Below, one piece after another: positions 1-64,000 of a stretch of 64,000 bases of DNA. Origin of the DNA: Dokdonia sp. 4H-3-7-5. Lineage in GTDB: Bacteria > Bacteroidota > Bacteroidia > Flavobacteriales > Flavobacteriaceae. The notes beneath the pieces were generated by a model that saw only the letters and a program-made list of their open reading frames with translations, had not been told where the DNA came from and made no database searches. Within the stretch, counting starts at the first letter, position 1, and each line of letters starts with the position of its first letter. The stretch is taken from positions 2,636,001 through 2,700,000 of the forward strand of contig NC_015496.1 of assembly GCF_000212355.1 (NCBI RefSeq). Direction: 5' to 3'. The translations under genes were made by a program, and so were the position numbers.

Positions 1-456
1 GAGGTTACTTCTCGTGTTACGTGCAAAGGAAAATATATCGAGAATTTGCTGCGGTTTAATTCTTACTTTTCCATATTCCTCACTGGCATTTCCACAAGCC
101 ATTTTCATCAAACTTAATTGATCATCTGGATCAATTACCGTAAAACTTGCCGCACCAAAAAGATTTGGAAACTTCACAATAAGCTGGTTACACCAGCTAT
201 GAAAGGTACTGCCATTAATCGCGCCGCTTGTACCAGCAGGTAATCCTGCTTTTACACGCTCTACAATCTCGCTCGCAGCCCTTTTTGTAAATGTGAGGAT
301 CTGTATCTTTTCTGGACGCACGCCAGATTGAATGAGATATTCCGCTCTACCTACAATAGTCTTGGTTTTACCAGTACCTGCTCCTGCAAGTAGTAGTAAG
401 TGTTTACCATCAAAAGTGATGGCCTCACGTTGCTTAGTGTTATATGAATCTATAAT
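1..456 (-). CDS. UvrD/Rep-type ATP-dependent DNA helicase, 5' part only
   Basis: The minus-strand reading gives a superfamily 1 helicase N-terminus: a Q-motif (YNTKQREAI), Walker A (AGAGTGKTKT), motif Ia (ILTFTKRAA) and the following TFHSW segment. The gene runs off the left edge. Its start is unresolved. A good -7 element (TATCTTTG, minus strand 481-474) lies just upstream. Between the in-frame stop at 489-487 and the Q-motif there is no ATG, GTG or TTG, and ATT at 456-454 is the best-placed codon. It is divergent from the nuclease gene at 526. The helicase call is firm; the start is not. Confidence 0.85.
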   Translation of the reverse strand, partial: MIDSYNTKQREAITFDGKHLLLLAGAGTGKTKTIVGRAEYLIQSGVRPEKIQILTFTKRAASEIVERVKAGLPAGTSGAINGSTFHSWCNQLIVKFPNLFGAASFTVIDPDDQLSLMKMACGNASEEYGKVRIKPQQILDIFSFARNTRSNL

Positions 457-525
457 AGCAGTTTTTTTATTTTCAAAGATAGGAAATTATTCATAATTTT
501 GGATTTTATCCTACACTTCAATATA

Positions 526-1860
526 TTGAGAAGAGCCTTCTTAGATTTACAAACTAACAGCAATAATTTAAAAATAGCGAGCGCTATTGCATTTTCTGTG
601 GTCGTTTTTGATGATGAAGAGGAGTTGTATTATCATGAGAGCCTTATCAAACCGCTTCAAGTGCTTTCCCCAGATCAGGAATTCACTTATGGGATTACTA
701 ATATATCACTGCGCAAAGCACCATCATTCATAGATATCGCGAGTTTACTCATCGACAACTTGGAAGACTGTGAGATTGCATATTTTGATAATTTCTCTCA
801 GCAATTGCTACGCGGCTCTTTTAGAGAGATTGGGTATCCACTAAGGAAGTCTTCCCTTATTTTTAATGCTACTTCCTCCAGAAAGAGTAGCAGCGCTGCA
901 CAACTATCTTTTGCGGAAACTGCAGCTATTCATTCGGTGGAATATGATTCTTTGAAAGCTGGCATGAATGCTCGAGCACTGTCTCAATTGTTTCAAATTA
1001 AGGCTAGTGTGGATGATAATAAGAGTTCCGCTTTCGCGAAAGCGGAACAAAACACCATCGCTACCACAAGCCTATATGACCATTTACCGAAAACAAGTGG
1101 CGTGTACTACTTTAGGAATGCAACCGACGAAGTGATTTACGTAGGAAAAGCAGTCGACTTAAAAAAGCGAGTGATTTCGCATTTTAAGAGCAGATTAGTT
1201 TTTGAAAAGACACTGTGCAAAGAAACCGTCGCTGTAGAATATGTTGAAACCGGAAACGAGTTAATCGCTTTACTCAAAGAGTCGGCAGAGATAAAACAGC
1301 TTGCACCTACCTATAATTCGCAACAGATAGAGACCAACAACCCTTGGATTGTGGAATCTAAAATAGATGCCAAAGGAATCTTGAGAATTGTACCCACAGA
1401 AAAGAGCTACACAGACTCCTGTCATACCGTTTCTTTTAATAGGGATTCTGTAATCCAGCAACTCAAACTATTACAAATAATGCATGCGCTATGTCCAAGA
1501 TTTATGGGTGTAGAACGCACTGCTGGTTCTTGCTCTAGCAAAGCTTGTAAGGGCGTATGTAGGGGAGAAGAACCCAAGGAAATATACAATGCAAGAGTAT
1601 ACAAAGCGCTGGAAACTCTCACGAGTAAAGAAGAAACCTACTACCTAGACCTCATAGGGAGAACTAGCAACGAGCGATCATTTGTGCTTGTGGTAGACGG
1701 GATTTATATGGGATATGGATATATTACAAATCAAGAGACGGTAAATACCATAGAAGATCTTGAGGCGTATCTTATTCCTCAAGAACATACGTATTACACC
1801 AGCCGAAGTATCCTCACACACCTCAAAAAACGCGGAGTTATTAAAAATTTCTTAAGATAG
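526..1860 (+). CDS. DEDD-exonuclease-like domain fused to a GIY-YIG nuclease domain
   Basis: This resembles the flavobacterial DnaQ-like exonuclease plus GIY-YIG (UvrC/Cho-type) fusions, which act in DNA repair. The N-terminal half (about residues 1-165) has lost its catalytic set: FLDLQ stands where D-x-E is expected, and my by-eye alignment puts Ser, Leu and Asn at the other Asp, His and Asp positions. The C-terminal half keeps SGVYYF, IYVGKA, an Arg in DLKKRVISHF, Glu in ELIALLKE and PTYN (about residues 190-270). A -7 element (TAATTTTG, 494-501) overlaps the upstream TTG at 499, so I prefer the TTG at 526, which gives the usual start just before the exonuclease motif. It contains one in-frame palindrome copy encoding SAFAKAE. 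Confidence 0.8.
   Translation: MRRAFLDLQTNSNNLKIASAIAFSVVVFDDEEELYYHESLIKPLQVLSPDQEFTYGITNISLRKAPSFIDIASLLIDNLEDCEIAYFDNFSQQLLRGSFREIGYPLRKSSLIFNATSSRKSSSAAQLSFAETAAIHSVEYDSLKAGMNARALSQLFQIKASVDDNKSSAFAKAEQNTIATTSLYDHLPKTSGVYYFRNATDEVIYVGKAVDLKKRVISHFKSRLVFEKTLCKETVAVEYVETGNELIALLKESAEIKQLAPTYNSQQIETNNPWIVESKIDAKGILRIVPTEKSYTDSCHTVSFNRDSVIQQLKLLQIMHALCPRFMGVERTAGSCSSKACKGVCRGEEPKEIYNARVYKALETLTSKEETYYLDLIGRTSNERSFVLVVDGIYMGYGYITNQETVNTIEDLEAYLIPQEHTYYTSRSILTHLKKRGVIKNFLR
1028..1045. repeat. Dispersed palindrome (coding, AFAKA frame)
   Basis: CCGCTTTCGCGAAAGCGG, a perfect 18-bp palindrome. In the nuclease gene it encodes SAFAKAE between the dead exonuclease domain and the GIY-YIG domain. Confidence 0.9.
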
Positions 1861-2129
1861 CGCGCTTCAATATTCAACTTTTTACTGCCATTTTGCTGTT
1901 TTTATGTTCATTAAAAGGCACTTTTTCTTATTTAATACATCCTCTTGTGTGTAGGAGGTAAGAGCTGTTTTGGTTGATTTTTTTGTCCGAAAATAATATC
2001 ATTTTCGGTTGTCATAATAATATCTGTTACGGCACTTTTCATTTTAAGAACGCTCTAACACATGGAGTTAAATAAGATTAAATGTCATTTCAAAACTGAG
2101 AGTCTCTCGTAATTTTATGAAAAAAAAAG

Positions 2130-2252
2130 ATGGAAAAAGATAAAATAACGAAGACAGATATAAAGGATACAAACGAACGTCCCAACGGATTAGGATATGG
2201 TGGAAGAGATAAACCATCATCCAAAGATCTTAGTAAGAACGAGGAAGAGTAG
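2130..2252 (+). CDS. Small hydrophilic ORF, 40 aa
   Basis: ATG at 2130 opens a 40-residue, highly charged and Gly-rich reading frame (MEKDKITKTDI... NERPNGLGYGGRDKP ... ending NEEE). There is no signal peptide or membrane segment, so it is probably disordered. It follows an A-rich stretch, lies alone in a 480-nt interval and precedes the DUF2383 gene by 90 nt. I recognise no family. Coding is inferred only from composition and position. Confidence 0.35.
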   Translation: MEKDKITKTDIKDTNERPNGLGYGGRDKPSSKDLSKNEEE

Positions 2253-2342
2253 CACTTGTAATATTGCTACGATGTACCGATAACGTGCACATATTAACTA
2301 ATCATGTGTTTCTTTTAAGAGACACTTTTAAAACTAACAATT

Positions 2343-2819
2343 ATGAAACAGACAACAGCGGAAGCAGCAAGAGAACAATCTCACATAGATATCGTAAACA
2401 ACTTACAAGGAATTCTAGAAAAGAATTACGATGCAGAGGAAGGATACAAAGAAGCAATGCTCAAGGCAGATAATAGTTACTTAAAAGACTACCTTAAAAA
2501 CAAGGCAGCAACAAGAGCAACATTTGCCACAGAAATAAGTGACATTATTTTAAAGCTCAATGAAACTCCAAAGGAATCTGGAAGCACAAAAGGAAGTATC
2601 CATAGAACATGGATGAGTATTAAAGATGCTTTTAGCTCAAACTCAGACGAGGGAATCCTTGAAGAATGCATACGTGGAGATAAAGCGAGTATAGAGGAGT
2701 ACAACGAAGTGATGGAAAACCAAGCGTTTCCAGTTGAAATTACAAGCGTACTCACAAATCAATTACTACAGGTAAAAAAATCTGTAAATGATATAAAAAA
2801 GATAGAAGATTTGTTCTAG
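2343..2819 (+). CDS. DUF2383 / PA2169-type four-helix-bundle protein
   Basis: The 158-residue sequence is almost entirely amphipathic helix and matches the DUF2383 (ferritin-like bundle) pattern: ...HIDIVNNLQGILEKNYDAEEGYKEAM... near the N-terminus, then a KNKAATRATFATEI helix and EECIRGDKASIEEYNEVM. Members are soluble and often found with stress genes; the biochemical role is unknown. It stands alone, with a strong terminator immediately downstream. Confidence 0.8.
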   Translation: MKQTTAEAAREQSHIDIVNNLQGILEKNYDAEEGYKEAMLKADNSYLKDYLKNKAATRATFATEISDIILKLNETPKESGSTKGSIHRTWMSIKDAFSSNSDEGILEECIRGDKASIEEYNEVMENQAFPVEITSVLTNQLLQVKKSVNDIKKIEDLF

Positions 2820-2833
2820 ACCCTATCAAGTAA

Positions 2834-2865
2834 GAAAAAAGTCACCTTCGGGTGGCTTTTTTTTT
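2834..2865 (+). terminator. Rho-independent terminator
   Basis: Stem GTCACC / GGTGGC with a TTCG tetraloop, flanked by an A-run and followed by a run of T. It ends the DUF2383 transcript. Confidence 0.9.
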
Positions 2866-2883
2866 GCTACCTTATGAAGCAAT

Positions 2884-3339
2884 ATGATATTTGGCAAACT
2901 TTTTAAATGGATTGGCAGCTCCCCAAAGAGGTTCAAAACCGTTTGTTATATCAGTGAGCACCATTGTAATTTAACTCATTCAGAAGTAAATATACTTCTA
3001 AAAAGATCTCAAATTTATAATATTGGACACGGTGTAAATGGTGTTCTTATAAGTGCATCAAATCGATTTTTTCAAATACTAGAAGAAGAGGAAAAGGAAA
3101 TCAATGAGCTGTTTGAAAGAATTCAAGCAGATAACCGCCATACAAATATTTTAAACCTGTTTAATACAACGATTGACCGTCCATTTTTCTCATCGTACAA
3201 TAGTTCTTTTAGAGTAGGTCTAGGAAGTGATGAGATTAACGAGATAAATAAATACCTTTCGATTTCCACAAACCATCCCTTTGAAGCAAATGTTGTAGGT
3301 ATCCTCAATTCCATGGCACTTTCTGCAAGGCTAGCATGA
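2884..3339 (+). CDS. BLUF-domain blue-light photoreceptor (stand-alone)
   Basis: The 151-residue protein is essentially one BLUF (flavin-binding) domain, which senses blue light through an FAD-Tyr-Gln hydrogen-bond switch. Visible are the Tyr of VCYIS, LTHSEVNILLKRS, the Asn of SQIYNIG, NGVLI, the switch Gln in FFQILEE, and the LFERIQADNRHTNI helix. The late-strand Trp/Met segment (usually WxM) reads SSYNSSF here, so the residues tuning the photocycle differ. No output domain is fused. It may signal by protein contact; the partner is unknown. Confidence 0.85.
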   Translation: MIFGKLFKWIGSSPKRFKTVCYISEHHCNLTHSEVNILLKRSQIYNIGHGVNGVLISASNRFFQILEEEEKEINELFERIQADNRHTNILNLFNTTIDRPFFSSYNSSFRVGLGSDEINEINKYLSISTNHPFEANVVGILNSMALSARLA

Positions 3340-3512
3340 AAACATGAGTTATTGGGATTATAATTTTAAACAGATATTACCTTTAGTCTAACGTTAATAA
3401 CTGCGGCTACCATTAACACTTCTCCCGCTTCCCGTTAAATTATTCTTTAGGTTTTTATAATGTATATTGAGACACGGCTTTATGTTTTTAAATTTATATA
3501 AAACCAATTATT

Positions 3513-3911
3513 ATGAAAGCACAAGCATATTTATCATTTGACGGAAATTGCCAAGAGGCATTAAATTTTTATAAAGGAATTCTAGGTGGAGAGGTTGTAA
3601 ACCGCGAGACTTGGGAAGGAAAGGAAACAGATATTCCAGAGCACTACCGCAACAAGCTGCAACATGCAGAACTTAAAGGAAAAGGATTTCACTTTATGGC
3701 GTATGATGCAGCACCAGATACACCACTTACTTCAGGTAATAAGGTGTGTATGAGTCTAGATTATAGCGATACCGCAGAGGCTCAATCTGCATTTGAGGCG
3801 TTAAGCGCGCAAGGAAAAATTAATTCACCATTTCAAGAGACTAGTTGGAACGCACATTATGGACGTTGCACAGATCAATTTGGAGTAGAGTGGATGGTAA
3901 ATGCCAAATAA
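3513..3911 (+). CDS. VOC-family PhnB-like glyoxalase-fold protein
   Basis: The 132-residue protein has the PhnB-like arrangement of the vicinal-oxygen-chelate fold: AYLSFDGNCQEALNFYKGILGG at the N-terminus, an HAELKGKGFHFMAYDA central strand, and the C-terminal YGRCTDQFGVEWMVNAK typical of this group. Such proteins are often annotated as glyoxalase/bleomycin-resistance-like; the substrate is unknown. It is monocistronic with a terminator 20 nt downstream. Confidence 0.85.
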   Translation: MKAQAYLSFDGNCQEALNFYKGILGGEVVNRETWEGKETDIPEHYRNKLQHAELKGKGFHFMAYDAAPDTPLTSGNKVCMSLDYSDTAEAQSAFEALSAQGKINSPFQETSWNAHYGRCTDQFGVEWMVNAK

Positions 3912-3932
3912 ATCCACAGAAAACACAAAGTA

Positions 3933-3956
3933 AAGCCCTCACAAGAGGGCTTTTTT
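3933..3956 (+). terminator. Rho-independent terminator
   Basis: Stem AAGCCCTC / GAGGGCTT with an ACAA loop and a T-run. It follows the VOC gene. Confidence 0.9.
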
Positions 3957-3976
3957 AATCTTAAAAATAAAAATAC

Positions 3977-4501
3977 ATGGAAAACTGGATGACCGCATCA
4001 ATGCCCATTTTAGGTAAAGTATTAATATCAATAATAGCCATATTTACAGTAATGATTATTATCACGAGAATTTCTGGTTTACGCACATTTGCAAAGATGT
4101 CAAGCTTTGACTTTGCATCAACCATTGCGGTAGGTTCTGTACTTGCATCCATTATTCTCAACCCAGACCAATCACTTCTTAAAGGAGGAATCGCACTAGC
4201 GGGTATTATTGCTTTTCAAACTTTATTTGCCTTGCTAGTGAGGAAAAGTACATTTTTTAAAAATCTAGCTACTAATGATCCATTATTGTTAATGAAGGAC
4301 GGGAAGATTCTTTATAAAAACTTAGAAAAATCAAATGTAGGTGAGGGAGATTTGATTGCAAAACTAAGAGAAGCAAACGTGCTCGACTACAGTGAGGTAA
4401 GAGCTGTTGTACTAGAAAGTACAGGAGACATGTCTGTACTTCATGACGACGGAGACAACAAACTTAATGATCAACTTTTAGAAGGCGTGCGCATTCATTA
4501 A
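3977..4501 (+). CDS. DUF421 (YetF-like) membrane protein
   Basis: Three hydrophobic segments (about residues 10-32, 45-62, 70-90) precede a small cytoplasmic domain. The motifs RISGLRTFAKMSSFDFASTIAVGSVLAS and NDPLLLMKDGKILYKNLEKSN...EGDLIAKLREANV match the DUF421/YetF family. The function is not known; in spore-formers related proteins act in spores. At 174 residues it is somewhat shorter than the classical members. No clear promoter was found beyond the preceding terminator. Confidence 0.85.
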   Translation: MENWMTASMPILGKVLISIIAIFTVMIIITRISGLRTFAKMSSFDFASTIAVGSVLASIILNPDQSLLKGGIALAGIIAFQTLFALLVRKSTFFKNLATNDPLLLMKDGKILYKNLEKSNVGEGDLIAKLREANVLDYSEVRAVVLESTGDMSVLHDDGDNKLNDQLLEGVRIH

Positions 4502-4549
4502 TTGACTTGTTTTCATTTTTATACTTAAGATAGACATAAATATAGGAGC

Positions 4550-4561
4550 TGATATAAGTCA
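4550..4561 (+). promoter_or_regulatory. CRP/FNR-type operator, TGA-N6-TCA
   Basis: TGA-TATAAG-TCA, starting 35 nt before the start of the -7 element TAGGTTTG (4585-4592). Activates the Usp/TauE unit by inference. Confidence 0.8.
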
Positions 4562-4610
4562 TAGTTTACTTTCATAGATGTATGTAGGTTTGAGAAAGAC
4601 CATTACTATT

Positions 4611-5459
4611 ATGAAAAATATTCTCTTACTTACAGACTTTACGTTAAAATCTGATAATGCTCATGCATATGCTTTTGACTTTTTTAAAGGGCAAGAGTGC
4701 GAGTTTCACTTACTCAGTATTCAAAAAACGTGGGAGTACACCACAGATGATTTAATGGCCTCTAGTCCTAGAGGCAATATAGACAACGCATTACTTGGTG
4801 ATAATAGAACCAAGGTGGATGCAATGATTGGTCATTATAAAGAAACTTATAACAGTAGTTCATTCACTTTTCAAGGTCATGTGGATTATGATGTATTTAC
4901 AGATGCCATAAGCCAGGCTGTTACTGCATATAATATTGATTTAGTAGTATGTGGTACAGATGGCAAAACCGGGATTGTTGAAAATATATTCAGCTCACAT
5001 GCTCTTAGAATTATAAGAAAAGTGGAGTGTCCTGTACTCGTAATTCCAGAAAAGTATAGATTTATAACTCCTAAAAGAATACAGTATTTACTTGATTATG
5101 ATGATACTTTTGAGATGTGTGGTAAGGAGCCATTAATTGACATAACTCATAAATATGCATCTAGTATAGATGTTCTGAGACTCACCTTTGGCTTTCATAT
5201 GGAAGATCATGAATTTGAATATGAGCATACAGAAATTCAGAAGTTATTTCCAAGCACAACCATAAGATACGCTAGGCACATAGATGAAAATCCCGTAGCG
5301 GTAATAAGAGAATCTCTATTGAAGAGATCTTGCCAACTTCAAGTACTATCCGCCAAAAATCAAACTTTTTTAGAACGTATATTTTCATATTCGCATCTAT
5401 CACAGATTGTTAATACTGTGACTACACCCTTGTTGATATTAAGAGATTGTAACTCTTAA
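4611..5459 (+). CDS. Universal stress protein, tandem UspA domains
   Basis: The protein starts with MKNILLLTDF, the first strand of a UspA domain, and has two such domains of about 140 residues. The ATP loop of domain 1 (GTDGKTGIVENIFSSHA) keeps GxxG but has SS for the final G-S/T, so nucleotide binding is doubtful; domain 2 lacks the loop. An upstream in-frame ATG at 4578 is excluded because the -7 element (4585-4592) lies downstream of it, so the start is 4611. It is followed 11 nt later by a TauE/SafE gene, probably co-transcribed, and preceded by a CRP/FNR-type operator. Confidence 0.88.
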   Translation: MKNILLLTDFTLKSDNAHAYAFDFFKGQECEFHLLSIQKTWEYTTDDLMASSPRGNIDNALLGDNRTKVDAMIGHYKETYNSSSFTFQGHVDYDVFTDAISQAVTAYNIDLVVCGTDGKTGIVENIFSSHALRIIRKVECPVLVIPEKYRFITPKRIQYLLDYDDTFEMCGKEPLIDITHKYASSIDVLRLTFGFHMEDHEFEYEHTEIQKLFPSTTIRYARHIDENPVAVIRESLLKRSCQLQVLSAKNQTFLERIFSYSHLSQIVNTVTTPLLILRDCNS

Positions 5460-5470
5460 CCTTAGGTTGT

Positions 5471-6202
5471 ATGCTCACTAGATACCTTCCCGTATTTTTA
5501 TTACTAGCCTTACTGGCCGAAATTTTAGGAACCGTAGGTGGATTTGGGTCATCAGTATTTTTTGTGCCCATAGCAAATCTTTACTTCGATTTTCAATCTG
5601 TACTTGGCATCACGGCACTATTTCACTTGTCTAGCAACGTTACTAAGATCGCTTTTTTTAGAAAAGGATTAGACAAGCGTCTCTTGCTTTACCTAGGTAT
5701 TCCTGCTGTAATTTTTGTGACGATAGGAGCATTTACAAGCAAGTATGTAGACCCTACATTTCTAGGACTTATACTGGGCATATTTCTCATTCTCTTGAGT
5801 CTTACTTTTTTGATATTTAAAAAACTAACCATCAAAGATTCTCCTAAAAATGCAATCACGGGAGGTATACTTTCTGGTTTGAGTGCAGGGTTGCTAGGTA
5901 CAGGAGGAGCCATACGAGGTATTACTATGGCAGCCTTCAAGATGGATAAGGCAACTTTTATTGCAACTTCTGCAGTGATTGATCTTGGCGTAGACTTTAG
6001 CAGGACTGTCATTTATTTTTATAACGGATACATACATAGGCATGATCTTTACCTAGCTCCATTATTACTCGTAGTAGCAGTCGCTGGTACATGGATAGGT
6101 AAGAAAATTTTAAACCATTTTTCTCAAGAGCAATTTAGAAGTTTTGTACTTGTATTGATTTTACTCGTTGGTATCGCCAGTATTGCGTCAGATTATATTT
6201 GA
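5471..6202 (+). CDS. TauE/SafE-family membrane transporter
   Basis: A polytopic protein (about 7-8 hydrophobic segments) in two similar halves, with EILGTVGGFGSSVFFVP in the first half and GILSGLSAGLLGTGGAIRGI in the second, the Gly-rich signatures of the TauE/SafE (sulfite exporter / anion permease) superfamily. The substrate cannot be told from sequence. It lies 11 nt behind a Usp gene under the same operator, so it is probably induced with the stress regulon. Confidence 0.85.
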   Translation: MLTRYLPVFLLLALLAEILGTVGGFGSSVFFVPIANLYFDFQSVLGITALFHLSSNVTKIAFFRKGLDKRLLLYLGIPAVIFVTIGAFTSKYVDPTFLGLILGIFLILLSLTFLIFKKLTIKDSPKNAITGGILSGLSAGLLGTGGAIRGITMAAFKMDKATFIATSAVIDLGVDFSRTVIYFYNGYIHRHDLYLAPLLLVVAVAGTWIGKKILNHFSQEQFRSFVLVLILLVGIASIASDYI

Positions 6203-6270
6203 ACGAGTTCAGCTATCTAGAGTTATGAGCTCTCTGTTGTAAATGCTATGATAGATGTAAAAGGTTGTTA

Positions 6271-6286
6271 CGCTTTCGCGAAAGCG
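6271..6286. repeat. Dispersed palindrome (intergenic)
   Basis: CGCTTTCGCGAAAGCG between the convergent TauE and patatin genes; as a hairpin it could also help end either transcript. Confidence 0.85.
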
Positions 6287-6315
6287 TTATTATCACTATA
6301 CAAAGTCTTGAAAAC

Positions 6316-7077
6316 CTATTTAAAAAGATCAGAATTTTCAAGTTGCTTACAAGCCTCTTCATAACCAATCTCAAAAATCGCAGGAATACTTCGCATGCTG
6401 AAAGTGCCAAATTTGGCTAACTTCTCTGGGCATATTAATAAATCACAGTCTTTAAACTTGTTCAGTCCTTTTTGATGTAAGTTGATTTCATAAGCTCTAT
6501 TGAGTACTTGATATGAGTATTTTAAATCTCCTATTTCAATAGTACTCAGCGGATTTACATAACTACCGATAATGACGTCACACTTGGGTACAAGTGGTTC
6601 TATAGGAAAGTCATCTATCACACCGCCGTCAAAGTAATGAACACCGTCAATCTCTATGGGAGTAAAAATCCCAGGAAAAGAAGCAGATGCGATAACTGGA
6701 TTAATTAAAGGACCAGCGTCAAAGGTGCGCAGTTGGCCAGTAATCACCGTAGTCGCTGTAATGGATAATGGTAGTTGTAGCGACTCAAAACTATCTTCTG
6801 AGAAATATGCCGATAGGTCTTTGTGAAATAACAAGGAATCTAAGAAGCCAGGTTTCCTTCGAGCAAATCTTTTTATGGAGAAAACAGGCGTTGTTTTAAA
6901 AAAATCATAAATCGCTTCCCAGTCGTGACCAGCAGCATATAGCGCACCTACAATAGCGCCAGCACTAGTGCCAGAAATATGCGTAGGTTTAATATTATGT
7001 TCTGATAATGCTTTGAGTACGCCCAGATGAGCAACACCTTTAATTCCGCCTCCAGAAAAAGAAAGACCTATATTCAT
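6316..7077 (-). CDS. Patatin-like phospholipase
   Basis: A 253-residue single-domain patatin (RssA-like). It shows the oxyanion loop SFSGGGIKGVAHLG at residue 7, the nucleophile elbow GTSAG near residue 40 and the catalytic Asp in YFDGGVIDDFP, so the Ser-Asp dyad is complete. It is predicted to be a cytosolic lipid acyl hydrolase with no signal peptide. It is monocistronic and convergent with the TauE gene. Confidence 0.92.
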   Translation of the reverse strand: MNIGLSFSGGGIKGVAHLGVLKALSEHNIKPTHISGTSAGAIVGALYAAGHDWEAIYDFFKTTPVFSIKRFARRKPGFLDSLLFHKDLSAYFSEDSFESLQLPLSITATTVITGQLRTFDAGPLINPVIASASFPGIFTPIEIDGVHYFDGGVIDDFPIEPLVPKCDVIIGSYVNPLSTIEIGDLKYSYQVLNRAYEINLHQKGLNKFKDCDLLICPEKLAKFGTFSMRSIPAIFEIGYEEACKQLENSDLFK

Positions 7078-7136
7078 GATTGATTTATTATAATGCTAAG
7101 ATAGCAAACCGTGTAACGGAATATCTTAAGATTTAC

Positions 7137-7790
7137 TTACAACTTCACACCATAACTCAAATCTCCAGCATCACCTAGACCCGGAATAATATATCCTTTT
7201 GAACTAAGCTTATGATCAATAGCCGAAATCCACAAATGCGTGCTCTCTGGAAATTCCTTTTGCACATAATCAACTCCTTCTTGAGAACCAATTACTGAGA
7301 TAATGTGTATTTGTGCTGGTGTGCCATGAGGTTTTAATGCATCAAGCACATTTTTAAGCGTTTTACCCGTTGCAAGCATAGGATCCGTAAGGATTAACGT
7401 CTTACCCTCAAGCGATGGAGCCGCTAGATATTTTACAATAACCTCAAATTCATCATCATCATTAGGGTGATTTCTATAGGCAGATATAAATGCATTTTCT
7501 GCTCCGTCAAAATAATTGAGGAGTCCTTGATGTAATGGTAATCCCGCACGTAATATAGAGCACAACACAATGTCTTGTTGTGGTAAACTCATTTCCTTTT
7601 CTCCTAAAGGAGTTTGTACCTTTTTAGTATCAAACTCTAATGATTTACTCATTTCATAAGCTAGAATTTCTCCTACACGTTCAATATTTTTTCTAAAACG
7701 CATTGCATCTTTCTGAATATCATGGTCTCTCAACTCATAAATAAACTGGTTAAGGATAGAATGATCTTTAGAGTAATCGTGTATGTGCAT
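7137..7790 (-). CDS. upp: Uracil phosphoribosyltransferase
   Basis: Salvages uracil with PRPP to make UMP. The PRPP loop reads LTDPMLATGKTLKNVLDAL and the uracil-binding C-terminus reads PGLGDAGDLSYG. The length of 217 residues is normal. The segment VLCSILRAGLPLHQGLLNYF is also typical. It is monocistronic and minus strand; the gene name rests on these motifs. Confidence 0.93.
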   Translation of the reverse strand: MHIHDYSKDHSILNQFIYELRDHDIQKDAMRFRKNIERVGEILAYEMSKSLEFDTKKVQTPLGEKEMSLPQQDIVLCSILRAGLPLHQGLLNYFDGAENAFISAYRNHPNDDDEFEVIVKYLAAPSLEGKTLILTDPMLATGKTLKNVLDALKPHGTPAQIHIISVIGSQEGVDYVQKEFPESTHLWISAIDHKLSSKGYIIPGLGDAGDLSYGVKL

Positions 7791-7833
7791 ATCAAGAATT
7801 TTTAATGAGATATAAATATATAGAAAGGCAGAC

Positions 7834-8334
7834 TTATAAGACCTTTTTTAACACGGAGTACATAAAGGATTGTAGTCGGTACATTTCTGTTCTACCTGTT
7901 TTTTTTCCTATTCTACCCGCAATATAAAGACCAATCCAAATAAGAAAAAGCAGTATCATGCCTAATAATGGAAATATGTAAGATAGTGTCAAAGTAATGT
8001 TAGTGTATAACCATACTGCACTTGCCATAAATAGAATAAAAACTACAAAATGAAAAAACATAAATAGTGTCCATACCGTTGGGCTAGGTCCATAAAGTCC
8101 CTTTATTACAGTAGGTTGTGTATCTATTTTATAGACTTCAAGATGTAGTTGTGGAGACCAGAAATGTTGCTCATTCTTAGGTATGCTTATGAAGATATGA
8201 TCATCTGCTCGATGTACTATAAAGTCTTTTGAGACTGCCCCTACATCTTCATAAGCACGTAGAATCGTTTCTGGAAGCACAGTATACTCAAGCGTAAAAC
8301 GCGGTCTTAATACAATATCATTAGGAAGTTCCAT
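7834..8334 (-). CDS. Hypothetical membrane protein, 166 aa
   Basis: About 85 soluble residues (MELPNDIVLRPRFTLEY...), resembling a small beta-rich domain, precede two hydrophobic helices (about residues 90-112 and 118-142) and a basic tail (GRIGKKTGRTEMYRLQSFMYSVLKKVL). I do not recognise the family. It lies alone between upp and the outer-membrane protein gene, divergent from the latter. Confidence 0.6.
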   Translation of the reverse strand: MELPNDIVLRPRFTLEYTVLPETILRAYEDVGAVSKDFIVHRADDHIFISIPKNEQHFWSPQLHLEVYKIDTQPTVIKGLYGPSPTVWTLFMFFHFVVFILFMASAVWLYTNITLTLSYIFPLLGMILLFLIWIGLYIAGRIGKKTGRTEMYRLQSFMYSVLKKVL

Positions 8335-8417
8335 AGGTCAGATGTTTCTAGTAATTATTATCATACTAGTAGGGCGATGTATATTATAAATATAGTTCTG
8401 TTCTATGGTATGTAATA

Positions 8418-8429
8418 TGACCGTTGTCA
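8418..8429 (+). promoter_or_regulatory. CRP/FNR-type operator, TGA-N6-TCA
   Basis: TGA-CCGTTG-TCA, starting 35 nt before the -7 element TAGCTTTG (8453-8460) of the outer-membrane protein gene. Confidence 0.8.
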
Positions 8430-8490
8430 TAGTATTCCCTATACGTAGCCAATAGCTTTGAGTAGTTATACCTCTTAATAATTACGACAT

Positions 8491-9060
8491 ATGAAACATC
8501 TTTTCCAACTTCTTTTGTTAGGTCTTACCATGTCCAGTTATGCTCAAGTATGGAGTGTAGAGTTACGACCTACTTTACATATTCCTACTCGGGAAGTAGC
8601 AAATCAAAAGTTGCGCATAGGTAATGGACTAGAGTTGACAGGAGTTTTATCTATAGGTAAGCGCACAGATCTATATGGCGGTCTTATCTGGAATCGCTTT
8701 GATACGGATGAAGGTTTTGAAGAGTCTGATATAGAATTTATACAAAAAGGTTTTCTCTTTGGGGGGATGGTGTCATTCTCTATACTTGAATCCCAGAAAA
8801 ATCCTTTTTATGTACGAGCTGGCTTAACCCTAATGACCGTAGACACAGAGCGTACTGAAGGAAATTTTATTATTAAAACAGATCCCGCAATTGGTACTCA
8901 TCTAGGGCTGGGGATGAAAATTATAAGCTTAGGGAACTGGCATGTGCTTCCAGAGGTGCGCTACGGAAACTCTTCACACAGATATCAAGAAGCAGGTGAA
9001 TATCGCCATATCTCCTTTGGTAATATTTCTATTACAGCAGCATTGAGAAGGAGTTTTTAA
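8491..9060 (+). CDS. Outer-membrane beta-barrel protein
   Basis: A signal peptide (MKHLFQLLLLGLTMSSYAQ) is followed by alternating amphipathic strands (YGGLIWNRF, KGFLFGGMVSFSIL, NPFYVRAGLTLM, THLGLGMKII, HVLPEVRYG) and a C-terminal aromatic residue (ITAALRRSF), the signs of a small 8-stranded barrel. The function is unknown. It is preceded by an operator and -7 element with the regulon's spacing, so it is probably produced under the same low-oxygen or stress condition as the Usps. Confidence 0.75.
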   Translation: MKHLFQLLLLGLTMSSYAQVWSVELRPTLHIPTREVANQKLRIGNGLELTGVLSIGKRTDLYGGLIWNRFDTDEGFEESDIEFIQKGFLFGGMVSFSILESQKNPFYVRAGLTLMTVDTERTEGNFIIKTDPAIGTHLGLGMKIISLGNWHVLPEVRYGNSSHRYQEAGEYRHISFGNISITAALRRSF

Positions 9061-9097
9061 TAGGATTAATGATGATAAAAAGTAAGTATACAGCAGC

Positions 9098-9109
9098 TGA
9101 TAATTATCA
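9098..9109 (+). promoter_or_regulatory. CRP/FNR-type operator, TGA-N6-TCA
   Basis: TGA-TAATTA-TCA, starting 35 nt before the -7 element TAGATTTA (9133-9140). Serves the HPF-Usp unit. Confidence 0.8.
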
Positions 9110-9158
9110 TAGTATACACTGCTCTTTCTTTCTAGATTTACTGTAAACACTACATATT

Positions 9159-9458
9159 ATGACAATTACATTTCAATACGTAAAAATTCAAGAGAGTGAT
9201 ACATTAAGTGCTGCTACGATAGAGCATCTCAATAAACTTAATAAAAAGTATCCAGAACTTATAAGAGCTCAGGTTTACTTTAAGGTAGAAAATACTTCTG
9301 CAGCTGCCCATCAAATATGTGAGATAGAAATAAGTGCTCCTGGGCCTAGACTATTTGCCACTACAACTGCTGTACACTTTGAAACAGCAATGAAGGAAAC
9401 CATCTCAGACCTCAATAAACAACTGAGTAAACGCAAAGCAATATTAAAAGCACACTAA
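9159..9458 (+). CDS. Ribosome hibernation factor, HPF/RaiA family (short form)
   Basis: The 99-residue protein has the beta-alpha-beta-beta-beta-alpha layout of the S30AE/sigma-54-modulation domain: an MTITFQYVKIQESDTL start, a VYFKVEN strand, a CEIEISAPG strand, an FATTTAVHFETAMKETISDLNKQLSKRK helix. Members bind the 30S subunit and stop translation in resting cells. The sequence is diverged from the standard RaiA. It is 10 nt upstream of a Usp gene, and the pair sits under a regulon operator. Confidence 0.8.
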   Translation: MTITFQYVKIQESDTLSAATIEHLNKLNKKYPELIRAQVYFKVENTSAAAHQICEIEISAPGPRLFATTTAVHFETAMKETISDLNKQLSKRKAILKAH

Positions 9459-9468
9459 AACAACTGTT

Positions 9469-10305
9469 ATGAAAAAGATATTAGTACCTGTAGACTTTTC
9501 GAAACATTCAGAATATGCACTTGAGACTGCTTCCGCTTTCGCGAAAGCGCACAACGCAGAGATTATATTACTCCACATGTTAGGCTTATCAGATAGTCTT
9601 CTTCCTAAGGATGAAAGCGAAGGAGTAAACCAAGCTGTCTTCCATATGAAACTTGCCGAAAAGCAATTTAAAGAGTTTAAGGACAAACCTTATATGAAAG
9701 ATATCACAGTCACTGAAGAAGTTCAAAATCATACAGTTTTTCAAGATATCAACGAGCTGGCATCTCAGCAGGAAGTAGATTTAATAGTCATGGGGTCGCA
9801 TGGGGTTAAAGGACTCAGAGAAGAGTTTGTAGGGTCAAATACTGAGAAAGTGGTGCGTAGCTCCACAATTCCCGTGCTAGTAGTTAAAGAAAAAATGACC
9901 TCTTTTATACCTAAGAATGTTGTTTTTGCTTGTGACTTTAAATTAGAAAATATCAAAGCATATAGAGACGCAATTCCACTATTTGAAGAAATGGAGGCTC
10001 GTATCCATCTTGTATATGTGAATCTCCCTACAGATCGCTTTAAAAGCTCAAAGGAGATAGAAGAAACCATGGCAGCCTTTATGCGTGCAGCAGAGTTTGG
10101 GACAGAATTACATCAAGAAGATCTTATGATTGTAAACGGTTATACCATAGAAAGCGGACTTTATGAATATGCAGAAAAGGTAGGAGCAGATGCACTGGCA
10201 ATGCCTACTCACGGTCGTAAAGGCCTAGCACATTTCTTTGCAGGTAGTGTAGCAGAGAATGTGGCAAATCATTCTAAACTACCAGTATTTACTTTTAAAA
10301 TGTAA
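9469..10305 (+). CDS. Universal stress protein, both UspA domains with ATP loop
   Basis: Two intact UspA domains: MKKILVPVDFSKHSEYALETA opens domain 1, whose ATP loop is MGSHGVKGLREEFVGSN, and domain 2 keeps MPTHGRKGLAHFFAGSV. It is the only Usp here in which both domains retain the full loop, so it probably binds ATP at two sites. It is co-transcribed with the hibernation factor just upstream. A palindrome copy encodes SAFAKAH in the first helix. A bidirectional terminator follows. Confidence 0.92.
   Translation: MKKILVPVDFSKHSEYALETASAFAKAHNAEIILLHMLGLSDSLLPKDESEGVNQAVFHMKLAEKQFKEFKDKPYMKDITVTEEVQNHTVFQDINELASQQEVDLIVMGSHGVKGLREEFVGSNTEKVVRSSTIPVLVVKEKMTSFIPKNVVFACDFKLENIKAYRDAIPLFEEMEARIHLVYVNLPTDRFKSSKEIEETMAAFMRAAEFGTELHQEDLMIVNGYTIESGLYEYAEKVGADALAMPTHGRKGLAHFFAGSVAENVANHSKLPVFTFKM
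9534..9549. repeat. Dispersed palindrome (coding, AFAKA frame)
   Basis: CGCTTTCGCGAAAGCG within the first helix of the Usp (SAFAKAH). Confidence 0.9.
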
Positions 10306-10320
10306 CACACAAGTTTCAAT

Positions 10321-10359
10321 AAAAAAGGGTGAGTTTTTCAAGAAACTCACCCTTTTTTT
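10321..10359. terminator. Bidirectional terminator
   Basis: AAAAAAGGGTGAGTTT pairs with AAACTCACCCTTTTTT. A/T runs on both sides serve the Usp (plus) and the DUF3298 lipoprotein (minus). Confidence 0.92.
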
Positions 10360-10379
10360 ATGCTTGGCGTTAAAATGAA

Positions 10380-11279
10380 TTATCTCGAAGCTAGCAAGAA
10401 AGGTAGTTGATAGCGTTCTATAAGATGCATAATTTCTATGAGCGGTATTACAACGCTATACTGGCCGGTGTATGAAGGGCAAATGATACAGTCATCAAAG
10501 TAAAACTCAATTGCGTTATCGTTAATTACAAAGTTATTTTTATAGGCTCTAAAATCGGTATCAGATATTTCCCAGCAGTCATAAAACATTTCCCCAGAGT
10601 GAATTTGCTCATAAATGGTTTGATTAATTAAATCAAATACTTTCTTCTCTGCTCCAGCGATAAAAAAGTCGTCAAAATAGATGAACTCCTCCTTATCTAC
10701 ATTGTAATTAAGACAGTCAAACATGTAGGTAGAGTGCAACATTCCTGAGTAATAATTTTCTTTATAGAGCAGTATACTCACAAGATTTCTCTCATTTGCG
10801 TGAAGTTTAAAATTTATAATACGTTTATCTCTAAAACGTTTAATACTTAAAGTGTCGCATAGTAATTCTTTATCCTCAAGAATCTCATTTACAGTGCGCT
10901 CTACATTTAAGTAGCTCTCTGCCATATATTCATTAAACGCCTTGTACTTAGGGTTTATAGTCTCATTAAGATAAGGATAGGTGTAATCTAGAAGATAATC
11001 GTCTGCCTCTTTATATAGATTTTTTGACTCTACAACGGCTTTTAAAACTGTGCGATCATCTGGTATTTTGATCAACGCTTCTTTTTTTGAAAGCTGACTT
11101 TTTGCTTGAATTTCCATGATGTCCTTATCTGTGAGGTACAGAGAATCTGCAGAGTCTGGATCGAGTAAACCAGCTTCCTTCTGAGGTTCGGTATTTAATG
11201 GTGTTTTCTGCAGTTTATCTGTAGGTTCTTTGCAGCTAGCTAGTAATAATATTGTGATTAGGGTTAGATAGGTTTTCAT
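10380..11279 (-). CDS. Lipoprotein with DUF3298 (RsiV/PdaC-like) domain
   Basis: The lipobox LLLASC gives a lipid-anchored Cys at about residue 16, followed by a Pro/Glu-rich linker. The C-terminal half follows the DUF4163/DUF3298 pattern: YYSGMLHSTYMFDCLNYNV, EEFIYFDDFF, FRAYKNNFVINDNAIEFYFDDCI, GQYSVVIPL. Relatives include the RsiV anti-sigma factor's lysozyme-binding domain and PdaC. The role here is unknown, probably cell-envelope. It is monocistronic and preceded by a regulon operator on the minus strand. Confidence 0.78.
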   Translation of the reverse strand: MKTYLTLITILLLASCKEPTDKLQKTPLNTEPQKEAGLLDPDSADSLYLTDKDIMEIQAKSQLSKKEALIKIPDDRTVLKAVVESKNLYKEADDYLLDYTYPYLNETINPKYKAFNEYMAESYLNVERTVNEILEDKELLCDTLSIKRFRDKRIINFKLHANERNLVSILLYKENYYSGMLHSTYMFDCLNYNVDKEEFIYFDDFFIAGAEKKVFDLINQTIYEQIHSGEMFYDCWEISDTDFRAYKNNFVINDNAIEFYFDDCIICPSYTGQYSVVIPLIEIMHLIERYQLPFLLASR

Positions 11280-11330
11280 AATAATGTTTTTAAGTGTCGT
11301 AAATGTAATTTTGAGATTGATGGATTACTA

Positions 11331-11342
11331 TGATATCCGTCA
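11331..11342 (-). promoter_or_regulatory. CRP/FNR-type operator, TGA-N6-TCA
   Basis: Minus strand TGA-CGGATA-TCA, starting 35 nt before the -7 element TACATTTA (11307-11300) of the DUF3298 lipoprotein gene. Confidence 0.78.
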
Positions 11343-11386
11343 GCTTAGATGTGTTACAACAAGAAGAAGTACATGTTTTTTTAATT

Positions 11387-11402
11387 CGCTTTCGCGAAAG
11401 CG
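11387..11402. repeat. Dispersed palindrome (intergenic)
   Basis: CGCTTTCGCGAAAGCG just downstream of the mscS-like gene (minus strand); possible terminator hairpin. Confidence 0.88.
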
Positions 11403-11419
11403 TACTTTAAAAATCCACC

Positions 11420-12340
11420 CTACTTTGTGGTAGTTGTAGTCATATTAATGGTGGTAGGAGGCATTTTAATAACCTCAAGAGTGGTAGAGGCGATAACCAC
11501 TTGGTCATTGGTTTTAAGAATCGCTTCTTGAATGCGAGACTGGAGGAGATCCTTTGTGATTCTACGCTTTTTGTAGTCTACTATATATCTCAAATTAAAT
11601 TGCACCCAGTTATCTGTGAGCGTGATGGCAAGGGTAGGAGCAACAAGGGCATCTTCTATGTAGTACTTTGCAACAACTTGCTGCCAGTGATCGCGCGCAA
11701 AATTTACATAGTCTGCAAGTACCTCTTGTGCAACCTTTGTGATAATCTCTTTTGTAAGTGCCATATCTGAACTATGATGAATGGGGAGATTAAATTCATC
11801 CCAGATAAAAGGGAAATCTTGGGAGTAATTATAAATAGGTCCTTTAAAAACAAAGGCATTACTCAGTTTTACAATTCGGTCACTATAATTATCTGAGCTT
11901 ACCCATTCTCCTATTTCCATCATGGTGGTGTAAATGCTATCTATATCAATTACATCTCCTTTAATCCCATTAATCTCTATGCGGTCTCCAGGCGCATATA
12001 CTTTTACTAGAAAAATGTACAAGGAGCCAGCAATACTGAGGATAAGTTCTTGTAAAGTAAATGCTATTCCCGCAGAAAATAACCCAATGACGAGCGTAAA
12101 GTCTTCTATGTTTCCAGTAAAATATGAAACTGATAATAAGGCTATAAAGACGTAACCCACAATCTCAATCGCCTTTTGAGATTTGTAACGAGTGTTTGTA
12201 TTGGGTAATCTTTTCTTAAGAAACTTACGTACTAGTTGTACGATTATAACAATAAAAAGTACCCATAAAGCATAGCGTATTACATGAACACCTTCTGGAT
12301 GCTCCGTAAACCAGTTTCTTATGTATTCTAGTTGATCCAA
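11420..12340 (-). CDS. MscS-family mechanosensitive channel
   Basis: Three membrane segments (about residues 18-40, 60-75, 80-110), the last being the Gly/Ala-rich pore helix (LVIGLFSAGIAFTLQELILSIAGSLYIF), followed by the MscS beta domain (YAPGDRIEINGIKGDVIDID) and an alpha/beta C-terminus. It releases solutes on hypo-osmotic shock. It is the last gene of a minus-strand operon with DinB, CbpM, DnaJ and TerB-like genes, only 5 nt from dinB-like, so it probably shares their stress promoter. Confidence 0.88.
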   Translation of the reverse strand: MDQLEYIRNWFTEHPEGVHVIRYALWVLFIVIIVQLVRKFLKKRLPNTNTRYKSQKAIEIVGYVFIALLSVSYFTGNIEDFTLVIGLFSAGIAFTLQELILSIAGSLYIFLVKVYAPGDRIEINGIKGDVIDIDSIYTTMMEIGEWVSSDNYSDRIVKLSNAFVFKGPIYNYSQDFPFIWDEFNLPIHHSSDMALTKEIITKVAQEVLADYVNFARDHWQQVVAKYYIEDALVAPTLAITLTDNWVQFNLRYIVDYKKRRITKDLLQSRIQEAILKTNDQVVIASTTLEVIKMPPTTINMTTTTTK

Positions 12341-12345
12341 GATAA

Positions 12346-12810
12346 TTAATTTTTCACCTCACCACATTTGAGAATAATCCCGATTTGTCCTGCGTGATAT
12401 GCAGTATGTGATGTGATACGACCTAGGGCTTGCGCTTTTGTTTTTGCACCAAACTCTTTGGTTTCAATAACTGTCTCCCAGTCTGCATCTGTTTGCTTCT
12501 CTATAATTGCCTTTAAAACAGATTTTGCCCTGATTATGATATCATTAAGCGCTTTGGGATCTATCCACTCACCAGTATCATGCTTTGCTATTACTGTTTT
12601 TGCCCTGATTTTTGTGTCTTTTGCTCCAAAAATATTTTTGGCAAATAATAATTCCACCTCTGCAATATGTCTTAGTAAGAAACCTAAACTATTAGGCGAT
12701 GGAGATAGTTTTTTTTGTAAATCTTGTTCTGTAATTAAATGGAGTTTATCCTCTAGTCGTGTATGCGCTTCTTCCCATAATGCTAGTAATAATGAAGTTC
12801 GTGTAGCCAT
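12346..12810 (-). CDS. DinB-family four-helix metal-binding protein
   Basis: The 154-residue protein follows the DinB/YfiT bundle: a LLRHIAEVELLFAKNIF helix with the first His and ITSHTAYHAGQIGIILK with the other two His, giving the three-His metal site. Members act as metal-dependent thiol-S-transferases or are uncharacterised. It shares one base with the CbpM gene upstream, indicating translational coupling. Confidence 0.85.
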   Translation of the reverse strand: MATRTSLLLALWEEAHTRLEDKLHLITEQDLQKKLSPSPNSLGFLLRHIAEVELLFAKNIFGAKDTKIRAKTVIAKHDTGEWIDPKALNDIIIRAKSVLKAIIEKQTDADWETVIETKEFGAKTKAQALGRITSHTAYHAGQIGIILKCGEVKN

Positions 12811-13100
12811 TATTGAAATCTTTTAAGTTGGTTTTCTAGCTCGCTCAGATGATGTTGTAATTTTTCAAGACGTTCTAAAAGATGAAAAATAGTTTCAATA
12901 CCTGGTAGGTTAATGTCGAGCTCTTGATTAAAAACAAGAATGCGTTCAAGTTTTTGAACTTCTGTTTCTGGTATAAAGAGCGTGTTCTCTTTAGTCACTA
13001 CAGTAACAAGTCCAAAATTGTTTAAATCTTCTAGAAAAGTAAGTGCAATCTCATGACTTGTGCAGAAGTTTTCGGCGGGTATTAAGATGTGTTTTTCCAT
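12810..13100 (-). CDS. CbpM-type chaperone modulator (MerR-like)
   Basis: The 96-residue helical protein resembles CbpM: MEKHILIPAENFCTSHEIALTFLEDLNNFGLV..., an ETEVQKLERILVF segment, then LPGIETIFHLLERLEKLQHHLSELENQLK as a final coiled coil. CbpM binds the J-domain of CbpA and inhibits it. It lies 2 nt downstream of the CbpA-like gene, the standard pairing. Confidence 0.82.
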   Translation of the reverse strand: MEKHILIPAENFCTSHEIALTFLEDLNNFGLVTVVTKENTLFIPETEVQKLERILVFNQELDINLPGIETIFHLLERLEKLQHHLSELENQLKRFQ

Positions 13101-13102
13101 AA

Positions 13103-13987
13103 TTAATCAAGTGCTGCAAGTTCTTCATAAAGCTCTTTTTGTGCTGGAGTAAGAGTAGTAGGTATGGTGATTTGATAAGTCACAAACAAGTTTCCGAAGG
13201 TGTCATCCTTTTTATAAACGGGAAATCCTTTTCCGCTAAGTTTTACTTTGGCACCATTTTGAGTACCAGGCTTTACCTTGAGCTTTACGGTACTGTCTAA
13301 AGTTTTTATGTGAATATCTCCACCTAGTACGGCCGTGGTGAGCGGGATGTTATGTGTAATAAATAAATCTGCTTTTTCGCGATGAAAAGGAGTGTTATTT
13401 GTAATTGCAAAAGTGATATACAAATCCCCTTTAGGACCGTTATTAGGACTTTTACCACCATGATTTTTGATCTTAATGGTTTGACCATGTTCTACACCGG
13501 CAGGTATGGTAATTCTTATGTTTTTACCATTTACAGTGAGGGTACGCTTTGTGGTTTTAAACACATCCATTAAGTTGAGATGCAACTCTGCTTGCACATC
13601 TTGCCCGCGATAAGTAGCTCGCTGTTGCTGTCTTCCAGCACCTCCAAACATATTTTCAAAAAAGTCTGAAAAGTCTTCTTCACCACCTCCAGAATATCTT
13701 TGATATTGCTGTCCTGATTGCTGGCTATTACGTTGCTTACTAGCTTTTTCATAAGCCTCTGCATCTTTCCAGTTTTCACCGTATTGATCGTATTTTTTAC
13801 GATTTTCAGGATGGCTTAAAACTTCATTTGCCTCGTTTATTTCCTTAAACTTATGTTCTGCCTCTTTATCATTAGGATTGAGGTCAGGATGGTACTTGCG
13901 TGCGAGTTTACGATATGCTTTTTTAATATCTGCTTCGCTTGCACTTTTGGTAATACCTAGTATCTTATAGTAATCTATAAATTGCAT
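13103..13987 (-). CDS. DnaJ-family co-chaperone, CbpA type
   Basis: An N-terminal J-domain (residues 5-70) with the HPD motif in KYHPDLN stimulates DnaK ATPase. A Gly/Ser/Gln-rich linker (about 75-115) follows, then two C-terminal substrate-binding domains ([50 protein letters not shown]). There is no CxxCxGxG zinc finger, hence CbpA (class B) rather than DnaJ. It is followed directly by its modulator CbpM. Confidence 0.9.
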
Positions 13988-14002
13988 CTTTAAGAAAATA
14001 TA

Positions 14003-14407
14003 TTAATGTGAGAGCGCTATTTCTAATTTGCCTAGCATGACAAGTTCAGATTTATTAACGCCAGCAAATGCTCGCGCAATTGTCCATGCTGTTTGTAGAA
14101 TGATGTTCTTAACTTCTAGTGTAAAAAACTGTGGCTGTTCATTTCTATAGGTAATAAATGCATCATACATATCTTGAGGATCTTCATTAAAAGCTTCTAC
14201 ACCTTCAAAAATAATCTCTATGAGATATGCAGCATCAGTGCCAAAAGCATCCTCCAGATCATCAAGATCTAGCCAGTAGTCATGAATACACGATTGGAGT
14301 CTAGAAAACTCCTCATCTTTTACAACCTTATCTGCTGCGGCAACAGCATAAAAGAGTTTTCCTAGCTGGTGATAAAATGTATTGTCTTTTTTATTAGTAA
14401 GAGCCAT
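14003..14407 (-). CDS. TerB-like tellurite-resistance-fold protein
   Basis: A 134-residue all-helical protein with the TerB-like pattern: FYHQLGKLFYAVAAADKVVKDEEFSRLQSCI in the first helices (acidic DKVVKDEE turn) and VKNIILQTAWTIARAFAGVNKSELVMLGKLE at the end. It is probably cytosolic; TerB domains are thought to bind metal or membranes in stress responses. It is the first gene of the five-gene stress operon (TerB, CbpA, CbpM, DinB, MscS). Confidence 0.72.
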   Translation of the reverse strand: MALTNKKDNTFYHQLGKLFYAVAAADKVVKDEEFSRLQSCIHDYWLDLDDLEDAFGTDAAYLIEIIFEGVEAFNEDPQDMYDAFITYRNEQPQFFTLEVKNIILQTAWTIARAFAGVNKSELVMLGKLEIALSH

Positions 14408-14457
14408 TTGGATTGTATTTACACCTGCAAATTAAGTCCTTGAAACGGTGTAGTCTA

Positions 14458-14469
14458 TGATATTTATCA
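14458..14469 (-). promoter_or_regulatory. CRP/FNR-type operator, TGA-N6-TCA
   Basis: Minus strand TGA-TAAATA-TCA within CTATGATAAATATCATAG. It starts 34-35 nt before a -7-like TTAATTTG/TAATTTGC (14435-14427) of the TerB/CbpA operon. Confidence 0.72.
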
Positions 14470-14585
14470 TAGGCATATCTTGCTTTTATTCTCAAGTTTA
14501 TAGGGTATTAAAAGTTATACCCACGAGCACTAGACAGCACATTACCAAGACAAGAAATTACTTTCTTTATGGAATAGTATAAGTA

Positions 14586-14601
14586 CGCTTTCGCGAAAGC
14601 G
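14586..14601. repeat. Dispersed palindrome (intergenic)
   Basis: CGCTTTCGCGAAAGCG between the divergent TerB operon and the PAS kinase. Confidence 0.88.
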
Positions 14602-14761
14602 TAAAAAATTAGTAATAAGCGCTGTAATTAACAATCATAAAGTGCCTTTAATATGAGGTGTGCAAGTTTCTTAGTAAGTCGCAAATCAGATTTTGTTTTT
14701 GGTGTGTATTAATTTCTAGTTTCATTACTTCATACTTTATTATTCTTGTACTTTTAGACGT

Positions 14762-16267
14762 ATGGAATTTTTTGAAGAAAGTATTGAAGAAGCTTTTATG
14801 ATTCTCTTTGAAGGAGCGTCTGAGGGGATTGTAGTTGTAAATTCAGACCAGATGATTGTGGCAACAAATCAATCTGCTCGCGACATTTTTGGCTATGAAA
14901 AGAAGGAGTTAGAAGGCAGGTCGCTAGAAACCTTAATCCCTATGCGTTTTCATAAGAAGCACGTGGGGCACTTTGATAAGTTTATGCATCATAGTGATAA
15001 ACGTGAGATGGGCAAGGGACGTGATCTTTATGGGCTATGCAAAGACGGAAGTCAAGTACCTGTAGAAGCCGGACTTAATCCTTTTGTTCTTCACAAAAAG
15101 AAGTATGTCATGGCACTCGTGACAGATATTACTGTGCGTAAAAATGCCGAAAAAGAGCTCAAGCAATGGGCAAACATCTTTAACGAGTCTTTAAATGAGA
15201 TTTTCATATTTGACGCTGCAAGCCTGCGCTTTATTGATGCAAATATAGGCGCAAGAGAAAATATAGGGTATACGCTCGAAGAGCTGTCATTAATGACACC
15301 CGTAGATATTAAGCCAGACTTTACAGAAAAACAATTCCGAGATTACATAGCGCCCTTGATTAATGGTACAGAGCGCAAAATGATTTTTAACACCACCCAT
15401 GAGCGTAAAGATGGAACTACGTATCCAGTAGAGGTACACCTACAACCATCTAATTCTGAAAATACGAGTACTCTTGTTGCCATTATTCTTGATATTACAG
15501 AGCGTGTAAATTATACAGATAGACTTGAGAAGACCGTAGAGGAGCGCACCCATCAGCTAGAAGAAGCCTTGCAAACAGAAATAGAACTCAACGAACTTAA
15601 AACAAAGTTTTTGTCTCTTGTTTCTCATGAGTTTAAGACACCATTGAGTGGTATTTTAACTTCGGCGACACTCGCAGGAAAGTATACAACAGAAGAGCAA
15701 CAAGATAAAAGAGTAAAGCACCTTACCACGATACAGAATAAGGTTAAGTATCTCAATACTATTATAGATGATTTTCTATCTATCGAGAGGCTAGAAACTG
15801 GAAAAACTAATTATGCATACACGACGTTCCCACTTAGCAAAGTGCTTAACGAGGTAATTTATGATGCAAACATGCACCTTAAACATGGCCAGCATATTAA
15901 GTATCCAGCAGATGCAGATGAGTTTATTATTAATTTTGATGAGAAAATTATGGAGCTCGTGTTGAGCAATTTAATTTATAACGCCATCAAATATTCATCT
16001 GAAGGAACTATAGTAGATATCCAACTCAAAATGAATAAGCAAGGACTCGAGATTAAGATTATTGATCAAGGAATAGGGATACCAGAACACGAGCAAAAAT
16101 TTATTTTTAATCGATATTTTAGAGCAGAAAATGCATTGTTAAGTGCAGGAACAGGGATAGGACTTAACATAGTCAAGACGCATTTAGAAAACCTTGGAGC
16201 TTCTATTACTTTTGAAAGTAAGCATAATGAAGGTTCTACATTTACAGTTACAATACCAATCACATAG
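14762..16267 (+). CDS. PAS-PAS sensor histidine kinase (FixL-like layout)
   Basis: Two PAS domains (about residues 10-130 and 135-255), a short coiled coil, HisKA with the phospho-acceptor His289 in SLVSHEFKTPLSG, and an HATPase_c domain (NLIYNAIKYS, DQGIGIPEHE, GTGIGLNIVK). There is no membrane segment, so it senses in the cytosol. The first PAS has RFHKKHVGHFDKF followed by MGKGRDLYGLCKDGSQVPVE; His67 aligns with the haem-ligand position of FixL, but this His also occurs in PAS domains not known to bind haem. It lies 3 nt upstream of the REC-CRP regulator, its likely partner. Confidence 0.9.
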   Translation: MEFFEESIEEAFMILFEGASEGIVVVNSDQMIVATNQSARDIFGYEKKELEGRSLETLIPMRFHKKHVGHFDKFMHHSDKREMGKGRDLYGLCKDGSQVPVEAGLNPFVLHKKKYVMALVTDITVRKNAEKELKQWANIFNESLNEIFIFDAASLRFIDANIGARENIGYTLEELSLMTPVDIKPDFTEKQFRDYIAPLINGTERKMIFNTTHERKDGTTYPVEVHLQPSNSENTSTLVAIILDITERVNYTDRLEKTVEERTHQLEEALQTEIELNELKTKFLSLVSHEFKTPLSGILTSATLAGKYTTEEQQDKRVKHLTTIQNKVKYLNTIIDDFLSIERLETGKTNYAYTTFPLSKVLNEVIYDANMHLKHGQHIKYPADADEFIINFDEKIMELVLSNLIYNAIKYSSEGTIVDIQLKMNKQGLEIKIIDQGIGIPEHEQKFIFNRYFRAENALLSAGTGIGLNIVKTHLENLGASITFESKHNEGSTFTVTIPIT

Positions 16268-16270
16268 ATT

Positions 16271-17317
16271 ATGAAAAAAGTACTTTTAATAGAGGATGAT
16301 ATGGCGCTGCGTGAGAATACAGCAGAACTTCTAGAGCTTTCTAACTATGAGGTTACGACGGCTCCTAATGGTCGCATTGGTATTGACCTAGCTATAGCAA
16401 ACCCACCACAAATAGTAGTTTGCGATATCATGATGCCTGAGGTAGACGGTTATGGAGTGCTAGAAGCGCTATCTAGCAACCCTAGCACAAGTCATATTCC
16501 ATTTATTTTTCTTTCGGCTAAGACAGAGCACAAGGAAATTAGAAAAGGAATGGACATGGGAGCAGATGATTATCTTACAAAACCTTTTGAAGAAGAAGAA
16601 CTTATAAGTGCCATAGAGAGTAGAATTGCAAAGGCAACGATACTTAATAACATATTTAAAGAAGAACCAGTAGTAAAGGAGGAAGACTCACTGCGTAGTC
16701 TCAATGAGCTTAAAAACTTTTTTGATGATGAGGGTGAAGAATTAAGTTTCAATAAAGGTGAATCAATCTATAAGGAAGGAGAACATTCTAACATGATTTA
16801 CCTCATCCTCAAAGGTGTGGTAAAAACACATAAGATGGATGAAAGTGGAAAGGAGCTTATCACCGGACTTTTAAAAGCAGATGATTTTCTTGGTTTTACC
16901 TCATTTATTGAAAACATAGCTTACCTCGAGTCTGCTACAGCTATAGAAGATACTGTTGTCGTAGGAGTGAGTAAAAACGAACTAAAAGAAGTGCTTGAGA
17001 AAAGTAAGAACGTATCCTTAGAGTTAATGGAACTTCTTACAGATAACCTTGCAGAGGTTAAAGGACAGTTGTTACAGATGGCATACAGCTCTGTGCGTAA
17101 GAAAACAGCGCAAACCATCTTACAGTTTGCTGTAATCCTTAATAAAAAGCCAGAAGAAGGAATTAAAATTGCACGTAATGATCTAGCAAGTGTGGCTGGT
17201 ATCGCTACAGAAAGTTTAATCAGAACACTATCTGGTTTCAAAAAGGAAGGTCTTATTGAAATAGAAGGACGCAACATCAGGTTGATTGACGTGGAAGGAC
17301 TTGAGATGATAGACTAA
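16271..17317 (+). CDS. Response regulator fused to CRP/FNR-type transcription factor
   Basis: Residues 1-125 are a receiver with phospho-acceptor Asp52 (VVCDIMMPEVDGYG) and Lys in LTKPFEEEE. About residues 155-260 form a cNMP-binding-type beta-roll (FNKGESIYKEGEHSNMIYLILKGVVKT). Residues 275-345 are a winged helix with recognition helix ATESLIRTLSGFKKEGL, keeping the Glu and Arg that read TGA half-sites in CRP/FNR proteins. It lacks the Fe-S cysteines of FNR, so the signal should come from phosphorylation by the kinase 3 nt upstream. It is the best candidate to bind the TGA-N6-TCA operators of this window. Confidence 0.92.
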   Translation: MKKVLLIEDDMALRENTAELLELSNYEVTTAPNGRIGIDLAIANPPQIVVCDIMMPEVDGYGVLEALSSNPSTSHIPFIFLSAKTEHKEIRKGMDMGADDYLTKPFEEEELISAIESRIAKATILNNIFKEEPVVKEEDSLRSLNELKNFFDDEGEELSFNKGESIYKEGEHSNMIYLILKGVVKTHKMDESGKELITGLLKADDFLGFTSFIENIAYLESATAIEDTVVVGVSKNELKEVLEKSKNVSLELMELLTDNLAEVKGQLLQMAYSSVRKKTAQTILQFAVILNKKPEEGIKIARNDLASVAGIATESLIRTLSGFKKEGLIEIEGRNIRLIDVEGLEMID

Positions 17318-17328
17318 ATCGTGTAAAC

Positions 17329-17340
17329 TGACTTTTGTCA
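17329..17340 (+). promoter_or_regulatory. CRP/FNR-type operator, TGA-N6-TCA
   Basis: TGA-CTTTTG-TCA, 12 nt after the stop of the REC-CRP gene and 35 nt before the -7 element TACATTTG (17364-17371) of the next Usp gene. Confidence 0.82.
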
Positions 17341-17391
17341 TATTTTATGGCTCAACAGTAAAATACATTTGTACTATTATATATAGTACTC

Positions 17392-18198
17392 ATGAAGCAT
17401 ATTCTTATACCTGTAGATTTTTCTGACCAATCTTGGAACACGGCCTTATGCGCCTTTAACTTGCATAAGAGTGCAGGAGTACGATTCTATATTTTCTTTT
17501 CGGAGCAGCATGACTATGCTACAGGTGAGGCAACCGTTATCTGTGAGCATCCCGCACAGCAGCTCTCTTCTTGGGTAAAAAAGCTAGAAAAATTAAAAGG
17601 TAGTGGTCAGGTAATCATTCCATTAAAATGGGAGAGCGACTTTATATCAGACATGAGAGGAGCCGTTGCCGATAATAATATAGATCTTATCGTAATGAGC
17701 ACGCATTATCCCAATATATTTTGTGATGTACTAAAAGGAAGTCATGTGCGAGAAGTAATCACACGTTTAAAATGCCCTGTACTTATCGTGCCTAGAGAGT
17801 TTCAATGTAAAAATCCTAAGCAGGTAGTTTTAATTACAGATTACAATTTTAATCATAGGGCAGAGCCCACTTCTGTAATTAATAATTTTATAAAGCGCAC
17901 AAGTGCACACCTCAATATTCTACAATTATCAAAAACAGGTAATGCGCTTAGTGAAACACAGCAAACTAATAAAACCTTCTTGCAGACTTCTTTTCATGAC
18001 ATACCACACAGTTTTCATTTTGTAATGGAAAGAACAATGGATGAGGCTTTGCAATTTTTTGTAGATGTGCAGCAGGTAGACCTAGTGGTTTTATTTGCAA
18101 AAAATATTAATCTGTCTGAGAATGTTCTTTTTTCTCCAGCCCTTTCAGAAGAGAAGGATTATCACAAAAACATCCCGTTTCTAATAGTACACGAATAA
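17392..18198 (+). CDS. Universal stress protein, degenerate ATP loop
   Basis: MKHILIPVDFSDQSWNTALCAFNL opens a UspA domain, and the second half is a diverged repeat (about residues 145-268). The ATP loop of domain 1 reads MSTHYPNIFCDVLKGSH, without GxxG, so it is probably a non-nucleotide-binding type. It is the first of six consecutive Usp genes and has its own operator and promoter just behind the regulator gene. Confidence 0.88.
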   Translation: MKHILIPVDFSDQSWNTALCAFNLHKSAGVRFYIFFSEQHDYATGEATVICEHPAQQLSSWVKKLEKLKGSGQVIIPLKWESDFISDMRGAVADNNIDLIVMSTHYPNIFCDVLKGSHVREVITRLKCPVLIVPREFQCKNPKQVVLITDYNFNHRAEPTSVINNFIKRTSAHLNILQLSKTGNALSETQQTNKTFLQTSFHDIPHSFHFVMERTMDEALQFFVDVQQVDLVVLFAKNINLSENVLFSPALSEEKDYHKNIPFLIVHE

Positions 18199-18207
18199 TT
18201 GGCGAGC

Positions 18208-18219
18208 TGACAAAAGTCA
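18208..18219 (+). promoter_or_regulatory. CRP/FNR-type operator, TGA-N6-TCA
   Basis: TGA-CAAAAG-TCA, 35 nt before the -7 element TAGCTTTG (18243-18250). Serves the three-gene Usp operon 18274-20833. Confidence 0.82.
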
Positions 18220-18273
18220 TAGTTTACAGAGTGTTAAGTTTCTAGCTTTGAGTATCAATAAACACTTACTACT

Positions 18274-19119
18274 ATGAGAGTTATTATCGTACCCACAGAT
18301 TTTTCAGAAAATGCTTTTAATGCACTTCGTTGTGCGCAACAGTATTTTAAATATGAAAAAAGTAAATTCATATTAGTTCATACCTATGCAGATGAAGTTT
18401 ATGAGAATAAAGAGGTTCTCTCAAGAGATATTCTAGAAGAATATAAAGCAGTTAAACATAAAGAAACGGAAGCATCTCTTGCCTTAGTCTTAGAGCGAGC
18501 TATGGGTCTAGAGCCTAATCCACATCACACATTTGAATCTAAAGCTATTTTTGGGACATTACTAGATGAAGTAAATTCCCTAGTAAATAGTAAAAACGCA
18601 GATCTGATTGTAATGGGATCTCAAGGTAACTCGGCACATCGATCCATTACCTATGGTAGCAACACATTACAAGTTATAAAATATGTAAAATGTCCAGTAT
18701 TAGGCATTCCGCTAGGGTACAAATATGAGCGACCAGAGCGTATTTTATTCCCTTCAGAATTGTTGATTCCTTATAAAAATAGAGAGTTGAAACTCCTTAG
18801 TTGTTTAGCAAAAAGCTATCGTTCTGAGTTGCACTTACTATATATCTCAAACTTTGATAGATTATCCCTTAGACAAGAAGATGTCAAGAGTGGTTGGGAA
18901 TACCGCTTTCGCGAAAGCGAACAAACCTACACACGTCATGACGAAGGAGATATAGCTCAAATTATAAATGAGCACATAAGTAGCAATAAGATTGACATGG
19001 TGGTGCTAGTAAACTCAAAGCATACCTATATGGAAACATTGTTACATACATCGACCATTGATACAGTAGGTCTCAATACCAAAATCCCATTTTTAATTTT
19101 ACAGAATCTCTCACGCTAA
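18274..19119 (+). CDS. Universal stress protein, tandem UspA domains
   Basis: MRVIIVPTDFSENAFNALRCAQ starts domain 1, with ATP loop MGSQGNSAHRSITYGSN complete (G-x2-G-x9-G-S). Domain 2 (about residues 150-281) lacks it. It is the first gene of an operon with the next two Usps (11-nt gap, then a 1-nt overlap). A palindrome copy in domain 2 is read in another frame (RFRES), unlike most coding copies. Confidence 0.9.
   Translation: MRVIIVPTDFSENAFNALRCAQQYFKYEKSKFILVHTYADEVYENKEVLSRDILEEYKAVKHKETEASLALVLERAMGLEPNPHHTFESKAIFGTLLDEVNSLVNSKNADLIVMGSQGNSAHRSITYGSNTLQVIKYVKCPVLGIPLGYKYERPERILFPSELLIPYKNRELKLLSCLAKSYRSELHLLYISNFDRLSLRQEDVKSGWEYRFRESEQTYTRHDEGDIAQIINEHISSNKIDMVVLVNSKHTYMETLLHTSTIDTVGLNTKIPFLILQNLSR
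18904..18919. repeat. Dispersed palindrome (coding, RFRES frame)
   Basis: CGCTTTCGCGAAAGCG in the second domain of the Usp, read as RFRES. Confidence 0.9.
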
Positions 19120-19130
19120 ACCATCACTTT

Positions 19131-19988
19131 ATGAAACATATATTAATACCTACAGACTTTTCTAATGCTTCATATAACGCACTTGAGTATGCAGTGCAGT
19201 TATTTATAAACGATGCATGTACTTTTTATGTGTTGAATACCTACACACCTGTTGCTTTATATACCACCACTATTTACGATAATCATACAGCGCTTAATAT
19301 AGACTTGGGTGAGATTTATAAAAACAACTCCTTAGAGCGACTCGAGACTATTATAGATAAAGTAAAATATGCTTACCCAAACAGTAAACATACTTTTACT
19401 CCTATAGCAAGCTATAATGTATTAACACTGGAAATAGATGAAATTGTTACAACTTCAAACATTGACGCCATCGTTATGGGAACCAGTGGAGCATCTGGAC
19501 TTAAAGAAGTTTTTATAGGTTCTCAAACAATGCATGTTGTAAAAGATGCAAAAGTGCCTGTGATAGGCGTACCAGAGGGTTATACTTATAAAGCGCTCAA
19601 GGATATTCTGTTTGCTACAGATTATCGCACGGGAACCCATCAAAAGGGGCTTTCACTTTTAGAAGAACTTTGTAGAAAGCATATATCTAGGCTCATTTTT
19701 TTAAACGCGTATTTTGGTCTTTCTCTAGATGAAGAACAGCTTGAAAATAAAGAGAGCCTTGATACTTATTTTGAACGCGATGCACATATTAATGAAATAG
19801 CAGATGGCATGACTGTGCTTGAAGCCGTTGAAGATTTTCAATCTAAGCATGCGATAGATTTACTGGTACTCGTGCACAATAAGCATAGCTTTTTTGAGAA
19901 CCTATTGTTTACACCTGTTGTAAATAAGATTGTCCATCATGCAGCTCTTCCTTTTATGATTTTACCACCCGTTAATACTGCTATATAA
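19131..19988 (+). CDS. Universal stress protein, tandem UspA domains
   Basis: MKHILIPTDFSNASYNALEYA opens domain 1, with a complete ATP loop, MGTSGASGLKEVFIGSQ. The C-terminal domain ends in LVHNKHSFFENLLFTPVVNKIV, a diverged loop without GxxG shared with its neighbours. It is the middle gene of the operon; its stop codon shares one base with the start of the next Usp. Confidence 0.9.
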   Translation: MKHILIPTDFSNASYNALEYAVQLFINDACTFYVLNTYTPVALYTTTIYDNHTALNIDLGEIYKNNSLERLETIIDKVKYAYPNSKHTFTPIASYNVLTLEIDEIVTTSNIDAIVMGTSGASGLKEVFIGSQTMHVVKDAKVPVIGVPEGYTYKALKDILFATDYRTGTHQKGLSLLEELCRKHISRLIFLNAYFGLSLDEEQLENKESLDTYFERDAHINEIADGMTVLEAVEDFQSKHAIDLLVLVHNKHSFFENLLFTPVVNKIVHHAALPFMILPPVNTAI

Positions 19989-20833
19989 TGATACGTGTTT
20001 TAGTACCTACAGATTTCTCCAAGCATGCATTAGATGCATTCACTTATGGGCAGCAGCTTTTTAAAGGAGAAAAAGTGACGTTTACATTATATCATGCTTA
20101 TGAGCCATCTGCATTACAATTATTAGGAAATAAAAGTCCGCTCGCACTTTCTAAGATCTATAGGGATTTAAAAGACGAGTCAGAAGTGCGCTTACCTGTA
20201 TTTCTATCAGAAATTCTAAGTAGAGATAAGAGTACGACTTTCTTTTACAAAACGGTAAGCTACTCTGGCCACCTTAAGGATGGTATTGCAGCGCTAGAGG
20301 AAAACGCTTATGATTATATAGTGATGGGAACAAAAGGAGCAACGGGACTTAAAGAAGTTTTTATGGGTAGTATGACCCATAGTATAGTAGCACTCCACAA
20401 AAAAATACCGCTACTTGTCATTCCAGAAAATGCTGTATTTAATGAGCCCGACAGCATAGGCTTTGCAACAGATTTTGCAAGACCGTATAGCCATGAGGAT
20501 TTACAACCACTTATCGAGCTTACTAAGTTATGGAAAGCAACGGTGCGCATGGTAGAGGTATATGAAAAACCAGAGATTACTCAAGTAAAAAAAGATCATT
20601 TACAACAACTAGAAGACTTACTTTCAGGGGTAGATTATCGATTTCATACAGTCCCTGAGTTTTCATCATTAGAAAATTGTATAAACGTGTTTGATGATGA
20701 ACTCAACATAGATTTACTTGTGATGATTGATTATCCTAAAACATTTTTTGAAAGACTCACGCGCGAGCCTGTTGTAAAGAAGATGACATTCCATACCACA
20801 CTACCATTTCTTATACTTCCCAGCCATAACTGA
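19988..20833 (+). CDS. Universal stress protein, tandem UspA domains
   Basis: MIRVLVPTDFSKHALDAFTYG starts domain 1, with a complete ATP loop, MGTKGATGLKEVFMGSM. Domain 2 ends MIDYPKTFFERLTREPVVKKM, the degenerate C-terminal type. The start overlaps the stop of the upstream gene (TAATG), which implies translational coupling. It is the last gene of this operon, with the next operator right at its stop codon. Confidence 0.9.
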   Translation: MIRVLVPTDFSKHALDAFTYGQQLFKGEKVTFTLYHAYEPSALQLLGNKSPLALSKIYRDLKDESEVRLPVFLSEILSRDKSTTFFYKTVSYSGHLKDGIAALEENAYDYIVMGTKGATGLKEVFMGSMTHSIVALHKKIPLLVIPENAVFNEPDSIGFATDFARPYSHEDLQPLIELTKLWKATVRMVEVYEKPEITQVKKDHLQQLEDLLSGVDYRFHTVPEFSSLENCINVFDDELNIDLLVMIDYPKTFFERLTREPVVKKMTFHTTLPFLILPSHN

Positions 20834-20842
20834 TTATTGTCA
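20831..20842 (+). promoter_or_regulatory. CRP/FNR-type operator, TGA-N6-TCA
   Basis: TGA-TTATTG-TCA; its TGA is the stop codon of the preceding Usp. It starts 35 nt before the -7 element TAGTTTAG (20866-20873). Confidence 0.8.
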
Positions 20843-20886
20843 TAGAATAAGAGTGTATCTCTCACTAGTTTAGAGGTATAAAACTT

Positions 20887-21747
20887 ATGAAAATGGCACA
20901 CATACTAGTACCCACAGATTTTTCTAAGAACGCTTACAACGCATTATTTTATGCAACTAGATTGTATCCTAATGAGGAATGCATAATAACGCTAGTACAC
21001 TCTTTTGAAAATTTATTTTCCACCAATACGAGTCGTATAGATATAGGTAGAAATGAGCAATTATATGATGAGTTAGAACGTGCAGCTTTTGATAAGCTTG
21101 ATACGTTGAAGCATGAAATAACACTTGATAGTGAGGGCATTTCTCTTGTTATTGATATGGTAACGAGCGCACAGCCTTTATACAAAATAGTAAATAAGCT
21201 TATCATAAATACAAACATAGATGTAGTGGTGATGGGAACTAAAGGCTCTTCAGGAATACGAGAAGTATTTTTAGGAAGCCAAACGGTAAAACTAATTAAG
21301 AAAATAAAGCCTGTGCCTGTGCCTGTGTTTGTAGTGCCTCAAAGCGCCACTTTTCAAGCGCCTACAAAGGTTGCTTATGCTACAGATCTTAAAATTGACT
21401 ATGCTCAGTATCCACTAGAGATTATAAAGGAAGTCATAAGAACACATAAATCTAAGCTGTACATCACGCATATTTATAATCAAATGAGCCCAGGTCAAAC
21501 TGTGGAGACTAATTATAGAAAACTTAAGCACAAACTGGAAGACGTCTCTTATACTACGCACTGGCTGTCTAGTATCACTAAGATGGAAGATGCACTAGGC
21601 CTCTTTATTAATGAACATGATATCAATTTACTAGTATTGATGTACCACAAAAGTGGCCTTTTAAAGAAACTCTTTAATAAATCGTTTGTAGATAAATTAA
21701 GCTTTCACTCAGAAATACCTCTACTCATATTACCAGAATCATTCTGA
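20887..21747 (+). CDS. Universal stress protein, tandem UspA domains
   Basis: AHILVPTDFSKNAYNALFYATRL opens domain 1, with a complete ATP loop, MGTKGSSGIREVFLGSQ; domain 2 is degenerate (LMYHKSGLLKKLFNKSFVDKL). The ATG at 20893 is an equally good start, because the predicted transcript begins only about 7 nt before 20887. It has its own operator and promoter. Confidence 0.9.
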   Translation: MKMAHILVPTDFSKNAYNALFYATRLYPNEECIITLVHSFENLFSTNTSRIDIGRNEQLYDELERAAFDKLDTLKHEITLDSEGISLVIDMVTSAQPLYKIVNKLIINTNIDVVVMGTKGSSGIREVFLGSQTVKLIKKIKPVPVPVFVVPQSATFQAPTKVAYATDLKIDYAQYPLEIIKEVIRTHKSKLYITHIYNQMSPGQTVETNYRKLKHKLEDVSYTTHWLSSITKMEDALGLFINEHDINLLVLMYHKSGLLKKLFNKSFVDKLSFHSEIPLLILPESF

Positions 21748-21756
21748 TATATATCA
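21745..21756 (+). promoter_or_regulatory. CRP/FNR-type operator, TGA-N6-TCA
   Basis: TGA-TATATA-TCA; its TGA is again the stop codon of the preceding Usp. It starts 35 nt before the -7 element TATTTTTA (21780-21787). Confidence 0.8.
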
Positions 21757-21810
21757 TAGTTTATACAATAGTACTCCCGTATTTTTAATTAATAATCAAA
21801 CACTTACACG

Positions 21811-22662
21811 ATGAAAAAGAAGATTCTAATACCTACAGATTTCTCAAAAAATGCTTGGAACGCGCTCACCTATGCAGCCGATCTTTTTAAGCATGAAGAA
21901 TGTTCTTTCATTGTTCTCAACACCTATAGAACTAAAGGTTACAACTTAGGTGATTTGATGGTTCCAGAACCTGGAACACCATCGTATGAGAGTGCAAAAA
22001 CGGCATCAGAGAAGCACATGGATAAGTTGGTGAGTATGATAGAATTTAGGGATACTAACCCTAAGCATGAGTATGAAATCATCACAAAGTTTGGTGGTCT
22101 TATGGAGGTGATGGAAGCTATAATTGAGCAACGAGATATAGAGTTAGTGGTGATGGGTACTAAGGGAGCAAGTAATAGTAGGGGAGCTCTTTTTGGTACA
22201 AGTACCATTCTCGCGATGGAAAAACTACGCAATTGCCCTGTGATGGGAGTGCCTCTCGATGTACGAGTAGCCAGTCTCAAAGAGATTGTAATGCCTACAG
22301 GATATAAAACTCATTATAAACGCAAAGAGCTCAGCAATCTCACAACAATTGCAAACCTTCAAGACGCAAATATCTGTGTGCTTTATGTAAACCCAGATGA
22401 TACGTTAAGTAAACAACAAGAAGCAAATAAAGAGTTGCTGGCAGAGTGCCTAGAAGATGCATCCTTTAGTTTCCACCATCTGAGTGGAGTGGATGCTACT
22501 ATTGGTGTGAGAAATTTTGTAGAGAGTCGTGATAGCGATATGGTTGCTATCATTAATAGAAAGCATGCCTTTTTTGGGAGTGTTTTTACCACACCTATGA
22601 TCAAGGAGCTCGGTATGTTCAGCAAAGTGCCATTATTAGTGATGCATGATTTACGCAATTAA
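21811..22662 (+). CDS. Universal stress protein, tandem UspA domains
   Basis: MKKKILIPTDFSKNAWNALTYAADL opens domain 1. The ATP loop MGTKGASNSRGALFGTS keeps both Gly and the G-T. Domain 2 ends with INRKHAFFGSVFTTPMIKEL, the degenerate type. It is the last of the six-gene Usp array. It has its own operator and is followed by a palindrome copy that may act as a terminator. Confidence 0.9.
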   Translation: MKKKILIPTDFSKNAWNALTYAADLFKHEECSFIVLNTYRTKGYNLGDLMVPEPGTPSYESAKTASEKHMDKLVSMIEFRDTNPKHEYEIITKFGGLMEVMEAIIEQRDIELVVMGTKGASNSRGALFGTSTILAMEKLRNCPVMGVPLDVRVASLKEIVMPTGYKTHYKRKELSNLTTIANLQDANICVLYVNPDDTLSKQQEANKELLAECLEDASFSFHHLSGVDATIGVRNFVESRDSDMVAIINRKHAFFGSVFTTPMIKELGMFSKVPLLVMHDLRN

Positions 22663-22676
22663 TGGTGTGATGGTTA

Positions 22677-22692
22677 CGCTTTCGCGAAAGCG
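22677..22692. repeat. Dispersed palindrome (intergenic)
   Basis: CGCTTTCGCGAAAGCG 14 nt after the last Usp of the array. Confidence 0.88.
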
Positions 22693-22758
22693 TAATTGCA
22701 CTATTTAGAAAACTAAGTCGCTGTAAAATAATTTGATAACATAAACCCAGCTTTACTC

Positions 22759-23598
22759 GTGATTAAAAAGTCTATCCAAGTCAAAAAGTCCTCTGGTGAA
22801 AAAGTAGATTTTTCACTAGAGAAACTGAAAGCCTCTTTACATCGCAGCGGCGCTGGAGAAAATGACGTAAGTCATATTCTTAATATAGTTCGCGATGAGC
22901 TTTATCAAGGCATATCTACTAAAGAAATTTACAATAGAGCCTTTGCATTGCTCAAAAAAAAGAAATCTGTTTTTGCGTCAAAATATAAATTAAAGAAAGC
23001 CATTTATGAATTTGGGCCTACAGGCTTTCCCTTTGAAAAATTTATAGGGCAGGTGTTAAAGCATAGTGGCTATGACACAGAAGTAGGAGTTCTTATGGAT
23101 GGAAAATGTGTACATCATGAAGTGGATGTGGTGGCAAGTAAAGAAAACCGAACGCTTTATGTAGAGTGTAAATTTCACGGTGAAGAAGGGCGTAACTGTA
23201 ATGTAAAAGTGCCGCTTTATATTCATGCGAGATACAGTGATATTATTGCTGAGACCAAAATTAAAGGAGCTATAAGTACTGAAGGATGGGTAGTTACTAA
23301 CACTCGTTTTACAAAAGATGCTATAGATTATGGAACCTGCGCAGGTCTTACTTTATTAAGTTGGGATTATCCTAAAGATAACGGACTCAAAGATCGTATA
23401 GACAGCTTAGGATTATATCCCATTACCGTTTCTACACTTCTTACAAAGCGAGAAAAAAACTTTTTACTTGGTAGAGATGTTGTACTGTGTAAGCAATTAC
23501 TAGGTGATAGTTTTTACCTCGATCATCTAGGAATTTCTGAGACTAGGAAGTCAAAAATTTTAAAGGATATTCAATTTCTGTGCAATGTAAGTGAGTAA
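22759..23598 (+). CDS. ATP-cone domain fused to Mrr-like restriction endonuclease domain
   Basis: Residues 1-90 resemble the ATP-cone regulatory domain known from ribonucleotide reductase and NrdR (IQVKKSSGEKVDFSLEKLKASLHRSGAG...GISTKEIYNRAFALLKK). Residues 95-210 carry a PD-(D/E)xK core: FEKFIGQVLKHSGYDTEVG, HHEVDVVAS and YVECKFH. A small C-terminal helical region follows. It may be a nucleotide-gated DNA nuclease; the target is unknown. The start is GTG. There is no operator of the neighbouring regulon in front. Confidence 0.85.
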   Translation: MIKKSIQVKKSSGEKVDFSLEKLKASLHRSGAGENDVSHILNIVRDELYQGISTKEIYNRAFALLKKKKSVFASKYKLKKAIYEFGPTGFPFEKFIGQVLKHSGYDTEVGVLMDGKCVHHEVDVVASKENRTLYVECKFHGEEGRNCNVKVPLYIHARYSDIIAETKIKGAISTEGWVVTNTRFTKDAIDYGTCAGLTLLSWDYPKDNGLKDRIDSLGLYPITVSTLLTKREKNFLLGRDVVLCKQLLGDSFYLDHLGISETRKSKILKDIQFLCNVSE

Positions 23599-23616
23599 TA
23601 AATACTGCTCAATAGC

Positions 23617-23628
23617 TGATAATTATCA
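23617..23628 (+). promoter_or_regulatory. CRP/FNR-type operator, TGA-N6-TCA
   Basis: TGA-TAATTA-TCA, starting 35 nt before the -7 element TACTTTTA (23652-23659). Confidence 0.8.
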
Positions 23629-23688
23629 TAGTTTAGGTAGCTCTACTACGCTACTTTTAAACTAGTTAACACGTAAAACTCTTTTAGT

Positions 23689-24093
23689 ATGGAAACGACA
23701 CTCCCACTCACAATAGACCAGTTTCATCAAGATGTCAAGGTCTGGAAATCTAATGTTGCACTCGCAAGCGACGAAATTCAGTTTATAGAAAATCTGACAC
23801 ATTCTTACATTTTTGAACCTAGTTCACCTAATCTTTTTGAGCGTTTAGAGCATTACAAAATAGAAGTTTCTAAAATCAAAGTATTACTCAAGAGTATTGA
23901 GGTTTTACTTGTAAAACACGATGCAGAACTAAGCGGGATGCTAGAGTGCGACACCGTTTCTTGCGATGTGTTTTTTCAAGAAAAACACTTGACAATTAAA
24001 GAGCAATACAGACAATTTATTGATTCTTATAATAAAACCAAAAGTGAGATTTTTAACTACTGTGGTAATATTCTTAAGACAAAAAAGAAATAA
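23689..24093 (+). CDS. Hypothetical helical protein, 134 aa
   Basis: A soluble, mostly helical protein with heptad-like regions and no recognised domain. Its opening (FHQDVKVWKSNVALASDEIQFIENL) resembles that of the next gene (HDVTLLWKSQVEFIAVEPAFLGELL), and both end in a long basic helix, so the two look like paralogues. It sits under a regulon operator and is followed by a terminator, so it is made with the stress genes. Confidence 0.65.
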   Translation: METTLPLTIDQFHQDVKVWKSNVALASDEIQFIENLTHSYIFEPSSPNLFERLEHYKIEVSKIKVLLKSIEVLLVKHDAELSGMLECDTVSCDVFFQEKHLTIKEQYRQFIDSYNKTKSEIFNYCGNILKTKKK

Positions 24094-24138
24094 AGTATAA
24101 ACATATAAATCTTCATATTAATTGGAGATTACATGAAG

Positions 24139-24180
24139 AGCCACCTCCTGATTAGAGGGGAATCAGGAGTGGTTTTTCTT
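24139..24180 (+). terminator. Rho-independent terminator
   Basis: CCACctCCTGATT pairs with AATCAGGAGTGG, followed by TTTTTCTTTG. Confidence 0.88.
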
Positions 24181-24196
24181 TGCTTTTGCGAAAGCG
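24181..24196. repeat. Dispersed palindrome, imperfect copy
   Basis: TGCTTTTGCGAAAGCG, with one mismatch in the centre relative to the consensus; intergenic. Confidence 0.6.
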
Positions 24197-24229
24197 TATT
24201 CTCAAAAATATCAAAACCTCATAGTTATT

Positions 24230-24679
24230 ATGAAACATCCATTTTTTAATCAGTATAAGTTTAAATATCTTGAGTGGAATGATGCTCAAGCCATACACGA
24301 TGTCACACTACTCTGGAAATCACAAGTGGAATTTATAGCTGTTGAGCCAGCTTTCTTAGGAGAGCTTTTAACCGAGCATACCCTGCAGCTACTTTCTGAA
24401 ACAAGCTTTGAATATGCAAGACATCTCGCCGTAGAACTTGATGCTTTTGAAAAAGAAGTTCCAAAATTACTTAAACGTATTACAGAGCATTTAAACGAGG
24501 TAAAAGTCCTTATGGATGGTAAAGATGAGTTCCAGAAGGAGCGCACTTTTCAAGATGCCCATATCTTGCTAGAACTTAAAATGGGTGACTATCAAGATAA
24601 GTACAAACTCTTAAAAGAGGAGATATTTAAAACGATGAAGTCTGTCTTTGCTAATAGCAAAAGCAAATTAATAGCTTAA
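24230..24679 (+). CDS. Hypothetical helical protein, 149 aa, paralogue of preceding gene
   Basis: A soluble helical protein rich in Glu/Lys/Leu (ELDAFEKEVPKLLKRITEHLNEVKVLM..., KMGDYQDKYKLLKEEIFKTMK) with coiled-coil character. It shares the N-terminal WKS-x-V segment with the upstream gene. No family is recognised. It lies 11 nt before a lipoprotein gene, with which it is probably co-transcribed. Confidence 0.62.
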   Translation: MKHPFFNQYKFKYLEWNDAQAIHDVTLLWKSQVEFIAVEPAFLGELLTEHTLQLLSETSFEYARHLAVELDAFEKEVPKLLKRITEHLNEVKVLMDGKDEFQKERTFQDAHILLELKMGDYQDKYKLLKEEIFKTMKSVFANSKSKLIA

Positions 24680-24690
24680 AACGTATTAAG

Positions 24691-25344
24691 ATGAGAATAT
24701 TATTAGTGTGTGTGAGTATATGTATAATAAGTCTGTTGCAAAGTTGTAACAGCTCAGAGCTTATTGAAAATTGGAAAAATCCAGATATCGATGTTTTTCA
24801 AGCAGAGAAAGTGCTTGTACTTGCAATGACCAGCGATGTAAAAAACCGAAAACTGTTTGAAAAACGATTAGTAGATCTTCTTAAAGATAAAGGAGTTAAC
24901 GCGGTAGGAAGCGATGCTTTTTTTAATCCAGAATTTACCTCTAGACCGCGCACAGAAGAAGAGTTAGGAGATCTTGAGAGAGCTATGCTCTCAGAAGGAT
25001 TTGACGCAATTTTAGTTTCAAAAGTGCTAGGGGCAGAGGATAAGGTGACGCTAGTACAATCTTATCGTAACTGGGATAAAAGTGTAAATGGTTTTGAAGA
25101 TGATTATTATGCACATCAAGGAATTTATGTGGAGGATGAAGAGATGCAAAAGTATACAGTCTATCATGCAGAGAGTGCACTGTACTGCATCTGCCCGACC
25201 AAGGAGCGTGAGATTATCTGGAAAGGATCTATAGATGTTACAGAGCCAGATAATGATCGTAAGGCGATTAAAGATTATATAAGCATGTTAGTATGGGCGC
25301 TTGAAGAGCAAGAATTATTAATAATAGGACCTGTCGATTATTAA
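24691..25344 (+). CDS. Lipoprotein, DUF4136-like
   Basis: The lipobox LLQSC places the lipid-modified Cys at about residue 19. The body has alternating strands and helices (KVLVLAMTSDVKNRKLFEKRLVDLLKDKGVNAVGSDAFF, EGFDAILVSKVLGAED, EREIIWKGSIDV) resembling DUF4136 or LPS-assembly-type periplasmic lipoproteins. The function is unknown. It pairs with the upstream helical protein and is followed by a strong hairpin. Confidence 0.65.
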   Translation: MRILLVCVSICIISLLQSCNSSELIENWKNPDIDVFQAEKVLVLAMTSDVKNRKLFEKRLVDLLKDKGVNAVGSDAFFNPEFTSRPRTEEELGDLERAMLSEGFDAILVSKVLGAEDKVTLVQSYRNWDKSVNGFEDDYYAHQGIYVEDEEMQKYTVYHAESALYCICPTKEREIIWKGSIDVTEPDNDRKAIKDYISMLVWALEEQELLIIGPVDY

Positions 25345-25358
25345 GCGTATAATTTATA

Positions 25359-25409
25359 ACGCTAGCAACCTGCGATTTTAGTACCACGAGTTGCTAGCGT
25401 AATTTTTAT
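25359..25409. terminator. Bidirectional terminator hairpin
   Basis: An 11-bp stem (ACGCTAGCAAC / GTTGCTAGCGT) with a 20-nt loop and AT-rich flanks on both sides, between convergent genes. Confidence 0.75.
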
Positions 25410-25423
25410 AAAACTTTTAAACT

Positions 25424-25633
25424 TTAAGAACGTCCTCGGTGTGGGAAGTCCTCATACCTATCCTCAAAAGTTTTATCAGTAACATAGTTGTCCTTAAGAA
25501 CTTTGTAAACCATTACCACCACAGATGCTTGACCTAGCATGGTAATATAAAATATCCAGTTAAAAGCTAGATTCATTGTTGCAAAAATGGTGACTGTAAT
25601 CAAAAGTAGGGTTGTGATCGCTACCCAGTGCAT
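25424..25633 (-). CDS. Small two-helix membrane protein, 69 aa
   Basis: Two hydrophobic segments (about residues 3-22 and 27-45) and a charged tail (KDNYVTDKTFEDRYEDFPHRGRS), so both ends probably face the same side. A -7 element (TATCTTTA, minus strand 25671-25664) lies 24 nt before the likely transcript's ATG region, which supports expression. The family is unknown. It is adjacent to the CBS and cbb3-related genes, but no operator was found. Confidence 0.6.
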   Translation of the reverse strand: MHWVAITTLLLITVTIFATMNLAFNWIFYITMLGQASVVVMVYKVLKDNYVTDKTFEDRYEDFPHRGRS

Positions 25634-25761
25634 TGCTGTAATTTTCGTAGTTATCTTTTCTACTAAAGATAATAATTTTTGTAACTATTTAAAAGTGAGC
25701 ACAGAAAAAGAGGATAATCGCACACAGCAATATCCTCTTTATGATTTTATAGAGCTATGTT

Positions 25762-26181
25762 CTAATATTGATCTAGTAAATAATTTATTAAGTCTGTAGT
25801 GGTAACAATCCCTACTAGTGTATTGTTTTGTAGTACTGGGAGTGCGTGAAACTCTTTGCTAGCAAGAATTTGTGCCACTTCCTTTACGGTTGTATCTGTG
25901 GTTACGGTCACAAGTTTTTTTGCCATTACTTGCTCGATGGTAAACATATTATAGACGATGGTATCTACATCTTGCTCATCTTCATCTATTGCATCTGCAA
26001 AGCTTATTCTCAATAGATCTGTATAGCTCAAGATACCTATAATATTATTACCGTCTACTACAGGAATATGTCTTATACTATGATTTTTAAAAAGTTGCTC
26101 GGCATGCTCTAATGAGTCAGTTTTATGTAGTGTGACCATATTTGAGGTCATTATGCTAGAAACGGGCGTTCTCTTTTTCAT
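25762..26181 (-). CDS. Protein of two CBS domains
   Basis: A 139-residue Bateman module: first CBS MTSNMVTLHKTDSLEHAEQLFKNHSIRHIPVVDGNNIIGILSYTDLL, second CBS VMAKKLVTVTTDTTVKEVAQILASKEFHALPVLQNNTLVGIVTTTDLI. Such stand-alone modules bind adenine nucleotides and regulate partners. It has a regulon operator with perfect spacing and is divergent from ccoI, hinting at an energy-state sensor in the same programme. Confidence 0.9.
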   Translation of the reverse strand: MKKRTPVSSIMTSNMVTLHKTDSLEHAEQLFKNHSIRHIPVVDGNNIIGILSYTDLLRISFADAIDEDEQDVDTIVYNMFTIEQVMAKKLVTVTTDTTVKEVAQILASKEFHALPVLQNNTLVGIVTTTDLINYLLDQY

Positions 26182-26234
26182 CTTTTAGGTTTTAATGATT
26201 TCTCAAAAGTAGCTGATGGCTTGCTTGAAAAAGA

Positions 26235-26246
26235 TGATATAAATCA
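26235..26246 (-). promoter_or_regulatory. CRP/FNR-type operator, TGA-N6-TCA
   Basis: Minus strand TGA-TTTATA-TCA, starting 35 nt before the -7 element TACTTTTG (26211-26204) of the CBS gene. Confidence 0.82.
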
Positions 26247-26322
26247 GCTTTTGGGATGACTTCTTGAGTACTCATTAATAGCTCGAAAATTGCCCAATTA
26301 ATTTATAAAAATCTTCTAAAAA

Positions 26323-26334
26323 TGATATTTGTCA
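26323..26334 (+). promoter_or_regulatory. CRP/FNR-type operator, TGA-N6-TCA
   Basis: TGA-TATTTG-TCA, starting 35 nt before the -7-like CAAATTTG (26358-26365) of ccoI. Confidence 0.8.
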
Positions 26335-26410
26335 TAATTTAAAAACCAACATAATCTCAAATTTGCCATAGGTATAATGGACTTTTTAAAAGTCTGAGCA
26401 AATTAGAATT

Positions 26411-28831
26411 ATGGATAATTGTTTCCATTGTGGTGATCCCTGTACAACAGTGATACACCATCAAGAAAAATCGTTTTGTTGTCACGGTTGTAAGACGGTG
26501 TATGATATCTTGAGCGATAACGATATGTCGTATTACTACGACCTTGAGAATACACCAGGTACGTCTCCGCTACTTCAAGAAGGTAAGTTTGACTTTTTAG
26601 AAAATGAACAAGTAGTTGCCAAACTTTTAGAGTTTGATGAGCAAGGAACACAAGTTGTATCCTTATTAATCCCTACCATACACTGTAGCTCTTGCATCTG
26701 GGTGCTAGAAAATCTTAACAAATTGAATCCTGCGGTCAAAACCGCGCAAGTAGATTTTCCTAAGAAAACCATAAGAATCACTTATACATCTAAGGAGTTG
26801 TCACTACAAGATCTGGTTATCCTTCTAGCAAGGATAGGCTACGAACCTTACATTTCGTTAGATGATACCACAAAGAAGAAAAAGGCGGTAGACAGGAACT
26901 TGACGTATAAGCTAGGTGTGGCTGGGTTTGCTTTTGGAAATATTATGTTTTTATCATTTCCTGAGTATTTTGAGGTAAGTGAGTTTTGGTTAGATAAGTA
27001 TAAATATGTCTTTAGAGGGTTAATGCTTTTGTTTGCCATTCCGGTAGCCTTTTACTCAGGACGTGACTATTTTATCTCTGCCTACAAAGGATTGCGGTCT
27101 AATATCCTCAATATAGACGTGCCTATCGCCATTGGTATTTCTGTACTATTTATAAGATCTACCGTTGAGGTTTTGATGGATTGGGGTTCGGGATTTTTTG
27201 ATAGTATGGTGGGACTTGTATTCTTCTTGTTGCTGGGTAAATTCTTTCAGCAAAAGACCTACGCGTACCTCTCTTTTGAGCGTGACTATAAGTCTTACTT
27301 TCCTATTGCTGTAACACGATTATATAGGGATGATAACGCTTTCGCGAAAGCGCAACCTTCAAGAAAAGAAGAGCAAACACAAGTATACGACCTTAAGAAA
27401 GGCGACCGAATTTTAATACGCAACAGTGAGTTATTGCCTGTAGATGGCGTTTTGATTAACGGAAATGCACTCATAGATTACAGCTTTGTTACAGGAGAAG
27501 CCGAGCCTGTAGCCAAAAAATCTGGTGATCAGTTATTTGCTGGTGGAAGACAGCAAGCGGGATCCATAGAAGTAGAAGTACTGAAGCCAGTGGCGCAAAG
27601 TTACCTCACACAATTATGGTCTAACGAAATATTCTCAAAAGGCAGACAGACCGTTTTTGAAACCCTTACAGATAGTATAAGTAGACGTTTTACGGTGAGT
27701 TTACTCATTATTGCTGCGATTGCAACGGCTTACTGGTTATTTATAGACATATCAAAAGCACTTCAAGTATTTACGGCAGTTCTCATTGTGGCATGCCCTT
27801 GTGCTATCGCGCTAGCAGCACCATTTACATTAGGAAATATACTACGCATTTTTGGGAGACATAAACTGTATCTAAAAAACAGCGGCGTTATTGAGCAGCT
27901 TGCTCATATTGATACCATTGTCTTTGATAAAACAGGAACACTTACTACGAGTGCAAAAAGTGTAATCACTTATGAGGGAGTGGCGCTTACACCAGAAGAG
28001 GAATCACTATTAACAAGCACGCTGAGAGCTTCAAACCATCCCTTGAGTAGATCTCTTTATGATTTACTAGAATCTCACGATATAAAAACACTAGACTCCT
28101 TTACAGAAGAAGTAGGACAAGGAATCATAGGAACACATAATAATCATACGATTAAAGTAGGTTCTTATGGATTTGTGGCAACTGCACAAACAACTTCTCC
28201 AGCAGCCGGTGCCGAACGTACTGCTGTGCACATAAGTACAGATAATGAGTATAAAGGTTGCTACATCTTTTACAATGAATATAGAGAAGGTGTGCAATCG
28301 CTTTTTAGTGAATTAAAAAATAACTATGAGATTATCATACTTTCTGGTGATAATGATGGAGAGCGTACTTTTTTATCACAGATATTACCAGATAATGCAA
28401 CGCTACTTTTCAATCAGAAACCTGGAGATAAATTAGACTTTATAAAAAACTTACAAGAGCAAGGTAAGAATGTACTCATGGTGGGAGATGGGCTTAATGA
28501 CGCTGGTGCGCTAGCGCAGAGTCATGTGGGTATTTCTATCTCAGAGAATGTAAATGTTTTCTCACCAGCTTGTGATGGGATTCTAGACGCATCGAGATTT
28601 ACAGACATAGCAACTTTTTTAAGGCTCTCACACAAGGGAGTGAGCATCATTAAGTATGCTTTTATATTCTCATTATTCTATAATCTTATAGGATTGGGGT
28701 TTGCCGTTACGGGCAATCTTGCTCCTGTTGTTGCTGCTATTTTAATGCCGCTTAGCTCTATAAGTATCGTCTTATTTACAACGATTGCCACCCATTTTAT
28801 GGGAGGAAATCTCACTTCAAAAAAACTATAA
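26411..28831 (+). CDS. ccoI: CcoI/FixI-type copper-transporting P1B ATPase
   Basis: The 806-residue ATPase delivers copper for cbb3 oxidase assembly. The N-terminus has a Cys cluster (CFHCGDPC, FCCHGCKTVY) and an HMA-like domain with HCSSC (about residue 90). Eight membrane segments follow, with the CPC metal site in VACPCAIALAAP, the phosphorylation site DKTGTLT, and GDGLNDAGAL. The Cys-rich front and the location beside cco genes favour CcoI over CopA. It contains an in-frame palindrome (NAFAKAQ) and has a regulon operator. Confidence 0.93.
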   Translation: MDNCFHCGDPCTTVIHHQEKSFCCHGCKTVYDILSDNDMSYYYDLENTPGTSPLLQEGKFDFLENEQVVAKLLEFDEQGTQVVSLLIPTIHCSSCIWVLENLNKLNPAVKTAQVDFPKKTIRITYTSKELSLQDLVILLARIGYEPYISLDDTTKKKKAVDRNLTYKLGVAGFAFGNIMFLSFPEYFEVSEFWLDKYKYVFRGLMLLFAIPVAFYSGRDYFISAYKGLRSNILNIDVPIAIGISVLFIRSTVEVLMDWGSGFFDSMVGLVFFLLLGKFFQQKTYAYLSFERDYKSYFPIAVTRLYRDDNAFAKAQPSRKEEQTQVYDLKKGDRILIRNSELLPVDGVLINGNALIDYSFVTGEAEPVAKKSGDQLFAGGRQQAGSIEVEVLKPVAQSYLTQLWSNEIFSKGRQTVFETLTDSISRRFTVSLLIIAAIATAYWLFIDISKALQVFTAVLIVACPCAIALAAPFTLGNILRIFGRHKLYLKNSGVIEQLAHIDTIVFDKTGTLTTSAKSVITYEGVALTPEEESLLTSTLRASNHPLSRSLYDLLESHDIKTLDSFTEEVGQGIIGTHNNHTIKVGSYGFVATAQTTSPAAGAERTAVHISTDNEYKGCYIFYNEYREGVQSLFSELKNNYEIIILSGDNDGERTFLSQILPDNATLLFNQKPGDKLDFIKNLQEQGKNVLMVGDGLNDAGALAQSHVGISISENVNVFSPACDGILDASRFTDIATFLRLSHKGVSIIKYAFIFSLFYNLIGLGFAVTGNLAPVVAAILMPLSSISIVLFTTIATHFMGGNLTSKKL
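27337..27352. repeat. Dispersed palindrome (coding, AFAKA frame)
   Basis: CGCTTTCGCGAAAGCG in ccoI, read NAFAKAQ, in a loop between membrane segments and the actuator domain. Confidence 0.9.
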
Positions 28832-28832
28832 T

Positions 28833-29222
28833 ATGAACAGTATTATTAATCTACAAAGTACACCTCAACTGGCTCAAGTAGCTTTTAAAAAAGCATCTTA
28901 TACGGAGCGTGATCTTATAGGTCTCTTTCATAAGTCTGCACATAAAGGCGCAGATGAAACGGTTTTTAATAGTTGGGTGAGAGACACCGAGAAGCGAATT
29001 TACAGCTTGCAAAGCGGCTTATATGGGCGGTCTTCTGTGTGCAGTACAGTGAGCTTGAGTATTGCATCTATGCTCAACATGTATGTAAATGCGATTACTC
29101 GTTTTGAGCAGCAGTTTATGATGAGTTGTCCTTGTGCTACAAATGGAGCAGGACCTATACTCAACAGGCTTAAAAAAGTATCACAAAGTGCGCAAGTAGC
29201 GCTTTTGTATGTGGAAGTATAA
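28833..29222 (+). CDS. Hypothetical protein coupled to ccoI, 129 aa
   Basis: The ATG at 28833 is one base after the ccoI stop codon and fits better than an upstream in-frame ATG inside ccoI. The protein is soluble and helical, with a SCPCATNGAGPILNRL segment (two Cys) near the C-terminus and no signal peptide. I do not recognise it. Coupling to ccoI suggests a role in copper handling or oxidase assembly, which is inference. Confidence 0.7.
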   Translation: MNSIINLQSTPQLAQVAFKKASYTERDLIGLFHKSAHKGADETVFNSWVRDTEKRIYSLQSGLYGRSSVCSTVSLSIASMLNMYVNAITRFEQQFMMSCPCATNGAGPILNRLKKVSQSAQVALLYVEV

Positions 29223-29298
29223 GTGCCGCTAGCATTATGACTAGTCTATGTTTTAAGAGATAATCTTACGTGCAAAAAGATAAGCTTTAAGGAAAGCA

Positions 29299-29312
29299 TT
29301 TTTCGCGAAAGC
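29299..29312. repeat. Dispersed palindrome, partial copy
   Basis: TTTTTCGCGAAAGC, intergenic between the ccoI unit and ccoS. Confidence 0.6.
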
Positions 29313-29337
29313 AAATCCAAAACTATTTATCTAAAAC

Positions 29338-29349
29338 TGACAATTGTCA
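29338..29349 (+). promoter_or_regulatory. CRP/FNR-type operator, TGA-N6-TCA
   Basis: TGA-CAATTG-TCA, starting 35 nt before the -7 element TAATTTTA (29373-29380). Drives the cbb3 oxidase operon. Confidence 0.85.
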
Positions 29350-29399
29350 TAATTCAAAAACAACTTCAATCTTAATTTTACACCATAATTCAGGTAGGT

Positions 29400-29606
29400 A
29401 TGAGTATTATTTATATGCTTCTCGCAATCAGCGTTGTTGTTGCTCTCGTCTTTTTTGTCGCATTTATTGTGTCTGTAAAGAAGGGACAATATGATGACAC
29501 CTATACGCCATCTGTGCGTATGCTTTTTGATGACGAGTTAGTAAAAGAAAAAAGTGCTCCTACAACGCCTGATATTATTGAAAAATCCATCCAAATAAAA
29601 GAGTAA
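29400..29606 (+). CDS. ccoS: cbb3 oxidase maturation protein CcoS
   Basis: A 68-residue protein with one N-terminal membrane helix (IYMLLAISVVVALVFFVAFIVSV) and the CcoS signature VKKGQYDDTYTPSVRMLFDDE. CcoS is needed for cofactor insertion into cbb3 oxidase. It is first in the operon, 13 nt after the predicted transcript start and 11 nt before ccoNO. Confidence 0.92.
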   Translation: MSIIYMLLAISVVVALVFFVAFIVSVKKGQYDDTYTPSVRMLFDDELVKEKSAPTTPDIIEKSIQIKE

Positions 29607-29617
29607 CTAATCAAACT

Positions 29618-31822
29618 ATGGAAGTACAACAATTCTATTACGATAACAAGATCGTACGAAAATTTATAGTGGCTACAATGTTCTGGGGCATCGTAGGGAT
29701 GAGCATAGGGCTACTTCTAGCCTTTATGTTTTTATTCCCTAATGTAACAGACGGCATCTCGTGGTTGAGTTTTGGGCGTTTACGTCCGTTACACACTAAT
29801 GCAGTAATATTTGCCTTTGTAGGTAATGCTATTTTTGCAGGTGTATATTATTCTTCACAGCGTTTGCTTAAAGCTCGTATGTGGAAAGACTGGCTTAGTA
29901 ATGTAAACTTCTGGGGATGGCAAGCCATCATTGTAGGGGCAGCAATTACACTTCCGCTAGGGTTTACTACATCAAAGGAGTATGCAGAGCTGGAGTGGCC
30001 ATTTGATATTGCGATTGCTCTTATATGGGTAGCTTTTGGAGCCAATTTGATAGGTACTATCCTTAAAAGAAGACAGCGTCACTTGTATGTTGCTATATGG
30101 TTTTACTTAGCAACCTTTGTTACCGTTGCAGTACTGCATATTGTAAATAGTATGGAGCTTCCAGTAAGTGCTCTTAAGAGTTACTCTATGTATGCTGGAG
30201 TGCAAGATGCACTGGTACAGTGGTGGTATGGACACAATGCGGTTGCATTTTTCTTAACTACGCCTTTCTTAGGGTTGATGTATTACTTTGTACCTAAGGC
30301 AGCAAACAGACCTGTGTATTCTTATAGGCTTTCTATTGTACACTTCTGGTCACTTATATTTATCTATATCTGGGCGGGTCCTCACCACTTATTATATTCT
30401 GCATTGCCAGACTGGGCACAGAATCTTGGTGTTGCATTCTCCATCATGCTTCTTGCTCCATCATGGGGAGGAATGATAAACGGACTACTTACACTACGTG
30501 GAGCGTGGGATAAAGTACGCACAGATCCTGTTCTTAAATTTATGGTTGTTGCGATTACTGGTTATGGTATGGCAACCTTTGAAGGGCCTATGCTCTCGCT
30601 CAAAAATGTAAATGCGATCGCTCACTTTAGTGATTGGATTATTGCTCACGTACACGTAGGTGCACTTGCTTGGAATGGTTTCTTCACATTTGGTATGGTG
30701 TACTGGATGGTTCCAAAATTATTTAAGACAAAATTATGGTCTACTAAGTTAGCCAACTTCCACTTCTGGATAGGAACGTTAGGTATTATACTATATGCAT
30801 TACCTATGTATGTTGCTGGTTTTGTACAAGCCTTTATGTGGAAACAATTTAATCCAGATGGAACGCTTACCTACGGTAACTTCTTAGAAACAGTAAGTGA
30901 GATTATCCCTATGTACTGGATGCGTGCTATAGGTGGTAGTATGTTTATTGTAGGAGCCCTTATAGGTGTTTATAATATGATCATGACTGCTCGTGCAGGT
31001 AGCAACGTTACAGATGAACTTGCAGAGGCTGCTCCTTTACCTAAAGTAACAAAGAAACGTACCTCAAAAGAAGGATACCATACATGGTTAGAAAGACGCC
31101 CGGTAAAGCTTACCATTTTTGCAACTATCGCTATTCTTATTGGAGGTATGGTACAAATTATACCATCACTTATTGTTGATGATTATATCCCAGTGATATC
31201 AAGTGTGAAACCATATTCACCACTAGAGCTACAGGGTAGAGATATTTATATACGTGAAGGGTGTGTAGGGTGTCACTCTCAAATGGTACGACCATTTAGA
31301 AGTGAGGTAGAGCGCTATGGAGAATACTCAAAAGCGGGAGAGTATGTGTATGATCACCCATTCTTATGGGGAAGTAAGCGTACTGGACCAGATCTTATGC
31401 GTGTAGGAGGAAAGTACAGTGATAACTGGCACTTAAATCACTTCTATGATCCACAAAGTACTTCGTCTGGTTCTATAATGCCATCTTATAAATGGTTATT
31501 ACGTAGAGAACTAGATAAAGATCTCACAGAGACAAAAATGGAAGCAATGGTAACCTTAGGAGTACCATACACTCCAGAAGATATTGCAAATGCTCAAGAG
31601 TCTATGACCGCACAAGGAATAGCTATAGAGAAGAACCTCTACTCAGATCCAGACTTTGCAAAAACTCATGAGGCAGATAAAAAGTATGCCGAAGAAAACG
31701 GTGAAGACTTTGTGGAGATGCGTAACCGTGAGGTGGTAGCTCTTATAGCTTACATACAGCGACTAGGAACAGATATTAAAGTTAAAAACGCAGATGGTAC
31801 TACATCCATCTTAAACGACTAG
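29618..31822 (+). CDS. ccoNO: cbb3 cytochrome oxidase, fused subunits I and II
   Basis: The first ~470 residues are the haem-copper subunit CcoN (12 or more membrane helices; His ligands in LRPLHTNAVIF, WWYGHNAVAFF, WAGPHHLLYSA, IIAHVHVGALAWNG). After a linker and one more membrane helix (about 495-515) comes the CcoO domain with a single haem c site, GCVGCHSQ, and the axial Met in SIMPSYKW. The N-O fusion is usual in Bacteroidetes. It is the high-affinity terminal oxidase for low oxygen. Confidence 0.96.
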   Translation: MEVQQFYYDNKIVRKFIVATMFWGIVGMSIGLLLAFMFLFPNVTDGISWLSFGRLRPLHTNAVIFAFVGNAIFAGVYYSSQRLLKARMWKDWLSNVNFWGWQAIIVGAAITLPLGFTTSKEYAELEWPFDIAIALIWVAFGANLIGTILKRRQRHLYVAIWFYLATFVTVAVLHIVNSMELPVSALKSYSMYAGVQDALVQWWYGHNAVAFFLTTPFLGLMYYFVPKAANRPVYSYRLSIVHFWSLIFIYIWAGPHHLLYSALPDWAQNLGVAFSIMLLAPSWGGMINGLLTLRGAWDKVRTDPVLKFMVVAITGYGMATFEGPMLSLKNVNAIAHFSDWIIAHVHVGALAWNGFFTFGMVYWMVPKLFKTKLWSTKLANFHFWIGTLGIILYALPMYVAGFVQAFMWKQFNPDGTLTYGNFLETVSEIIPMYWMRAIGGSMFIVGALIGVYNMIMTARAGSNVTDELAEAAPLPKVTKKRTSKEGYHTWLERRPVKLTIFATIAILIGGMVQIIPSLIVDDYIPVISSVKPYSPLELQGRDIYIREGCVGCHSQMVRPFRSEVERYGEYSKAGEYVYDHPFLWGSKRTGPDLMRVGGKYSDNWHLNHFYDPQSTSSGSIMPSYKWLLRRELDKDLTETKMEAMVTLGVPYTPEDIANAQESMTAQGIAIEKNLYSDPDFAKTHEADKKYAEENGEDFVEMRNREVVALIAYIQRLGTDIKVKNADGTTSILND

Positions 31823-31826
31823 CACC

Positions 31827-32024
31827 ATGTTTAAATTTATAAAAGGAAACTTAGAAAATATAGATGGAGTGGAGATCTATCCTATAGTATCATTACTCAT
31901 ATTTTTCATCTTTTTTGCTGCACTATTCTTTTGGGTATTTACAGCAAAGAAAGCACACATCACAGAGGTAAGTAACATCCCGCTTAATGATGATACACTC
32001 AACGTAAATACTATAGAAGAATGA
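31827..32024 (+). CDS. ccoQ: cbb3 oxidase subunit CcoQ
   Basis: A 65-residue protein with one membrane helix (YPIVSLLIFFIFFAALFFWVFTA) and an acidic C-terminus, placed between ccoNO and ccoP as usual. CcoQ stabilises the complex. Its end overlaps the ccoP start by 4 nt. Confidence 0.88.
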   Translation: MFKFIKGNLENIDGVEIYPIVSLLIFFIFFAALFFWVFTAKKAHITEVSNIPLNDDTLNVNTIEE

Positions 32025-32965
32025 GAACCACAGCATCATTTTTAAGAATACTAGGCTTTTCACTATTAGGATATTTCCTCATAGATTACGTAGGGACTAC
32101 AGGGGAGACTTCTATATTTCTAGAGCAACCGTGGGTCTGGGCTATACTTGGCGTAATCATGCTTTTTTATACAGCAGGAGAAGTGAGCATGGCTGCGCTG
32201 CGCAATGTTCTTTACAAAACGCTTAAGCCACAAGCACAAGCAAAGTTTGATGAGCAAGAAGCACTTGCAGAAGCAAATCAGTTTAAGTGGATTAAAGAGA
32301 AGTATAAAGCATCTCTAGGAAGTAAAGAGATAGCTCAAGAGCATGAGATTATACTAGATCATAACTATGACGGTATACAAGAGCTTGATAATAACTTGCC
32401 ACCATGGTGGGTGTATATGTTCTACGCATCAATAGTCTTTGCAGTAATATACTTAGTGCGTTTTGAAGTACTAGACGACTACAACCAAGCCGAAGAATAT
32501 GAAGTTGCTGTAGCAGAAGCAAAAGCAGAAATAGAAGAATGGAAAAAAACGGCAAAAGATCTTGTCGATGTAAATACGGTAACACTCCTCACAGATGCGA
32601 GTGATATCAATGCTGGTAAAGCCATTTTTACAAATAACTGTATTGCTTGTCATAAAGCAGATGGTGGCGGAGGTATAGGACCTAACCTCACAGACCAGCA
32701 CTGGATTCTGGGTGGAGGAATTAAAAATGTCTTCAAAACTATCTCAGAAGGTGGTCGTGATGGTAAAGGTATGATCTCATGGAAATCAGAACTTAAGGCT
32801 GCAGAGATGGCGCAAGTAGCTAGCTTCGTGTTAAGCTTACAAGGCACCACTCCAGCAGAGCCTAAGGAGTCAGAAGGTGAGTTATGGGTAAATCCAGATG
32901 CCCCTGCTGCTCCTATAAAGGATGTTGTTACAGATAGCACAGTAGTGCAATTAACGAGTAACTAA
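32021..32965 (+). CDS. ccoP: cbb3 oxidase subunit III CcoP, mono-haem form
   Basis: Two membrane segments near the N-terminus, then a CcoP N-terminal-type motif (ILDHNYDGIQELDNNLPPWWVYMFYASIVFAVIYLV), and one cytochrome c domain (NNCIACHKADGGGGIGPNLTD; axial Met in GKGMISW). Only one CxxCH is present, where proteobacterial CcoP has two. It passes electrons to CcoO. Confidence 0.93.
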   Translation: MRTTASFLRILGFSLLGYFLIDYVGTTGETSIFLEQPWVWAILGVIMLFYTAGEVSMAALRNVLYKTLKPQAQAKFDEQEALAEANQFKWIKEKYKASLGSKEIAQEHEIILDHNYDGIQELDNNLPPWWVYMFYASIVFAVIYLVRFEVLDDYNQAEEYEVAVAEAKAEIEEWKKTAKDLVDVNTVTLLTDASDINAGKAIFTNNCIACHKADGGGGIGPNLTDQHWILGGGIKNVFKTISEGGRDGKGMISWKSELKAAEMAQVASFVLSLQGTTPAEPKESEGELWVNPDAPAAPIKDVVTDSTVVQLTSN

Positions 32966-32976
32966 ATATTAAACGG

Positions 32977-33273
32977 ATGATTCAAGATATAGCGATTGTA
33001 TTAAGTTCAAGTACTGCTCCGATAATGAAGCCTTATTACGAAAATGATACGACTAAAATTATAGCAATAGGACTTAAAAAGGATGTGGTGTTAGAAAAAC
33101 ATACAGCACCTAGCAAAGCGCAAATCTTGATCATACAGGGAACGGTCACTTTTAGAACAGCGACCTTCTCAAAATCTATAGACACCTATGAGACTTTTGA
33201 AATACCATTAGAGGTAGAGCATGAGGTCATAGGTGATACAGACTGTATTTTTCTGTTAATCTTATCTAAGTAA
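32977..33273 (+). CDS. Small cupin-like protein
   Basis: A 98-residue single-domain beta-barrel. The pattern KKDVVLEKHTAPSKAQILIIQGTVTF...FEIPLEVEHEVIGDTDCIFLLI resembles a cupin with a degenerate metal site. It lies in the middle of the cco operon, 11 nt after ccoP. The function is unknown. Confidence 0.75.
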   Translation: MIQDIAIVLSSSTAPIMKPYYENDTTKIIAIGLKKDVVLEKHTAPSKAQILIIQGTVTFRTATFSKSIDTYETFEIPLEVEHEVIGDTDCIFLLILSK

Positions 33274-33279
33274 TATATA

Positions 33280-34701
33280 ATGGCAGAGCAAGGAAAAGAT
33301 AACTTTAGAGATACTATGGGAACCCTTGATAAAGAGGGGAAACGCGCATGGGTATTTCCTAAGAAGCCAAGTGGGAAATGGTACGAGTACCGCAAGTACG
33401 TAAGCTATGTATTGCTTGCTATCTTACTTAGCTCACCGTTTATAAAAGTAGGAGGGAATCAGCTGTTCATGTTTAATGTGCTGGAGCGTAGGTTCAATAT
33501 TTTTGGGTATCCATTCTGGCCTCAAGATTTTCATCTCTTTGTGATCATGATGATCATTGGGGTGGTATTTGTAATCCTATTTACGGTAGCATTCGGTAGA
33601 ATATTTTGTGGCTGGATTTGCCCGCAAACTATTTTTATGGAAATGGTTTTCCGTCGTATTGAGTATTGGATAGATGGCGATCGAGGTAAGCAGATACGTC
33701 TTAAGAAAATGCCTTGGAACAAGGAGAAAATTAAAAAGAGAGTTTTAAAGTGGATCATCTTTTTTATCATCTCATTTATTATTGCAAATGTATTTCTTGC
33801 GTATCTAATAGGGAGCGATCAGCTTATTAGGTACATCACAGATGGACCTGAGAAGCACACAAGCACACTTGTATCACTACTTATTTTTACTGGAGTTTTC
33901 TATTTCATATTTGTATGGTTTAGAGAGCAGGTGTGCATCATAGCCTGCCCTTACGGAAGGTTGCAAGGAGTGTTGCTAGATAACAAATCTATTATCGTTG
34001 CTTATGATCATAAACGTGGAGAGAAGGAAGAAGGAAGAGCTAAGTTTAAGAAAAATGAAGACAGACCATCTACTGGAAAAGGAGACTGTATAGATTGCTT
34101 CGCATGTGTGCATGTATGCCCTACAGGGATAGACATACGTAACGGTACACAGTTAGAATGTGTAAACTGTACCGCTTGTATAGATGCTTGTGATCATATG
34201 ATGGAAGCAGTAGATCTCCCTAAAGGTCTTATACGCTATGCTAGTGAAGATAATATTGAAAAGAAAGCGCCATTTAAATTCACACCTCGTCTTAAGGGGT
34301 ATGTTGCTGTACTAGGTATACTTACTGCGGTACTCATAGGGATGTTGTTTTTACGTAATGATGTAGAAGCTCGCATTCTCAGATTACCAGGCCAACTTTA
34401 TGAGCATAAAGACAATAACATGATTAGTAATGTCTACACCTTTAAGCTGGTTAATAAAACAGTAGAGGAGATAGAAGATGTGCATTTTGAACTACGCTCT
34501 CACAAAGGAACGATAGAAGTAGTTTCGGGTAATAGTTTCAGTGTAGATGCACAGGGACTAGCAGAGGGAACACTATTTATTGAAATCAATGCCAGCGGTA
34601 TTAAAAGCGATAAAGAACGTTTGGAAATAGAAGTGTACAGCGGCGACCAATTGATTGAGACGACAACAACGGCATTTTTAGGCCCTAGAAGTTATAAGTA
34701 A
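33280..34701 (+). CDS. ccoG: cbb3 oxidase assembly ferredoxin CcoG/FixG
   Basis: A membrane protein with about 5 helices, an N-terminal CGWICPQTIFME motif, CIIACPYGRLQG, two 4Fe-4S clusters (CIDCFACVHVCPTG and CVNCTACIDAC), and a C-terminal periplasmic Ig-like domain. The length of 473 residues is standard. CcoG acts as a cupric reductase supplying Cu(I) for the oxidase. It is in the cco operon. Confidence 0.95.
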   Translation: MAEQGKDNFRDTMGTLDKEGKRAWVFPKKPSGKWYEYRKYVSYVLLAILLSSPFIKVGGNQLFMFNVLERRFNIFGYPFWPQDFHLFVIMMIIGVVFVILFTVAFGRIFCGWICPQTIFMEMVFRRIEYWIDGDRGKQIRLKKMPWNKEKIKKRVLKWIIFFIISFIIANVFLAYLIGSDQLIRYITDGPEKHTSTLVSLLIFTGVFYFIFVWFREQVCIIACPYGRLQGVLLDNKSIIVAYDHKRGEKEEGRAKFKKNEDRPSTGKGDCIDCFACVHVCPTGIDIRNGTQLECVNCTACIDACDHMMEAVDLPKGLIRYASEDNIEKKAPFKFTPRLKGYVAVLGILTAVLIGMLFLRNDVEARILRLPGQLYEHKDNNMISNVYTFKLVNKTVEEIEDVHFELRSHKGTIEVVSGNSFSVDAQGLAEGTLFIEINASGIKSDKERLEIEVYSGDQLIETTTTAFLGPRSYK

Positions 34702-34706
34702 GAGTA

Positions 34707-34721
34707 CGCTTTCGCGAAAGC
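34707..34721. repeat. Dispersed palindrome, near-complete copy (intergenic)
   Basis: CGCTTTCGCGAAAGC in the short gap between ccoG and the Cys-rich small ORF. Confidence 0.8.
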
Positions 34722-34735
34722 AAAACAAATAAACG

Positions 34736-34870
34736 ATGAGTACAGAGCATAAAAAATGTTGTGATGGTTGTAAAAAAGGACAGCCAGGAACTAACGAAGC
34801 ATGCAGCGCAAAGTTAATGATGGAAGCGCTGAAGAAAAATCAAGAAATCACTAAAACACAAGAGTTATGA
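34736..34870 (+). CDS. Small Cys-rich protein in the cco operon, 44 aa
   Basis: ATG at 34736 opens a 44-residue frame beginning MSTEHKKCCDGCKKG and including one more Cys, with a basic helical tail. Its stop overlaps the ccoH start (ATGA), the usual sign of translational coupling. The CCxxC cluster could bind copper or zinc. I know of no named family. Coding is well supported by the overlap and operon position. Confidence 0.65.
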   Translation: MSTEHKKCCDGCKKGQPGTNEACSAKLMMEALKKNQEITKTQEL

Positions 34871-35313
34871 AATGGAACTGGGGAAAGGGAATTGTAGTGG
34901 CGATGGCTTGTTTTATGGGCTTTATCCTGTACATGGTAATCACCATGAGTACAGACGATAATTATAGCCATGATCTTGTGACAGAAGAGTATTATGCTAA
35001 AGAAATGGCATATCAAACCGAAATAGATGCAGAGACTAATGCGCGCAATCTCGTAGGAGAGATTAGCGGAAAACGCACGCCAGAAGGATGGTTACTCACC
35101 TTCCCATCGTCTATTTCAGAAAGTACAAATAAAGGAACAGTGTTTCTATACAGACCGTCTAATCAGCAACTTGATTTTGAAGTGCCTTTGGCTATTTCAG
35201 GATCTAATTTGCTCATACCTGACAATCAGCTGATAGACGGTCGATGGAACATTATCATAGAGTGGACAGACGGGGAAGAGGAATACATGTATAAAAAGTC
35301 AATCGTTTACTAA
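34867..35313 (+). CDS. ccoH: cbb3 oxidase assembly protein CcoH/FixH
   Basis: A 148-residue protein with one N-terminal membrane helix (GIVVAMACFMGFILYMVITM) and a periplasmic domain with the FixH motif HDLVTEEYYAKEMAYQTEIDAETNA. It helps assemble the oxidase with CcoI/CcoG. It overlaps both neighbours (4 nt upstream, 1 nt downstream). Confidence 0.92.
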   Translation: MKWNWGKGIVVAMACFMGFILYMVITMSTDDNYSHDLVTEEYYAKEMAYQTEIDAETNARNLVGEISGKRTPEGWLLTFPSSISESTNKGTVFLYRPSNQQLDFEVPLAISGSNLLIPDNQLIDGRWNIIIEWTDGEEEYMYKKSIVY

Positions 35314-36020
35314 TGCTGTGGTCTGCACTCATATTTGGTCTTTTGGGCAGTTTCCACTGTGTGGGAATGTGTGGTCCCATTGCATTTATGTTGCCCGTAG
35401 ATCGTAAAAGTCCTGTAAAAAGAGCTTTCCAATTAATGAGTTATCACGCGGGGCGTATACTTACTTATAGTGTTTTGGGCTTAGTATTTGGGATTGTGGG
35501 TAAAAGTTTTAATTTCTTTGGCATCCAGCAGCAACTATCTATAATCATAGGTGTACTTATGATTGTAGTTATTCTCATACCCACTAAAATTTTCAATAAA
35601 TACAACTTCTCACGACCATTATATAAGGCAGTTGGTAAAGTAAAGAGCTCCATGGGAACCGCTCTTAAGAAAAAAGATCCAGGTACGTTTTTTACTATAG
35701 GATATCTCAACGGCTTATTACCGTGCGGACTTGTATATATGGCGATTTTTGGCGCACTTGCTTCTGGTGGTGCTTGGGAAGGAGGATTGTATATGGCAGT
35801 TTTTGGACTAGGTACCATACCACTTATGACCACTGCTATTTATTTAGGTAATTTTTTAAAAGGAAAAGCAAAGCAGCGCATCGTTAAAATGATTCCTGTT
35901 TTTGTGGTAATCGTAGGAGTCTTATTTATAGTACGCGGCCTTGGTCTTGGTATACCATACGTATCACCATCAAAGATGGTAAGTGTAGAAAAAGTGGCTG
36001 CACAACATTCTTGTCATTAA
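35313..36020 (+). CDS. TauE/SafE-like membrane protein of cbb3 maturation
   Basis: Six hydrophobic segments with GLLGSFHCVGMCGPIAFMLP and GYLNGLLPCGLVYMAIFGAL, the paired Cys/Gly motifs of the sulfite-exporter TauE/SafE family member commonly found after fixH (UreH-like, probably metal transport or thiol handling). It ends with QHSCH, a possible copper-binding tail. It shares one base with ccoH. Confidence 0.88.
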   Translation: MLWSALIFGLLGSFHCVGMCGPIAFMLPVDRKSPVKRAFQLMSYHAGRILTYSVLGLVFGIVGKSFNFFGIQQQLSIIIGVLMIVVILIPTKIFNKYNFSRPLYKAVGKVKSSMGTALKKKDPGTFFTIGYLNGLLPCGLVYMAIFGALASGGAWEGGLYMAVFGLGTIPLMTTAIYLGNFLKGKAKQRIVKMIPVFVVIVGVLFIVRGLGLGIPYVSPSKMVSVEKVAAQHSCH

Positions 36021-36042
36021 TAACAACCAAACATTTATAATT

Positions 36043-36189
36043 ATGGAACATTTTTTAATACTTCTCGTAGACTGGGGAATGGGAGCATTACTCATAGGAG
36101 TATTTGCCTTAGTTTGTATCACTCTTGTACTTATCGTACTAAACATGATAAAGGGAGACTCAAAAAAATCTGATACTGATGAAAAGTAG
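36043..36189 (+). CDS. Single-helix membrane peptide at the end of the cco operon, 48 aa
   Basis: ATG at 36043, 22 nt after the TauE-like gene. One long hydrophobic helix (MGALLIGVFALVCITLVLIVLNMI) is followed by a charged tail (KGDSKKSDTDEK). The size and topology are like those of small oxidase-associated subunits. I recognise no family; it is probably a real gene because of its position and strong helix. Confidence 0.55.
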   Translation: MEHFLILLVDWGMGALLIGVFALVCITLVLIVLNMIKGDSKKSDTDEK

Positions 36190-36357
36190 AGGATTACAAA
36201 TAGTAAGAGAATATACAAGTACTTTATTAAACTGCTTAGTTTTTAAAGGTCTCGACCTATTTATATCATTACAATGGCTTTTAACTTACAAGAAAGATCG
36301 TATTAGTTCGCAAAGATAATCGTGAACTTGATGAGGTCTTATAATCTTCAAGAGCAT

Positions 36358-36390
36358 AAAAAAAGGGAAGCAGTAATGCTTCCCTTTTTT
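36358..36390. terminator. Bidirectional terminator
   Basis: AAAAAAGGGAAGCA / TGCTTCCCTTTTTT with a GTAA loop, between the cco operon and hemN (convergent). Confidence 0.92.
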
Positions 36391-36410
36391 AGTATATGTT
36401 GAGGTGACTT

Positions 36411-37772
36411 TTAAACAGTCATAGAAAATAGCTGAGTCTCTGGTTTATTGCGCTGTAATCTCATGTCAAACGGAAGGCATATATTTCTTACAAAAGGACG
36501 TCCCTTTTCTGTAACAATTAATTTTCTTGCATGTATTTCTAGAAGCCCATCGTTTTCAAGTTCCTTTAATTTTATAAGCACATCTGGAAGCTCTGCAAAA
36601 TTCCCTTGATTATCGTCCCAGGAAGTCTCAAAAGAACACATCAAATTAAGAATATGTTGTCTGATGATAAGATCTTCTTTAGTAAGGATATGACCTCTAA
36701 AAATAGGTAGAATCCCATCTTCTATAAGTTGTTGATACTCTTCTATATTTTTTACATTCTGAGCAAAACTATACCAGCTATCACTTATGGCAGATACTCC
36801 TAAGCCTATCATAACCTGTGTTTTGCTAGCGTTATATCCCATAAAATTACGATGTATAGTTCCCGCTTGCTGGGCTCCAAATAAAGCATCTGTTTTAAGC
36901 GCAAAGTGATCCATACCTATCTCGACATACCCTGCTTTTATAAGCATTGTTTTACCTATTTCATATTGCATTCTCTTTTGGTCTGCGCTAGGTAAATCTC
37001 CATCCTTAAATCCTCGCTGTCCGTTTCCTTTTATCCATGGCACGTGAGCGTAGCTATAAAAAGCGATACGGTCTGGCTCAAGAGAGATGGTTTTATTAAT
37101 GGTATTTATAACATCATCTTGCGTCTGGAAAGGTAGTCCATATATGATATCATGCCCTACAGATTCATAACCTGTTGTACGGGCGTTTTCTGTAGCGCTT
37201 TGCACGTGTACATAAGGTTGCACACGATTTATTGCTCTCTGTACCGTTGTATTGTAATCTTGAACTCCATAACAAACTCTAGTAAATCCTTTATTGTACA
37301 GAGCTTCAAGGTGTTCTTTTGTGGTATTATTAGGATGTCCTTCAAAGCTGAGTTCAAAAGTGCTAACCTTTTTTGTAAGTGCAAAAATCCCGTCCATAAG
37401 ACGTTCTAGATGTGCTGGTGAGAAAAATGTAGGAGTTCCTCCACCTAAGTGTAGTTGTTTAATCACCGGCTTGTCTCCTAGTAAAGTTACGTACATCGCA
37501 AGTTCCTTAAGTACAGATTGTATATAAGGAATCTCAACATCATGATTCTTTGTAATACGCTTGTTACATCCACAAAAAGTACACATACTCTCACAATAAG
37601 GTAAATGTATATAGAGACTTATTCCTTGTGAAGTATTGCTTTCGCGAAAGCTTTCTTGTAAAGTATTCTTCCACTGGGTGAGTGAAAAGTTATCTTGATC
37701 CCAATAAGGCACAGTAGGATAACTTGTATATCGTGGTCCTGCCACATTGTACTTTGATATAAGGGTACACAT
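36411..37772 (-). CDS. hemN: Oxygen-independent coproporphyrinogen III oxidase
   Basis: A radical-SAM enzyme of haem synthesis that works without oxygen. It has the 4Fe-4S motif CESMCTFCGCN near residue 60, LGGGTPTFF, and the HemN C-terminal domain (about residues 360-440); 453 residues is the HemN length. It is preceded by a regulon operator with perfect spacing, in keeping with the FNR/FixK control known for hemN. A palindrome copy is read as SFRESN. Confidence 0.95.
   Translation of the reverse strand: MCTLISKYNVAGPRYTSYPTVPYWDQDNFSLTQWKNTLQESFRESNTSQGISLYIHLPYCESMCTFCGCNKRITKNHDVEIPYIQSVLKELAMYVTLLGDKPVIKQLHLGGGTPTFFSPAHLERLMDGIFALTKKVSTFELSFEGHPNNTTKEHLEALYNKGFTRVCYGVQDYNTTVQRAINRVQPYVHVQSATENARTTGYESVGHDIIYGLPFQTQDDVINTINKTISLEPDRIAFYSYAHVPWIKGNGQRGFKDGDLPSADQKRMQYEIGKTMLIKAGYVEIGMDHFALKTDALFGAQQAGTIHRNFMGYNASKTQVMIGLGVSAISDSWYSFAQNVKNIEEYQQLIEDGILPIFRGHILTKEDLIIRQHILNLMCSFETSWDDNQGNFAELPDVLIKLKELENDGLLEIHARKLIVTEKGRPFVRNICLPFDMRLQRNKPETQLFSMTV
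37638..37651. repeat. Dispersed palindrome, partial copy (coding)
   Basis: GCTTTCGCGAAAGC in hemN, read on the minus strand as SFRESN. Confidence 0.85.
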
Positions 37773-37819
37773 TGATTTTGAGTTTTTTCAAAATTACTAT
37801 ATGACAAAAACAGAGAATA

Positions 37820-37831
37820 TGATGAATATCA
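37820..37831 (-). promoter_or_regulatory. CRP/FNR-type operator, TGA-N6-TCA
   Basis: Minus strand TGA-TATTCA-TCA, starting 35 nt before the -7 element TAATTTTG (37796-37789) of hemN. Confidence 0.82.
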
Positions 37832-37905
37832 GCTTTTGAGAAAATACTATTTATGGACGGTAATAGTAGTTCATTTAAAAAATGATAAATTATACATGTA
37901 ATTTA

Positions 37906-37953
37906 CCACTCGTCGACACTTAAACGTCATCCGTCTATAGTAAAGGACTCGTT
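37906..37953 (+). promoter_or_regulatory. Proposed LytTR boxes upstream of the NO-sensing operon
   Basis: CCACTCGTC at 37906-37914 and TCATCCGTC at 37927-37935, exactly 21 nt apart, plus a looser match GGACTCGTT at 37945. A -7-like CAACTTTG lies at 37990-37997; GAATATTG at 37970-37977 is the alternative. It shares the motif with the promoters of the T9SS gene and the polysaccharide locus. Confidence 0.6.
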
Positions 37954-38017
37954 AGACTTAATTATTGAAGAATATTGACTTTAATTGACCAACTTTGGAA
38001 ATATAAAGATCAATACT

Positions 38018-38434
38018 TTGGGGACAAGAAAATTAAGAATACTGCTCGTTGAGGACGATGCCATTGAGGTAATGAAACTCAAGCGAGCTATAGCAAAGCT
38101 AGAAATGAACCATGAGCTCATAGAGGCAAAAAATGGTGAGGAAGCACTTGAAATACTTAAAGACCACTCGGTCTTACCAGACGTGCTGTTTCTCGATCTT
38201 AATATGCCAAAAATCAACGGAATAGAGTTCTTGAAGATTTTGAAAAAAGACGAAATTTTACGATTTTTACCAACAGTCATGCTCACAACCTCAAGTAACC
38301 GCAAGGATATACTAGCTTGTTATGACACGGGAGTAGCAGGTTATATTATCAAACCTTTGAAGTACGATCACTACGTTGAGAAAATAAAATCGGCGTTAGA
38401 GTACTGGAGTATGAATGAATTAATCAAAGCATAA
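38018..38434 (+). CDS. Single-domain response regulator (receiver)
   Basis: A stand-alone REC domain: LRILLVEDDAIEV, phospho-acceptor in LFLDLNMPKING (Asp60 from this start), TTSSNRKD and YIIKPLKYD. No output domain, so it probably acts by phosphotransfer or protein contact, perhaps as phosphate sink or shuttle to the HPt below. There is no ATG. TTG codons occur at 37985 and 38018; I choose 38018 because a -7-like CAACTTTG (37990-37997) would place the transcript start after 37985. The H-NOX gene overlaps its stop by 1 nt. Confidence 0.88.
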   Translation: MGTRKLRILLVEDDAIEVMKLKRAIAKLEMNHELIEAKNGEEALEILKDHSVLPDVLFLDLNMPKINGIEFLKILKKDEILRFLPTVMLTTSSNRKDILACYDTGVAGYIIKPLKYDHYVEKIKSALEYWSMNELIKA

Positions 38435-38976
38435 TGAAAGGAATTGTATTTACAGAGTTTTTAGATCTTGTTGAAACAAAATTTGGTTTAGAAATGGTTG
38501 ACACCATTCTTAATGAATCTGAATTACCTTCTAATGGTGTTTATACAGCAGTAGGAACGTATAGCTTTACAGAAATGGTGAGCTTACTTACTAATTTAAG
38601 TAAGGAAACGGGACTTGTAATTGATGATTTATTACTGGTATATGGAGAGCACTTTTTCTCAGTGGTAGAGAAAAGTTATCCTTCTTTTTTAAAGCAATAT
38701 ACGGATCCAATAGAGATGCTTTCATCTATAGAAAACCACATACATGTGGAAGTTAGAAAGATTTATCCAGATGCAGAGTTGCCTACTTTTACCATAGAAG
38801 AGAAGACTCCAGAAAGTCTCGTAATGATCTATAAGTCAAGTAGAGCCATGCATGCCTTCGGTCGCGGATTAATGAATAAGACTTTTGAGTTTTTTAATAC
38901 AAAAGCTACTATCTTAGTTGAAAAATTAAAAGAAAACGGAACCGAAGTAAAATTCAGCATAGCAACATATGAGTGA
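38434..38976 (+). CDS. H-NOX haem domain protein (nitric oxide / oxygen sensor)
   Basis: The 180-residue protein is a full H-NOX domain: MKGIVFTEFLDLVETKFG at the N-terminus, GVYTAVGTYSFTEM, the proximal haem ligand His104 in HVEVRKIYPDAELPTF, and the haem-propionate motif Y133-x-S135-x-R137 (YKSSR). The distal pocket lacks an obvious H-bonding Tyr, in keeping with NO selectivity, but this was judged by eye. The stop overlaps the next kinase gene by 8 nt, so H-NOX and kinase are translationally coupled; in other bacteria H-NOX controls its adjacent kinase. Confidence 0.93.
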   Translation: MKGIVFTEFLDLVETKFGLEMVDTILNESELPSNGVYTAVGTYSFTEMVSLLTNLSKETGLVIDDLLLVYGEHFFSVVEKSYPSFLKQYTDPIEMLSSIENHIHVEVRKIYPDAELPTFTIEEKTPESLVMIYKSSRAMHAFGRGLMNKTFEFFNTKATILVEKLKENGTEVKFSIATYE

Positions 38977-40945
38977 CTCCAAAATTAAGATGTACGAAAG
39001 AGCGCTAGCGCGTGAAAAGGCCGCTAGAAAAGAAGCCGAGCGTATTCTTGAGGAAAAGTCATTAGAATTATATCACAAATCTGAGGAGTTAAGAGTTTCA
39101 AATTCAAAACTTGAAGATGTTGTAAAAGAACGCACTTCTGAACTTGAGGGAGTATTTGAAAACATAGTAGATGCCTATGTAGTTATGGAGTTATCTGGCA
39201 ATGTTATCAAAATGAATGACGCAGCCATTACACTTCTTGGGTACACGCTAGAAGATAACTTCAACCTTTGGGACATTGTTCACCCAGATGAAAATGATAA
39301 AGTTGTTGAAGGTTTTGAGGTTCTCACCACAAAAGGAGCAATAACAGATTTTCAAATAAAAATAATAATGTCTTCAGGATCCATTAAATTGGTTCACATT
39401 AATGCAAGTATTGTTTTTAATGATGAAGGAAAACCTATCGCTGCTCAAGGTATTGTAAGGGATATTACGCAAGACAAGGCAGCCGAGCAGCGCCTTATAG
39501 ATTCAGAAAATCGATTATCTGCACTTATTTTAAACCTAGAAAGTGGTATTCTACTTGAAGATGAGCATCGCAATATTGTAATCACAAATAATCGCTTCTG
39601 CGATTTTTTTAATATTCCATCAAGTCCAGAGCAACTTATAGGTGTAAACTGCGAGCATGCAGCTGAAGATAGCAAACATCTTTTTAAAGATCCAGAAGAA
39701 TTTGTATCAAGAATAAATACGCTTACGCGAAAAAAAGAACAAGCGCTATCTGATGAGCTTAAATTAGTTGATGGTCGTATCTTGGAGAGAGATTTTATTC
39801 CTATTTATGAAGAAGGTATTTATAAAGGTCACCTTTGGACGTATAGAGATGTTACCTTGAGAAGAAAGTTTCGCGAAAGCATAGAAGCAGAACGTCAAAA
39901 ATATAGTGACATTATTGCAAACATGAACTTGGGACTTATTGAGGTCAATCTTGATGATGAAGTCTTGATGATCAATAACAGTTTTGAATTGTTATCTGGT
40001 TATACCGAAGAGGAACTCCTAGGTAAAAAAGCGAAGGAGATATTACTTACTCCAGCGTCTCAAAAACAACTCACTCAAGAGAATAATGATAGGTTGAGCG
40101 GAGCGTCAAATTCATACGAAGTGCAGGCTATAACTAAGAGTGGTGAATTGAAACACTGGCTAATAAGTGGTGCTCCAAACTATAATCTTAATGGTAAAGT
40201 CATAGGCTCTATAGGAATACACCTCGATATAACAGAGCTCAAAAGTTTAGAGATACAAAAGGAAAATCTTTTAAAGAAGCTTGAAAAAAGTAATGATGAG
40301 CTGCAGGAGTATGCACATGTAGTTTCTCATGATCTTAAAAGTCCGCTTAGGAGTATAAATGCACTTGTAAATTGGATTAAGGATGATAATGAAGATGTCT
40401 TCACTAAAGAAACAAAGAGTCATCTTGAGATGATAGATACTACTTTAGAAAAGATGGAGCAGCTTATATCTGATGTTCTTGAATACTCCAGTGTAGGATC
40501 TGAAAATGCACCTCGAGAAAAAGTAAATTTACAAGAAGTACTAGCAGATATAGAAACTTTACTTCACTGTCCAGAACATATAACATTAAATATTCATCCA
40601 GATTTACCTACGGTAAATGGTGATAAAGTCAAGTTACAACAGTTATTTCAGAATTTGATGAGTAATGCTATACGTTATTGTGATAAAGAAGAAGGTCTCA
40701 TAGAAGTAGGATACACAGAAAACAAAACACATTATACCTTTACGGTTAAGGATAATGGAATCGGGATTCCTAAGGAATACCATGATAAAATATTTAAAAT
40801 TTTTCAGTCACTTAATAACCATAAAGACTCGACGGGTATAGGACTTTCTATTGTTAAGAAAATAGTAGACCTTTATAAAGGAAGTATCTGGTTAGAGAGC
40901 AACGTAGGAGAGGGGACTACTTTCTTTTTTACATTACAAAAATAA
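38969..40945 (+). CDS. Multi-PAS cytosolic histidine kinase paired with H-NOX
   Basis: An N-terminal coiled coil (about residues 5-58) is followed by three PAS domains (about 60-170, 180-300, 310-425), HisKA with phospho-acceptor His454 (VVSHDLKSPLRS) and HATPase_c (QNLMSNAIRY, KDNGIGIPKE, STGIGLSIVKK). There are no membrane segments. The ORF begins inside the H-NOX stop region. It is the likely output kinase of the H-NOX sensor; the PAS domains may add other inputs. A partial palindrome is read KFRES. Confidence 0.92.
   Translation: MSDSKIKMYERALAREKAARKEAERILEEKSLELYHKSEELRVSNSKLEDVVKERTSELEGVFENIVDAYVVMELSGNVIKMNDAAITLLGYTLEDNFNLWDIVHPDENDKVVEGFEVLTTKGAITDFQIKIIMSSGSIKLVHINASIVFNDEGKPIAAQGIVRDITQDKAAEQRLIDSENRLSALILNLESGILLEDEHRNIVITNNRFCDFFNIPSSPEQLIGVNCEHAAEDSKHLFKDPEEFVSRINTLTRKKEQALSDELKLVDGRILERDFIPIYEEGIYKGHLWTYRDVTLRRKFRESIEAERQKYSDIIANMNLGLIEVNLDDEVLMINNSFELLSGYTEEELLGKKAKEILLTPASQKQLTQENNDRLSGASNSYEVQAITKSGELKHWLISGAPNYNLNGKVIGSIGIHLDITELKSLEIQKENLLKKLEKSNDELQEYAHVVSHDLKSPLRSINALVNWIKDDNEDVFTKETKSHLEMIDTTLEKMEQLISDVLEYSSVGSENAPREKVNLQEVLADIETLLHCPEHITLNIHPDLPTVNGDKVKLQQLFQNLMSNAIRYCDKEEGLIEVGYTENKTHYTFTVKDNGIGIPKEYHDKIFKIFQSLNNHKDSTGIGLSIVKKIVDLYKGSIWLESNVGEGTTFFFTLQK
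39867..39880. repeat. Dispersed palindrome, partial copy (coding)
   Basis: AGTTTCGCGAAAGC in the kinase gene, read KFRES between PAS2 and PAS3. Confidence 0.7.
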
Positions 40946-40949
40946 TATA

Positions 40950-42080
40950 ATGAGAACAGTACAACTACAACGCGACTCGTCTGGTTCATGGCACTATTTA
41001 AGTGAATCAATAACACTTAATAATCCGCTGGTGCTTATTCTAGGAAATCGTTTTCTTCTAGAAAAAGAAAGCGTTTTTGAGGAAGTAAGAGACTTATTTC
41101 CTTCAGGGCATCTTGTTTTTGGATCTTCTAGTGGTGAGATTGTAGCTGGAGCAGTAAATGATGAACATATCACCATAACTGCCATAGAATTTGAAAAGTC
41201 TTCCTTTGAGATTCAAACATTTAATATACATGAAGTAGGAGATGATAGTGAGAAGGCGGGATCTACGATAATTAAGAAGTTAACTGCAGAAGGCCTTAAG
41301 CATGTATTTGTGTTATCTGAAGGAAGTTTTGTAAATGGATCTGCGCTCACCAAGGGAATGCAAGGAGCATTGCCTAATGTTTTAATTACTGGCGGACTGT
41401 GTGGAGATGATGCACGTTTTGAAAAAACACTTGCTTCTTATAATGAGGCGCCAAAGGAAGGCGAGATTGTAGTCATAGGTTTTTATGGAGAAACTTTTGA
41501 AGCGTCATTTTCTATTTATGGTGGGTGGACACCCTTTGGACCAGAAAGGCTAATTACAAAATCTGATGGTAATATCTTATACGAGATAGATGGTAAACCA
41601 GCATTAGATTTATACAAAACCTACCTAGGCGATAAAGCAAAAGATTTACCAGGCTCTGCGCTTATTTATCCGCTCAATGTAAAAAGTGCAGAAAATGACC
41701 AGTCATTTGTGCGTACTATTTTAAATATAGATGAAGAGAAAAACGCGATGATTCTAGCAGGAGATGTGCCAGAGCAATCTAAGGTACAACTTATGATGAC
41801 AAATATGGATAGCATCGCTTCGGCATCAGAAACCGCAGCATTGAGGGCTATGGAGGGAAGGAATAATCCGCCACAATTAGCATTGCTTATAAGTTGTATA
41901 GGACGTAAATTAGTATTAGATCAACGTATAGAAGAAGAAGTTGAGGAGGTAATGAGTGTGATAGGTGATGATGTAGTGATAAGTGGGATGTACTCTTACG
42001 GAGAGATTGCCCCTTTTTACGGAGAACGTAGTTGTAAATTGCACAACCAGACCATGACAATTACCTTAATAAGCGAGTAA
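40950..42080 (+). CDS. FIST-domain sensor (NosP-like)
   Basis: FIST_N (about residues 25-220; LVFGSSSGEIVAG, ITGGLCGDDARF, VVIGFYG) and FIST_C (about 225-360; PGSALIYPL, LALLISCIGRKLVL, GMYSYGEIAPF) fill the protein. FIST proteins placed next to histidine kinases include the haem NO sensor NosP. Whether this one binds haem cannot be decided from sequence. It lies 4 nt after the H-NOX kinase and directly abuts a second kinase gene, the NosP-kinase arrangement. Confidence 0.88.
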   Translation: MRTVQLQRDSSGSWHYLSESITLNNPLVLILGNRFLLEKESVFEEVRDLFPSGHLVFGSSSGEIVAGAVNDEHITITAIEFEKSSFEIQTFNIHEVGDDSEKAGSTIIKKLTAEGLKHVFVLSEGSFVNGSALTKGMQGALPNVLITGGLCGDDARFEKTLASYNEAPKEGEIVVIGFYGETFEASFSIYGGWTPFGPERLITKSDGNILYEIDGKPALDLYKTYLGDKAKDLPGSALIYPLNVKSAENDQSFVRTILNIDEEKNAMILAGDVPEQSKVQLMMTNMDSIASASETAALRAMEGRNNPPQLALLISCIGRKLVLDQRIEEEVEEVMSVIGDDVVISGMYSYGEIAPFYGERSCKLHNQTMTITLISE

Positions 42081-43121
42081 ATGAATCCACTGTTAAAAAG
42101 ACAAATACGTAAATATCTTCCTGACGATCTTAAAGAGCGTGAGGATATGCAGGTCTTTTTTAATGCGGTGGCAGCATCGTATGATAATCTTGACGATCAA
42201 TTCAAGATGAACCAGCGAGCTATGCAAATAAGCTCAGATGAGTTATATGAGGCAAATAAGCAGCTTAGAGAAGAATCAGAACGCCAGCAAGGTTTATTAA
42301 TACGTTTACAGTCTGTAATAAATGCTGTACAACCTTTTGGTGAAGAAGATGGAGACATAGATATTGGAGAAACAAATCTAGCCGAATATATAAGCCAGCA
42401 GGCAGAGCAACTTATCCTAGTAAATAGGGATCAAGAATTACTTGTAAAAGAGCTTGCATTACAAAACCAAGAGCTCAATGATTATGCACACATTGTATCT
42501 CATGACCTCAAGTCACCACTGCGCAGTATTGAGGCATTAGTAAGCTGGCTTAAAGAAGATTATGGAGATGCTATAGGCGAGGAGGGAAAAACACAAATAG
42601 GGCTTATAGTAACCCATTTAGAAAAAATGGATGCCCTTATTACAGGAATCTTAAATTACTCTTCTATTGATAAGGAAGTTCGTACAGAGCGAAAAATAGA
42701 TTTAAATATTCTTGTAAAAGAGACTGTAGATCTCATGCATCTACCAGAACATATTACTATTAATGTACATAAGCTGCCCACTATTCTAGCAGATCGTTTT
42801 AAAATTCAGCAGTTGTTTCAAAACTTGATAGGTAATGCTGTGAGTAGTATTGATAAGCCTAAGGGAGTTGTAGAAGTAATTGCACGAAATCTTGATGACG
42901 TTTTCCAGTTTGAAATAAAGGATAATGGAAAAGGAATTAATCAGGCATACTTCCATAAGATTTTTCAAGTCTTTCAAAAGCTAGAAAATGATTCTGAAAG
43001 CACGGGAATAGGCTTATCTATCGTTAAGAAAATTGTCCATTTTTATGATGGTAAGATTTGGTTAGATAGCACCGAAGGTGTAGGGACCACATTTTATTTT
43101 ACACTACCTCAAACTACATAA
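42081..43121 (+). CDS. Cytosolic histidine kinase paired with FIST protein
   Basis: The N-terminal ~90 residues (MNPLLKRQIRKYLPDDL...EELYEANKQLREESERQQ) are helical and typical of kinases encoded beside FIST genes. A coiled coil, HisKA with His141 (IVSHDLKSPLRS) and HATPase_c (QNLIGNAVSS, KDNGKGINQ, STGIGLSIVKK) follow. There is no PAS or membrane segment, so its input must come from a partner, most likely the FIST protein whose gene it abuts with no gap. Its core is close to that of the H-NOX kinase. Confidence 0.9.
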   Translation: MNPLLKRQIRKYLPDDLKEREDMQVFFNAVAASYDNLDDQFKMNQRAMQISSDELYEANKQLREESERQQGLLIRLQSVINAVQPFGEEDGDIDIGETNLAEYISQQAEQLILVNRDQELLVKELALQNQELNDYAHIVSHDLKSPLRSIEALVSWLKEDYGDAIGEEGKTQIGLIVTHLEKMDALITGILNYSSIDKEVRTERKIDLNILVKETVDLMHLPEHITINVHKLPTILADRFKIQQLFQNLIGNAVSSIDKPKGVVEVIARNLDDVFQFEIKDNGKGINQAYFHKIFQVFQKLENDSESTGIGLSIVKKIVHFYDGKIWLDSTEGVGTTFYFTLPQTT

Positions 43122-43122
43122 T

Positions 43123-43440
43123 ATGGAACAGCCTAATCTTAATTATATAAAGGAACTTTCAGGTGGAGACGCAGGTTTTGAAAAAAAACTTATAGGCGTT
43201 GTACAAACAGAATTACCTCAAGAAATCGCCGAGTATGAAGGTAATATGAATGATTCCGCTTTCGCGAAAGCGGCCGAAAACGTACATAAGATAAAGCACA
43301 AATTAGGAATCGTAGGATTAGAAAAAGGGTACGAACTGGCCATTGCCTATGAAGATGAACTTAAGGAAGGAAAGTCTACCTTGAAAGAAGAATTTGATAG
43401 CATTCTAACCGCTGTAATCCATTTCATAAAAGATTTATAA
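43123..43440 (+). CDS. HPt histidine phosphotransfer protein
   Basis: A 105-residue four-helix HPt: VHKIKHKLGIVGLEKGYELA gives the phospho-acceptor His55 and the following Lys/Gly. It lies 1 nt after the FIST-linked kinase. It probably collects phosphate from both kinases and passes it to the LytTR regulator or the single receiver. An in-frame palindrome copy encodes SAFAKAAEN right before the active-site helix. Confidence 0.88.
   Translation: MEQPNLNYIKELSGGDAGFEKKLIGVVQTELPQEIAEYEGNMNDSAFAKAAENVHKIKHKLGIVGLEKGYELAIAYEDELKEGKSTLKEEFDSILTAVIHFIKDL
43257..43272. repeat. Dispersed palindrome (coding, AFAKA frame)
   Basis: CGCTTTCGCGAAAGCG in the HPt gene, read SAFAKAA. Confidence 0.9.
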
Positions 43441-43475
43441 TCTGTAAATTGCATAATAAATCACAAAATATCTAA

Positions 43476-44198
43476 ATGTTGAACTGTATAATTGTAGATG
43501 ATGAAACTGCGGCACGTACTATCGTATCGCATTTATGTAGCCAGGTAGATGAACTCAATGTAATTGATGAGTTTCCTAATGCAATGCAGGCAATCAAGTT
43601 TTTAAATAAGAACGAGATTGACCTCATATTCTTAGACATACACATGCCAGATTTTACTGGTTTTGACTTTATAGATTCGCTCAAAAACCCGCCTAAAATT
43701 GTACTTACAACATCAGATCGCGACTTTGCGATAGAAGCTTTTGAGTATGATTGTATTGTAGATTATCTAGTAAAGCCTATAACGCTGCCTAGATTTCTCA
43801 AAGCCATGCAAAAAGTAGAGAACTTTAAATCTCCGGTTGCACAAAAAACTGCGTTGCCTCAAGAAGCAAAACAAGAAGAGGCTTCAGAAAAGGAGATGTA
43901 TGTAAACATAGATAGGCGTCTCATAAAAATTGAGTTTGATAAAGTCTTTCTAGTAGAAGCAAAAGGTGACTACGTACTTATAAAAACCGAAGGAAAAAAT
44001 TATACCGTACATTCTACACTTAAAAAAATAGGAGAAAAACTACCAGATAGTCTTTTCTTAAAAATACATCGCTCTTACATTATTAATATTAAGAAAATAG
44101 TTGATATTGAGGACAATAGTGTCCTGATAGCTAGAGATGTAATCCCAATAAGTCGATCTAACAGACCTGAACTTATGAAGCGTCTTAACTTGCTATAA
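43476..44198 (+). CDS. LytTR-family response regulator
   Basis: A receiver domain (residues 1-120; phospho-acceptor Asp54 in FLDIHMPDFTG, Lys in DYLVKPITLP) and a LytTR DNA-binding domain (about 140-240; YVNIDRRLIKIEFDKVFLVEAKGDYVLIKT, FLKIHRSYIINIKKI). LytTR proteins bind two short direct repeats on one DNA face. It is the last gene of the NO-sensing operon, 35 nt after HPt. It is the natural candidate reader of the 21-nt-spaced boxes found upstream of this operon and of the surface-polysaccharide genes. Confidence 0.92.
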   Translation: MLNCIIVDDETAARTIVSHLCSQVDELNVIDEFPNAMQAIKFLNKNEIDLIFLDIHMPDFTGFDFIDSLKNPPKIVLTTSDRDFAIEAFEYDCIVDYLVKPITLPRFLKAMQKVENFKSPVAQKTALPQEAKQEEASEKEMYVNIDRRLIKIEFDKVFLVEAKGDYVLIKTEGKNYTVHSTLKKIGEKLPDSLFLKIHRSYIINIKKIVDIEDNSVLIARDVIPISRSNRPELMKRLNLL

Positions 44199-44209
44199 AA
44201 CGACAAATT

Positions 44210-44260
44210 CCATTCGTCTACAGTAAATTACCACTCAACGATACAAGTATCAGTGCGGTC
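44210..44260 (+). promoter_or_regulatory. Proposed LytTR boxes upstream of the T9SS protein gene
   Basis: CCATTCGTC (44210-44218), CCACTCAAC (44231-44239) and a weaker AGTGCGGTC (44252-44260), each 21 nt apart. The last begins 40 nt before the -7 element TAATTTTG (44292-44299). Confidence 0.62.
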
Positions 44261-44327
44261 GAATAAATTGAAAATCAGGGTATAAACTGCCTAATTTTGT
44301 TTCTATAATCACATCAATAGAAGCATT

Positions 44328-46928
44328 ATGATTGCAAATTTCTACTCTCTTACAAGACAATTAATCGCACTAAGCTGCTTGTTGTATTTATTTACAGCCA
44401 GCGCACAAGATGTACCTTTTAATTGTGATTATAGTGCATATTTATTTCAATACAATGACGTGTACGCTATTGACCTTGCTTCTGGAAACTCTTTTCTAGC
44501 AGCAAAGGATATCACAGCAGGAAACATTAATGCAGCAGCATATAATCCAGCAGATGGGTACATCTGGGGATACTTATCAAGCCCTGCAAAATCTATTGTC
44601 AAAATAGGTAAGAACTTTGAGACTACTACTATCACTATAGATGCATTACCTTCTGGTAACAAGTATGTAGGTGACATAAGCGCTACAGGACAATATTATT
44701 TTAAAGCTGGTGGGAGCACATACTACACTGTAGACCTCGACCCAAATTCAGAAACATACACAGAGCTTACTGCAACTGCATCATTAACACAAAGTTTAAA
44801 TATACACGACTGGGCTTTTAATGCTGTAGATAACCAATTATATGCAGTAGAGAAAGTAACAAACATATTATATAGAATTAACCCAGAAAATGGACAGGTG
44901 CAACCTTTAGGTATTGTGCCTATCTTATCAGGGCTTAATTACACTTATGGAGCCGTTTATTTTGATGCATCAGGACGTTTCTACGTATCTGCAAATCAAA
45001 CAGGGACTATCTACGTGATACAGAGTGTTCAAGACCTTGATGGGATAGGAGTAATAGATTCAAATCTTTTTGCCTTTGGGCCATCTAGTGCAAGTAATGA
45101 TGGCGCACGTTGCCCTACAGCACCAGTGTTACAAGAAATTTGTGATAACGGAATTGATGATGACGGTGACGGACTTATTGATTGTGAAGATCCATCATGT
45201 TCAGGATACGGGATGTGTGCGACTATTGACCCAGAAGCATCTACAGGAAATAAAGGAGGACTAGAAAGTAACAATAGACTGTCTAACGCCATTGCAAAAC
45301 GTAATTTTAATCGTGCAAAGGAGAGTTATGAGTTTAACAAAGACCTTGCACCACTAGTAGATAAGAAAGAAACCTATGCCGTAAGAACTGCACAGGCCTT
45401 TACGCTAGCAGATCTTATCCCACTAGAGGAGATTGATGAAGATTATGTAGTAGAGTCTACACCTACAGATCTTGTAGCTATCACAAATGCAACAGATGTA
45501 TATGCTGTAGATTATATAAAAGGAGAGCTCTCAACCGCATCTATACTTGCACTTAAGACAGAAAATGGCGTGTATGAGCACACTAAGTATATCTGTGATC
45601 GTTTATTAGGAGCAGAGCTTATCTCTGTCTCTACCATAGCAATTAATGATCAACAATTTATTAAGTCCCTCATTAAAAATATAGATGGGAGTGTAGAATT
45701 TGTTTTAAGCCTTTCGGCGAAAATGGTAAACAACGAGACTGAGTTTGCTGTAGAAAGCCACTGGAATCTTGATAGCTATGAAGATGATGTAACATTTTAC
45801 AACTTCCAAATATGGGCAAACTCGATAGATGATTTACACAAACTAGGACAACAAGTTTTGAATCTTCTAGAAGTACAGAAGGCAGTAACTTCATATAATA
45901 CCTCGACACCACCTACCGTATTTGTAAAAAAAGGAAACTATAACAACGGAGCTTTACAACTAGAAATCATCAATACAAACGCAACCGAAAGTGTAACTTT
46001 TGACGCAGGAATAAGAGCAACAGAAACAAGCGAGATTGTAACGACGACATCTAGCATCTCACTTGGCGAAAATTACATCACACAAGTAACCATAGATACT
46101 GGATACTTATTTGACATAGGCTTTAGAATAGGCGACGGGATTAATACTCCAGATGATTTATTCTTATCTGACGGGCCATGGGGAGTAGATGCATCTCAAG
46201 AAGGGACAGAAGTAGTATCCTATGAGATTTCAGAAAATGAAGAAATATACGGGGATGACACCTATGCTATAGAACGCAACCTGTCACTCACTGCAACTAC
46301 AAACAGTTATGTTGCGTCATATAGAGCACTTACAGCACGTTTTCAAGCAGTAGATGTAAGCATGTTTAATGCATTACAAATGACAGCAAAGGGAACAGGA
46401 AACTTAGAAATCACTTTTGTAAAGGAAAGTATAGAAATCTGGGAAGATCAGTATAAAGCAACAATAGTACTTACAGACAACTATCAAGATTTTGATATCT
46501 CATTTGAGAACTTTACAAGTCCGTCGGGAACACCGTTGTTGCTTAATGATCTAGTAACGGTAGTATTTACCATGGTCTCTCAAGATGGAACGATGGTTAC
46601 AAAGGAAATGGATGTTAATGATATACAATTTGCAAACTCAGAAGTACTCTCAACCGAAGAAAATATAGTGGTAGCAGATGCATTAATAAATTACCCTAAT
46701 CCATTTATATCGCAGACCACAATACGCTTACCACAATCAAGTGCAACAGTACAAATCACAGTAGTAGATATGCTAGGACGCATAGTAGATGTACAAGATA
46801 TAACAACAAATAACGGAGGCCTAACAGCAGCCTATAACGCTCCAAATTTACAAACAGGTATCTACACTTATAAAATAATAGATAGTGCCTCACAGCAACA
46901 CAGTGGCAAGTTTGTCATAAAAAGATAA
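44328..46928 (+). CDS. Secreted protein with type IX secretion sorting domain
   Basis: A signal peptide (cleavage after TASAQ) is followed by a propeller-like region (about residues 30-260; YAIDLASGN, repeated YVGDISATG and INPENGQ segments), a calcium-type EICDNGIDDDGDGLIDCEDPSC motif, a central domain of unknown type (about 310-560), a carbohydrate-binding-like beta domain (about 600-770), and a C-terminal T9SS type A signal (NYPNPFISQTTIRL...GIYTYKI...GKFVIKR). It is exported to the cell surface. It lies directly downstream of the LytTR gene with its own boxes and a strong terminator behind. Confidence 0.88.
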   Translation: MIANFYSLTRQLIALSCLLYLFTASAQDVPFNCDYSAYLFQYNDVYAIDLASGNSFLAAKDITAGNINAAAYNPADGYIWGYLSSPAKSIVKIGKNFETTTITIDALPSGNKYVGDISATGQYYFKAGGSTYYTVDLDPNSETYTELTATASLTQSLNIHDWAFNAVDNQLYAVEKVTNILYRINPENGQVQPLGIVPILSGLNYTYGAVYFDASGRFYVSANQTGTIYVIQSVQDLDGIGVIDSNLFAFGPSSASNDGARCPTAPVLQEICDNGIDDDGDGLIDCEDPSCSGYGMCATIDPEASTGNKGGLESNNRLSNAIAKRNFNRAKESYEFNKDLAPLVDKKETYAVRTAQAFTLADLIPLEEIDEDYVVESTPTDLVAITNATDVYAVDYIKGELSTASILALKTENGVYEHTKYICDRLLGAELISVSTIAINDQQFIKSLIKNIDGSVEFVLSLSAKMVNNETEFAVESHWNLDSYEDDVTFYNFQIWANSIDDLHKLGQQVLNLLEVQKAVTSYNTSTPPTVFVKKGNYNNGALQLEIINTNATESVTFDAGIRATETSEIVTTTSSISLGENYITQVTIDTGYLFDIGFRIGDGINTPDDLFLSDGPWGVDASQEGTEVVSYEISENEEIYGDDTYAIERNLSLTATTNSYVASYRALTARFQAVDVSMFNALQMTAKGTGNLEITFVKESIEIWEDQYKATIVLTDNYQDFDISFENFTSPSGTPLLLNDLVTVVFTMVSQDGTMVTKEMDVNDIQFANSEVLSTEENIVVADALINYPNPFISQTTIRLPQSSATVQITVVDMLGRIVDVQDITTNNGGLTAAYNAPNLQTGIYTYKIIDSASQQHSGKFVIKR

Positions 46929-46960
46929 GTAGTTTTTTGATTTGATTTGATTGATGTTTA

Positions 46961-46992
46961 GCCATCACCGGGGACGGTGGTGGCTTTTTTTT
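46961..46992 (+). terminator. Rho-independent terminator
   Basis: GCCATCACC / GGTGGTGGC stem followed by a T-run, after the T9SS gene. Confidence 0.9.
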
Positions 46993-47043
46993 GTGGGGTG
47001 GGGTAAAATGTACTTATGAGCGATAATACTACATTGCTTAGTT

Positions 47044-47059
47044 CGCTTTCGCGAAAGCA
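47044..47059. repeat. Dispersed palindrome, near-complete copy (intergenic)
   Basis: CGCTTTCGCGAAAGCA downstream of the T9SS protein gene. Confidence 0.82.
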
Positions 47060-47248
47060 TACCTCAAGTATGAGAAATAAAACAATTTCATCGCAGTAAT
47101 AACTAAGCTCTCAAATAAGCTATTACCTTCAGAGAAGTAGTAAGATCAAATGGCGAAAATTATAGGTTAAGATTAGCTTAGAAGTGCTTACTGAGGGGAG
47201 TTGAGCTAGGCTTGTGTTTTAATTGAGTTGTTTGTTTTATGGGGATAT

Positions 47249-47572
47249 TCATTGTAGTTTAGGTTGATTATCTAATGCTTCTTTCACTACTTGAGCAACA
47301 CTGTCTTTCGTAATTCCTTTGTCATTACAGTATTTACTTTCAAGCCATATTTCCAGTAATTTAGCACCTTTACTAGCATTACAAGACATACAACAAAGTG
47401 CAATATTATCAACTCCATTGATTCTTATATCATTAACTATATGTTCCCAAGATTGTTTTGTTTTTCTGGATTTGTCGTCTTCCGTAAACGTTACTCCGCA
47501 ATAAACACAAGATTTATCTCTTGATAACACTAAGTTTTCTACTTCAATCGGAATTCCCCATTTATTTGCCAT
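47249..47572 (-). CDS. HNH endonuclease
   Basis: A 107-residue HNH nuclease with a zinc-ribbon: CVYCGVTF, the catalytic His in SWEHIVND, Asn in DNIALCCMSCNASKGAK. It cleaves DNA with a metal ion. It is 5 nt downstream of a second nuclease-like gene on the same strand. The codon use is more AT-rich than in its neighbours, which suggests transfer. Confidence 0.85.
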   Translation of the reverse strand: MANKWGIPIEVENLVLSRDKSCVYCGVTFTEDDKSRKTKQSWEHIVNDIRINGVDNIALCCMSCNASKGAKLLEIWLESKYCNDKGITKDSVAQVVKEALDNQPKLQ

Positions 47573-47577
47573 ATTAA

Positions 47578-48087
47578 TTAATCATAAAGACTAGTTATTA
47601 AGTTATTCCATTTTTTAGAAGCAAATAATATTCTTCTATTTGTTAAAACATTAGATATTCTTTGAGCTAAAAGTCCTCCATAAACCATAAGTTCTTGAAT
47701 GTTCATACTACTTTGAATGTGCTGATTACATCTTGCAGAGTAAAGACCAATATTTTCTATCGAACTACTTTTTTCAGGCATTTGATTTTGTGATAGTAAA
47801 TGTCCCCATTCATATTTTATATAATCAATATTCCAGTCCGAAGGTCTATTCCAACAAAGAGGTAATTCAGTTCCTTCCACGTGAAAAAATGGTCTGTGCT
47901 CTTGAGCCTCAAAAAGTAGAATTACTATTTCTCTTAAAATCTCTCTTTTCTGTTTGTCGAATCTAACATTTGAAAAATCATTCCTAATATGGTTAATTAT
48001 TGATTTAACTAATCGTTCAGATTCTAAATCCGTTTCATATGCTTGAGGATTCTTATTAATAATTCTTCGGTGTTCCATTAGTTTCAT
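47578..48087 (-). CDS. Putative HNH-like nuclease or partner, 169 aa
   Basis: A soluble protein. The central segment EWGHLLSQNQ...SIENIGLYSARCNQHIQSSMNIQELM places a His, an Asn and a His in the order of an HNH/His-Me finger, but without the zinc cysteines of its neighbour, so a nuclease role is likely rather than certain. It is upstream of and coupled to the HNH gene (5 nt). AT-rich, like that gene. Confidence 0.6.
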   Translation of the reverse strand: MKLMEHRRIINKNPQAYETDLESERLVKSIINHIRNDFSNVRFDKQKREILREIVILLFEAQEHRPFFHVEGTELPLCWNRPSDWNIDYIKYEWGHLLSQNQMPEKSSSIENIGLYSARCNQHIQSSMNIQELMVYGGLLAQRISNVLTNRRILFASKKWNNLITSLYD

Positions 48088-48259
48088 CTGTCAAATTATA
48101 CTTAACAACCTACAACATAAAGCCAGTGCAGCTCTCTTTATCAATCGAGATTGCAGTCGTGTTAGTTTGATTTAAATATACAATGATTATTGCAGTTCTA
48201 TGCTTCTTAAAACTAACAGTATACTAACTCTATGAAGAAGTATAATCTGTATGTTATAA

Positions 48260-48293
48260 CAAAAAAAAACGCCCAGCTGGGCGTTTTTTTTTG
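48260..48293. terminator. Bidirectional terminator
   Basis: A perfect palindrome AACGCCCAGCTGGGCGTT with an A-run before and a T-run after. Confidence 0.92.
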
Positions 48294-48312
48294 TTAAATA
48301 GCATCTTAAAGA

Positions 48313-50334
48313 TTACATCTTTATAATTCCTTTTTCAAGCACTTGCCATCTCAGTTTTAAGCCTACTTCCATGAATTCAAATCCTGCTGCGGTTGCAGAG
48401 GCGATGTTACTGTACTTTCCATAAGCACCCACTTGAAAACGGTTAGATATTGCATATTGTAGTCTAGCTTCTAAGCGAAATAGCGTGGTAGCCTCATCTT
48501 CTTCTACTACTTGTAAACCTCCAGCAGCGTTTGCTGCATAGCTCCACTTTCCTGCTTGTCCTGTAAGATCTAGAAACAACTCAACTGCTTGGTATTTTGA
48601 TGGGCTAAAATATAAGGTAGGTACTTGATCCTTAAAACCTACATACTGGTAATTGATACCACCTTTAAGCGTTGGGTTTTTTGTAAAGTTGTAGTATAAA
48701 GAAGTAAATAGTAAGTTACGAGAGTTGCCATCCGTTTGCTGCGTGTGCATAAGACCAGAATACCAACCTAAATTAATGTTTGTTCCCATATTGTAATTAA
48801 GGGAGTAGTTATTCATAAATATCTTTTCGTCTAGTAGCGCTGCGTTAAAATCTTGTAACGTTCTGCTATATCCTATCTCTAAATATTGTAGTGGTAGTGG
48901 TCTTGATTTTATAAAAACAGATCCATTTACATCGGTGTATTCATTTTCGCTTGCATTTGCTTTTACAAACCCTAGCGTACCTTCTAACCACGTATTATTA
49001 ATCACTCTATAGTGAGCACCTATAGATGCATCTGTATTATATGCCATCGTATTTGTAGTCATATTTTCAGTAGTTCTATAGTTATATGAGAACACTGTTT
49101 TAAATCTACTTGTAAATGGTAGGGTTGCCGTCATTCCAGCAGAGTAAGCTTGGTTATCGCCATTATCAGAAGTGTAGGCAGCTCGTGTTTCAATCACTGG
49201 AGCAAGGCTACTTTCTATTGTTTTCATTAACCCAGTAGCATCTTTCTGATTAGGGTAGAAGGTTAAGGTATTTTTCGCGAAAGCGTAAGCCTCATCTAGA
49301 TTCCCCTGTGCGCGGTATGCATTTGCAATCCCTAGGTTTCCGTCAAAAGAGGCACTGTCCTTCTCGAGGATACCGTTATACACCTCGATACTCTTCTTGA
49401 AAGTCCCAGTGTACATCCCTAGCGTAGCTTTGAGTGCAGCGACGCGCTGGTTTGTTGGGAATGTCACTTTTAGATCGGCAATGGCAGTTCTTGCCGTGGC
49501 GTATTTTCCGTTCCAGATAAGTGCCTGGATATAGCGCTCGTTTGCGGTAATGATTTTTGTAGTGTCCGCTTTCGCGAAAGCGATACTCTCCTGCGCTAGT
49601 GATAAAGCAAGTTTGTCGTCCTTCTGTAAGTGAGCAACTAATGACTTTCCTACCTGAGAAGTTAAGGTATCTGAAAGTTGGCTATACATCGTGTTTGCAT
49701 TCTCATAATCCTTCTTTGCGATATACGTATTTGCAAGCGCGCTTATGATTTGCTCATCGTTAGGCATATCCTCAAGAGCACTTTTAAGCAATTGTATAGC
49801 AGCATCATATTGAAAAGCAGTCGTAAGTTGGTTTGCTTTACCCAAACGCATAAACTTTTTTGACACGGCAGCATTTGCATTACCAGGTTGTACCGTAAGT
49901 GCTTTGTTTACATAAGTGATTGCAGCGTCATATTCCTTAAGGTTAGAAAGCGTGTTTGCATAACCGAGTAGGGCAGAGAAGCTTGTACTGTCTTTGGCAA
50001 CGAGGGTTTCATAAAAGTCCTTTGCAGCGCCAAAATCGCTATCCCATAAAAGAGATTCGGCATAGTTTAAGCCAACTTCAAAATCTGTTGGGTAATCTGC
50101 TTTTAGTGTTGTAAATAATAATCTAGCTTCTGCGCTATCACCGCTCAGGCCTAAAGCACGACCGTAACAGAGTCTTGCTGTCTTATTATCTGGATAGTCA
50201 TTAAGTACTTCTCCAAAAAAAACTTTTGCCTCCTCATATTTTCCAGTTTCTAATAAAGTGAAACCTGCAGACATATCTTGAGCGTATGTTGTTGCACTTA
50301 AAAGGAAGACGATAATTAATGTTGCTATTCTCAT
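48313..50334 (-). CDS. TPR protein with C-terminal YaiO-type outer-membrane beta-barrel
   Basis: A signal peptide (MRIATLIIVFLLSATTYAQ) is followed by about ten TPR repeats (about residues 20-360) and a beta-barrel (about 380-670: AYSAGMTATLPF, TVFSYNYRTTENM, LEIGYSRTL, INLGWYSGLM, RLEARLQYAISNRF...). The layout is that of polysaccharide secretion porins such as PgaA/BcsC or YaiO. The start 50334 fits the signal peptide better than the in-frame ATG at 50367. Two palindrome copies encode AFAK. The proposed box lies upstream, so it may export the surface polymer made by genes to the right. Confidence 0.85.
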   Translation of the reverse strand: MRIATLIIVFLLSATTYAQDMSAGFTLLETGKYEEAKVFFGEVLNDYPDNKTARLCYGRALGLSGDSAEARLLFTTLKADYPTDFEVGLNYAESLLWDSDFGAAKDFYETLVAKDSTSFSALLGYANTLSNLKEYDAAITYVNKALTVQPGNANAAVSKKFMRLGKANQLTTAFQYDAAIQLLKSALEDMPNDEQIISALANTYIAKKDYENANTMYSQLSDTLTSQVGKSLVAHLQKDDKLALSLAQESIAFAKADTTKIITANERYIQALIWNGKYATARTAIADLKVTFPTNQRVAALKATLGMYTGTFKKSIEVYNGILEKDSASFDGNLGIANAYRAQGNLDEAYAFAKNTLTFYPNQKDATGLMKTIESSLAPVIETRAAYTSDNGDNQAYSAGMTATLPFTSRFKTVFSYNYRTTENMTTNTMAYNTDASIGAHYRVINNTWLEGTLGFVKANASENEYTDVNGSVFIKSRPLPLQYLEIGYSRTLQDFNAALLDEKIFMNNYSLNYNMGTNINLGWYSGLMHTQQTDGNSRNLLFTSLYYNFTKNPTLKGGINYQYVGFKDQVPTLYFSPSKYQAVELFLDLTGQAGKWSYAANAAGGLQVVEEDEATTLFRLEARLQYAISNRFQVGAYGKYSNIASATAAGFEFMEVGLKLRWQVLEKGIIKM
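49273..49285. repeat. Dispersed palindrome, partial copy (coding)
   Basis: TTTTCGCGAAAGC in the TPR gene, read on the minus strand as YAFAKN. Confidence 0.8.
49567..49582. repeat. Dispersed palindrome (coding, AFAKA frame)
   Basis: CGCTTTCGCGAAAGCG in the TPR gene, read on the minus strand as IAFAKAD. Confidence 0.9.
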
Positions 50335-50396
50335 TACGTTTGTTTTACAGTTGCAAGTTATGGTCATGTATCAAGATTTCAATCTGAAGATAATTG

Positions 50397-50427
50397 CAAC
50401 TCATCGACACTTATTGTCGACTGGTGG
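50397..50427. promoter_or_regulatory. Proposed LytTR boxes, inverted pair, upstream of the TPR-barrel gene
   Basis: Plus-strand CAACTCATC (50397-50405) and minus-strand CCACCAGTC (50427-50419) face each other across TCGACA...TGTCGA. The minus-strand box starts 35 nt before a -7-like TATCTTCA (50392-50385), unlike the 41 nt seen in the plus-strand promoters. Confidence 0.5.
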
Positions 50428-50589
50428 AGGTTAAGATCTGGTAAAGGGTAGTTTTGAGTTTATAGGTAATAAAAATATTCAATATTTAGCCAAGAACCAT
50501 CTAATTTTTAGGCTTTTATGTTGCGTTGTAAATAGATAGGTGAAAATAGGGTAGTGATGAGTTTTAGGTAGATGTTGCACACATTTTTC

Positions 50590-50709
50590 AAATGTGGCTT
50601 GCTCTCAATCTAAGATTTGAATTATTCCTACTGTTGCTAACATCTCCTCAAATGTGCCTTCCTCTCCTTCTAAGGTTTGATAAATTCTTACTGTTGCGAA
50701 CATCTCCCC
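50590..50709. repeat. 60-nt tandem repeat, two diverged copies
   Basis: Both units begin AAATGTG (50590 and 50650) and share the block ending CTGTTGC...AACATCTCC. They belong to the repeat cluster left of the DUF559 gene. Confidence 0.75.
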
Positions 50710-50763
50710 AAACCCCTCTTCGAAGAGGGGCTTTCCCCAAACCCCTCTTCGAAGAGGGGCTTT
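50706..50763. repeat. 29-nt tandem repeat with 18-bp palindrome, two identical copies
   Basis: The unit at 50706-50734 is repeated at 50735-50763. Each contains CCCCTCTTCGAAGAGGGG, which can form a stable hairpin. A related hairpin CTCCTCTTCGAAGAGGAG follows near 50777. Confidence 0.9.
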
Positions 50764-50846
50764 CTATTTTTTAACTCCTCCTCTTCGAAGAGGAGGCTGG
50801 GAGGAGATGTTTTGAGTTCGAGTGAGAAAAACAACAACTAAGTCAA

Positions 50847-51206
50847 TTACAAACATTCCTCTATTCTATCTTCAATAGCAATAATAACGGCATCTATATC
50901 TTTAAACACTTCCTCATTTGTAAATCTTAAGAAGTGTACACCTTTCTCCTCTAGACGACCTTGACGAAGTCCGTCTTCTATGATTTGGTTTTCATGAATG
51001 CTTCCATCTAACTCAATAGCAAGACCTATTTCATGACAATAGAAATCGACGATGTAATCTAATAACGGCACTTGTCTATGAAATTCTGCTCCGGTTGCCT
51101 TTCTTCTGATTTTATCCCAAAGAGTTAACTCTGCTAGCGTCATATTCTTTCTCAGTTCCTGAGCTCGCTCTTTTAAGTCTCTACGGTATGGAATCAATCT
51201 TCGCAT
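50847..51206 (-). CDS. DUF559 (Vsr-like) endonuclease-fold protein
   Basis: MRRLIPYRRDLKERAQELRKNMTLAELTLWDKIRRKATGAEFHRQVPLLDYIVDFYC gives the DUF559 pattern, with IVDFYCHEIGLAIELDGSIHE carrying the PD-(D/E)xK acidic residues and a C-terminal FLRFTNEEVFKDIDAVI. The ATG at 51206 is the usual DUF559 start; the TTG at 51236 adds an odd leader. It is flanked on both sides by palindromic repeats with shared ends, a pairing suggesting that the nuclease and the repeats go together. Confidence 0.85.
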   Translation of the reverse strand: MRRLIPYRRDLKERAQELRKNMTLAELTLWDKIRRKATGAEFHRQVPLLDYIVDFYCHEIGLAIELDGSIHENQIIEDGLRQGRLEEKGVHFLRFTNEEVFKDIDAVIIAIEDRIEECL

Positions 51207-51265
51207 TAGTTTTTGTTGTAAATATATGTAAATCAATAAAATAGATATTTTTTTAAATATATTAG

Positions 51266-51600
51266 GTTGCTAATATCTCCCCAAATGTGCCTTCCTCTCC
51301 TTCATACTTCAGTCGTCGGAGGCAGGTTCAAAGAGGGGCTTCATTTTTTTTACTCCTCCTCTTCGAAGAGGAGGCTGGGTGGAGATGTTTTGCGTTCGAG
51401 TAAGAAAATCGTTGCTACATCTCCCCAAATGTGCCTTCCTCTCATTCCTAAAGTCATTCGTCGGAGGCAAGTTCCAAGAGGGGCTTTCTATTTTTTTACT
51501 CCTCCTCTTTCTTGCATCCAACGAGGGAGGAACGACCGAGAGGAATGCACAGAGGCTGGGTGGAGATGTTTTTTGCGTGCGAGTAAGAAACAGAGAAGTT
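51266..51600. repeat. Two long palindromic repeat units right of the DUF559 gene
   Basis: Units start CATCTCCCCAAATGTGCCTTCC (at about 51270 and 51417; only the first 20 bases are alike in full) and end GGAGATGTTTT followed by GCG(T)..CGAGTAAGAAA. Ends CATCTCC / GGAGATG form terminal inverted repeats, and internal arms such as CTCCTCCTCTTCGAAGAGGAG fold back. The second unit has lost part of the inner hairpin and gained about 45 nt. The same sequences lie left of the gene near 50700-50825. Confidence 0.75.
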
Positions 51601-51663
51601 GAAAATTAAATATTTCACACCCTAAAAATCTATAAACCCTCTCCTTATATAGTAACAAGTTAA

Positions 51664-51678
51664 CCTTTCGCGAAAGCG
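51664..51678. repeat. Dispersed palindrome, near-complete copy (intergenic)
   Basis: CCTTTCGCGAAAGCG about 40 nt before the boxes of the flippase promoter. Confidence 0.75.
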
Positions 51679-51715
51679 ATATAACCCTAAAACATACTTT
51701 AAAGAAGAAATCCTA

Positions 51716-51745
51716 CCACTCGTCTACAGTAAAAATGTGCTCATC
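51716..51745 (+). promoter_or_regulatory. Proposed LytTR boxes upstream of the flippase unit
   Basis: CCACTCGTC (51716-51724) and GTGCTCATC (51737-51745), 21 nt apart; the second starts 41 nt before the -7-like CATCTTTG (51778-51785). Confidence 0.65.
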
Positions 51746-51810
51746 GAAATTTCAACCGAAAGCCTCTTAATTGCTTGCATCTTTGTACCAGAATCAAACA
51801 ACAAACTATT

Positions 51811-51945
51811 ATGGGACTTACAGTAATAAACAACAAAAGCACATTAAGAATAGTGCACAACGCAAGAACGATGTCAGCAGGAGCTACATTAAATGTAGTG
51901 CATAGAAAGGTTGATAAGCCAGTTATCCAACTAATGACTTATTAA
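51811..51945 (+). CDS. Small ORF ahead of the flippase gene, 44 aa
   Basis: ATG at 51811, 26 nt after a -7 element and under the proposed LytTR boxes. The peptide MGLTVINNKSTLRIVHNAR... ends VHRKVDKPVIQLMTY, with no signal peptide or membrane segment. It ends 9 nt before the flippase ATG, so it is a good candidate first gene of the operon, either a small protein or a regulatory leader. No family is recognised. Confidence 0.6.
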   Translation: MGLTVINNKSTLRIVHNARTMSAGATLNVVHRKVDKPVIQLMTY

Positions 51946-51954
51946 TCATCAATC

Positions 51955-53193
51955 ATGATCGCAATCCAACAAAAAATCAAAAAAGCACTTTCACCAGAGC
52001 AAATATTTATGCTCAGTGCCTTTGTAGTAAATGGAGGGAATTACCTCTATAACTTAGGCTTAGGTAGAGTACTAGGACCTGGAGCTTTTGCAGATGCTGC
52101 TATATTAATTACATTACTTCTAGTATTATCTTTTGTAGCGATGACTTTCCAACTCGCAGTTGCAAAGTTTACTACAGAGTTTGACGCATCAAAACAAGAA
52201 GCTTTTGTAAAAAAAGCTTATAAGCAGGCGACGACTTTTGGAATTATACTTGGAGCGATGATTGTAGTTTTTGCAACATCATTGCAATCGCTTTTTCAAA
52301 CGGCATCTCCTATAATGTTTACCATTTTTGGTTTAGCAGTTCCACTATATTTTGTGATGAGTGTAAATCGTGGAAACCTTCAAGGACGCAAATCTTTTAT
52401 TGAACTCTCTGTCACGTATCAGCTAGAGATGGTATGTAGACTTGCTCTTACTTTTGCATTCTTACTGTTTTTCAATATAGAATCCTCTGTAGCAGTATCT
52501 ACAGCAATAGCAATTTCTTTTATAGCTGGAGTGTTTCCTTTTAAGAAACTCACTTCAAAAAAAGCAATAGAGACAGCACTTACCTCAAAAGAGAGTAAGG
52601 CCGTAACTCAGTTTTTTGTACTCACAGCATGTTACGAGCTTACTCAGATCATTTGTAATAATAGTGACATATTGCTAGTCAAGCATTTTTTCCCATCGTA
52701 TGATGCAGGATTGTATGCCTCACTAGCTCTTATAGGTCGCGTTGTATATTTCGTAACTTGGATGTTTGTAATGTTATTACTTCCTACCGTAGTAACCATG
52801 CGTAAAGAGGGTAAAAACTCTGTTCCAGTACTTATGAAGTATGTAGGTTACATCACAGCCCTTGCAAGTGCGATTGTATTATTCACTTTTCTATTCCCAT
52901 CATTTGCCGTTCAGGTCCTCTTTGGAGATCAATATATGGCAATTGCTCCCTTACTTGGTTGGTATGCTCTTGCCACATCTTTTTTTGCTCTATCTAATAT
53001 TTTTGCCTACTACTATTTATCCCTAGATCATTATAAGCCTATTGTAATTGCGGCCATTTTTGGAGTGTTACAAATAGTGTTAATCATATTATTCCACGAT
53101 TCGTTATTTGATGTTGTGTTAGCCCAAGTTGCAGCGATGGGTGGTTTACTTATCGCACAACTACTTTACTTCTGGAAAATGCAAGTAAAGTAA
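51955..53193 (+). CDS. Polysaccharide (lipid-linked oligosaccharide) flippase, Wzx-like
   Basis: A polytopic 412-residue protein with about 12 hydrophobic segments (FMLSAFVVNGGNYLYNLGLGRVLGPGAFADAAIL at the N-terminus; later NNSDILLVKHFFPSYDAGLYASLALIGRVVYF is the classic Wzx/MurJ-superfamily signature). It flips undecaprenyl-linked units across the inner membrane. It is coupled to the 44-aa ORF upstream and followed by a terminator. Confidence 0.88.
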   Translation: MIAIQQKIKKALSPEQIFMLSAFVVNGGNYLYNLGLGRVLGPGAFADAAILITLLLVLSFVAMTFQLAVAKFTTEFDASKQEAFVKKAYKQATTFGIILGAMIVVFATSLQSLFQTASPIMFTIFGLAVPLYFVMSVNRGNLQGRKSFIELSVTYQLEMVCRLALTFAFLLFFNIESSVAVSTAIAISFIAGVFPFKKLTSKKAIETALTSKESKAVTQFFVLTACYELTQIICNNSDILLVKHFFPSYDAGLYASLALIGRVVYFVTWMFVMLLLPTVVTMRKEGKNSVPVLMKYVGYITALASAIVLFTFLFPSFAVQVLFGDQYMAIAPLLGWYALATSFFALSNIFAYYYLSLDHYKPIVIAAIFGVLQIVLIILFHDSLFDVVLAQVAAMGGLLIAQLLYFWKMQVK

Positions 53194-53217
53194 AATATAC
53201 CCCCAGATTGTAGTTTG

Positions 53218-53261
53218 CCCTCTTATAGAAGCTATTGCTTTGATAAGAGGGTTTTGTTTTA
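53218..53261 (+). terminator. Rho-independent terminator
   Basis: CCCTCTTAT pairs with ATAAGAGGG, followed by TTTTGTTTT. Confidence 0.85.
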
Positions 53262-53408
53262 GCAATACTTTATAAAACTGCTATTGCCATGCAAGCGTCG
53301 TCCTTTTAATATGTTCTACATTGATAGAAAATAGTTTTGATAGCATTCTTAAGTGCTGTAATATAGTCTGTTGAGCTATATACATGATAAACCGCCTATT
53401 TTCAAAAA

Positions 53409-53459
53409 TCGTTTATCGAAGGTCAAATACCATTCGTCTACACTAATGGTCGAGTAAAC
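53409..53459 (+). promoter_or_regulatory. Proposed LytTR boxes upstream of the STAS-like gene and GT4
   Basis: TCGTTTATC (53409), CCATTCGTC (53430-53438) and a weak CGAGTAAAC (53451), each 21 nt apart. The last starts 41 nt before the -7-like CATATTTG (53492-53499). Confidence 0.6.
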
Positions 53460-53469
53460 GTTTTTGGTC

Positions 53470-53484
53470 CGCTTTCGCGAAAGC
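53470..53484. repeat. Dispersed palindrome, near-complete copy (promoter)
   Basis: CGCTTTCGCGAAAGC placed between the boxes and the -7 element of the STAS-like gene. Confidence 0.8.
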
Positions 53485-53537
53485 AAAGCCGCATATTTGT
53501 ACTATCAAAAAAACATAACTACTTAAAAATAAATATC

Positions 53538-53837
53538 ATGGCTTTAGAAATCAACAACATTTACGGAGTAACTTGTATCAAAGGAAAAGTATCTAGCACA
53601 CACGTTCAAGAAGTAAAAGGATACTTCAAAGCATTACTTACAATACAAGATAATGTAATCATCAACCTATGTGAAGTGAAAAAGGGAACTAAGAAGCTAG
53701 TAAGTGTTTTAGAAAACTTACAAGCTGAAATTTCAGAAGAAAAATCACTTAAGTTTTTTAGCTATCCAGAGCCAGCAGTAAAAGAATTATATGCACAGCT
53801 AAATAGTGAAGCCAACTATTACCAGGCAGCAGCATAA
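53538..53837 (+). CDS. Small STAS-like protein, 99 aa
   Basis: An alternating beta-alpha protein (EINNIYGVTCIKGKVSSTHVQEVKGYFKALLTIQDNVIINLCEVKKGTKKLVSVLENLQAEI...LKFFSYPEPAVKELYAQLN) that looks like a diverged STAS (anti-sigma-factor antagonist) fold; the Ser/Thr phospho-site is not obvious. It is 39 nt upstream of a glycosyltransferase and shares its promoter. A regulatory role in polymer synthesis would be inference. Confidence 0.6.
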   Translation: MALEINNIYGVTCIKGKVSSTHVQEVKGYFKALLTIQDNVIINLCEVKKGTKKLVSVLENLQAEISEEKSLKFFSYPEPAVKELYAQLNSEANYYQAAA

Positions 53838-53876
53838 AAAAAGAATACTACTACAACAACATCAAATCTATATATC

Positions 53877-55079
53877 ATGAAATTAGCAATCGTAACGGCC
53901 TATCCACCGAGCAAAGTAACTTTAAACGAATATGCATATCACTTAGTTAAGCACTTTCGTCAAAACCAAGAAGTAACAGAACTTGTACTTCTTACAGATG
54001 TAACTCCAGAACAAGCAGATATCACTTTTGAAGAAGATGGATGTGCAATCACCGTAAAGCAGTGCTGGAAATTTAACAGCTTATCTAATGTACTATCTAT
54101 TGCAAAGGCAGTAAGAACTACAAAGCCAGATGCAGTACTTTATAACCTACAGTTTATGAAGTTTGGAGATAAGAAAGTAGCAGCGGCTCTAGGACTGTTT
54201 TCTCCTTGGGTTTCTAAGTTAATGGGAGTAAAAACAACGGTGTTACTTCACAATATTATGGAAACTGTAGATCTTGATAGCGCAGGATTTACATCTAATA
54301 AACTTAAAATTAAAGCCTATAACTTTATTGGAGAGATGCTTACTCGTGTAGTTCTTAAAGCAGATACTGTAGCACTTACCATCAGTAAGTATGTAACTAT
54401 CCTAGAAGAAAAATATAACGCAAAAAATTGCGTACTCATCCCTCATGGAACTTTTGAAATTCCATTAGAACCTTCTTACCAAGCTGCTCCGGGTCCTCTT
54501 AAGATAATGACTTTTGGAAAATTTGGAACTTATAAAAAAGTAGAAATACTTATAGAAGCTGTACAAAAGGTAAGAGAAAACACAGGACGTGATCTTGAAA
54601 TCGTAATTGCGGGAACAGATAGCCCTAACACACCAGGATATCTAGCCGAAGTACAAGAGAGATATAAGCATGTTCCTAATCTTACTTTTACAGGTTATGT
54701 AGAAGAAGAAGATGTACCAGTGATATTCTCAGAGAGTGCGATGGTAGTTTTTCCATACACATCTACTACTGGAAGTTCTGGAGTATTGCACCAAGCAGGA
54801 AGCTATGGTAAAGCAGTAGTAATGCCAGATCTAGGAGATTTGAGCATCTTAGTAAAAGAAGAAGGATATAGAGGTGAGTTCTTTAATCCAGAAAGTATGC
54901 ACAGTCTTGCATCTGGTATAGAAAACCTAGTAATGAATGAAACGTACAGAACAGAAATAGCAAAAGCTAACTACAAAGCAGCAACAGCATTACCTATGAG
55001 CCGTATCGCTCAGATGTATCTAGATGTTTTTGCTGGAAGAAGTACTACTAATAACGAAGTAATATTGAAGGTAGCATAA
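53877..55079 (+). CDS. Glycosyltransferase family 4
   Basis: A GT-B enzyme: the N-terminal domain is MKLAIVTAYPPSKVTLNEYAYHLVKHF and the C-terminal domain has MTFGKFGTYKKVEILIEAV, NLTFTGYVEEEDVPVIFSESAMVVFPYTSTTGSSGVLHQAGSYGKAVV with the donor-binding Glu/Gly loop region. It transfers a sugar from a nucleotide-sugar donor to a lipid or sugar acceptor; specificity is unknown. The stop codon directly abuts the convergent glycosidase gene. Confidence 0.9.
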   Translation: MKLAIVTAYPPSKVTLNEYAYHLVKHFRQNQEVTELVLLTDVTPEQADITFEEDGCAITVKQCWKFNSLSNVLSIAKAVRTTKPDAVLYNLQFMKFGDKKVAAALGLFSPWVSKLMGVKTTVLLHNIMETVDLDSAGFTSNKLKIKAYNFIGEMLTRVVLKADTVALTISKYVTILEEKYNAKNCVLIPHGTFEIPLEPSYQAAPGPLKIMTFGKFGTYKKVEILIEAVQKVRENTGRDLEIVIAGTDSPNTPGYLAEVQERYKHVPNLTFTGYVEEEDVPVIFSESAMVVFPYTSTTGSSGVLHQAGSYGKAVVMPDLGDLSILVKEEGYRGEFFNPESMHSLASGIENLVMNETYRTEIAKANYKAATALPMSRIAQMYLDVFAGRSTTNNEVILKVA

Positions 55080-56630
55080 TTACCGGTTCTTAATAATCAA
55101 ATAGGCATCGTCTTTCACCCCAAGTGTATTCACAATTCCAAAAAAAGCCTGTTTGTTCTTTCGCCACGGTAATCTACCAGCCACTTCAGTCGGTATGTCC
55201 CTAAAGTCGTAAAGTGTCCAAGAGAGATAGTGTAAGCTATCTCTTTTCTGGGTTATATAAAACTCCTTAAAATATGCGGCTTGATCGTCCTCATTAGGTC
55301 CTAGAGGATTCCATAATCCGTGATAAGCTGCAAGACCAAATTCTTGCAGAACCACAGGCTTAGTAGTGGCATCTGTAAGTACTTTGTGAGCTGCTGCAAG
55401 ATCCTCAAGGTCTTTGTAATAATGATAAGAGACAATATCTACTTGCTTTTCAAGATGTAGCGCAGCCTCTGGTGAAGACCACCCTATAGTTACTGGATGC
55501 GTATTATCTATAGTCTTGAGATAATCTATCGTTTGACTCAGCCACGATAATACTTCCCGCTCCCCACGACTTTCAAAATCGAGGTTAGGTTCATTTTTAA
55601 TATCCCAACCTAATAATGCAGGATGGTCTTTTATATGCGTCACGATACTATACAGATGAGCATTTGTAATAGTCCAGTCTTGTATGCGATAATCTCCATA
55701 AAAGTCAAAAAGTGTGACTACAACCTTAAGTTTTGCTTTTTCTGCTTCGTCTAGAAGTGAGGTGAGTTTCTCAAGCTTTTCTTTAGGAACACGTGCTTTT
55801 CCAAAATCTTCAAAACCTACAAAGACTCTTATGGAATTAAGTTTAAGATCATTAATAATTTTAAAATCTGTAGCGAGTGTGTCCTTACTAAATGTAGGGC
55901 CAAAGGTGTCCCAAGGACTTCCTTGTGGGTAATAATTCATACCTTCCAGCATAGCAAGATCTAGAGGGATAGTTTCATTTTTAATTTCGACAGGATGTGA
56001 GGCTACTTTTTCAAAATGACGTACCCTCCAGAAGCCATCTTCTAGCAGCAATATAATTTTATAGTCATTATTAAAAGCTCGTTGTACGAGAAATTGTTCA
56101 TTTTTAAAAACACGCTCTACACCAGTCACATTGCGATCTGTGAGCACTACTAGAGTACCATCTGCACTATAAAATTCTACAGAGAGGTGATGTGTAAGCG
56201 TTGTGCTTTCTATATAGGTTTTTGTTTCATTATTAAGAGCTAGTAAGTCAAGAACTTTCCCTCGAGCGCGTTCTGTATAATGGTCAAAAATCCCTGCATC
56301 TTCTCCGGTGTAAAAAGCCCTATTTTTTACATACCAAGCATCTAGATAGTCTTCTTCTATACTCGCTAGATTTGCTTCTTCCATAGGTCGTCCAGGGTTT
56401 TCAATAGATTCCCAAGTAACTTCTGGCACATAATGACGGTCTTTTGTTTCATCCAGATGGAGCATTTTACTTCTATCTGCACCCGTGTTTAAAAAAGCAA
56501 TCACCTGACTGATGCCATAGAGCACACCTGCATTTATGAGAATAAATCCAGCCAAAATTAAAATACGATATAGCGTCTTATTACTTTTCAATCTATTAAT
56601 ATTTGGGCGTTGCTTTCTAGTCCTAAACAA
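55080..56630 (-). CDS. Membrane-anchored GH5-like (clan A) glycoside hydrolase
   Basis: One membrane helix (about residues 22-42) is followed by an NTF2-like domain (about 70-190, FKNEQFLVQRAFNNDYKIILL) and a TIM-barrel glycosidase (about 210-510) with the acid/base in GWDIKNEPNLDF and the nucleophile in PVVLQEFGLAAYHG. It probably trims or processes the surface polymer in the periplasm. Its start lies inside the upstream lipoprotein gene (43-nt overlap). It is convergent with, and directly abutting, the GT4 gene. Confidence 0.88.
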   Translation of the reverse strand: MFRTRKQRPNINRLKSNKTLYRILILAGFILINAGVLYGISQVIAFLNTGADRSKMLHLDETKDRHYVPEVTWESIENPGRPMEEANLASIEEDYLDAWYVKNRAFYTGEDAGIFDHYTERARGKVLDLLALNNETKTYIESTTLTHHLSVEFYSADGTLVVLTDRNVTGVERVFKNEQFLVQRAFNNDYKIILLLEDGFWRVRHFEKVASHPVEIKNETIPLDLAMLEGMNYYPQGSPWDTFGPTFSKDTLATDFKIINDLKLNSIRVFVGFEDFGKARVPKEKLEKLTSLLDEAEKAKLKVVVTLFDFYGDYRIQDWTITNAHLYSIVTHIKDHPALLGWDIKNEPNLDFESRGEREVLSWLSQTIDYLKTIDNTHPVTIGWSSPEAALHLEKQVDIVSYHYYKDLEDLAAAHKVLTDATTKPVVLQEFGLAAYHGLWNPLGPNEDDQAAYFKEFYITQKRDSLHYLSWTLYDFRDIPTEVAGRLPWRKNKQAFFGIVNTLGVKDDAYLIIKNR

Positions 56631-57823
56631 CGTACTACAACGTCATACGTTCCAGTAGGATAATCTTCTTCTTTTAGATAAAAGGTAGCCTCACCATTTT
56701 TCGTTTGTCCGTTGCGGGTTTCTTTTCCTATGGTGACAGATACGTCAATTCCGTTTTGCACTAATTGTCCTAAGTAGCTTGTAAGCGGTCCTACAATCAA
56801 GTTTCTTTCTGTTATTGTTGGAGTAGGGATAGAGGTAATGATGGATTCAAATTGCTGTATTATGGAGTTGCTTTGTGCAATACCTGTCACGGCTGCTCTT
56901 ACATTCCACGTGGTAGGAGATTGTGGGTGTAACGCTTTCGCGAAAGCGTACCCATTAACCGTACTCGCTTTATTCTGCCAGTGGGCACCTGTAGCATCTG
57001 TCATATAAAAAGTAACGAGCGTTCCATCTGTCATCACATTGCCATGCTCATCGCGTATTTGTGTACTCTGAAAGCTGATGATCTCGTTGCCATCTGCATA
57101 GTTATGATTACTATTTGCTTCTATCTGAAAATTTTGAGCAACATCTGGAAACACATCTGCTACGAGTTCTTTTGACGAGATATTTTCTAGCGTACTTCCT
57201 GTGCTTACTCTTCCTGTGCGTAGTGGAGAAGAAATGCGTTTCCACACAAAACCAGAGTTTATAGGATGCTTAGTTGTTGTAATAGCCGATTTAAATTGTG
57301 ACTTAAGTGCTACCTGAGTATTGTCTGGAAGGGTGTTATCTAGTGTGTCTGTCGGGATACTAACCAGCATGGTGTAGTCGCGCACATTTGCAACAATACT
57401 GCGCGGACCAAGATATGTCTCAATAGTGCCTAGTTGGTTTGTGTCTGGTAATAAGGTGAACTGACCTTCTTGAGTGATGTTCTCAGTACTATAAAGGCTA
57501 TAATTCACGACACCGCTTCGTTTAGTAAAACTAGGCGGGATGTAAAACTGTGCTGTATTATCTAGTAATTCTGGTTTAATAACGATGGTCGCGTAGGTAC
57601 TTGATAGAATTAGATAAACAGTTTGCTCGTCGAGCGCGATGCCTGTTCTAATTGGTATATACAATCCCTTATCTGTAACTGTTTGATCACCTATATCTTC
57701 TAATGTTATTGCAGTATGTTGCACTGTTTTTACTGCAGCTTTATCTGAACATGAACAGAACACCGTGAGCAGCAATAGTGCAACGATAGCAAAGGATGAT
57801 ATGTGTGTGCTACGCTTTATCAT
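56588..57823 (-). CDS. Lipoprotein with Ig-like repeats
   Basis: A lipobox at FCSCS anchors a 411-residue beta-rich protein. Segments such as DEHGNVMTDGTLVTFYMTDATGAHWQNKASTVNGYAF and NGIDVSVTIGKETRNGQTKNGEATFYL are Big/invasin-like Ig strands. The function is unknown, probably structural or scaffolding for the polymer machinery. It overlaps the neighbouring membrane-protein gene by 4 nt and the glycosidase gene by 43 nt. A palindrome copy is read YAFAKAL. Confidence 0.78.
   Translation of the reverse strand: MIKRSTHISSFAIVALLLLTVFCSCSDKAAVKTVQHTAITLEDIGDQTVTDKGLYIPIRTGIALDEQTVYLILSSTYATIVIKPELLDNTAQFYIPPSFTKRSGVVNYSLYSTENITQEGQFTLLPDTNQLGTIETYLGPRSIVANVRDYTMLVSIPTDTLDNTLPDNTQVALKSQFKSAITTTKHPINSGFVWKRISSPLRTGRVSTGSTLENISSKELVADVFPDVAQNFQIEANSNHNYADGNEIISFQSTQIRDEHGNVMTDGTLVTFYMTDATGAHWQNKASTVNGYAFAKALHPQSPTTWNVRAAVTGIAQSNSIIQQFESIITSIPTPTITERNLIVGPLTSYLGQLVQNGIDVSVTIGKETRNGQTKNGEATFYLKEEDYPTGTYDVVVRCLGLESNAQILID
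56933..56948. repeat. Dispersed palindrome (coding, AFAKA frame)
   Basis: CGCTTTCGCGAAAGCG, read on the minus strand as YAFAKAL in the lipoprotein. Confidence 0.9.
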
Positions 57824-60800
57824 TTTGGGTTACCTACATAATTGTTAGTGGTAATTGTAATATATGCATACGGCATATTTTTGATAGGTATAAATGATTG
57901 CTCACTTCCAGATGCATTTCTTTGTGGCACCACCTTATCAGATATACTCTGGTTGGGTAGTCCGTTTACAGAAGCTGTTTTTAATCCAGAGGCTACTTCT
58001 GTAGGTAAGATATCTGAGTATAATAGCTCAGAAAATGGTCTTTTACGTTGCTGGCGCACACTCTCATCTATATACCTACTTTCTACCCATAGCAATTCTT
58101 TTTCTTCGTTATAGTAGCCTATAAGCAGTTGTGGTATGGTCGCTTCTTCTATACTTGTATTGAAGAGGAAACCATTAAGTGTATTTTCTTCTTGCTGCAC
58201 CTTAGAAAGATCTACTGCTTGATATAAATCTGTGGTAGCAACATTTGCGCTCACTTGTACTTCAAAATTTACAGGGATATCTGTAAGATCAACGTCTGTA
58301 AAAGCATCTGGTTCATAGGTAGCCGGTTTTTCTTCTGTGGCAGAAGCCCATGCAATACCTTCAAAATTGATACGGTAAAGTGTAGTCTCCTTAGGTAACA
58401 ATTTATGTTTAACTACATCCTTAGCATTAAATCTGGCTAATTCTTCATTATTCTCATTGTATATTGCTCCCGTCACAGAAATATCTGCAGGGATATTATC
58501 TACATTTTGAATTTCTCCTACGATAGCATAGGTTGTATCTAGTTGCACCAGTCTTGCAGAGAGCACCTCTACAACTGGTTGCTTGAGTACATCCTCATGA
58601 AAAGTTTGCTCTGATGTTACAGCCCGTTTTCCGTGGTTATAAAATCTAGTTCCACTCTGTATGAGAAGCTGCTCAGGCGGTATATCTGGATCTACAGTTT
58701 TAGGAACGATATACCATTTGCTTCTCTTTTTAAGTAGCTGTAACTCGTCGTGAGTTTCAATTTCTTTAAGTGGTGTAATCCACGTAGCATCCACAATTCC
58801 TAAAGCAGTGGTATCTGTTTTTGGGATAATGTCTATGTATAGACTATCCAACTTCGCATATGAACTTAATAAACCATCTGAGACAGAAATCTCTAACATA
58901 AATTGAGATAGTTTCTTGTCACTATCTGGATCTAGATAAGAATGGGCACGCTCAAATTCTTTAAAATCTACCGCATCATAATATGCCGTTACCACATTGT
59001 TAGCCGAAAGTTGGGTGGTGTTTTTAACATAAAATAAATATCCGCCAAAGGCAATCACAATTAGTAAGATAATAGTCCACACCACAGATGCCCGATACAA
59101 TAGCGACGGTGCACGCTTGTAAACTGGAGCAAAGGCAAAGTATAATGGCAGCTCTTTTTTTCTTTTAAAGGAGCGCGTCCAGAGCGAACCCAAATGAAGT
59201 AAAAAAGCAATGATCACTGTGGTAAATGGTATAATTCCCCACATGAGCTTTAAAACTAGCGGAGCATCTTCTCTAGGTAAAACACTTGGCAAAGGAGCGA
59301 TACCTGCTTTTTCCCATACCATGATACCATTTTCTAGTAGGCTCAATCTATGCCAACCAGCAAAATAGAGTAGAGGGTCATAAAACTTATCGTTTGAAAA
59401 GACATACTTCAAGTGGTATTTTTCTGGTACTGTAAGAAACTGCTGGAGCGATCCTATACCTTCTATACCTCTATATTTTGAGTTTTCGAGACGCTCCACC
59501 GCTCTTGTGGTAAGCTCTGGTAATCTTCTAGCAGAGTGATAATCACCATCTACCGTAGTAGCCTTAGTTTGCGCAGATAGCCATGCCATTTGGTCTCCAA
59601 AACCTAGAGGTAAATATCTCCATTTATAATGCTCATCTTCATTTAAGAAGTTTACAATAGGAGTCATTTTTATAGCATCTGGCTGACTCGGTCTAAACTT
59701 CCCTAAGGTTATCGTGAATATGGCGATAAAGATGAATAAAAGTGATAAGAATGCTCCAGACGCTCTATGCACTAGTGTTCCCCATTTTTCTTGCAAGTAG
59801 TCTTTATAGTCACCTTCTACAAAGCGATAACAGAACTCTCCAAAAACGGGCAGCGCCATAATAGATGCCCATAATGTAAAACGATCTAAGGTTAATATAT
59901 TAAAAGCGTTTTCTCCCAGCATTGCAAGAGGTACCGGAGTAGTTCCGCCGGTTCCTAAAATCAATAACAAGGTAAATGATATCCCAAAAAAGAGTAGTCT
60001 TTTACTGTAATACCTATAGAAAAAATAAGGCAGTAAGAACATCAAAAGTCCCCAAGGAATCACAAAGAATACTAAACCAGAGGAGAGCACTTCAAGAAAA
60101 TTATCTCTAGATCCATGCGGAATAGGTACCTGTGTGATGGGATTATTTTTCGTGTTTACCCAATATGGAAAAATGCAACCTACGATAAGTACGAGCGAGC
60201 AAGCTCCAAATATAACAATGCGCCTTAAGTGAGTCCATACCGCTTTCGCGAAAGCGATAATAGTAACCTCCTTTGTACTATTCACCTTTTCTCTTGCAGC
60301 ATCCATAACCACCATACCTAATAAGGGAAATATAAAAAAGACCATCCCAAATATAGGTGTTACGTGATGTGAAGTAACAGTAACCGAAAGTAATGCAAGA
60401 GCTTTAAATAGGTGTCGTTTGCGTGCTGTCTTTACCCATAGATAGATTTCGGGGAGGCAGTGCATTAATACGGAGATACCTATAATACTAGGTAGTTGCC
60501 CAAAAATGTGCAGCGTCTCTACGAAAGACGAGCTAAAAACAGCCATTAAAGCAGCATATCCTGCAACCTTTTTATTAGGTATTAAGACTTTGGTAAAGCG
60601 ATAGACACCAGTAATAAATAGCACAACGCCTGTAAGTGCAACCGTAAACATCCCAAATTTGAGTCCACCTATATAAGACAGGGCACCAATAGTTTGATGT
60701 ACAAGTGGCGGATAGCCCATGACGGTAAATCCAGTATACCAACTATAACTCCATGGCTCAAACCAGCTCGTTGCATAATGATTTGCAAAAAACAAATGTA

Positions 60801-60906
60801 TAAGCGCGTCATATGTGCGCTCTACAGTAAAGAACATAGCTGTCCCGTGGAAAATCATTCCAAGGAGCACGGCGCTTACTAGGTATTTGTTTGTTTTTGA
60901 CTGCAT
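57820..60906 (-). CDS. Large GT-C-like membrane protein (PTPS-related type), 1028 aa
   Basis: About 11-12 hydrophobic segments over residues 1-600, starting with TVERTYDALIHLFFANHYATSWFEPWSYSWYTGF, whose first loop carries an acidic-x3-His pattern like that of GT-C transferases and the 6-pyruvoyl-tetrahydropterin-synthase-related membrane family. The C-terminal third is periplasmic, with two beta-rich domains (about 650-770 NTF2-like, 800-1000). It is probably a polymer-assembling or sugar-transferring enzyme using polyprenyl-phosphate sugar. It is the first gene of a three-gene operon, divergent from GT2. Confidence 0.75.
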   Translation of the reverse strand: MQSKTNKYLVSAVLLGMIFHGTAMFFTVERTYDALIHLFFANHYATSWFEPWSYSWYTGFTVMGYPPLVHQTIGALSYIGGLKFGMFTVALTGVVLFITGVYRFTKVLIPNKKVAGYAALMAVFSSSFVETLHIFGQLPSIIGISVLMHCLPEIYLWVKTARKRHLFKALALLSVTVTSHHVTPIFGMVFFIFPLLGMVVMDAAREKVNSTKEVTIIAFAKAVWTHLRRIVIFGACSLVLIVGCIFPYWVNTKNNPITQVPIPHGSRDNFLEVLSSGLVFFVIPWGLLMFLLPYFFYRYYSKRLLFFGISFTLLLILGTGGTTPVPLAMLGENAFNILTLDRFTLWASIMALPVFGEFCYRFVEGDYKDYLQEKWGTLVHRASGAFLSLLFIFIAIFTITLGKFRPSQPDAIKMTPIVNFLNEDEHYKWRYLPLGFGDQMAWLSAQTKATTVDGDYHSARRLPELTTRAVERLENSKYRGIEGIGSLQQFLTVPEKYHLKYVFSNDKFYDPLLYFAGWHRLSLLENGIMVWEKAGIAPLPSVLPREDAPLVLKLMWGIIPFTTVIIAFLLHLGSLWTRSFKRKKELPLYFAFAPVYKRAPSLLYRASVVWTIILLIVIAFGGYLFYVKNTTQLSANNVVTAYYDAVDFKEFERAHSYLDPDSDKKLSQFMLEISVSDGLLSSYAKLDSLYIDIIPKTDTTALGIVDATWITPLKEIETHDELQLLKKRSKWYIVPKTVDPDIPPEQLLIQSGTRFYNHGKRAVTSEQTFHEDVLKQPVVEVLSARLVQLDTTYAIVGEIQNVDNIPADISVTGAIYNENNEELARFNAKDVVKHKLLPKETTLYRINFEGIAWASATEEKPATYEPDAFTDVDLTDIPVNFEVQVSANVATTDLYQAVDLSKVQQEENTLNGFLFNTSIEEATIPQLLIGYYNEEKELLWVESRYIDESVRQQRKRPFSELLYSDILPTEVASGLKTASVNGLPNQSISDKVVPQRNASGSEQSFIPIKNMPYAYITITTNNYVGNPK
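60241..60256. repeat. Dispersed palindrome (coding, AFAKA frame)
   Basis: CGCTTTCGCGAAAGCG, read on the minus strand as IAFAKAV in the large membrane protein. Confidence 0.9.
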
Positions 60907-60981
60907 TGTTTGGGAGTGAAAAGATACCCTTTTTAATATTCTGAATCAAAGATAGTTCTTTCGATAAATGGTTTAACCTTC

Positions 60982-60990
60982 GACGAGTGG
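60982..60990 (-). promoter_or_regulatory. Proposed LytTR box for the GT-C-like operon
   Basis: Minus strand CCACTCGTC (60990-60982), with a -7 element TATCTTTG at 60954-60947 (36 nt after the box start). Confidence 0.55.
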
Positions 60991-61019
60991 TAACCGTCTA
61001 TAGTAAGCCACTAGCCATC
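60990..61019 (+). promoter_or_regulatory. Proposed LytTR boxes for the GT2-manA operon
   Basis: GTAACCGTC (60990-60998) and CTAGCCATC (61011-61019), 21 nt apart; the second starts 41 nt before the -7 element TATGTTTG (61052-61059). Confidence 0.62.
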
Positions 61020-61096
61020 GAAAACACTGGCTGTCAACGAGAAAAGCGAGGTATGTTTGTACTGTAAAACAATAACAACACACAAAAACACACATT

Positions 61097-61906
61097 ATGA
61101 AAACTGGAATAATCATCCCTTGCTACAACGAAGAAAAGAGACTTAACACAAACGCATTTGTGTCATTCATTAAAGAAAACAGCGATTATCATTTATGTTT
61201 TGTAAATGACGGAAGTAAAGATAAAACCCTAGAGGTTCTTTATAGTATGAAAGAACAAGCGCCTAATGCAATAAGCATTGTAGATGTAAAAAAGAACTCT
61301 GGTAAAGCAACAGCGGTAAGAGCAGGAGCTAGATTCTTATATAGCAAGTCTACTATCTCTACGATAGGATTTATGGATGCAGACCTCTCAACAGACTTCA
61401 GAGATTTTAAGGACCTCGTTAAAACTCTGAAGACTGAGGGAAAGCTCGTAGTATTCGGTTCTAGAAACGCTTTAGGAAGCGGTACGATAGAACGTAACTT
61501 TATGAGAAACATGTTTTCAAAATTTGTGAAGCAGTTTATCTTACTAATCTTAGGATTACCTATAAGAGACACGCAGTGTGGAGCAAAAGTATTTACAAGA
61601 AGCATCGTGCCTGTAGTATATGACAATGCTTTTACTAGCAGATGGTTATTTGATGTTGAGATCTTCTTACGTCTTAAGAGCTACCTAGGAAAAGATAACA
61701 CAATGAACAACATCTTTGAGCAGCCACTTATGAGATGGGTACATGTAGATGATTCTAAGTTAGGAATGAAAGACGCTTTACAAATCCCAATGAATCTTAC
61801 ACAAATCTGGATGAACTATGCTTTTCAAAGCAATACAGCAGCCAGTGTTATCCCTACAGAATTTGCATTAGACACGATGTCTCAAGAATTTTCTATAGCA
61901 GCATAA
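61097..61906 (+). CDS. Glycosyltransferase family 2, polyprenyl-phosphate-sugar synthase type
   Basis: GT-A fold: IIIPCYNEEKRL, FVNDGSKDKTL, GKATAVRAGARFL, the metal site in GFMDADLSTDF and GSRNALGS, ending in the DPM1/Alg5-like segment LPIRDTQCGAKVFTR. No membrane helices are evident. It would load a sugar onto polyprenyl phosphate, the donor expected by a GT-C enzyme like that encoded divergently next door. It is followed by manA (57 nt), suggesting a mannose-type donor. Confidence 0.88.
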   Translation: MKTGIIIPCYNEEKRLNTNAFVSFIKENSDYHLCFVNDGSKDKTLEVLYSMKEQAPNAISIVDVKKNSGKATAVRAGARFLYSKSTISTIGFMDADLSTDFRDFKDLVKTLKTEGKLVVFGSRNALGSGTIERNFMRNMFSKFVKQFILLILGLPIRDTQCGAKVFTRSIVPVVYDNAFTSRWLFDVEIFLRLKSYLGKDNTMNNIFEQPLMRWVHVDDSKLGMKDALQIPMNLTQIWMNYAFQSNTAASVIPTEFALDTMSQEFSIAA

Positions 61907-61963
61907 CAATTACTGTTTCCTAGTCCCCATAAAACATCATTTATCCACATCAAATCTACTATT

Positions 61964-62932
61964 ATGAACATCTATCCAATAAAATTTGAGCCTATTCTTC
62001 AAGAAAAAATCTGGGGCGGATCTAAACTACAATCGGTACTTAACAAGAAATGTACTAGCGATACGACTGGTGAGAGCTGGGAAATATCTGGAGTAGAAGG
62101 AAATATATCGCAGGTAGCAAACGGATTATACGAGGGAGAATCACTGGTTTCTCTTTTAGAAAACCACACAAGCGAGTTTGTAGGAGCTGCAAATTATGAA
62201 CGATTTGGAAATGAGTTTCCGTTGCTTATAAAGTTCTTAGATGCAAAAACTAATCTTTCTGTTCAAGTACACCCAGATGATGAGATGGCACAAAGGGATC
62301 ATAACTCATACGGTAAAACCGAAATGTGGTACATCATGGATCACGAAGAAGAAGCAGAGATCATATTAGGCCTTAAAGATAAAAACGCAAATACAGAAAT
62401 CTTACGTGATGTAACAGGAGATAACGTATATGATGTATTTAATAAAGAAAAAGTAACAAGAGGTGATGCATATTTTATCCCAGCAGGAAAGGTTCATGCT
62501 ATAGGAGCAGGAGTACTCGCAGCAGAGATACAGCAAACTTCAGATATCACTTATAGAGTATATGACTGGGATCGCAAAGATAAAGAAGGTCAAAAAAGAG
62601 ATTTGCATCTTGATCAATCTGTTGCCGCAACAAGAGAATTTTATGAGGAGTGTAAAAAAGAATGCCATACAGATGGTAATACTTCGTCAAATGTGGTTGC
62701 TTGCGATTACTTTACAACCAACGTGTTACGAGTTAATAAAGCCTATGAAAAGTCTTATGCAAATCTAGATTCTTTTGTAATACTTATGTGTGTAGAGGGT
62801 TGTGCCTCTGTAACCGTAAATAATAAGACAGAAATTGTATTTAAAGGTGAGACCGTTTTACTTCCAGCAAATACTAAAGAAGCTTTTTTCTTTGCAAAAG
62901 ATGCTCAATTTCTAGAAGTATATATTGATTAA
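61964..62932 (+). CDS. manA: Class I mannose-6-phosphate isomerase
   Basis: Interconverts fructose-6-P and mannose-6-P. The zinc ligands are visible: SVQVHPDDEMA, KTEMWYIM and AGKVHAIGAG. The 322 residues fit the short bacterial type (type I cupin). It feeds GDP-mannose for the neighbouring glycosyltransferases. It is in the GT2 operon. Confidence 0.93.
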   Translation: MNIYPIKFEPILQEKIWGGSKLQSVLNKKCTSDTTGESWEISGVEGNISQVANGLYEGESLVSLLENHTSEFVGAANYERFGNEFPLLIKFLDAKTNLSVQVHPDDEMAQRDHNSYGKTEMWYIMDHEEEAEIILGLKDKNANTEILRDVTGDNVYDVFNKEKVTRGDAYFIPAGKVHAIGAGVLAAEIQQTSDITYRVYDWDRKDKEGQKRDLHLDQSVAATREFYEECKKECHTDGNTSSNVVACDYFTTNVLRVNKAYEKSYANLDSFVILMCVEGCASVTVNNKTEIVFKGETVLLPANTKEAFFFAKDAQFLEVYID

Positions 62933-63041
62933 TAAATTAAATCTGTACGCAAATTCCTTAGTAAATCTAGGATGTACGTTGTTGTTATTGTTACTTCTAT
63001 TAGATTAAGCAATATTAAGGTTACGTAGAGATTGTATAATA

Positions 63042-63075
63042 AATCCTCATTGTCATCGGACTGTGAGGATTTTTT
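63042..63075 (+). terminator. Rho-independent terminator
   Basis: AATCCTCA / TGAGGATT followed by a T-run, after manA. Confidence 0.8.
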
Positions 63076-63142
63076 GCGTCATCCTAATTTATTAGAAAGG
63101 TCCTAAGTGATTATATGAATTAATAATACTTGTAATAGTTAC

Positions 63143-63157
63143 ACTTTCGCGAAAGCG
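63143..63157. repeat. Dispersed palindrome, near-complete copy (intergenic)
   Basis: CACTTTCGCGAAAGCG-type copy, one mismatch, between the two terminators. Confidence 0.78.
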
Positions 63158-63193
63158 TACCACGATTATGCAATAATCTTATGTATAGAAAGA

Positions 63194-63221
63194 CAAAAGC
63201 CCCATACAACGTACGGGGCTC
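63194..63221 (-). terminator. Rho-independent terminator (minus strand)
   Basis: Minus strand GAGCCCCGTAC...ATGGGGCTTTTG; ends the 63268-63903 gene. Confidence 0.75.
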
Positions 63222-63267
63222 TAACCAAATAAACAAACCAATCAATCAATTATTCCATAATCATTCT

Positions 63268-63903
63268 TTAAGGGTTAATAGTATTCTTTCTGCGCACTAG
63301 TGCAATAAATACTAGTCCAGCAATGAGTATGAAAACAAATGCCATAATAGGCGGAAATAAGCTAGCGCGATGTGCTGTTACTTCAGTAAAATTTTTACCA
63401 TCTACTCGCAGTGATAAGGTGTGATTGTTATCATCATTAAGTACAAAGTGTTTCTTATTAAACCCATCTTTAAGTAGGATTAATGCACTCTGGCTTTTGT
63501 GAATATCAACAAACGCTGTGTTTTCTATAACTGCACTTTGTATAGTGGTAGGCACTCCAATCACTTTAAAAACTACCTTAGTTTCATGCCCTAATTGTAC
63601 AATGCCGTTTAATAGCAATACTTCTTTATTCTCGTCAAAACGTATATGCAGGTTGTTCTTAATATGAGTAAGAACCATTTCTTTAAACTCCTCTGGAGTA
63701 GTATAAGGCGTGTCTGAAAAATGCGTGTTTATCTCTTGCTGAAAAGCAGTGAGAGATGCACTCACTTGTAGCACCCATGTTTGATCTTCTTGCTGCACTA
63801 ACATTGTAGTGGAAGCGTCTGATTGATGTGCAAGTGCTTTAAAGGAAAAACACAATACGCATAGAACAATCAATAATGATTTTAGTTTCTTTCTAGTTTG
63901 CAT
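63268..63903 (-). CDS. Secreted, C-terminally membrane-anchored hypothetical protein
   Basis: A signal peptide (SLLIVLCVLCFSFKALA) precedes a beta-rich periplasmic domain of about 150 residues and a C-terminal membrane helix (LFPPIMAFVFILIAGLVFIALV) with a basic tail. No family is recognised. Its ATG overlaps the stop of the upstream YHYH-domain gene by 11 nt, so the two are translationally coupled and probably work together. Confidence 0.7.
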   Translation of the reverse strand: MQTRKKLKSLLIVLCVLCFSFKALAHQSDASTTMLVQQEDQTWVLQVSASLTAFQQEINTHFSDTPYTTPEEFKEMVLTHIKNNLHIRFDENKEVLLLNGIVQLGHETKVVFKVIGVPTTIQSAVIENTAFVDIHKSQSALILLKDGFNKKHFVLNDDNNHTLSLRVDGKNFTEVTAHRASLFPPIMAFVFILIAGLVFIALVRRKNTINP

Positions 63904-64000
63904 AAGCTCCGTTTAAACAGTTAATAAAGTTATTTGCTCCAGCTGCATCTACATGGTAATGATATCCTCTCACATCATCCTCATGACCTCTACAAGCATC
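63893..64000 (-). CDS. YHYH-domain protein, 3' end only
   Basis: The last 35 codons, read on the minus strand, contain CRGHEDDVRGYHYHVDAAG and end NGAYAN, followed by a TAG. The GYHYHV motif is typical of the YHYH family of secreted proteins of unknown function, often with copper or redox-associated neighbours. The rest lies beyond the right edge. Confidence 0.7.
   Translation of the reverse strand, partial: DACRGHEDDVRGYHYHVDAAGANNFINCLNGAYAN

Follow-up and report, generated by a model that had tools for sequence, protein, structure and literature searches.

A putative split phosphorelay connecting H-NOX and FIST proteins with a LytTR regulator and a conserved direct repeat in Dokdonia sp. 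4H-3-7-5

Seven adjacent genes of Dokdonia sp. 4H-3-7-5 encode an H-NOX protein, a FIST protein, two histidine kinases (HK1 and HK2), a lone receiver (REC), an HPt protein and a REC-LytTR response regulator. They raise the question of how two sensors could be brought to bear on one output, and of which genes that output would control. The genes lie in a window of 64,000 nucleotides (contig NC_015496.1, positions 2,636,001 to 2,700,000), the whole stretch of DNA that was analysed, to whose numbering the following features refer.

37906..37939, + strand: predicted LytTR-type site of the operon (PWM 48.4)
37985..38434, + strand: REC, single-domain receiver (PF00072, 79.5 bits; Asp71, counted from TTG 37985)
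38434..38976, + strand: H-NOX (PF07700, 140.7 bits; His104, Tyr133-x-Ser135-x-Arg137)
38969..40945, + strand: HK1 (Pfam: three PAS domains, HisKA with His454, HATPase; no receiver)
40950..42080, + strand: FIST protein, NosP-like (FIST and FIST_C: PF08495, 143; PF10442, 123.4; His365)
42081..43121, + strand: HK2 (HisKA with His141, HATPase; no receiver and no Pfam sensor domain)
43123..43440, + strand: HPt (PF01627, 27.7 against a cut-off of 24.6; His55)
43476..44198, + strand: REC-LytTR response regulator (Pfam; Asp54), proposed output
44210..44243, + strand: predicted LytTR-type site before the T9SS gene (PWM 39.7)
44328..46928, + strand: secreted 866-aa protein with DUF6923 and a T9SS sorting tail (ORF, Pfam), predicted target
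51716..51749, + strand: weaker predicted LytTR-type site before the flippase gene (3 mismatches, PWM 22.1)
51955..53193, + strand: polysaccharide flippase-like protein (Polysacc_synt_3), predicted target
53406..53445, + strand: predicted LytTR-type site before a small gene and a glycosyltransferase gene (PWM 23.3)
53538..53837, + strand: 99-aa protein with no Pfam match, predicted target
53877..55079, + strand: glycosyltransferase family 1, predicted target

ORF calls and a Pfam search bear out the seven genes and their order as given in the initial annotation, as well as their tight spacing: neighbours overlap by at most 8 nt or are separated by at most 35 nt, and the FIST gene (end 42080) directly abuts that of HK2 (start 42081). 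The start of the REC gene had been misplaced at 37906, which is where the predicted LytTR-type site begins. The reading frame of REC opens with TTG 37985 or with the in-frame TTG 38018, the choice between the two being ambiguous.

The gene set, the catalytic residues, the gene order in relatives, the paralogy of the kinases and the conserved site with its position are read from the sequence. They probably reflect a four-step phosphorelay that is split among separate proteins, takes plug-in sensors and has an autoregulated LytTR output to surface and polysaccharide genes. H-NOX, responding to NO, would govern HK1, and the FIST protein would govern HK2. Both kinases would phosphorylate the common lone REC at Asp71, from which the phosphate would reach Asp54 of the LytTR regulator by way of His55 of HPt. 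Once phosphorylated, the regulator would bind 21-bp direct repeats beside the promoter of the operon itself (feedback) and beside those of the downstream T9SS surface protein gene and the adjacent polysaccharide genes, so that NO would act through transcription on the cell surface or matrix. Activation rather than repression at these promoters is our inference, as is the direction in which NO would act; inhibition of the kinase by NO-bound H-NOX is reported for S. oneidensis and V. cholerae.

The H-NOX protein has an HNOB domain well above threshold (140.7 bits against a cut-off of 25.5) together with the proximal histidine and the YxSxR motif. Among family loci His104, Tyr133 and Ser135 are each found in 100/100 and Arg137 in 96/100. 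Its nearest solved structures are 6bdd and 6bde (278-281 bits), the former being the H-NOX of Kordia algicida, for which the simulations in the accompanying paper are described as showing a pocket that prefers NO. Haem binding and NO selectivity are thus predicted by homology, which also supports the proposed role of this protein as NO sensor.

The FIST protein passes the Pfam cut-offs for both FIST and FIST_C. It had been equated with NosP, but the NCBIfam NosP model NF041558 gives it a score of 56.8 against a cut-off of 450, so far below that we label it no further than FIST family, NosP-like. Its His365 is conserved in 34/34 and 33/33 sequences in two comparisons and in 50/53 in family loci, and one might speculate that this residue is a haem ligand. 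No haem-bound FIST structure occurs among the 50 PDB fold matches listed, which are FBXO22, 'Toblerone'-fold enzymes and weaker matches. These matches and the low NosP score make it a serious alternative, if not the one we favour, that the protein senses a small ligand other than NO or carries no haem, so that the locus would combine one NO input with one other. Against this can be set the position of the gene beside that of its kinase, as with NosP, and the invariant histidine, if it does bind haem.

The combination of genes, formerly regarded as unusual, proved instead to be the usual H-NOX arrangement of the family, with FIST and HK2 in about half of the loci. We fetched 100 family loci, representing 98 of the 146 H-NOX-bearing genomes; since L038 lost its H-NOX in the simple ORF calling, residue and order counts out of 100 cover the other 99 fetched loci and the window. 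The H-NOX operon of G347 lies outside the fetched loci. A lone REC is encoded upstream of H-NOX in the same gene run in 98/100 loci, directly before it in 96 and with one gene between in L052 and L117. HPt and REC-LytTR are both present in 88/100, so that the gene order recurs in other Flavobacteriaceae, and this recurrence exceeds chance. The FIST gene and its kinase form an optional insert (51/100). Among 80 named loci HPt and LytTR are kept in 77, and one of the remaining three ends at a contig end.

The residues required at each step of a four-step phosphorelay, from the kinase histidine through the receiver aspartate and the HPt histidine to the aspartate of the second receiver, all occur here and are conserved among family loci: HK1 His454 in 98/98, HK2 His141 in 51/51, REC Asp71 in 98/98, HPt His55 in 92/92 and LytTR Asp54 in 88/88, the last two as previously noted for this operon. 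HPt is modelled as a helical bundle and is the genome's only match above the HPt Pfam cut-off. A second, weak HPt match (22.8 bits) was set aside, its 3.1-kb locus containing no kinase or LytTR. By sequence, HK1 and HK2 are close paralogues: in the trees that superseded a midpoint-rooted kinase tree, the clade of HK1 and HK2 holds 61/63 (UFBoot 91) and is free of the 23 other kinases of the genome. The two share 33 of 55 helix positions, as compared with at most 23 and 26 for other kinases of the genome. We propose HK1 as the partner of H-NOX, HK2 as that of the FIST protein, REC as a Spo0F-like first phospho-Asp carrier, and HPt as a phosphotransfer protein common to both kinases.

Since neither kinase is a hybrid, phosphate would likely travel from kinase His to REC Asp, HPt His and LytTR Asp. 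The single relay of the initial annotation is thereby upheld in a modified form: both kinases had been drawn as acting straight on HPt, and the lone REC had been given no role. That direct route might seem to be favoured by the position of HK2 directly before HPt and by the Vibrio H-NOX and NosP kinases, described as acting on the HPt protein LuxU; those kinases, however, are described as hybrids that carry their own receiver, a domain that HK1 and HK2 lack. To our knowledge, direct His-to-His phosphotransfer is not established chemistry. We therefore regard the direct route as highly improbable.

An unlikely but somewhat better candidate is a two-step scheme, in which the kinases would phosphorylate the LytTR receiver directly while the lone REC and HPt tune the signal as a side branch or as a sink for phosphate. 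The kinases are indeed non-hybrid, like those of ordinary two-component pairs, and in some loci outside the family lone RECs adjoin non-hybrid kinases. Covariation of the two receivers with HK1, HK2 or HPt (mutual information, background-corrected) yielded no interface signal above expectation and gave REC no preference over LytTR; with no enrichment at the expected interfaces, it was excluded from the argument on relay order. The two-step scheme nevertheless fits poorly with two sets of loci that favour the full relay. REC and HPt remain with kinase and LytTR even after loss of H-NOX: three genomes without it (L320-L322) retain REC-HK-HPt-REC-LytTR, together with the predicted LytTR-type site. 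Moreover, other families fuse the components in relay order, five loci of other Bacteroidia (L204, L213, L216, L217 and L219) encoding a kinase-REC-HPt fusion directly followed by REC-LytTR. In 11 loci outside the family a lone upstream REC accompanies such a fusion, so lone RECs can also serve some other function. Family RECs form a clade of their own in the REC tree, with no resolved sister, and the lone REC could therefore not be derived from a hybrid receiver.

An output in gene expression is now better supported than when first proposed, because a conserved LytTR-type site stands not only before the operon but also before surface and polysaccharide genes close by. The site consists of two 9-bp repeats of the CCATTCGTC type with 12 bp between them, that is, a 21-bp direct repeat with LytTR geometry. 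Its copies lie at 37906-37914 and 37927-37935 before the operon, at 44210-44218 and 44231-44239 before the T9SS gene, and at 53409-53417 and 53430-53438 before the small gene, the last pair being missed by the IUPAC pattern and seen with the PWM. The predicted regulated promoters are thus preceded by imperfect direct repeats, each of about 9 bp and with about 12 bp between them, as would be expected of a LytTR regulon. A spacing of about 12 bp is likewise described for the repeats of published LytTR sites, and a single base distinguishes the AlgR core CCGTTCGTC from CCATTCGTC. The conserved two-repeat site before these operons is new here.

With the PWM the site was found upstream of 148 of 162 distinct operons, that of the window included, with a median of 41 bits as compared with -0.5 for the best shuffled sequence. 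The PWM was refined on the same operon upstreams that it scored, which leaves the sites in front of other genes as the more independent evidence. Across the loci, after 14 named loci whose H-NOX protein was already represented had been dropped, 327 of 342 sites are intergenic in DNA that is 90.5% coding, and shuffled loci contain none. Among the 40 class-level loci, chosen by contig span and score from 72 genomes, a site above 12 bits is limited to L200, from the same family, and L234, from another order. In the Dokdonia genome itself, searched with the pattern (the PWM was used on the window and the loci of relatives), all three sites lie inside the window, two of them with zero mismatches because the pattern was written from these two. 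The strict pattern occurs in 66/146 genomes with H-NOX as compared with 3/251 others (reversed-pattern control, 0), and matches away from H-NOX occur in G196, G213 and G102.

The link between the LytTR regulator and the site is one of association, assessed with a Fisher test that treats related genomes as independent. The pairing is broken in 12 of 162 operons, seven with LytTR but no site and five with a site but no LytTR in the called run; five of these are explained or near misses. L066 is cut by a contig end, LytTR lies one gene later in L107, the site of L105 was found by another route, L292 scores 11.5 against a threshold of 12, and L294 has LytTR with no HPt called. These exceptions, and the seven LytTR matches of the genome, could point to another regulator as the protein that binds the repeat. 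We consider this very unlikely: site and operon LytTR co-occur at distant loci as well (L318 has the site, REC, REC-LytTR and a T9SS homologue) and in genomes that lack H-NOX, the H-NOX operon of G172 (L092) lacks both, and the strict pattern is nearly limited to genomes with H-NOX or the relay. Binding by the operon's own LytTR is thus the reading we retain.

In the window the predicted sites precede the operon (37906), the T9SS surface protein gene (44210), the flippase gene (51716) and the small gene with the glycosyltransferase gene (53409). In single-linkage BLAST clusters of the genes concerned, a site stands before 60/84 members for the T9SS protein, 11/50 for the flippase and 12/31 for the glycosyltransferase, the last two being minorities that speak against the proposal. 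The T9SS protein also co-occurs with H-NOX by a Fisher test in which related genomes count as independent. A cluster of genes of about 97 aa, found in relatives near the place of the 99-aa gene, has the site before 29/50 members; BLAST of the 99-aa protein against its members gave no match, so the two are tied by size and position only. The one cluster member tested (L101) gave a STAS match of 24 bits. A weak site at 50394 (12.0 bits), near a TPR gene, was dropped: among shuffled windows (n=20) one hit exceeded 8, at 11.4, and none of 86 members of the TPR/BcsC-like cluster is preceded by a site. Promoter-like elements follow the T9SS-gene site (TTG at 44268-44270, TAATTTTG at 44292-44299). 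The strict -7 box is enriched at T9SS targets, hardly so at operons (22/149 as compared with 12.4 expected), and occurs in 0/29 cases before the cluster of about 97 aa.

The initial interpretation of the locus is therefore partly supported. A search of the whole genome for both families gave no GGDEF or EAL match. Control of biofilms by NO is mostly explained through c-di-GMP, and since this genome has the full sensor set, it offers a direct test of NO action without c-di-GMP. The proposal names concrete, falsifiable DNA sites and a small list of targets, and relatives with or without FIST and its kinase, with or without H-NOX, or with LytTR moved provide a natural series for gain and loss of phosphorelay inputs. 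It is tempting, and on balance slightly favoured, to see here a c-di-GMP-free circuit from NO to matrix in many Flavobacteriaceae: a Spo0-like split relay in which sensor-kinase pairs are gained and lost, and whose self-amplifying LytTR regulator would switch T9SS and polysaccharide genes through the 21-bp repeat.

Our literature search found no experiment on this phosphorelay. FIST proteins are already listed among the neighbours of one H-NOX group in a review of H-NOX neighbourhoods, the available text of which does not describe the HPt/LytTR relay, the site or the targets (PMC8738867). Burkholderia NosP-NosK-NosR and Legionella NosP-NahK-NarR resemble the present locus in that a FIST protein is encoded with a kinase; their output is described as a c-di-GMP-type regulator, whereas HK2 would feed REC and HPt. 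The Legionella Hnox2-Lpg2458-Lpg2457 system likewise joins H-NOX to a kinase gene of non-operon-hybrid style and an adjoining CheY-like single-domain receiver, the accessible account mentioning no HPt or LytTR. AlgR, AgrA and LRS regulators are described as using imperfect repeats about 12 bp apart, with autoregulation in LRS; here control by an H-NOX relay is proposed, and the repeat is common to the operon and neighbouring surface genes.

In Vibrio, haem sensors beside the kinases HqsK and VpsS feed one HPt protein, LuxU, and then gene expression, much as proposed here, but those kinases are reported to be hybrids that feed quorum sensing, whereas the receiver is here a separate protein. The Shewanella system (H-NOX, HK, HnoB/C/D) also has a haem sensor beside a kinase; its outputs are described as mainly c-di-GMP enzymes together with the transcription factor HnoC, in contrast to the LytTR regulator found here. 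Compared with both, all parts are here in one operon, and the genome that carries it gave no match to GGDEF or EAL.

In the Spo0 system of Bacillus (KinA-Spo0F-Spo0B-Spo0A), discrete kinases act through a lone receiver, a phosphotransfer protein and a DNA-binding regulator. The proposed relay resembles it in its separate kinases and lone receiver, by which several kinases can share one route, and differs in its canonical HPt, which takes the place of Spo0B, in its gas sensors as separate proteins, in its LytTR output and in the grouping of all its genes in one operon.

ORF calling and Pfam naming place seven genes at 37985-44198, all on the + strand, in the set and order claimed in the initial annotation: a single-domain receiver (lone REC), H-NOX, a PAS-HisKA-HATPase kinase (HK1), a FIST protein, a HisKA-HATPase kinase (HK2), HPt and a closing REC-LytTR regulator. 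The tight spacing was likewise confirmed, with junctions between an 8-nt overlap and a 35-nt gap. The operon start had been put at 37906; no gene starts there, this base being the first of a predicted DNA site. The Dokdonia sp. genome is a single contig of 3,389,993 bases. The H-NOX encoded there shares 100% identity with the one in an uncultured Dokdonia record (L235), and has as best PDB matches 6bde/6bdd; the 6BDD record describes a crystallised H-NOX of Kordia algicida, and K. algicida OT-1 carries a complete seven-gene operon (L269). The gene hemN (oxygen-independent coproporphyrinogen III oxidase; 36411-37772, - strand; 421 bits against a cut-off of 325) is divergent to the operon, the two being separated by a gap that holds the 37906 site; a haem gene here adjoins a haem sensor.

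PF07700 matched 146 of 397 family genomes, and 100 H-NOX loci, mostly one per genus, were sampled from 98 of these; the counted set comprises 99 sampled loci plus the window, one (L038) having been dropped because its H-NOX was lost in ORF calling. Of these 100 loci, 98 carry an upstream lone REC (immediately before H-NOX in 96) and 88 contain HPt as well as REC-LytTR. FIST is encoded in 53, accompanied by HK2 in 51. Among 80 named loci, FIST occurs in 52, and HPt and LytTR are kept in 77. From these counts, the seven-gene operon is a family-wide system in which FIST-HK2 is an optional insert. A kinase gene stood next to FIST in 29 of the 30 FIST loci returned by a search (operon and free loci pooled). 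Single parts are duplicated in seven loci (L040, L061, L124, L075, L281, L052, L286), the additional copy being a REC-LytTR, an HPt together with LytTR, a FIST or a kinase. A full operon with the DNA site and similar-sized neighbours occurs in a genome of the same class from a different family and order (L234, G711), possibly through horizontal transfer. The sole other genome of the genus in the draw (G206) has neither an H-NOX match nor a strict site; close relatives can therefore lack the system. For one H-NOX group, a review has already noted nearby FIST genes (PMC8738867). In an open-access literature search, two papers match H-NOX with LytTR: PMC6769237, in which the LytTR term refers to AgrA nitrosylation, and PMC8396549. 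The same literature gave no paper joining H-NOX, FIST and Bacteroidetes, from which we do not claim absence from print.

Both FIST domains are present in the FIST protein (Pfam), which misses the cut-off of the NCBIfam NosP model. His365 is its one invariant His in two alignments and is found in 50 of the 53 FIST proteins of the family H-NOX loci. The best of five fold models (pLDDT 58.6-84.7) is usable at 84.7, and its best PDB matches, among those listed, are to the human FIST protein FBXO22 (TM 0.52, E 7e-11). The protein is a putative haem/NO sensor. A single route is proposed for the two sensors. One clade (UFBoot 91) of an 86-kinase tree holds 61 of the 63 HK1/HK2 sequences sampled and excludes each of the 23 remaining kinases of the genome; HK2 is monophyletic (24/24, UFBoot 78). 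Since the H-NOX-adjacent kinase of five FIST-less operons groups beside HK2 (UFBoot 76), the kinase cores appear to be exchangeable. Of 55 aligned positions in the phospho-His helix region, 33 are common to HK1 and HK2; the other kinases of the genome have at most 23 in common with HK1 and at most 26 with HK2. In the whole genome, no HPt match other than that of the operon exceeds the cut-off. The model of the operon HPt (pLDDT 93.6) matches HPt domains, best 3myf (TM 0.79, E 0.014), and no match in this fold search was below E 0.001.

Neither kinase has a receiver domain (Pfam), so that the HPt needs a separate Asp donor; besides the receiver of REC-LytTR, the operon holds only the lone REC. 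Three kinds of natural variant support a predicted order running from kinase His to REC Asp, HPt His and LytTR Asp. A class-level draw of 40 H-NOX loci (39 non-family) has 18 kinases of the fused HK-REC-HPt type, and REC-LytTR comes immediately after five of these (L204, L213, L216, L217, L219). A kinase-REC-HPt fusion also occurs in one family locus (L117). In three family genomes that lack an H-NOX match, REC-HK-HPt-REC-LytTR is retained, site included (L320-L322). Against this order, 11 of the 18 fused systems, these 11 being non-family loci, carry a lone REC ahead of H-NOX as well (L196, L197, L198, L206, L207, L214, L222, L230-L233). Covariation of kinases and HPt with the two receivers gave no interface signal above expectation.

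A strong motif is common to the upstream regions of 162 distinct operons. A 40-bp position weight matrix, refined on the same 162 regions that it then scored, places a site before 148 of them (score >12); the median is 41 bits, and shuffled sequence reaches -0.5 at best. In the site, two CCATTCGTC-type 9-mers are separated by 12 bp, giving a 21-bp direct repeat. LytTR sites in the literature are described as imperfect repeats, 8-13 bp long and spaced by about 12 bp, with CCGTTCGTC as the AlgR core (PMC4064291, PMC6193735). Plain relatedness does not account for the site, because the flanking bases are largely without conservation. Scanning 167 loci (14 duplicates dropped; score >14) gave 342 sites, 327 of them intergenic although 90.5% of the DNA was called coding, and zero in shuffled versions. 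A strict search pattern matched 66 of 146 H-NOX genomes versus 3 of 251 others, these three being the H-NOX-less relays; the reversed pattern gave zero matches across genomes. LytTR and site agree in 150 of the 162 operons and disagree in 12. The H-NOX operon of G172 (L092) has neither; the strict match of that genome lies elsewhere (L318), before a REC and a REC-LytTR with 60% identity to that of the window, then a homologue of the T9SS protein, an 866-aa secreted protein (44328-46928 in the window). G347, whose H-NOX operon was outside the sample, has a distant locus of this kind with a flippase homologue (L319), and strict matches distant from H-NOX also occur in G196, G213 and G102.

Matrix sites in the window
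37906, before the operon, 48.4 bits
44210, before the T9SS protein gene, 39.7 bits
51716, before a flippase gene, 22.1 bits
53409, before a small gene, then a glycosyltransferase, 23.3 bits

A whole-genome pattern search (up to 3 mismatches) returned only the 37906, 44210 and 51716 sites, all within the window. By eye, a 44-codon open frame (51813-51947, + strand) is visible downstream of the 51716 site, ahead of the flippase gene. The polysaccharide region is interrupted at 47249-48087 and 50847-51236 (- strand) by an HNH-like gene (below cut-off), a gene for a 169-aa protein without Pfam match and a DUF559 gene.

Genes of relatives with a site within 300 bp before them, by gene cluster
T9SS cluster, 60/84 members
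~97-aa cluster, 29/50 genes (STAS match in the one member tested)
Another small gene, 14/19
Glycosyltransferases, 12/31
Flippases, 11/50
UDP-sugar-dehydrogenase-like genes, 5/10
TPR/BcsC-like neighbours, 0/86
GH2-like neighbours, 0/32

No member of the ~97-aa cluster matches the 99-aa protein of the window. Homologues of the T9SS protein, some partial, occur in 84 of 146 H-NOX genomes versus 7 of 251 others, one of the seven being an H-NOX-less relay genome (G005). The TANNTTTG box, the Bacteroidetes -7 consensus, precedes the T9SS genes in 47 of 60 cases versus 3.6 expected from shuffles, two offsets 21 bp from each other accounting for 26 (offset 48) and 17 (offset 27) of the boxes. The strict box precedes the operon in 22 of 149 cases versus 12.4 expected, and the ~97-aa cluster in 0 of 29 versus 1.7; an activator-like geometry is thus shown for one target class only, the T9SS genes.

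With surface and polysaccharide genes as predicted targets, a response of matrix or attachment to NO, in either direction, would be the natural guess. Searches for GGDEF and EAL gave zero matches in the genome, the same searches finding matches in 8 and 6 of 14 control genomes. In the relays of S. oneidensis and V. cholerae, NO-bound H-NOX is described as inhibiting the kinase (PMC8738867); if such inhibition holds here, NO would lead to less phospho-LytTR.
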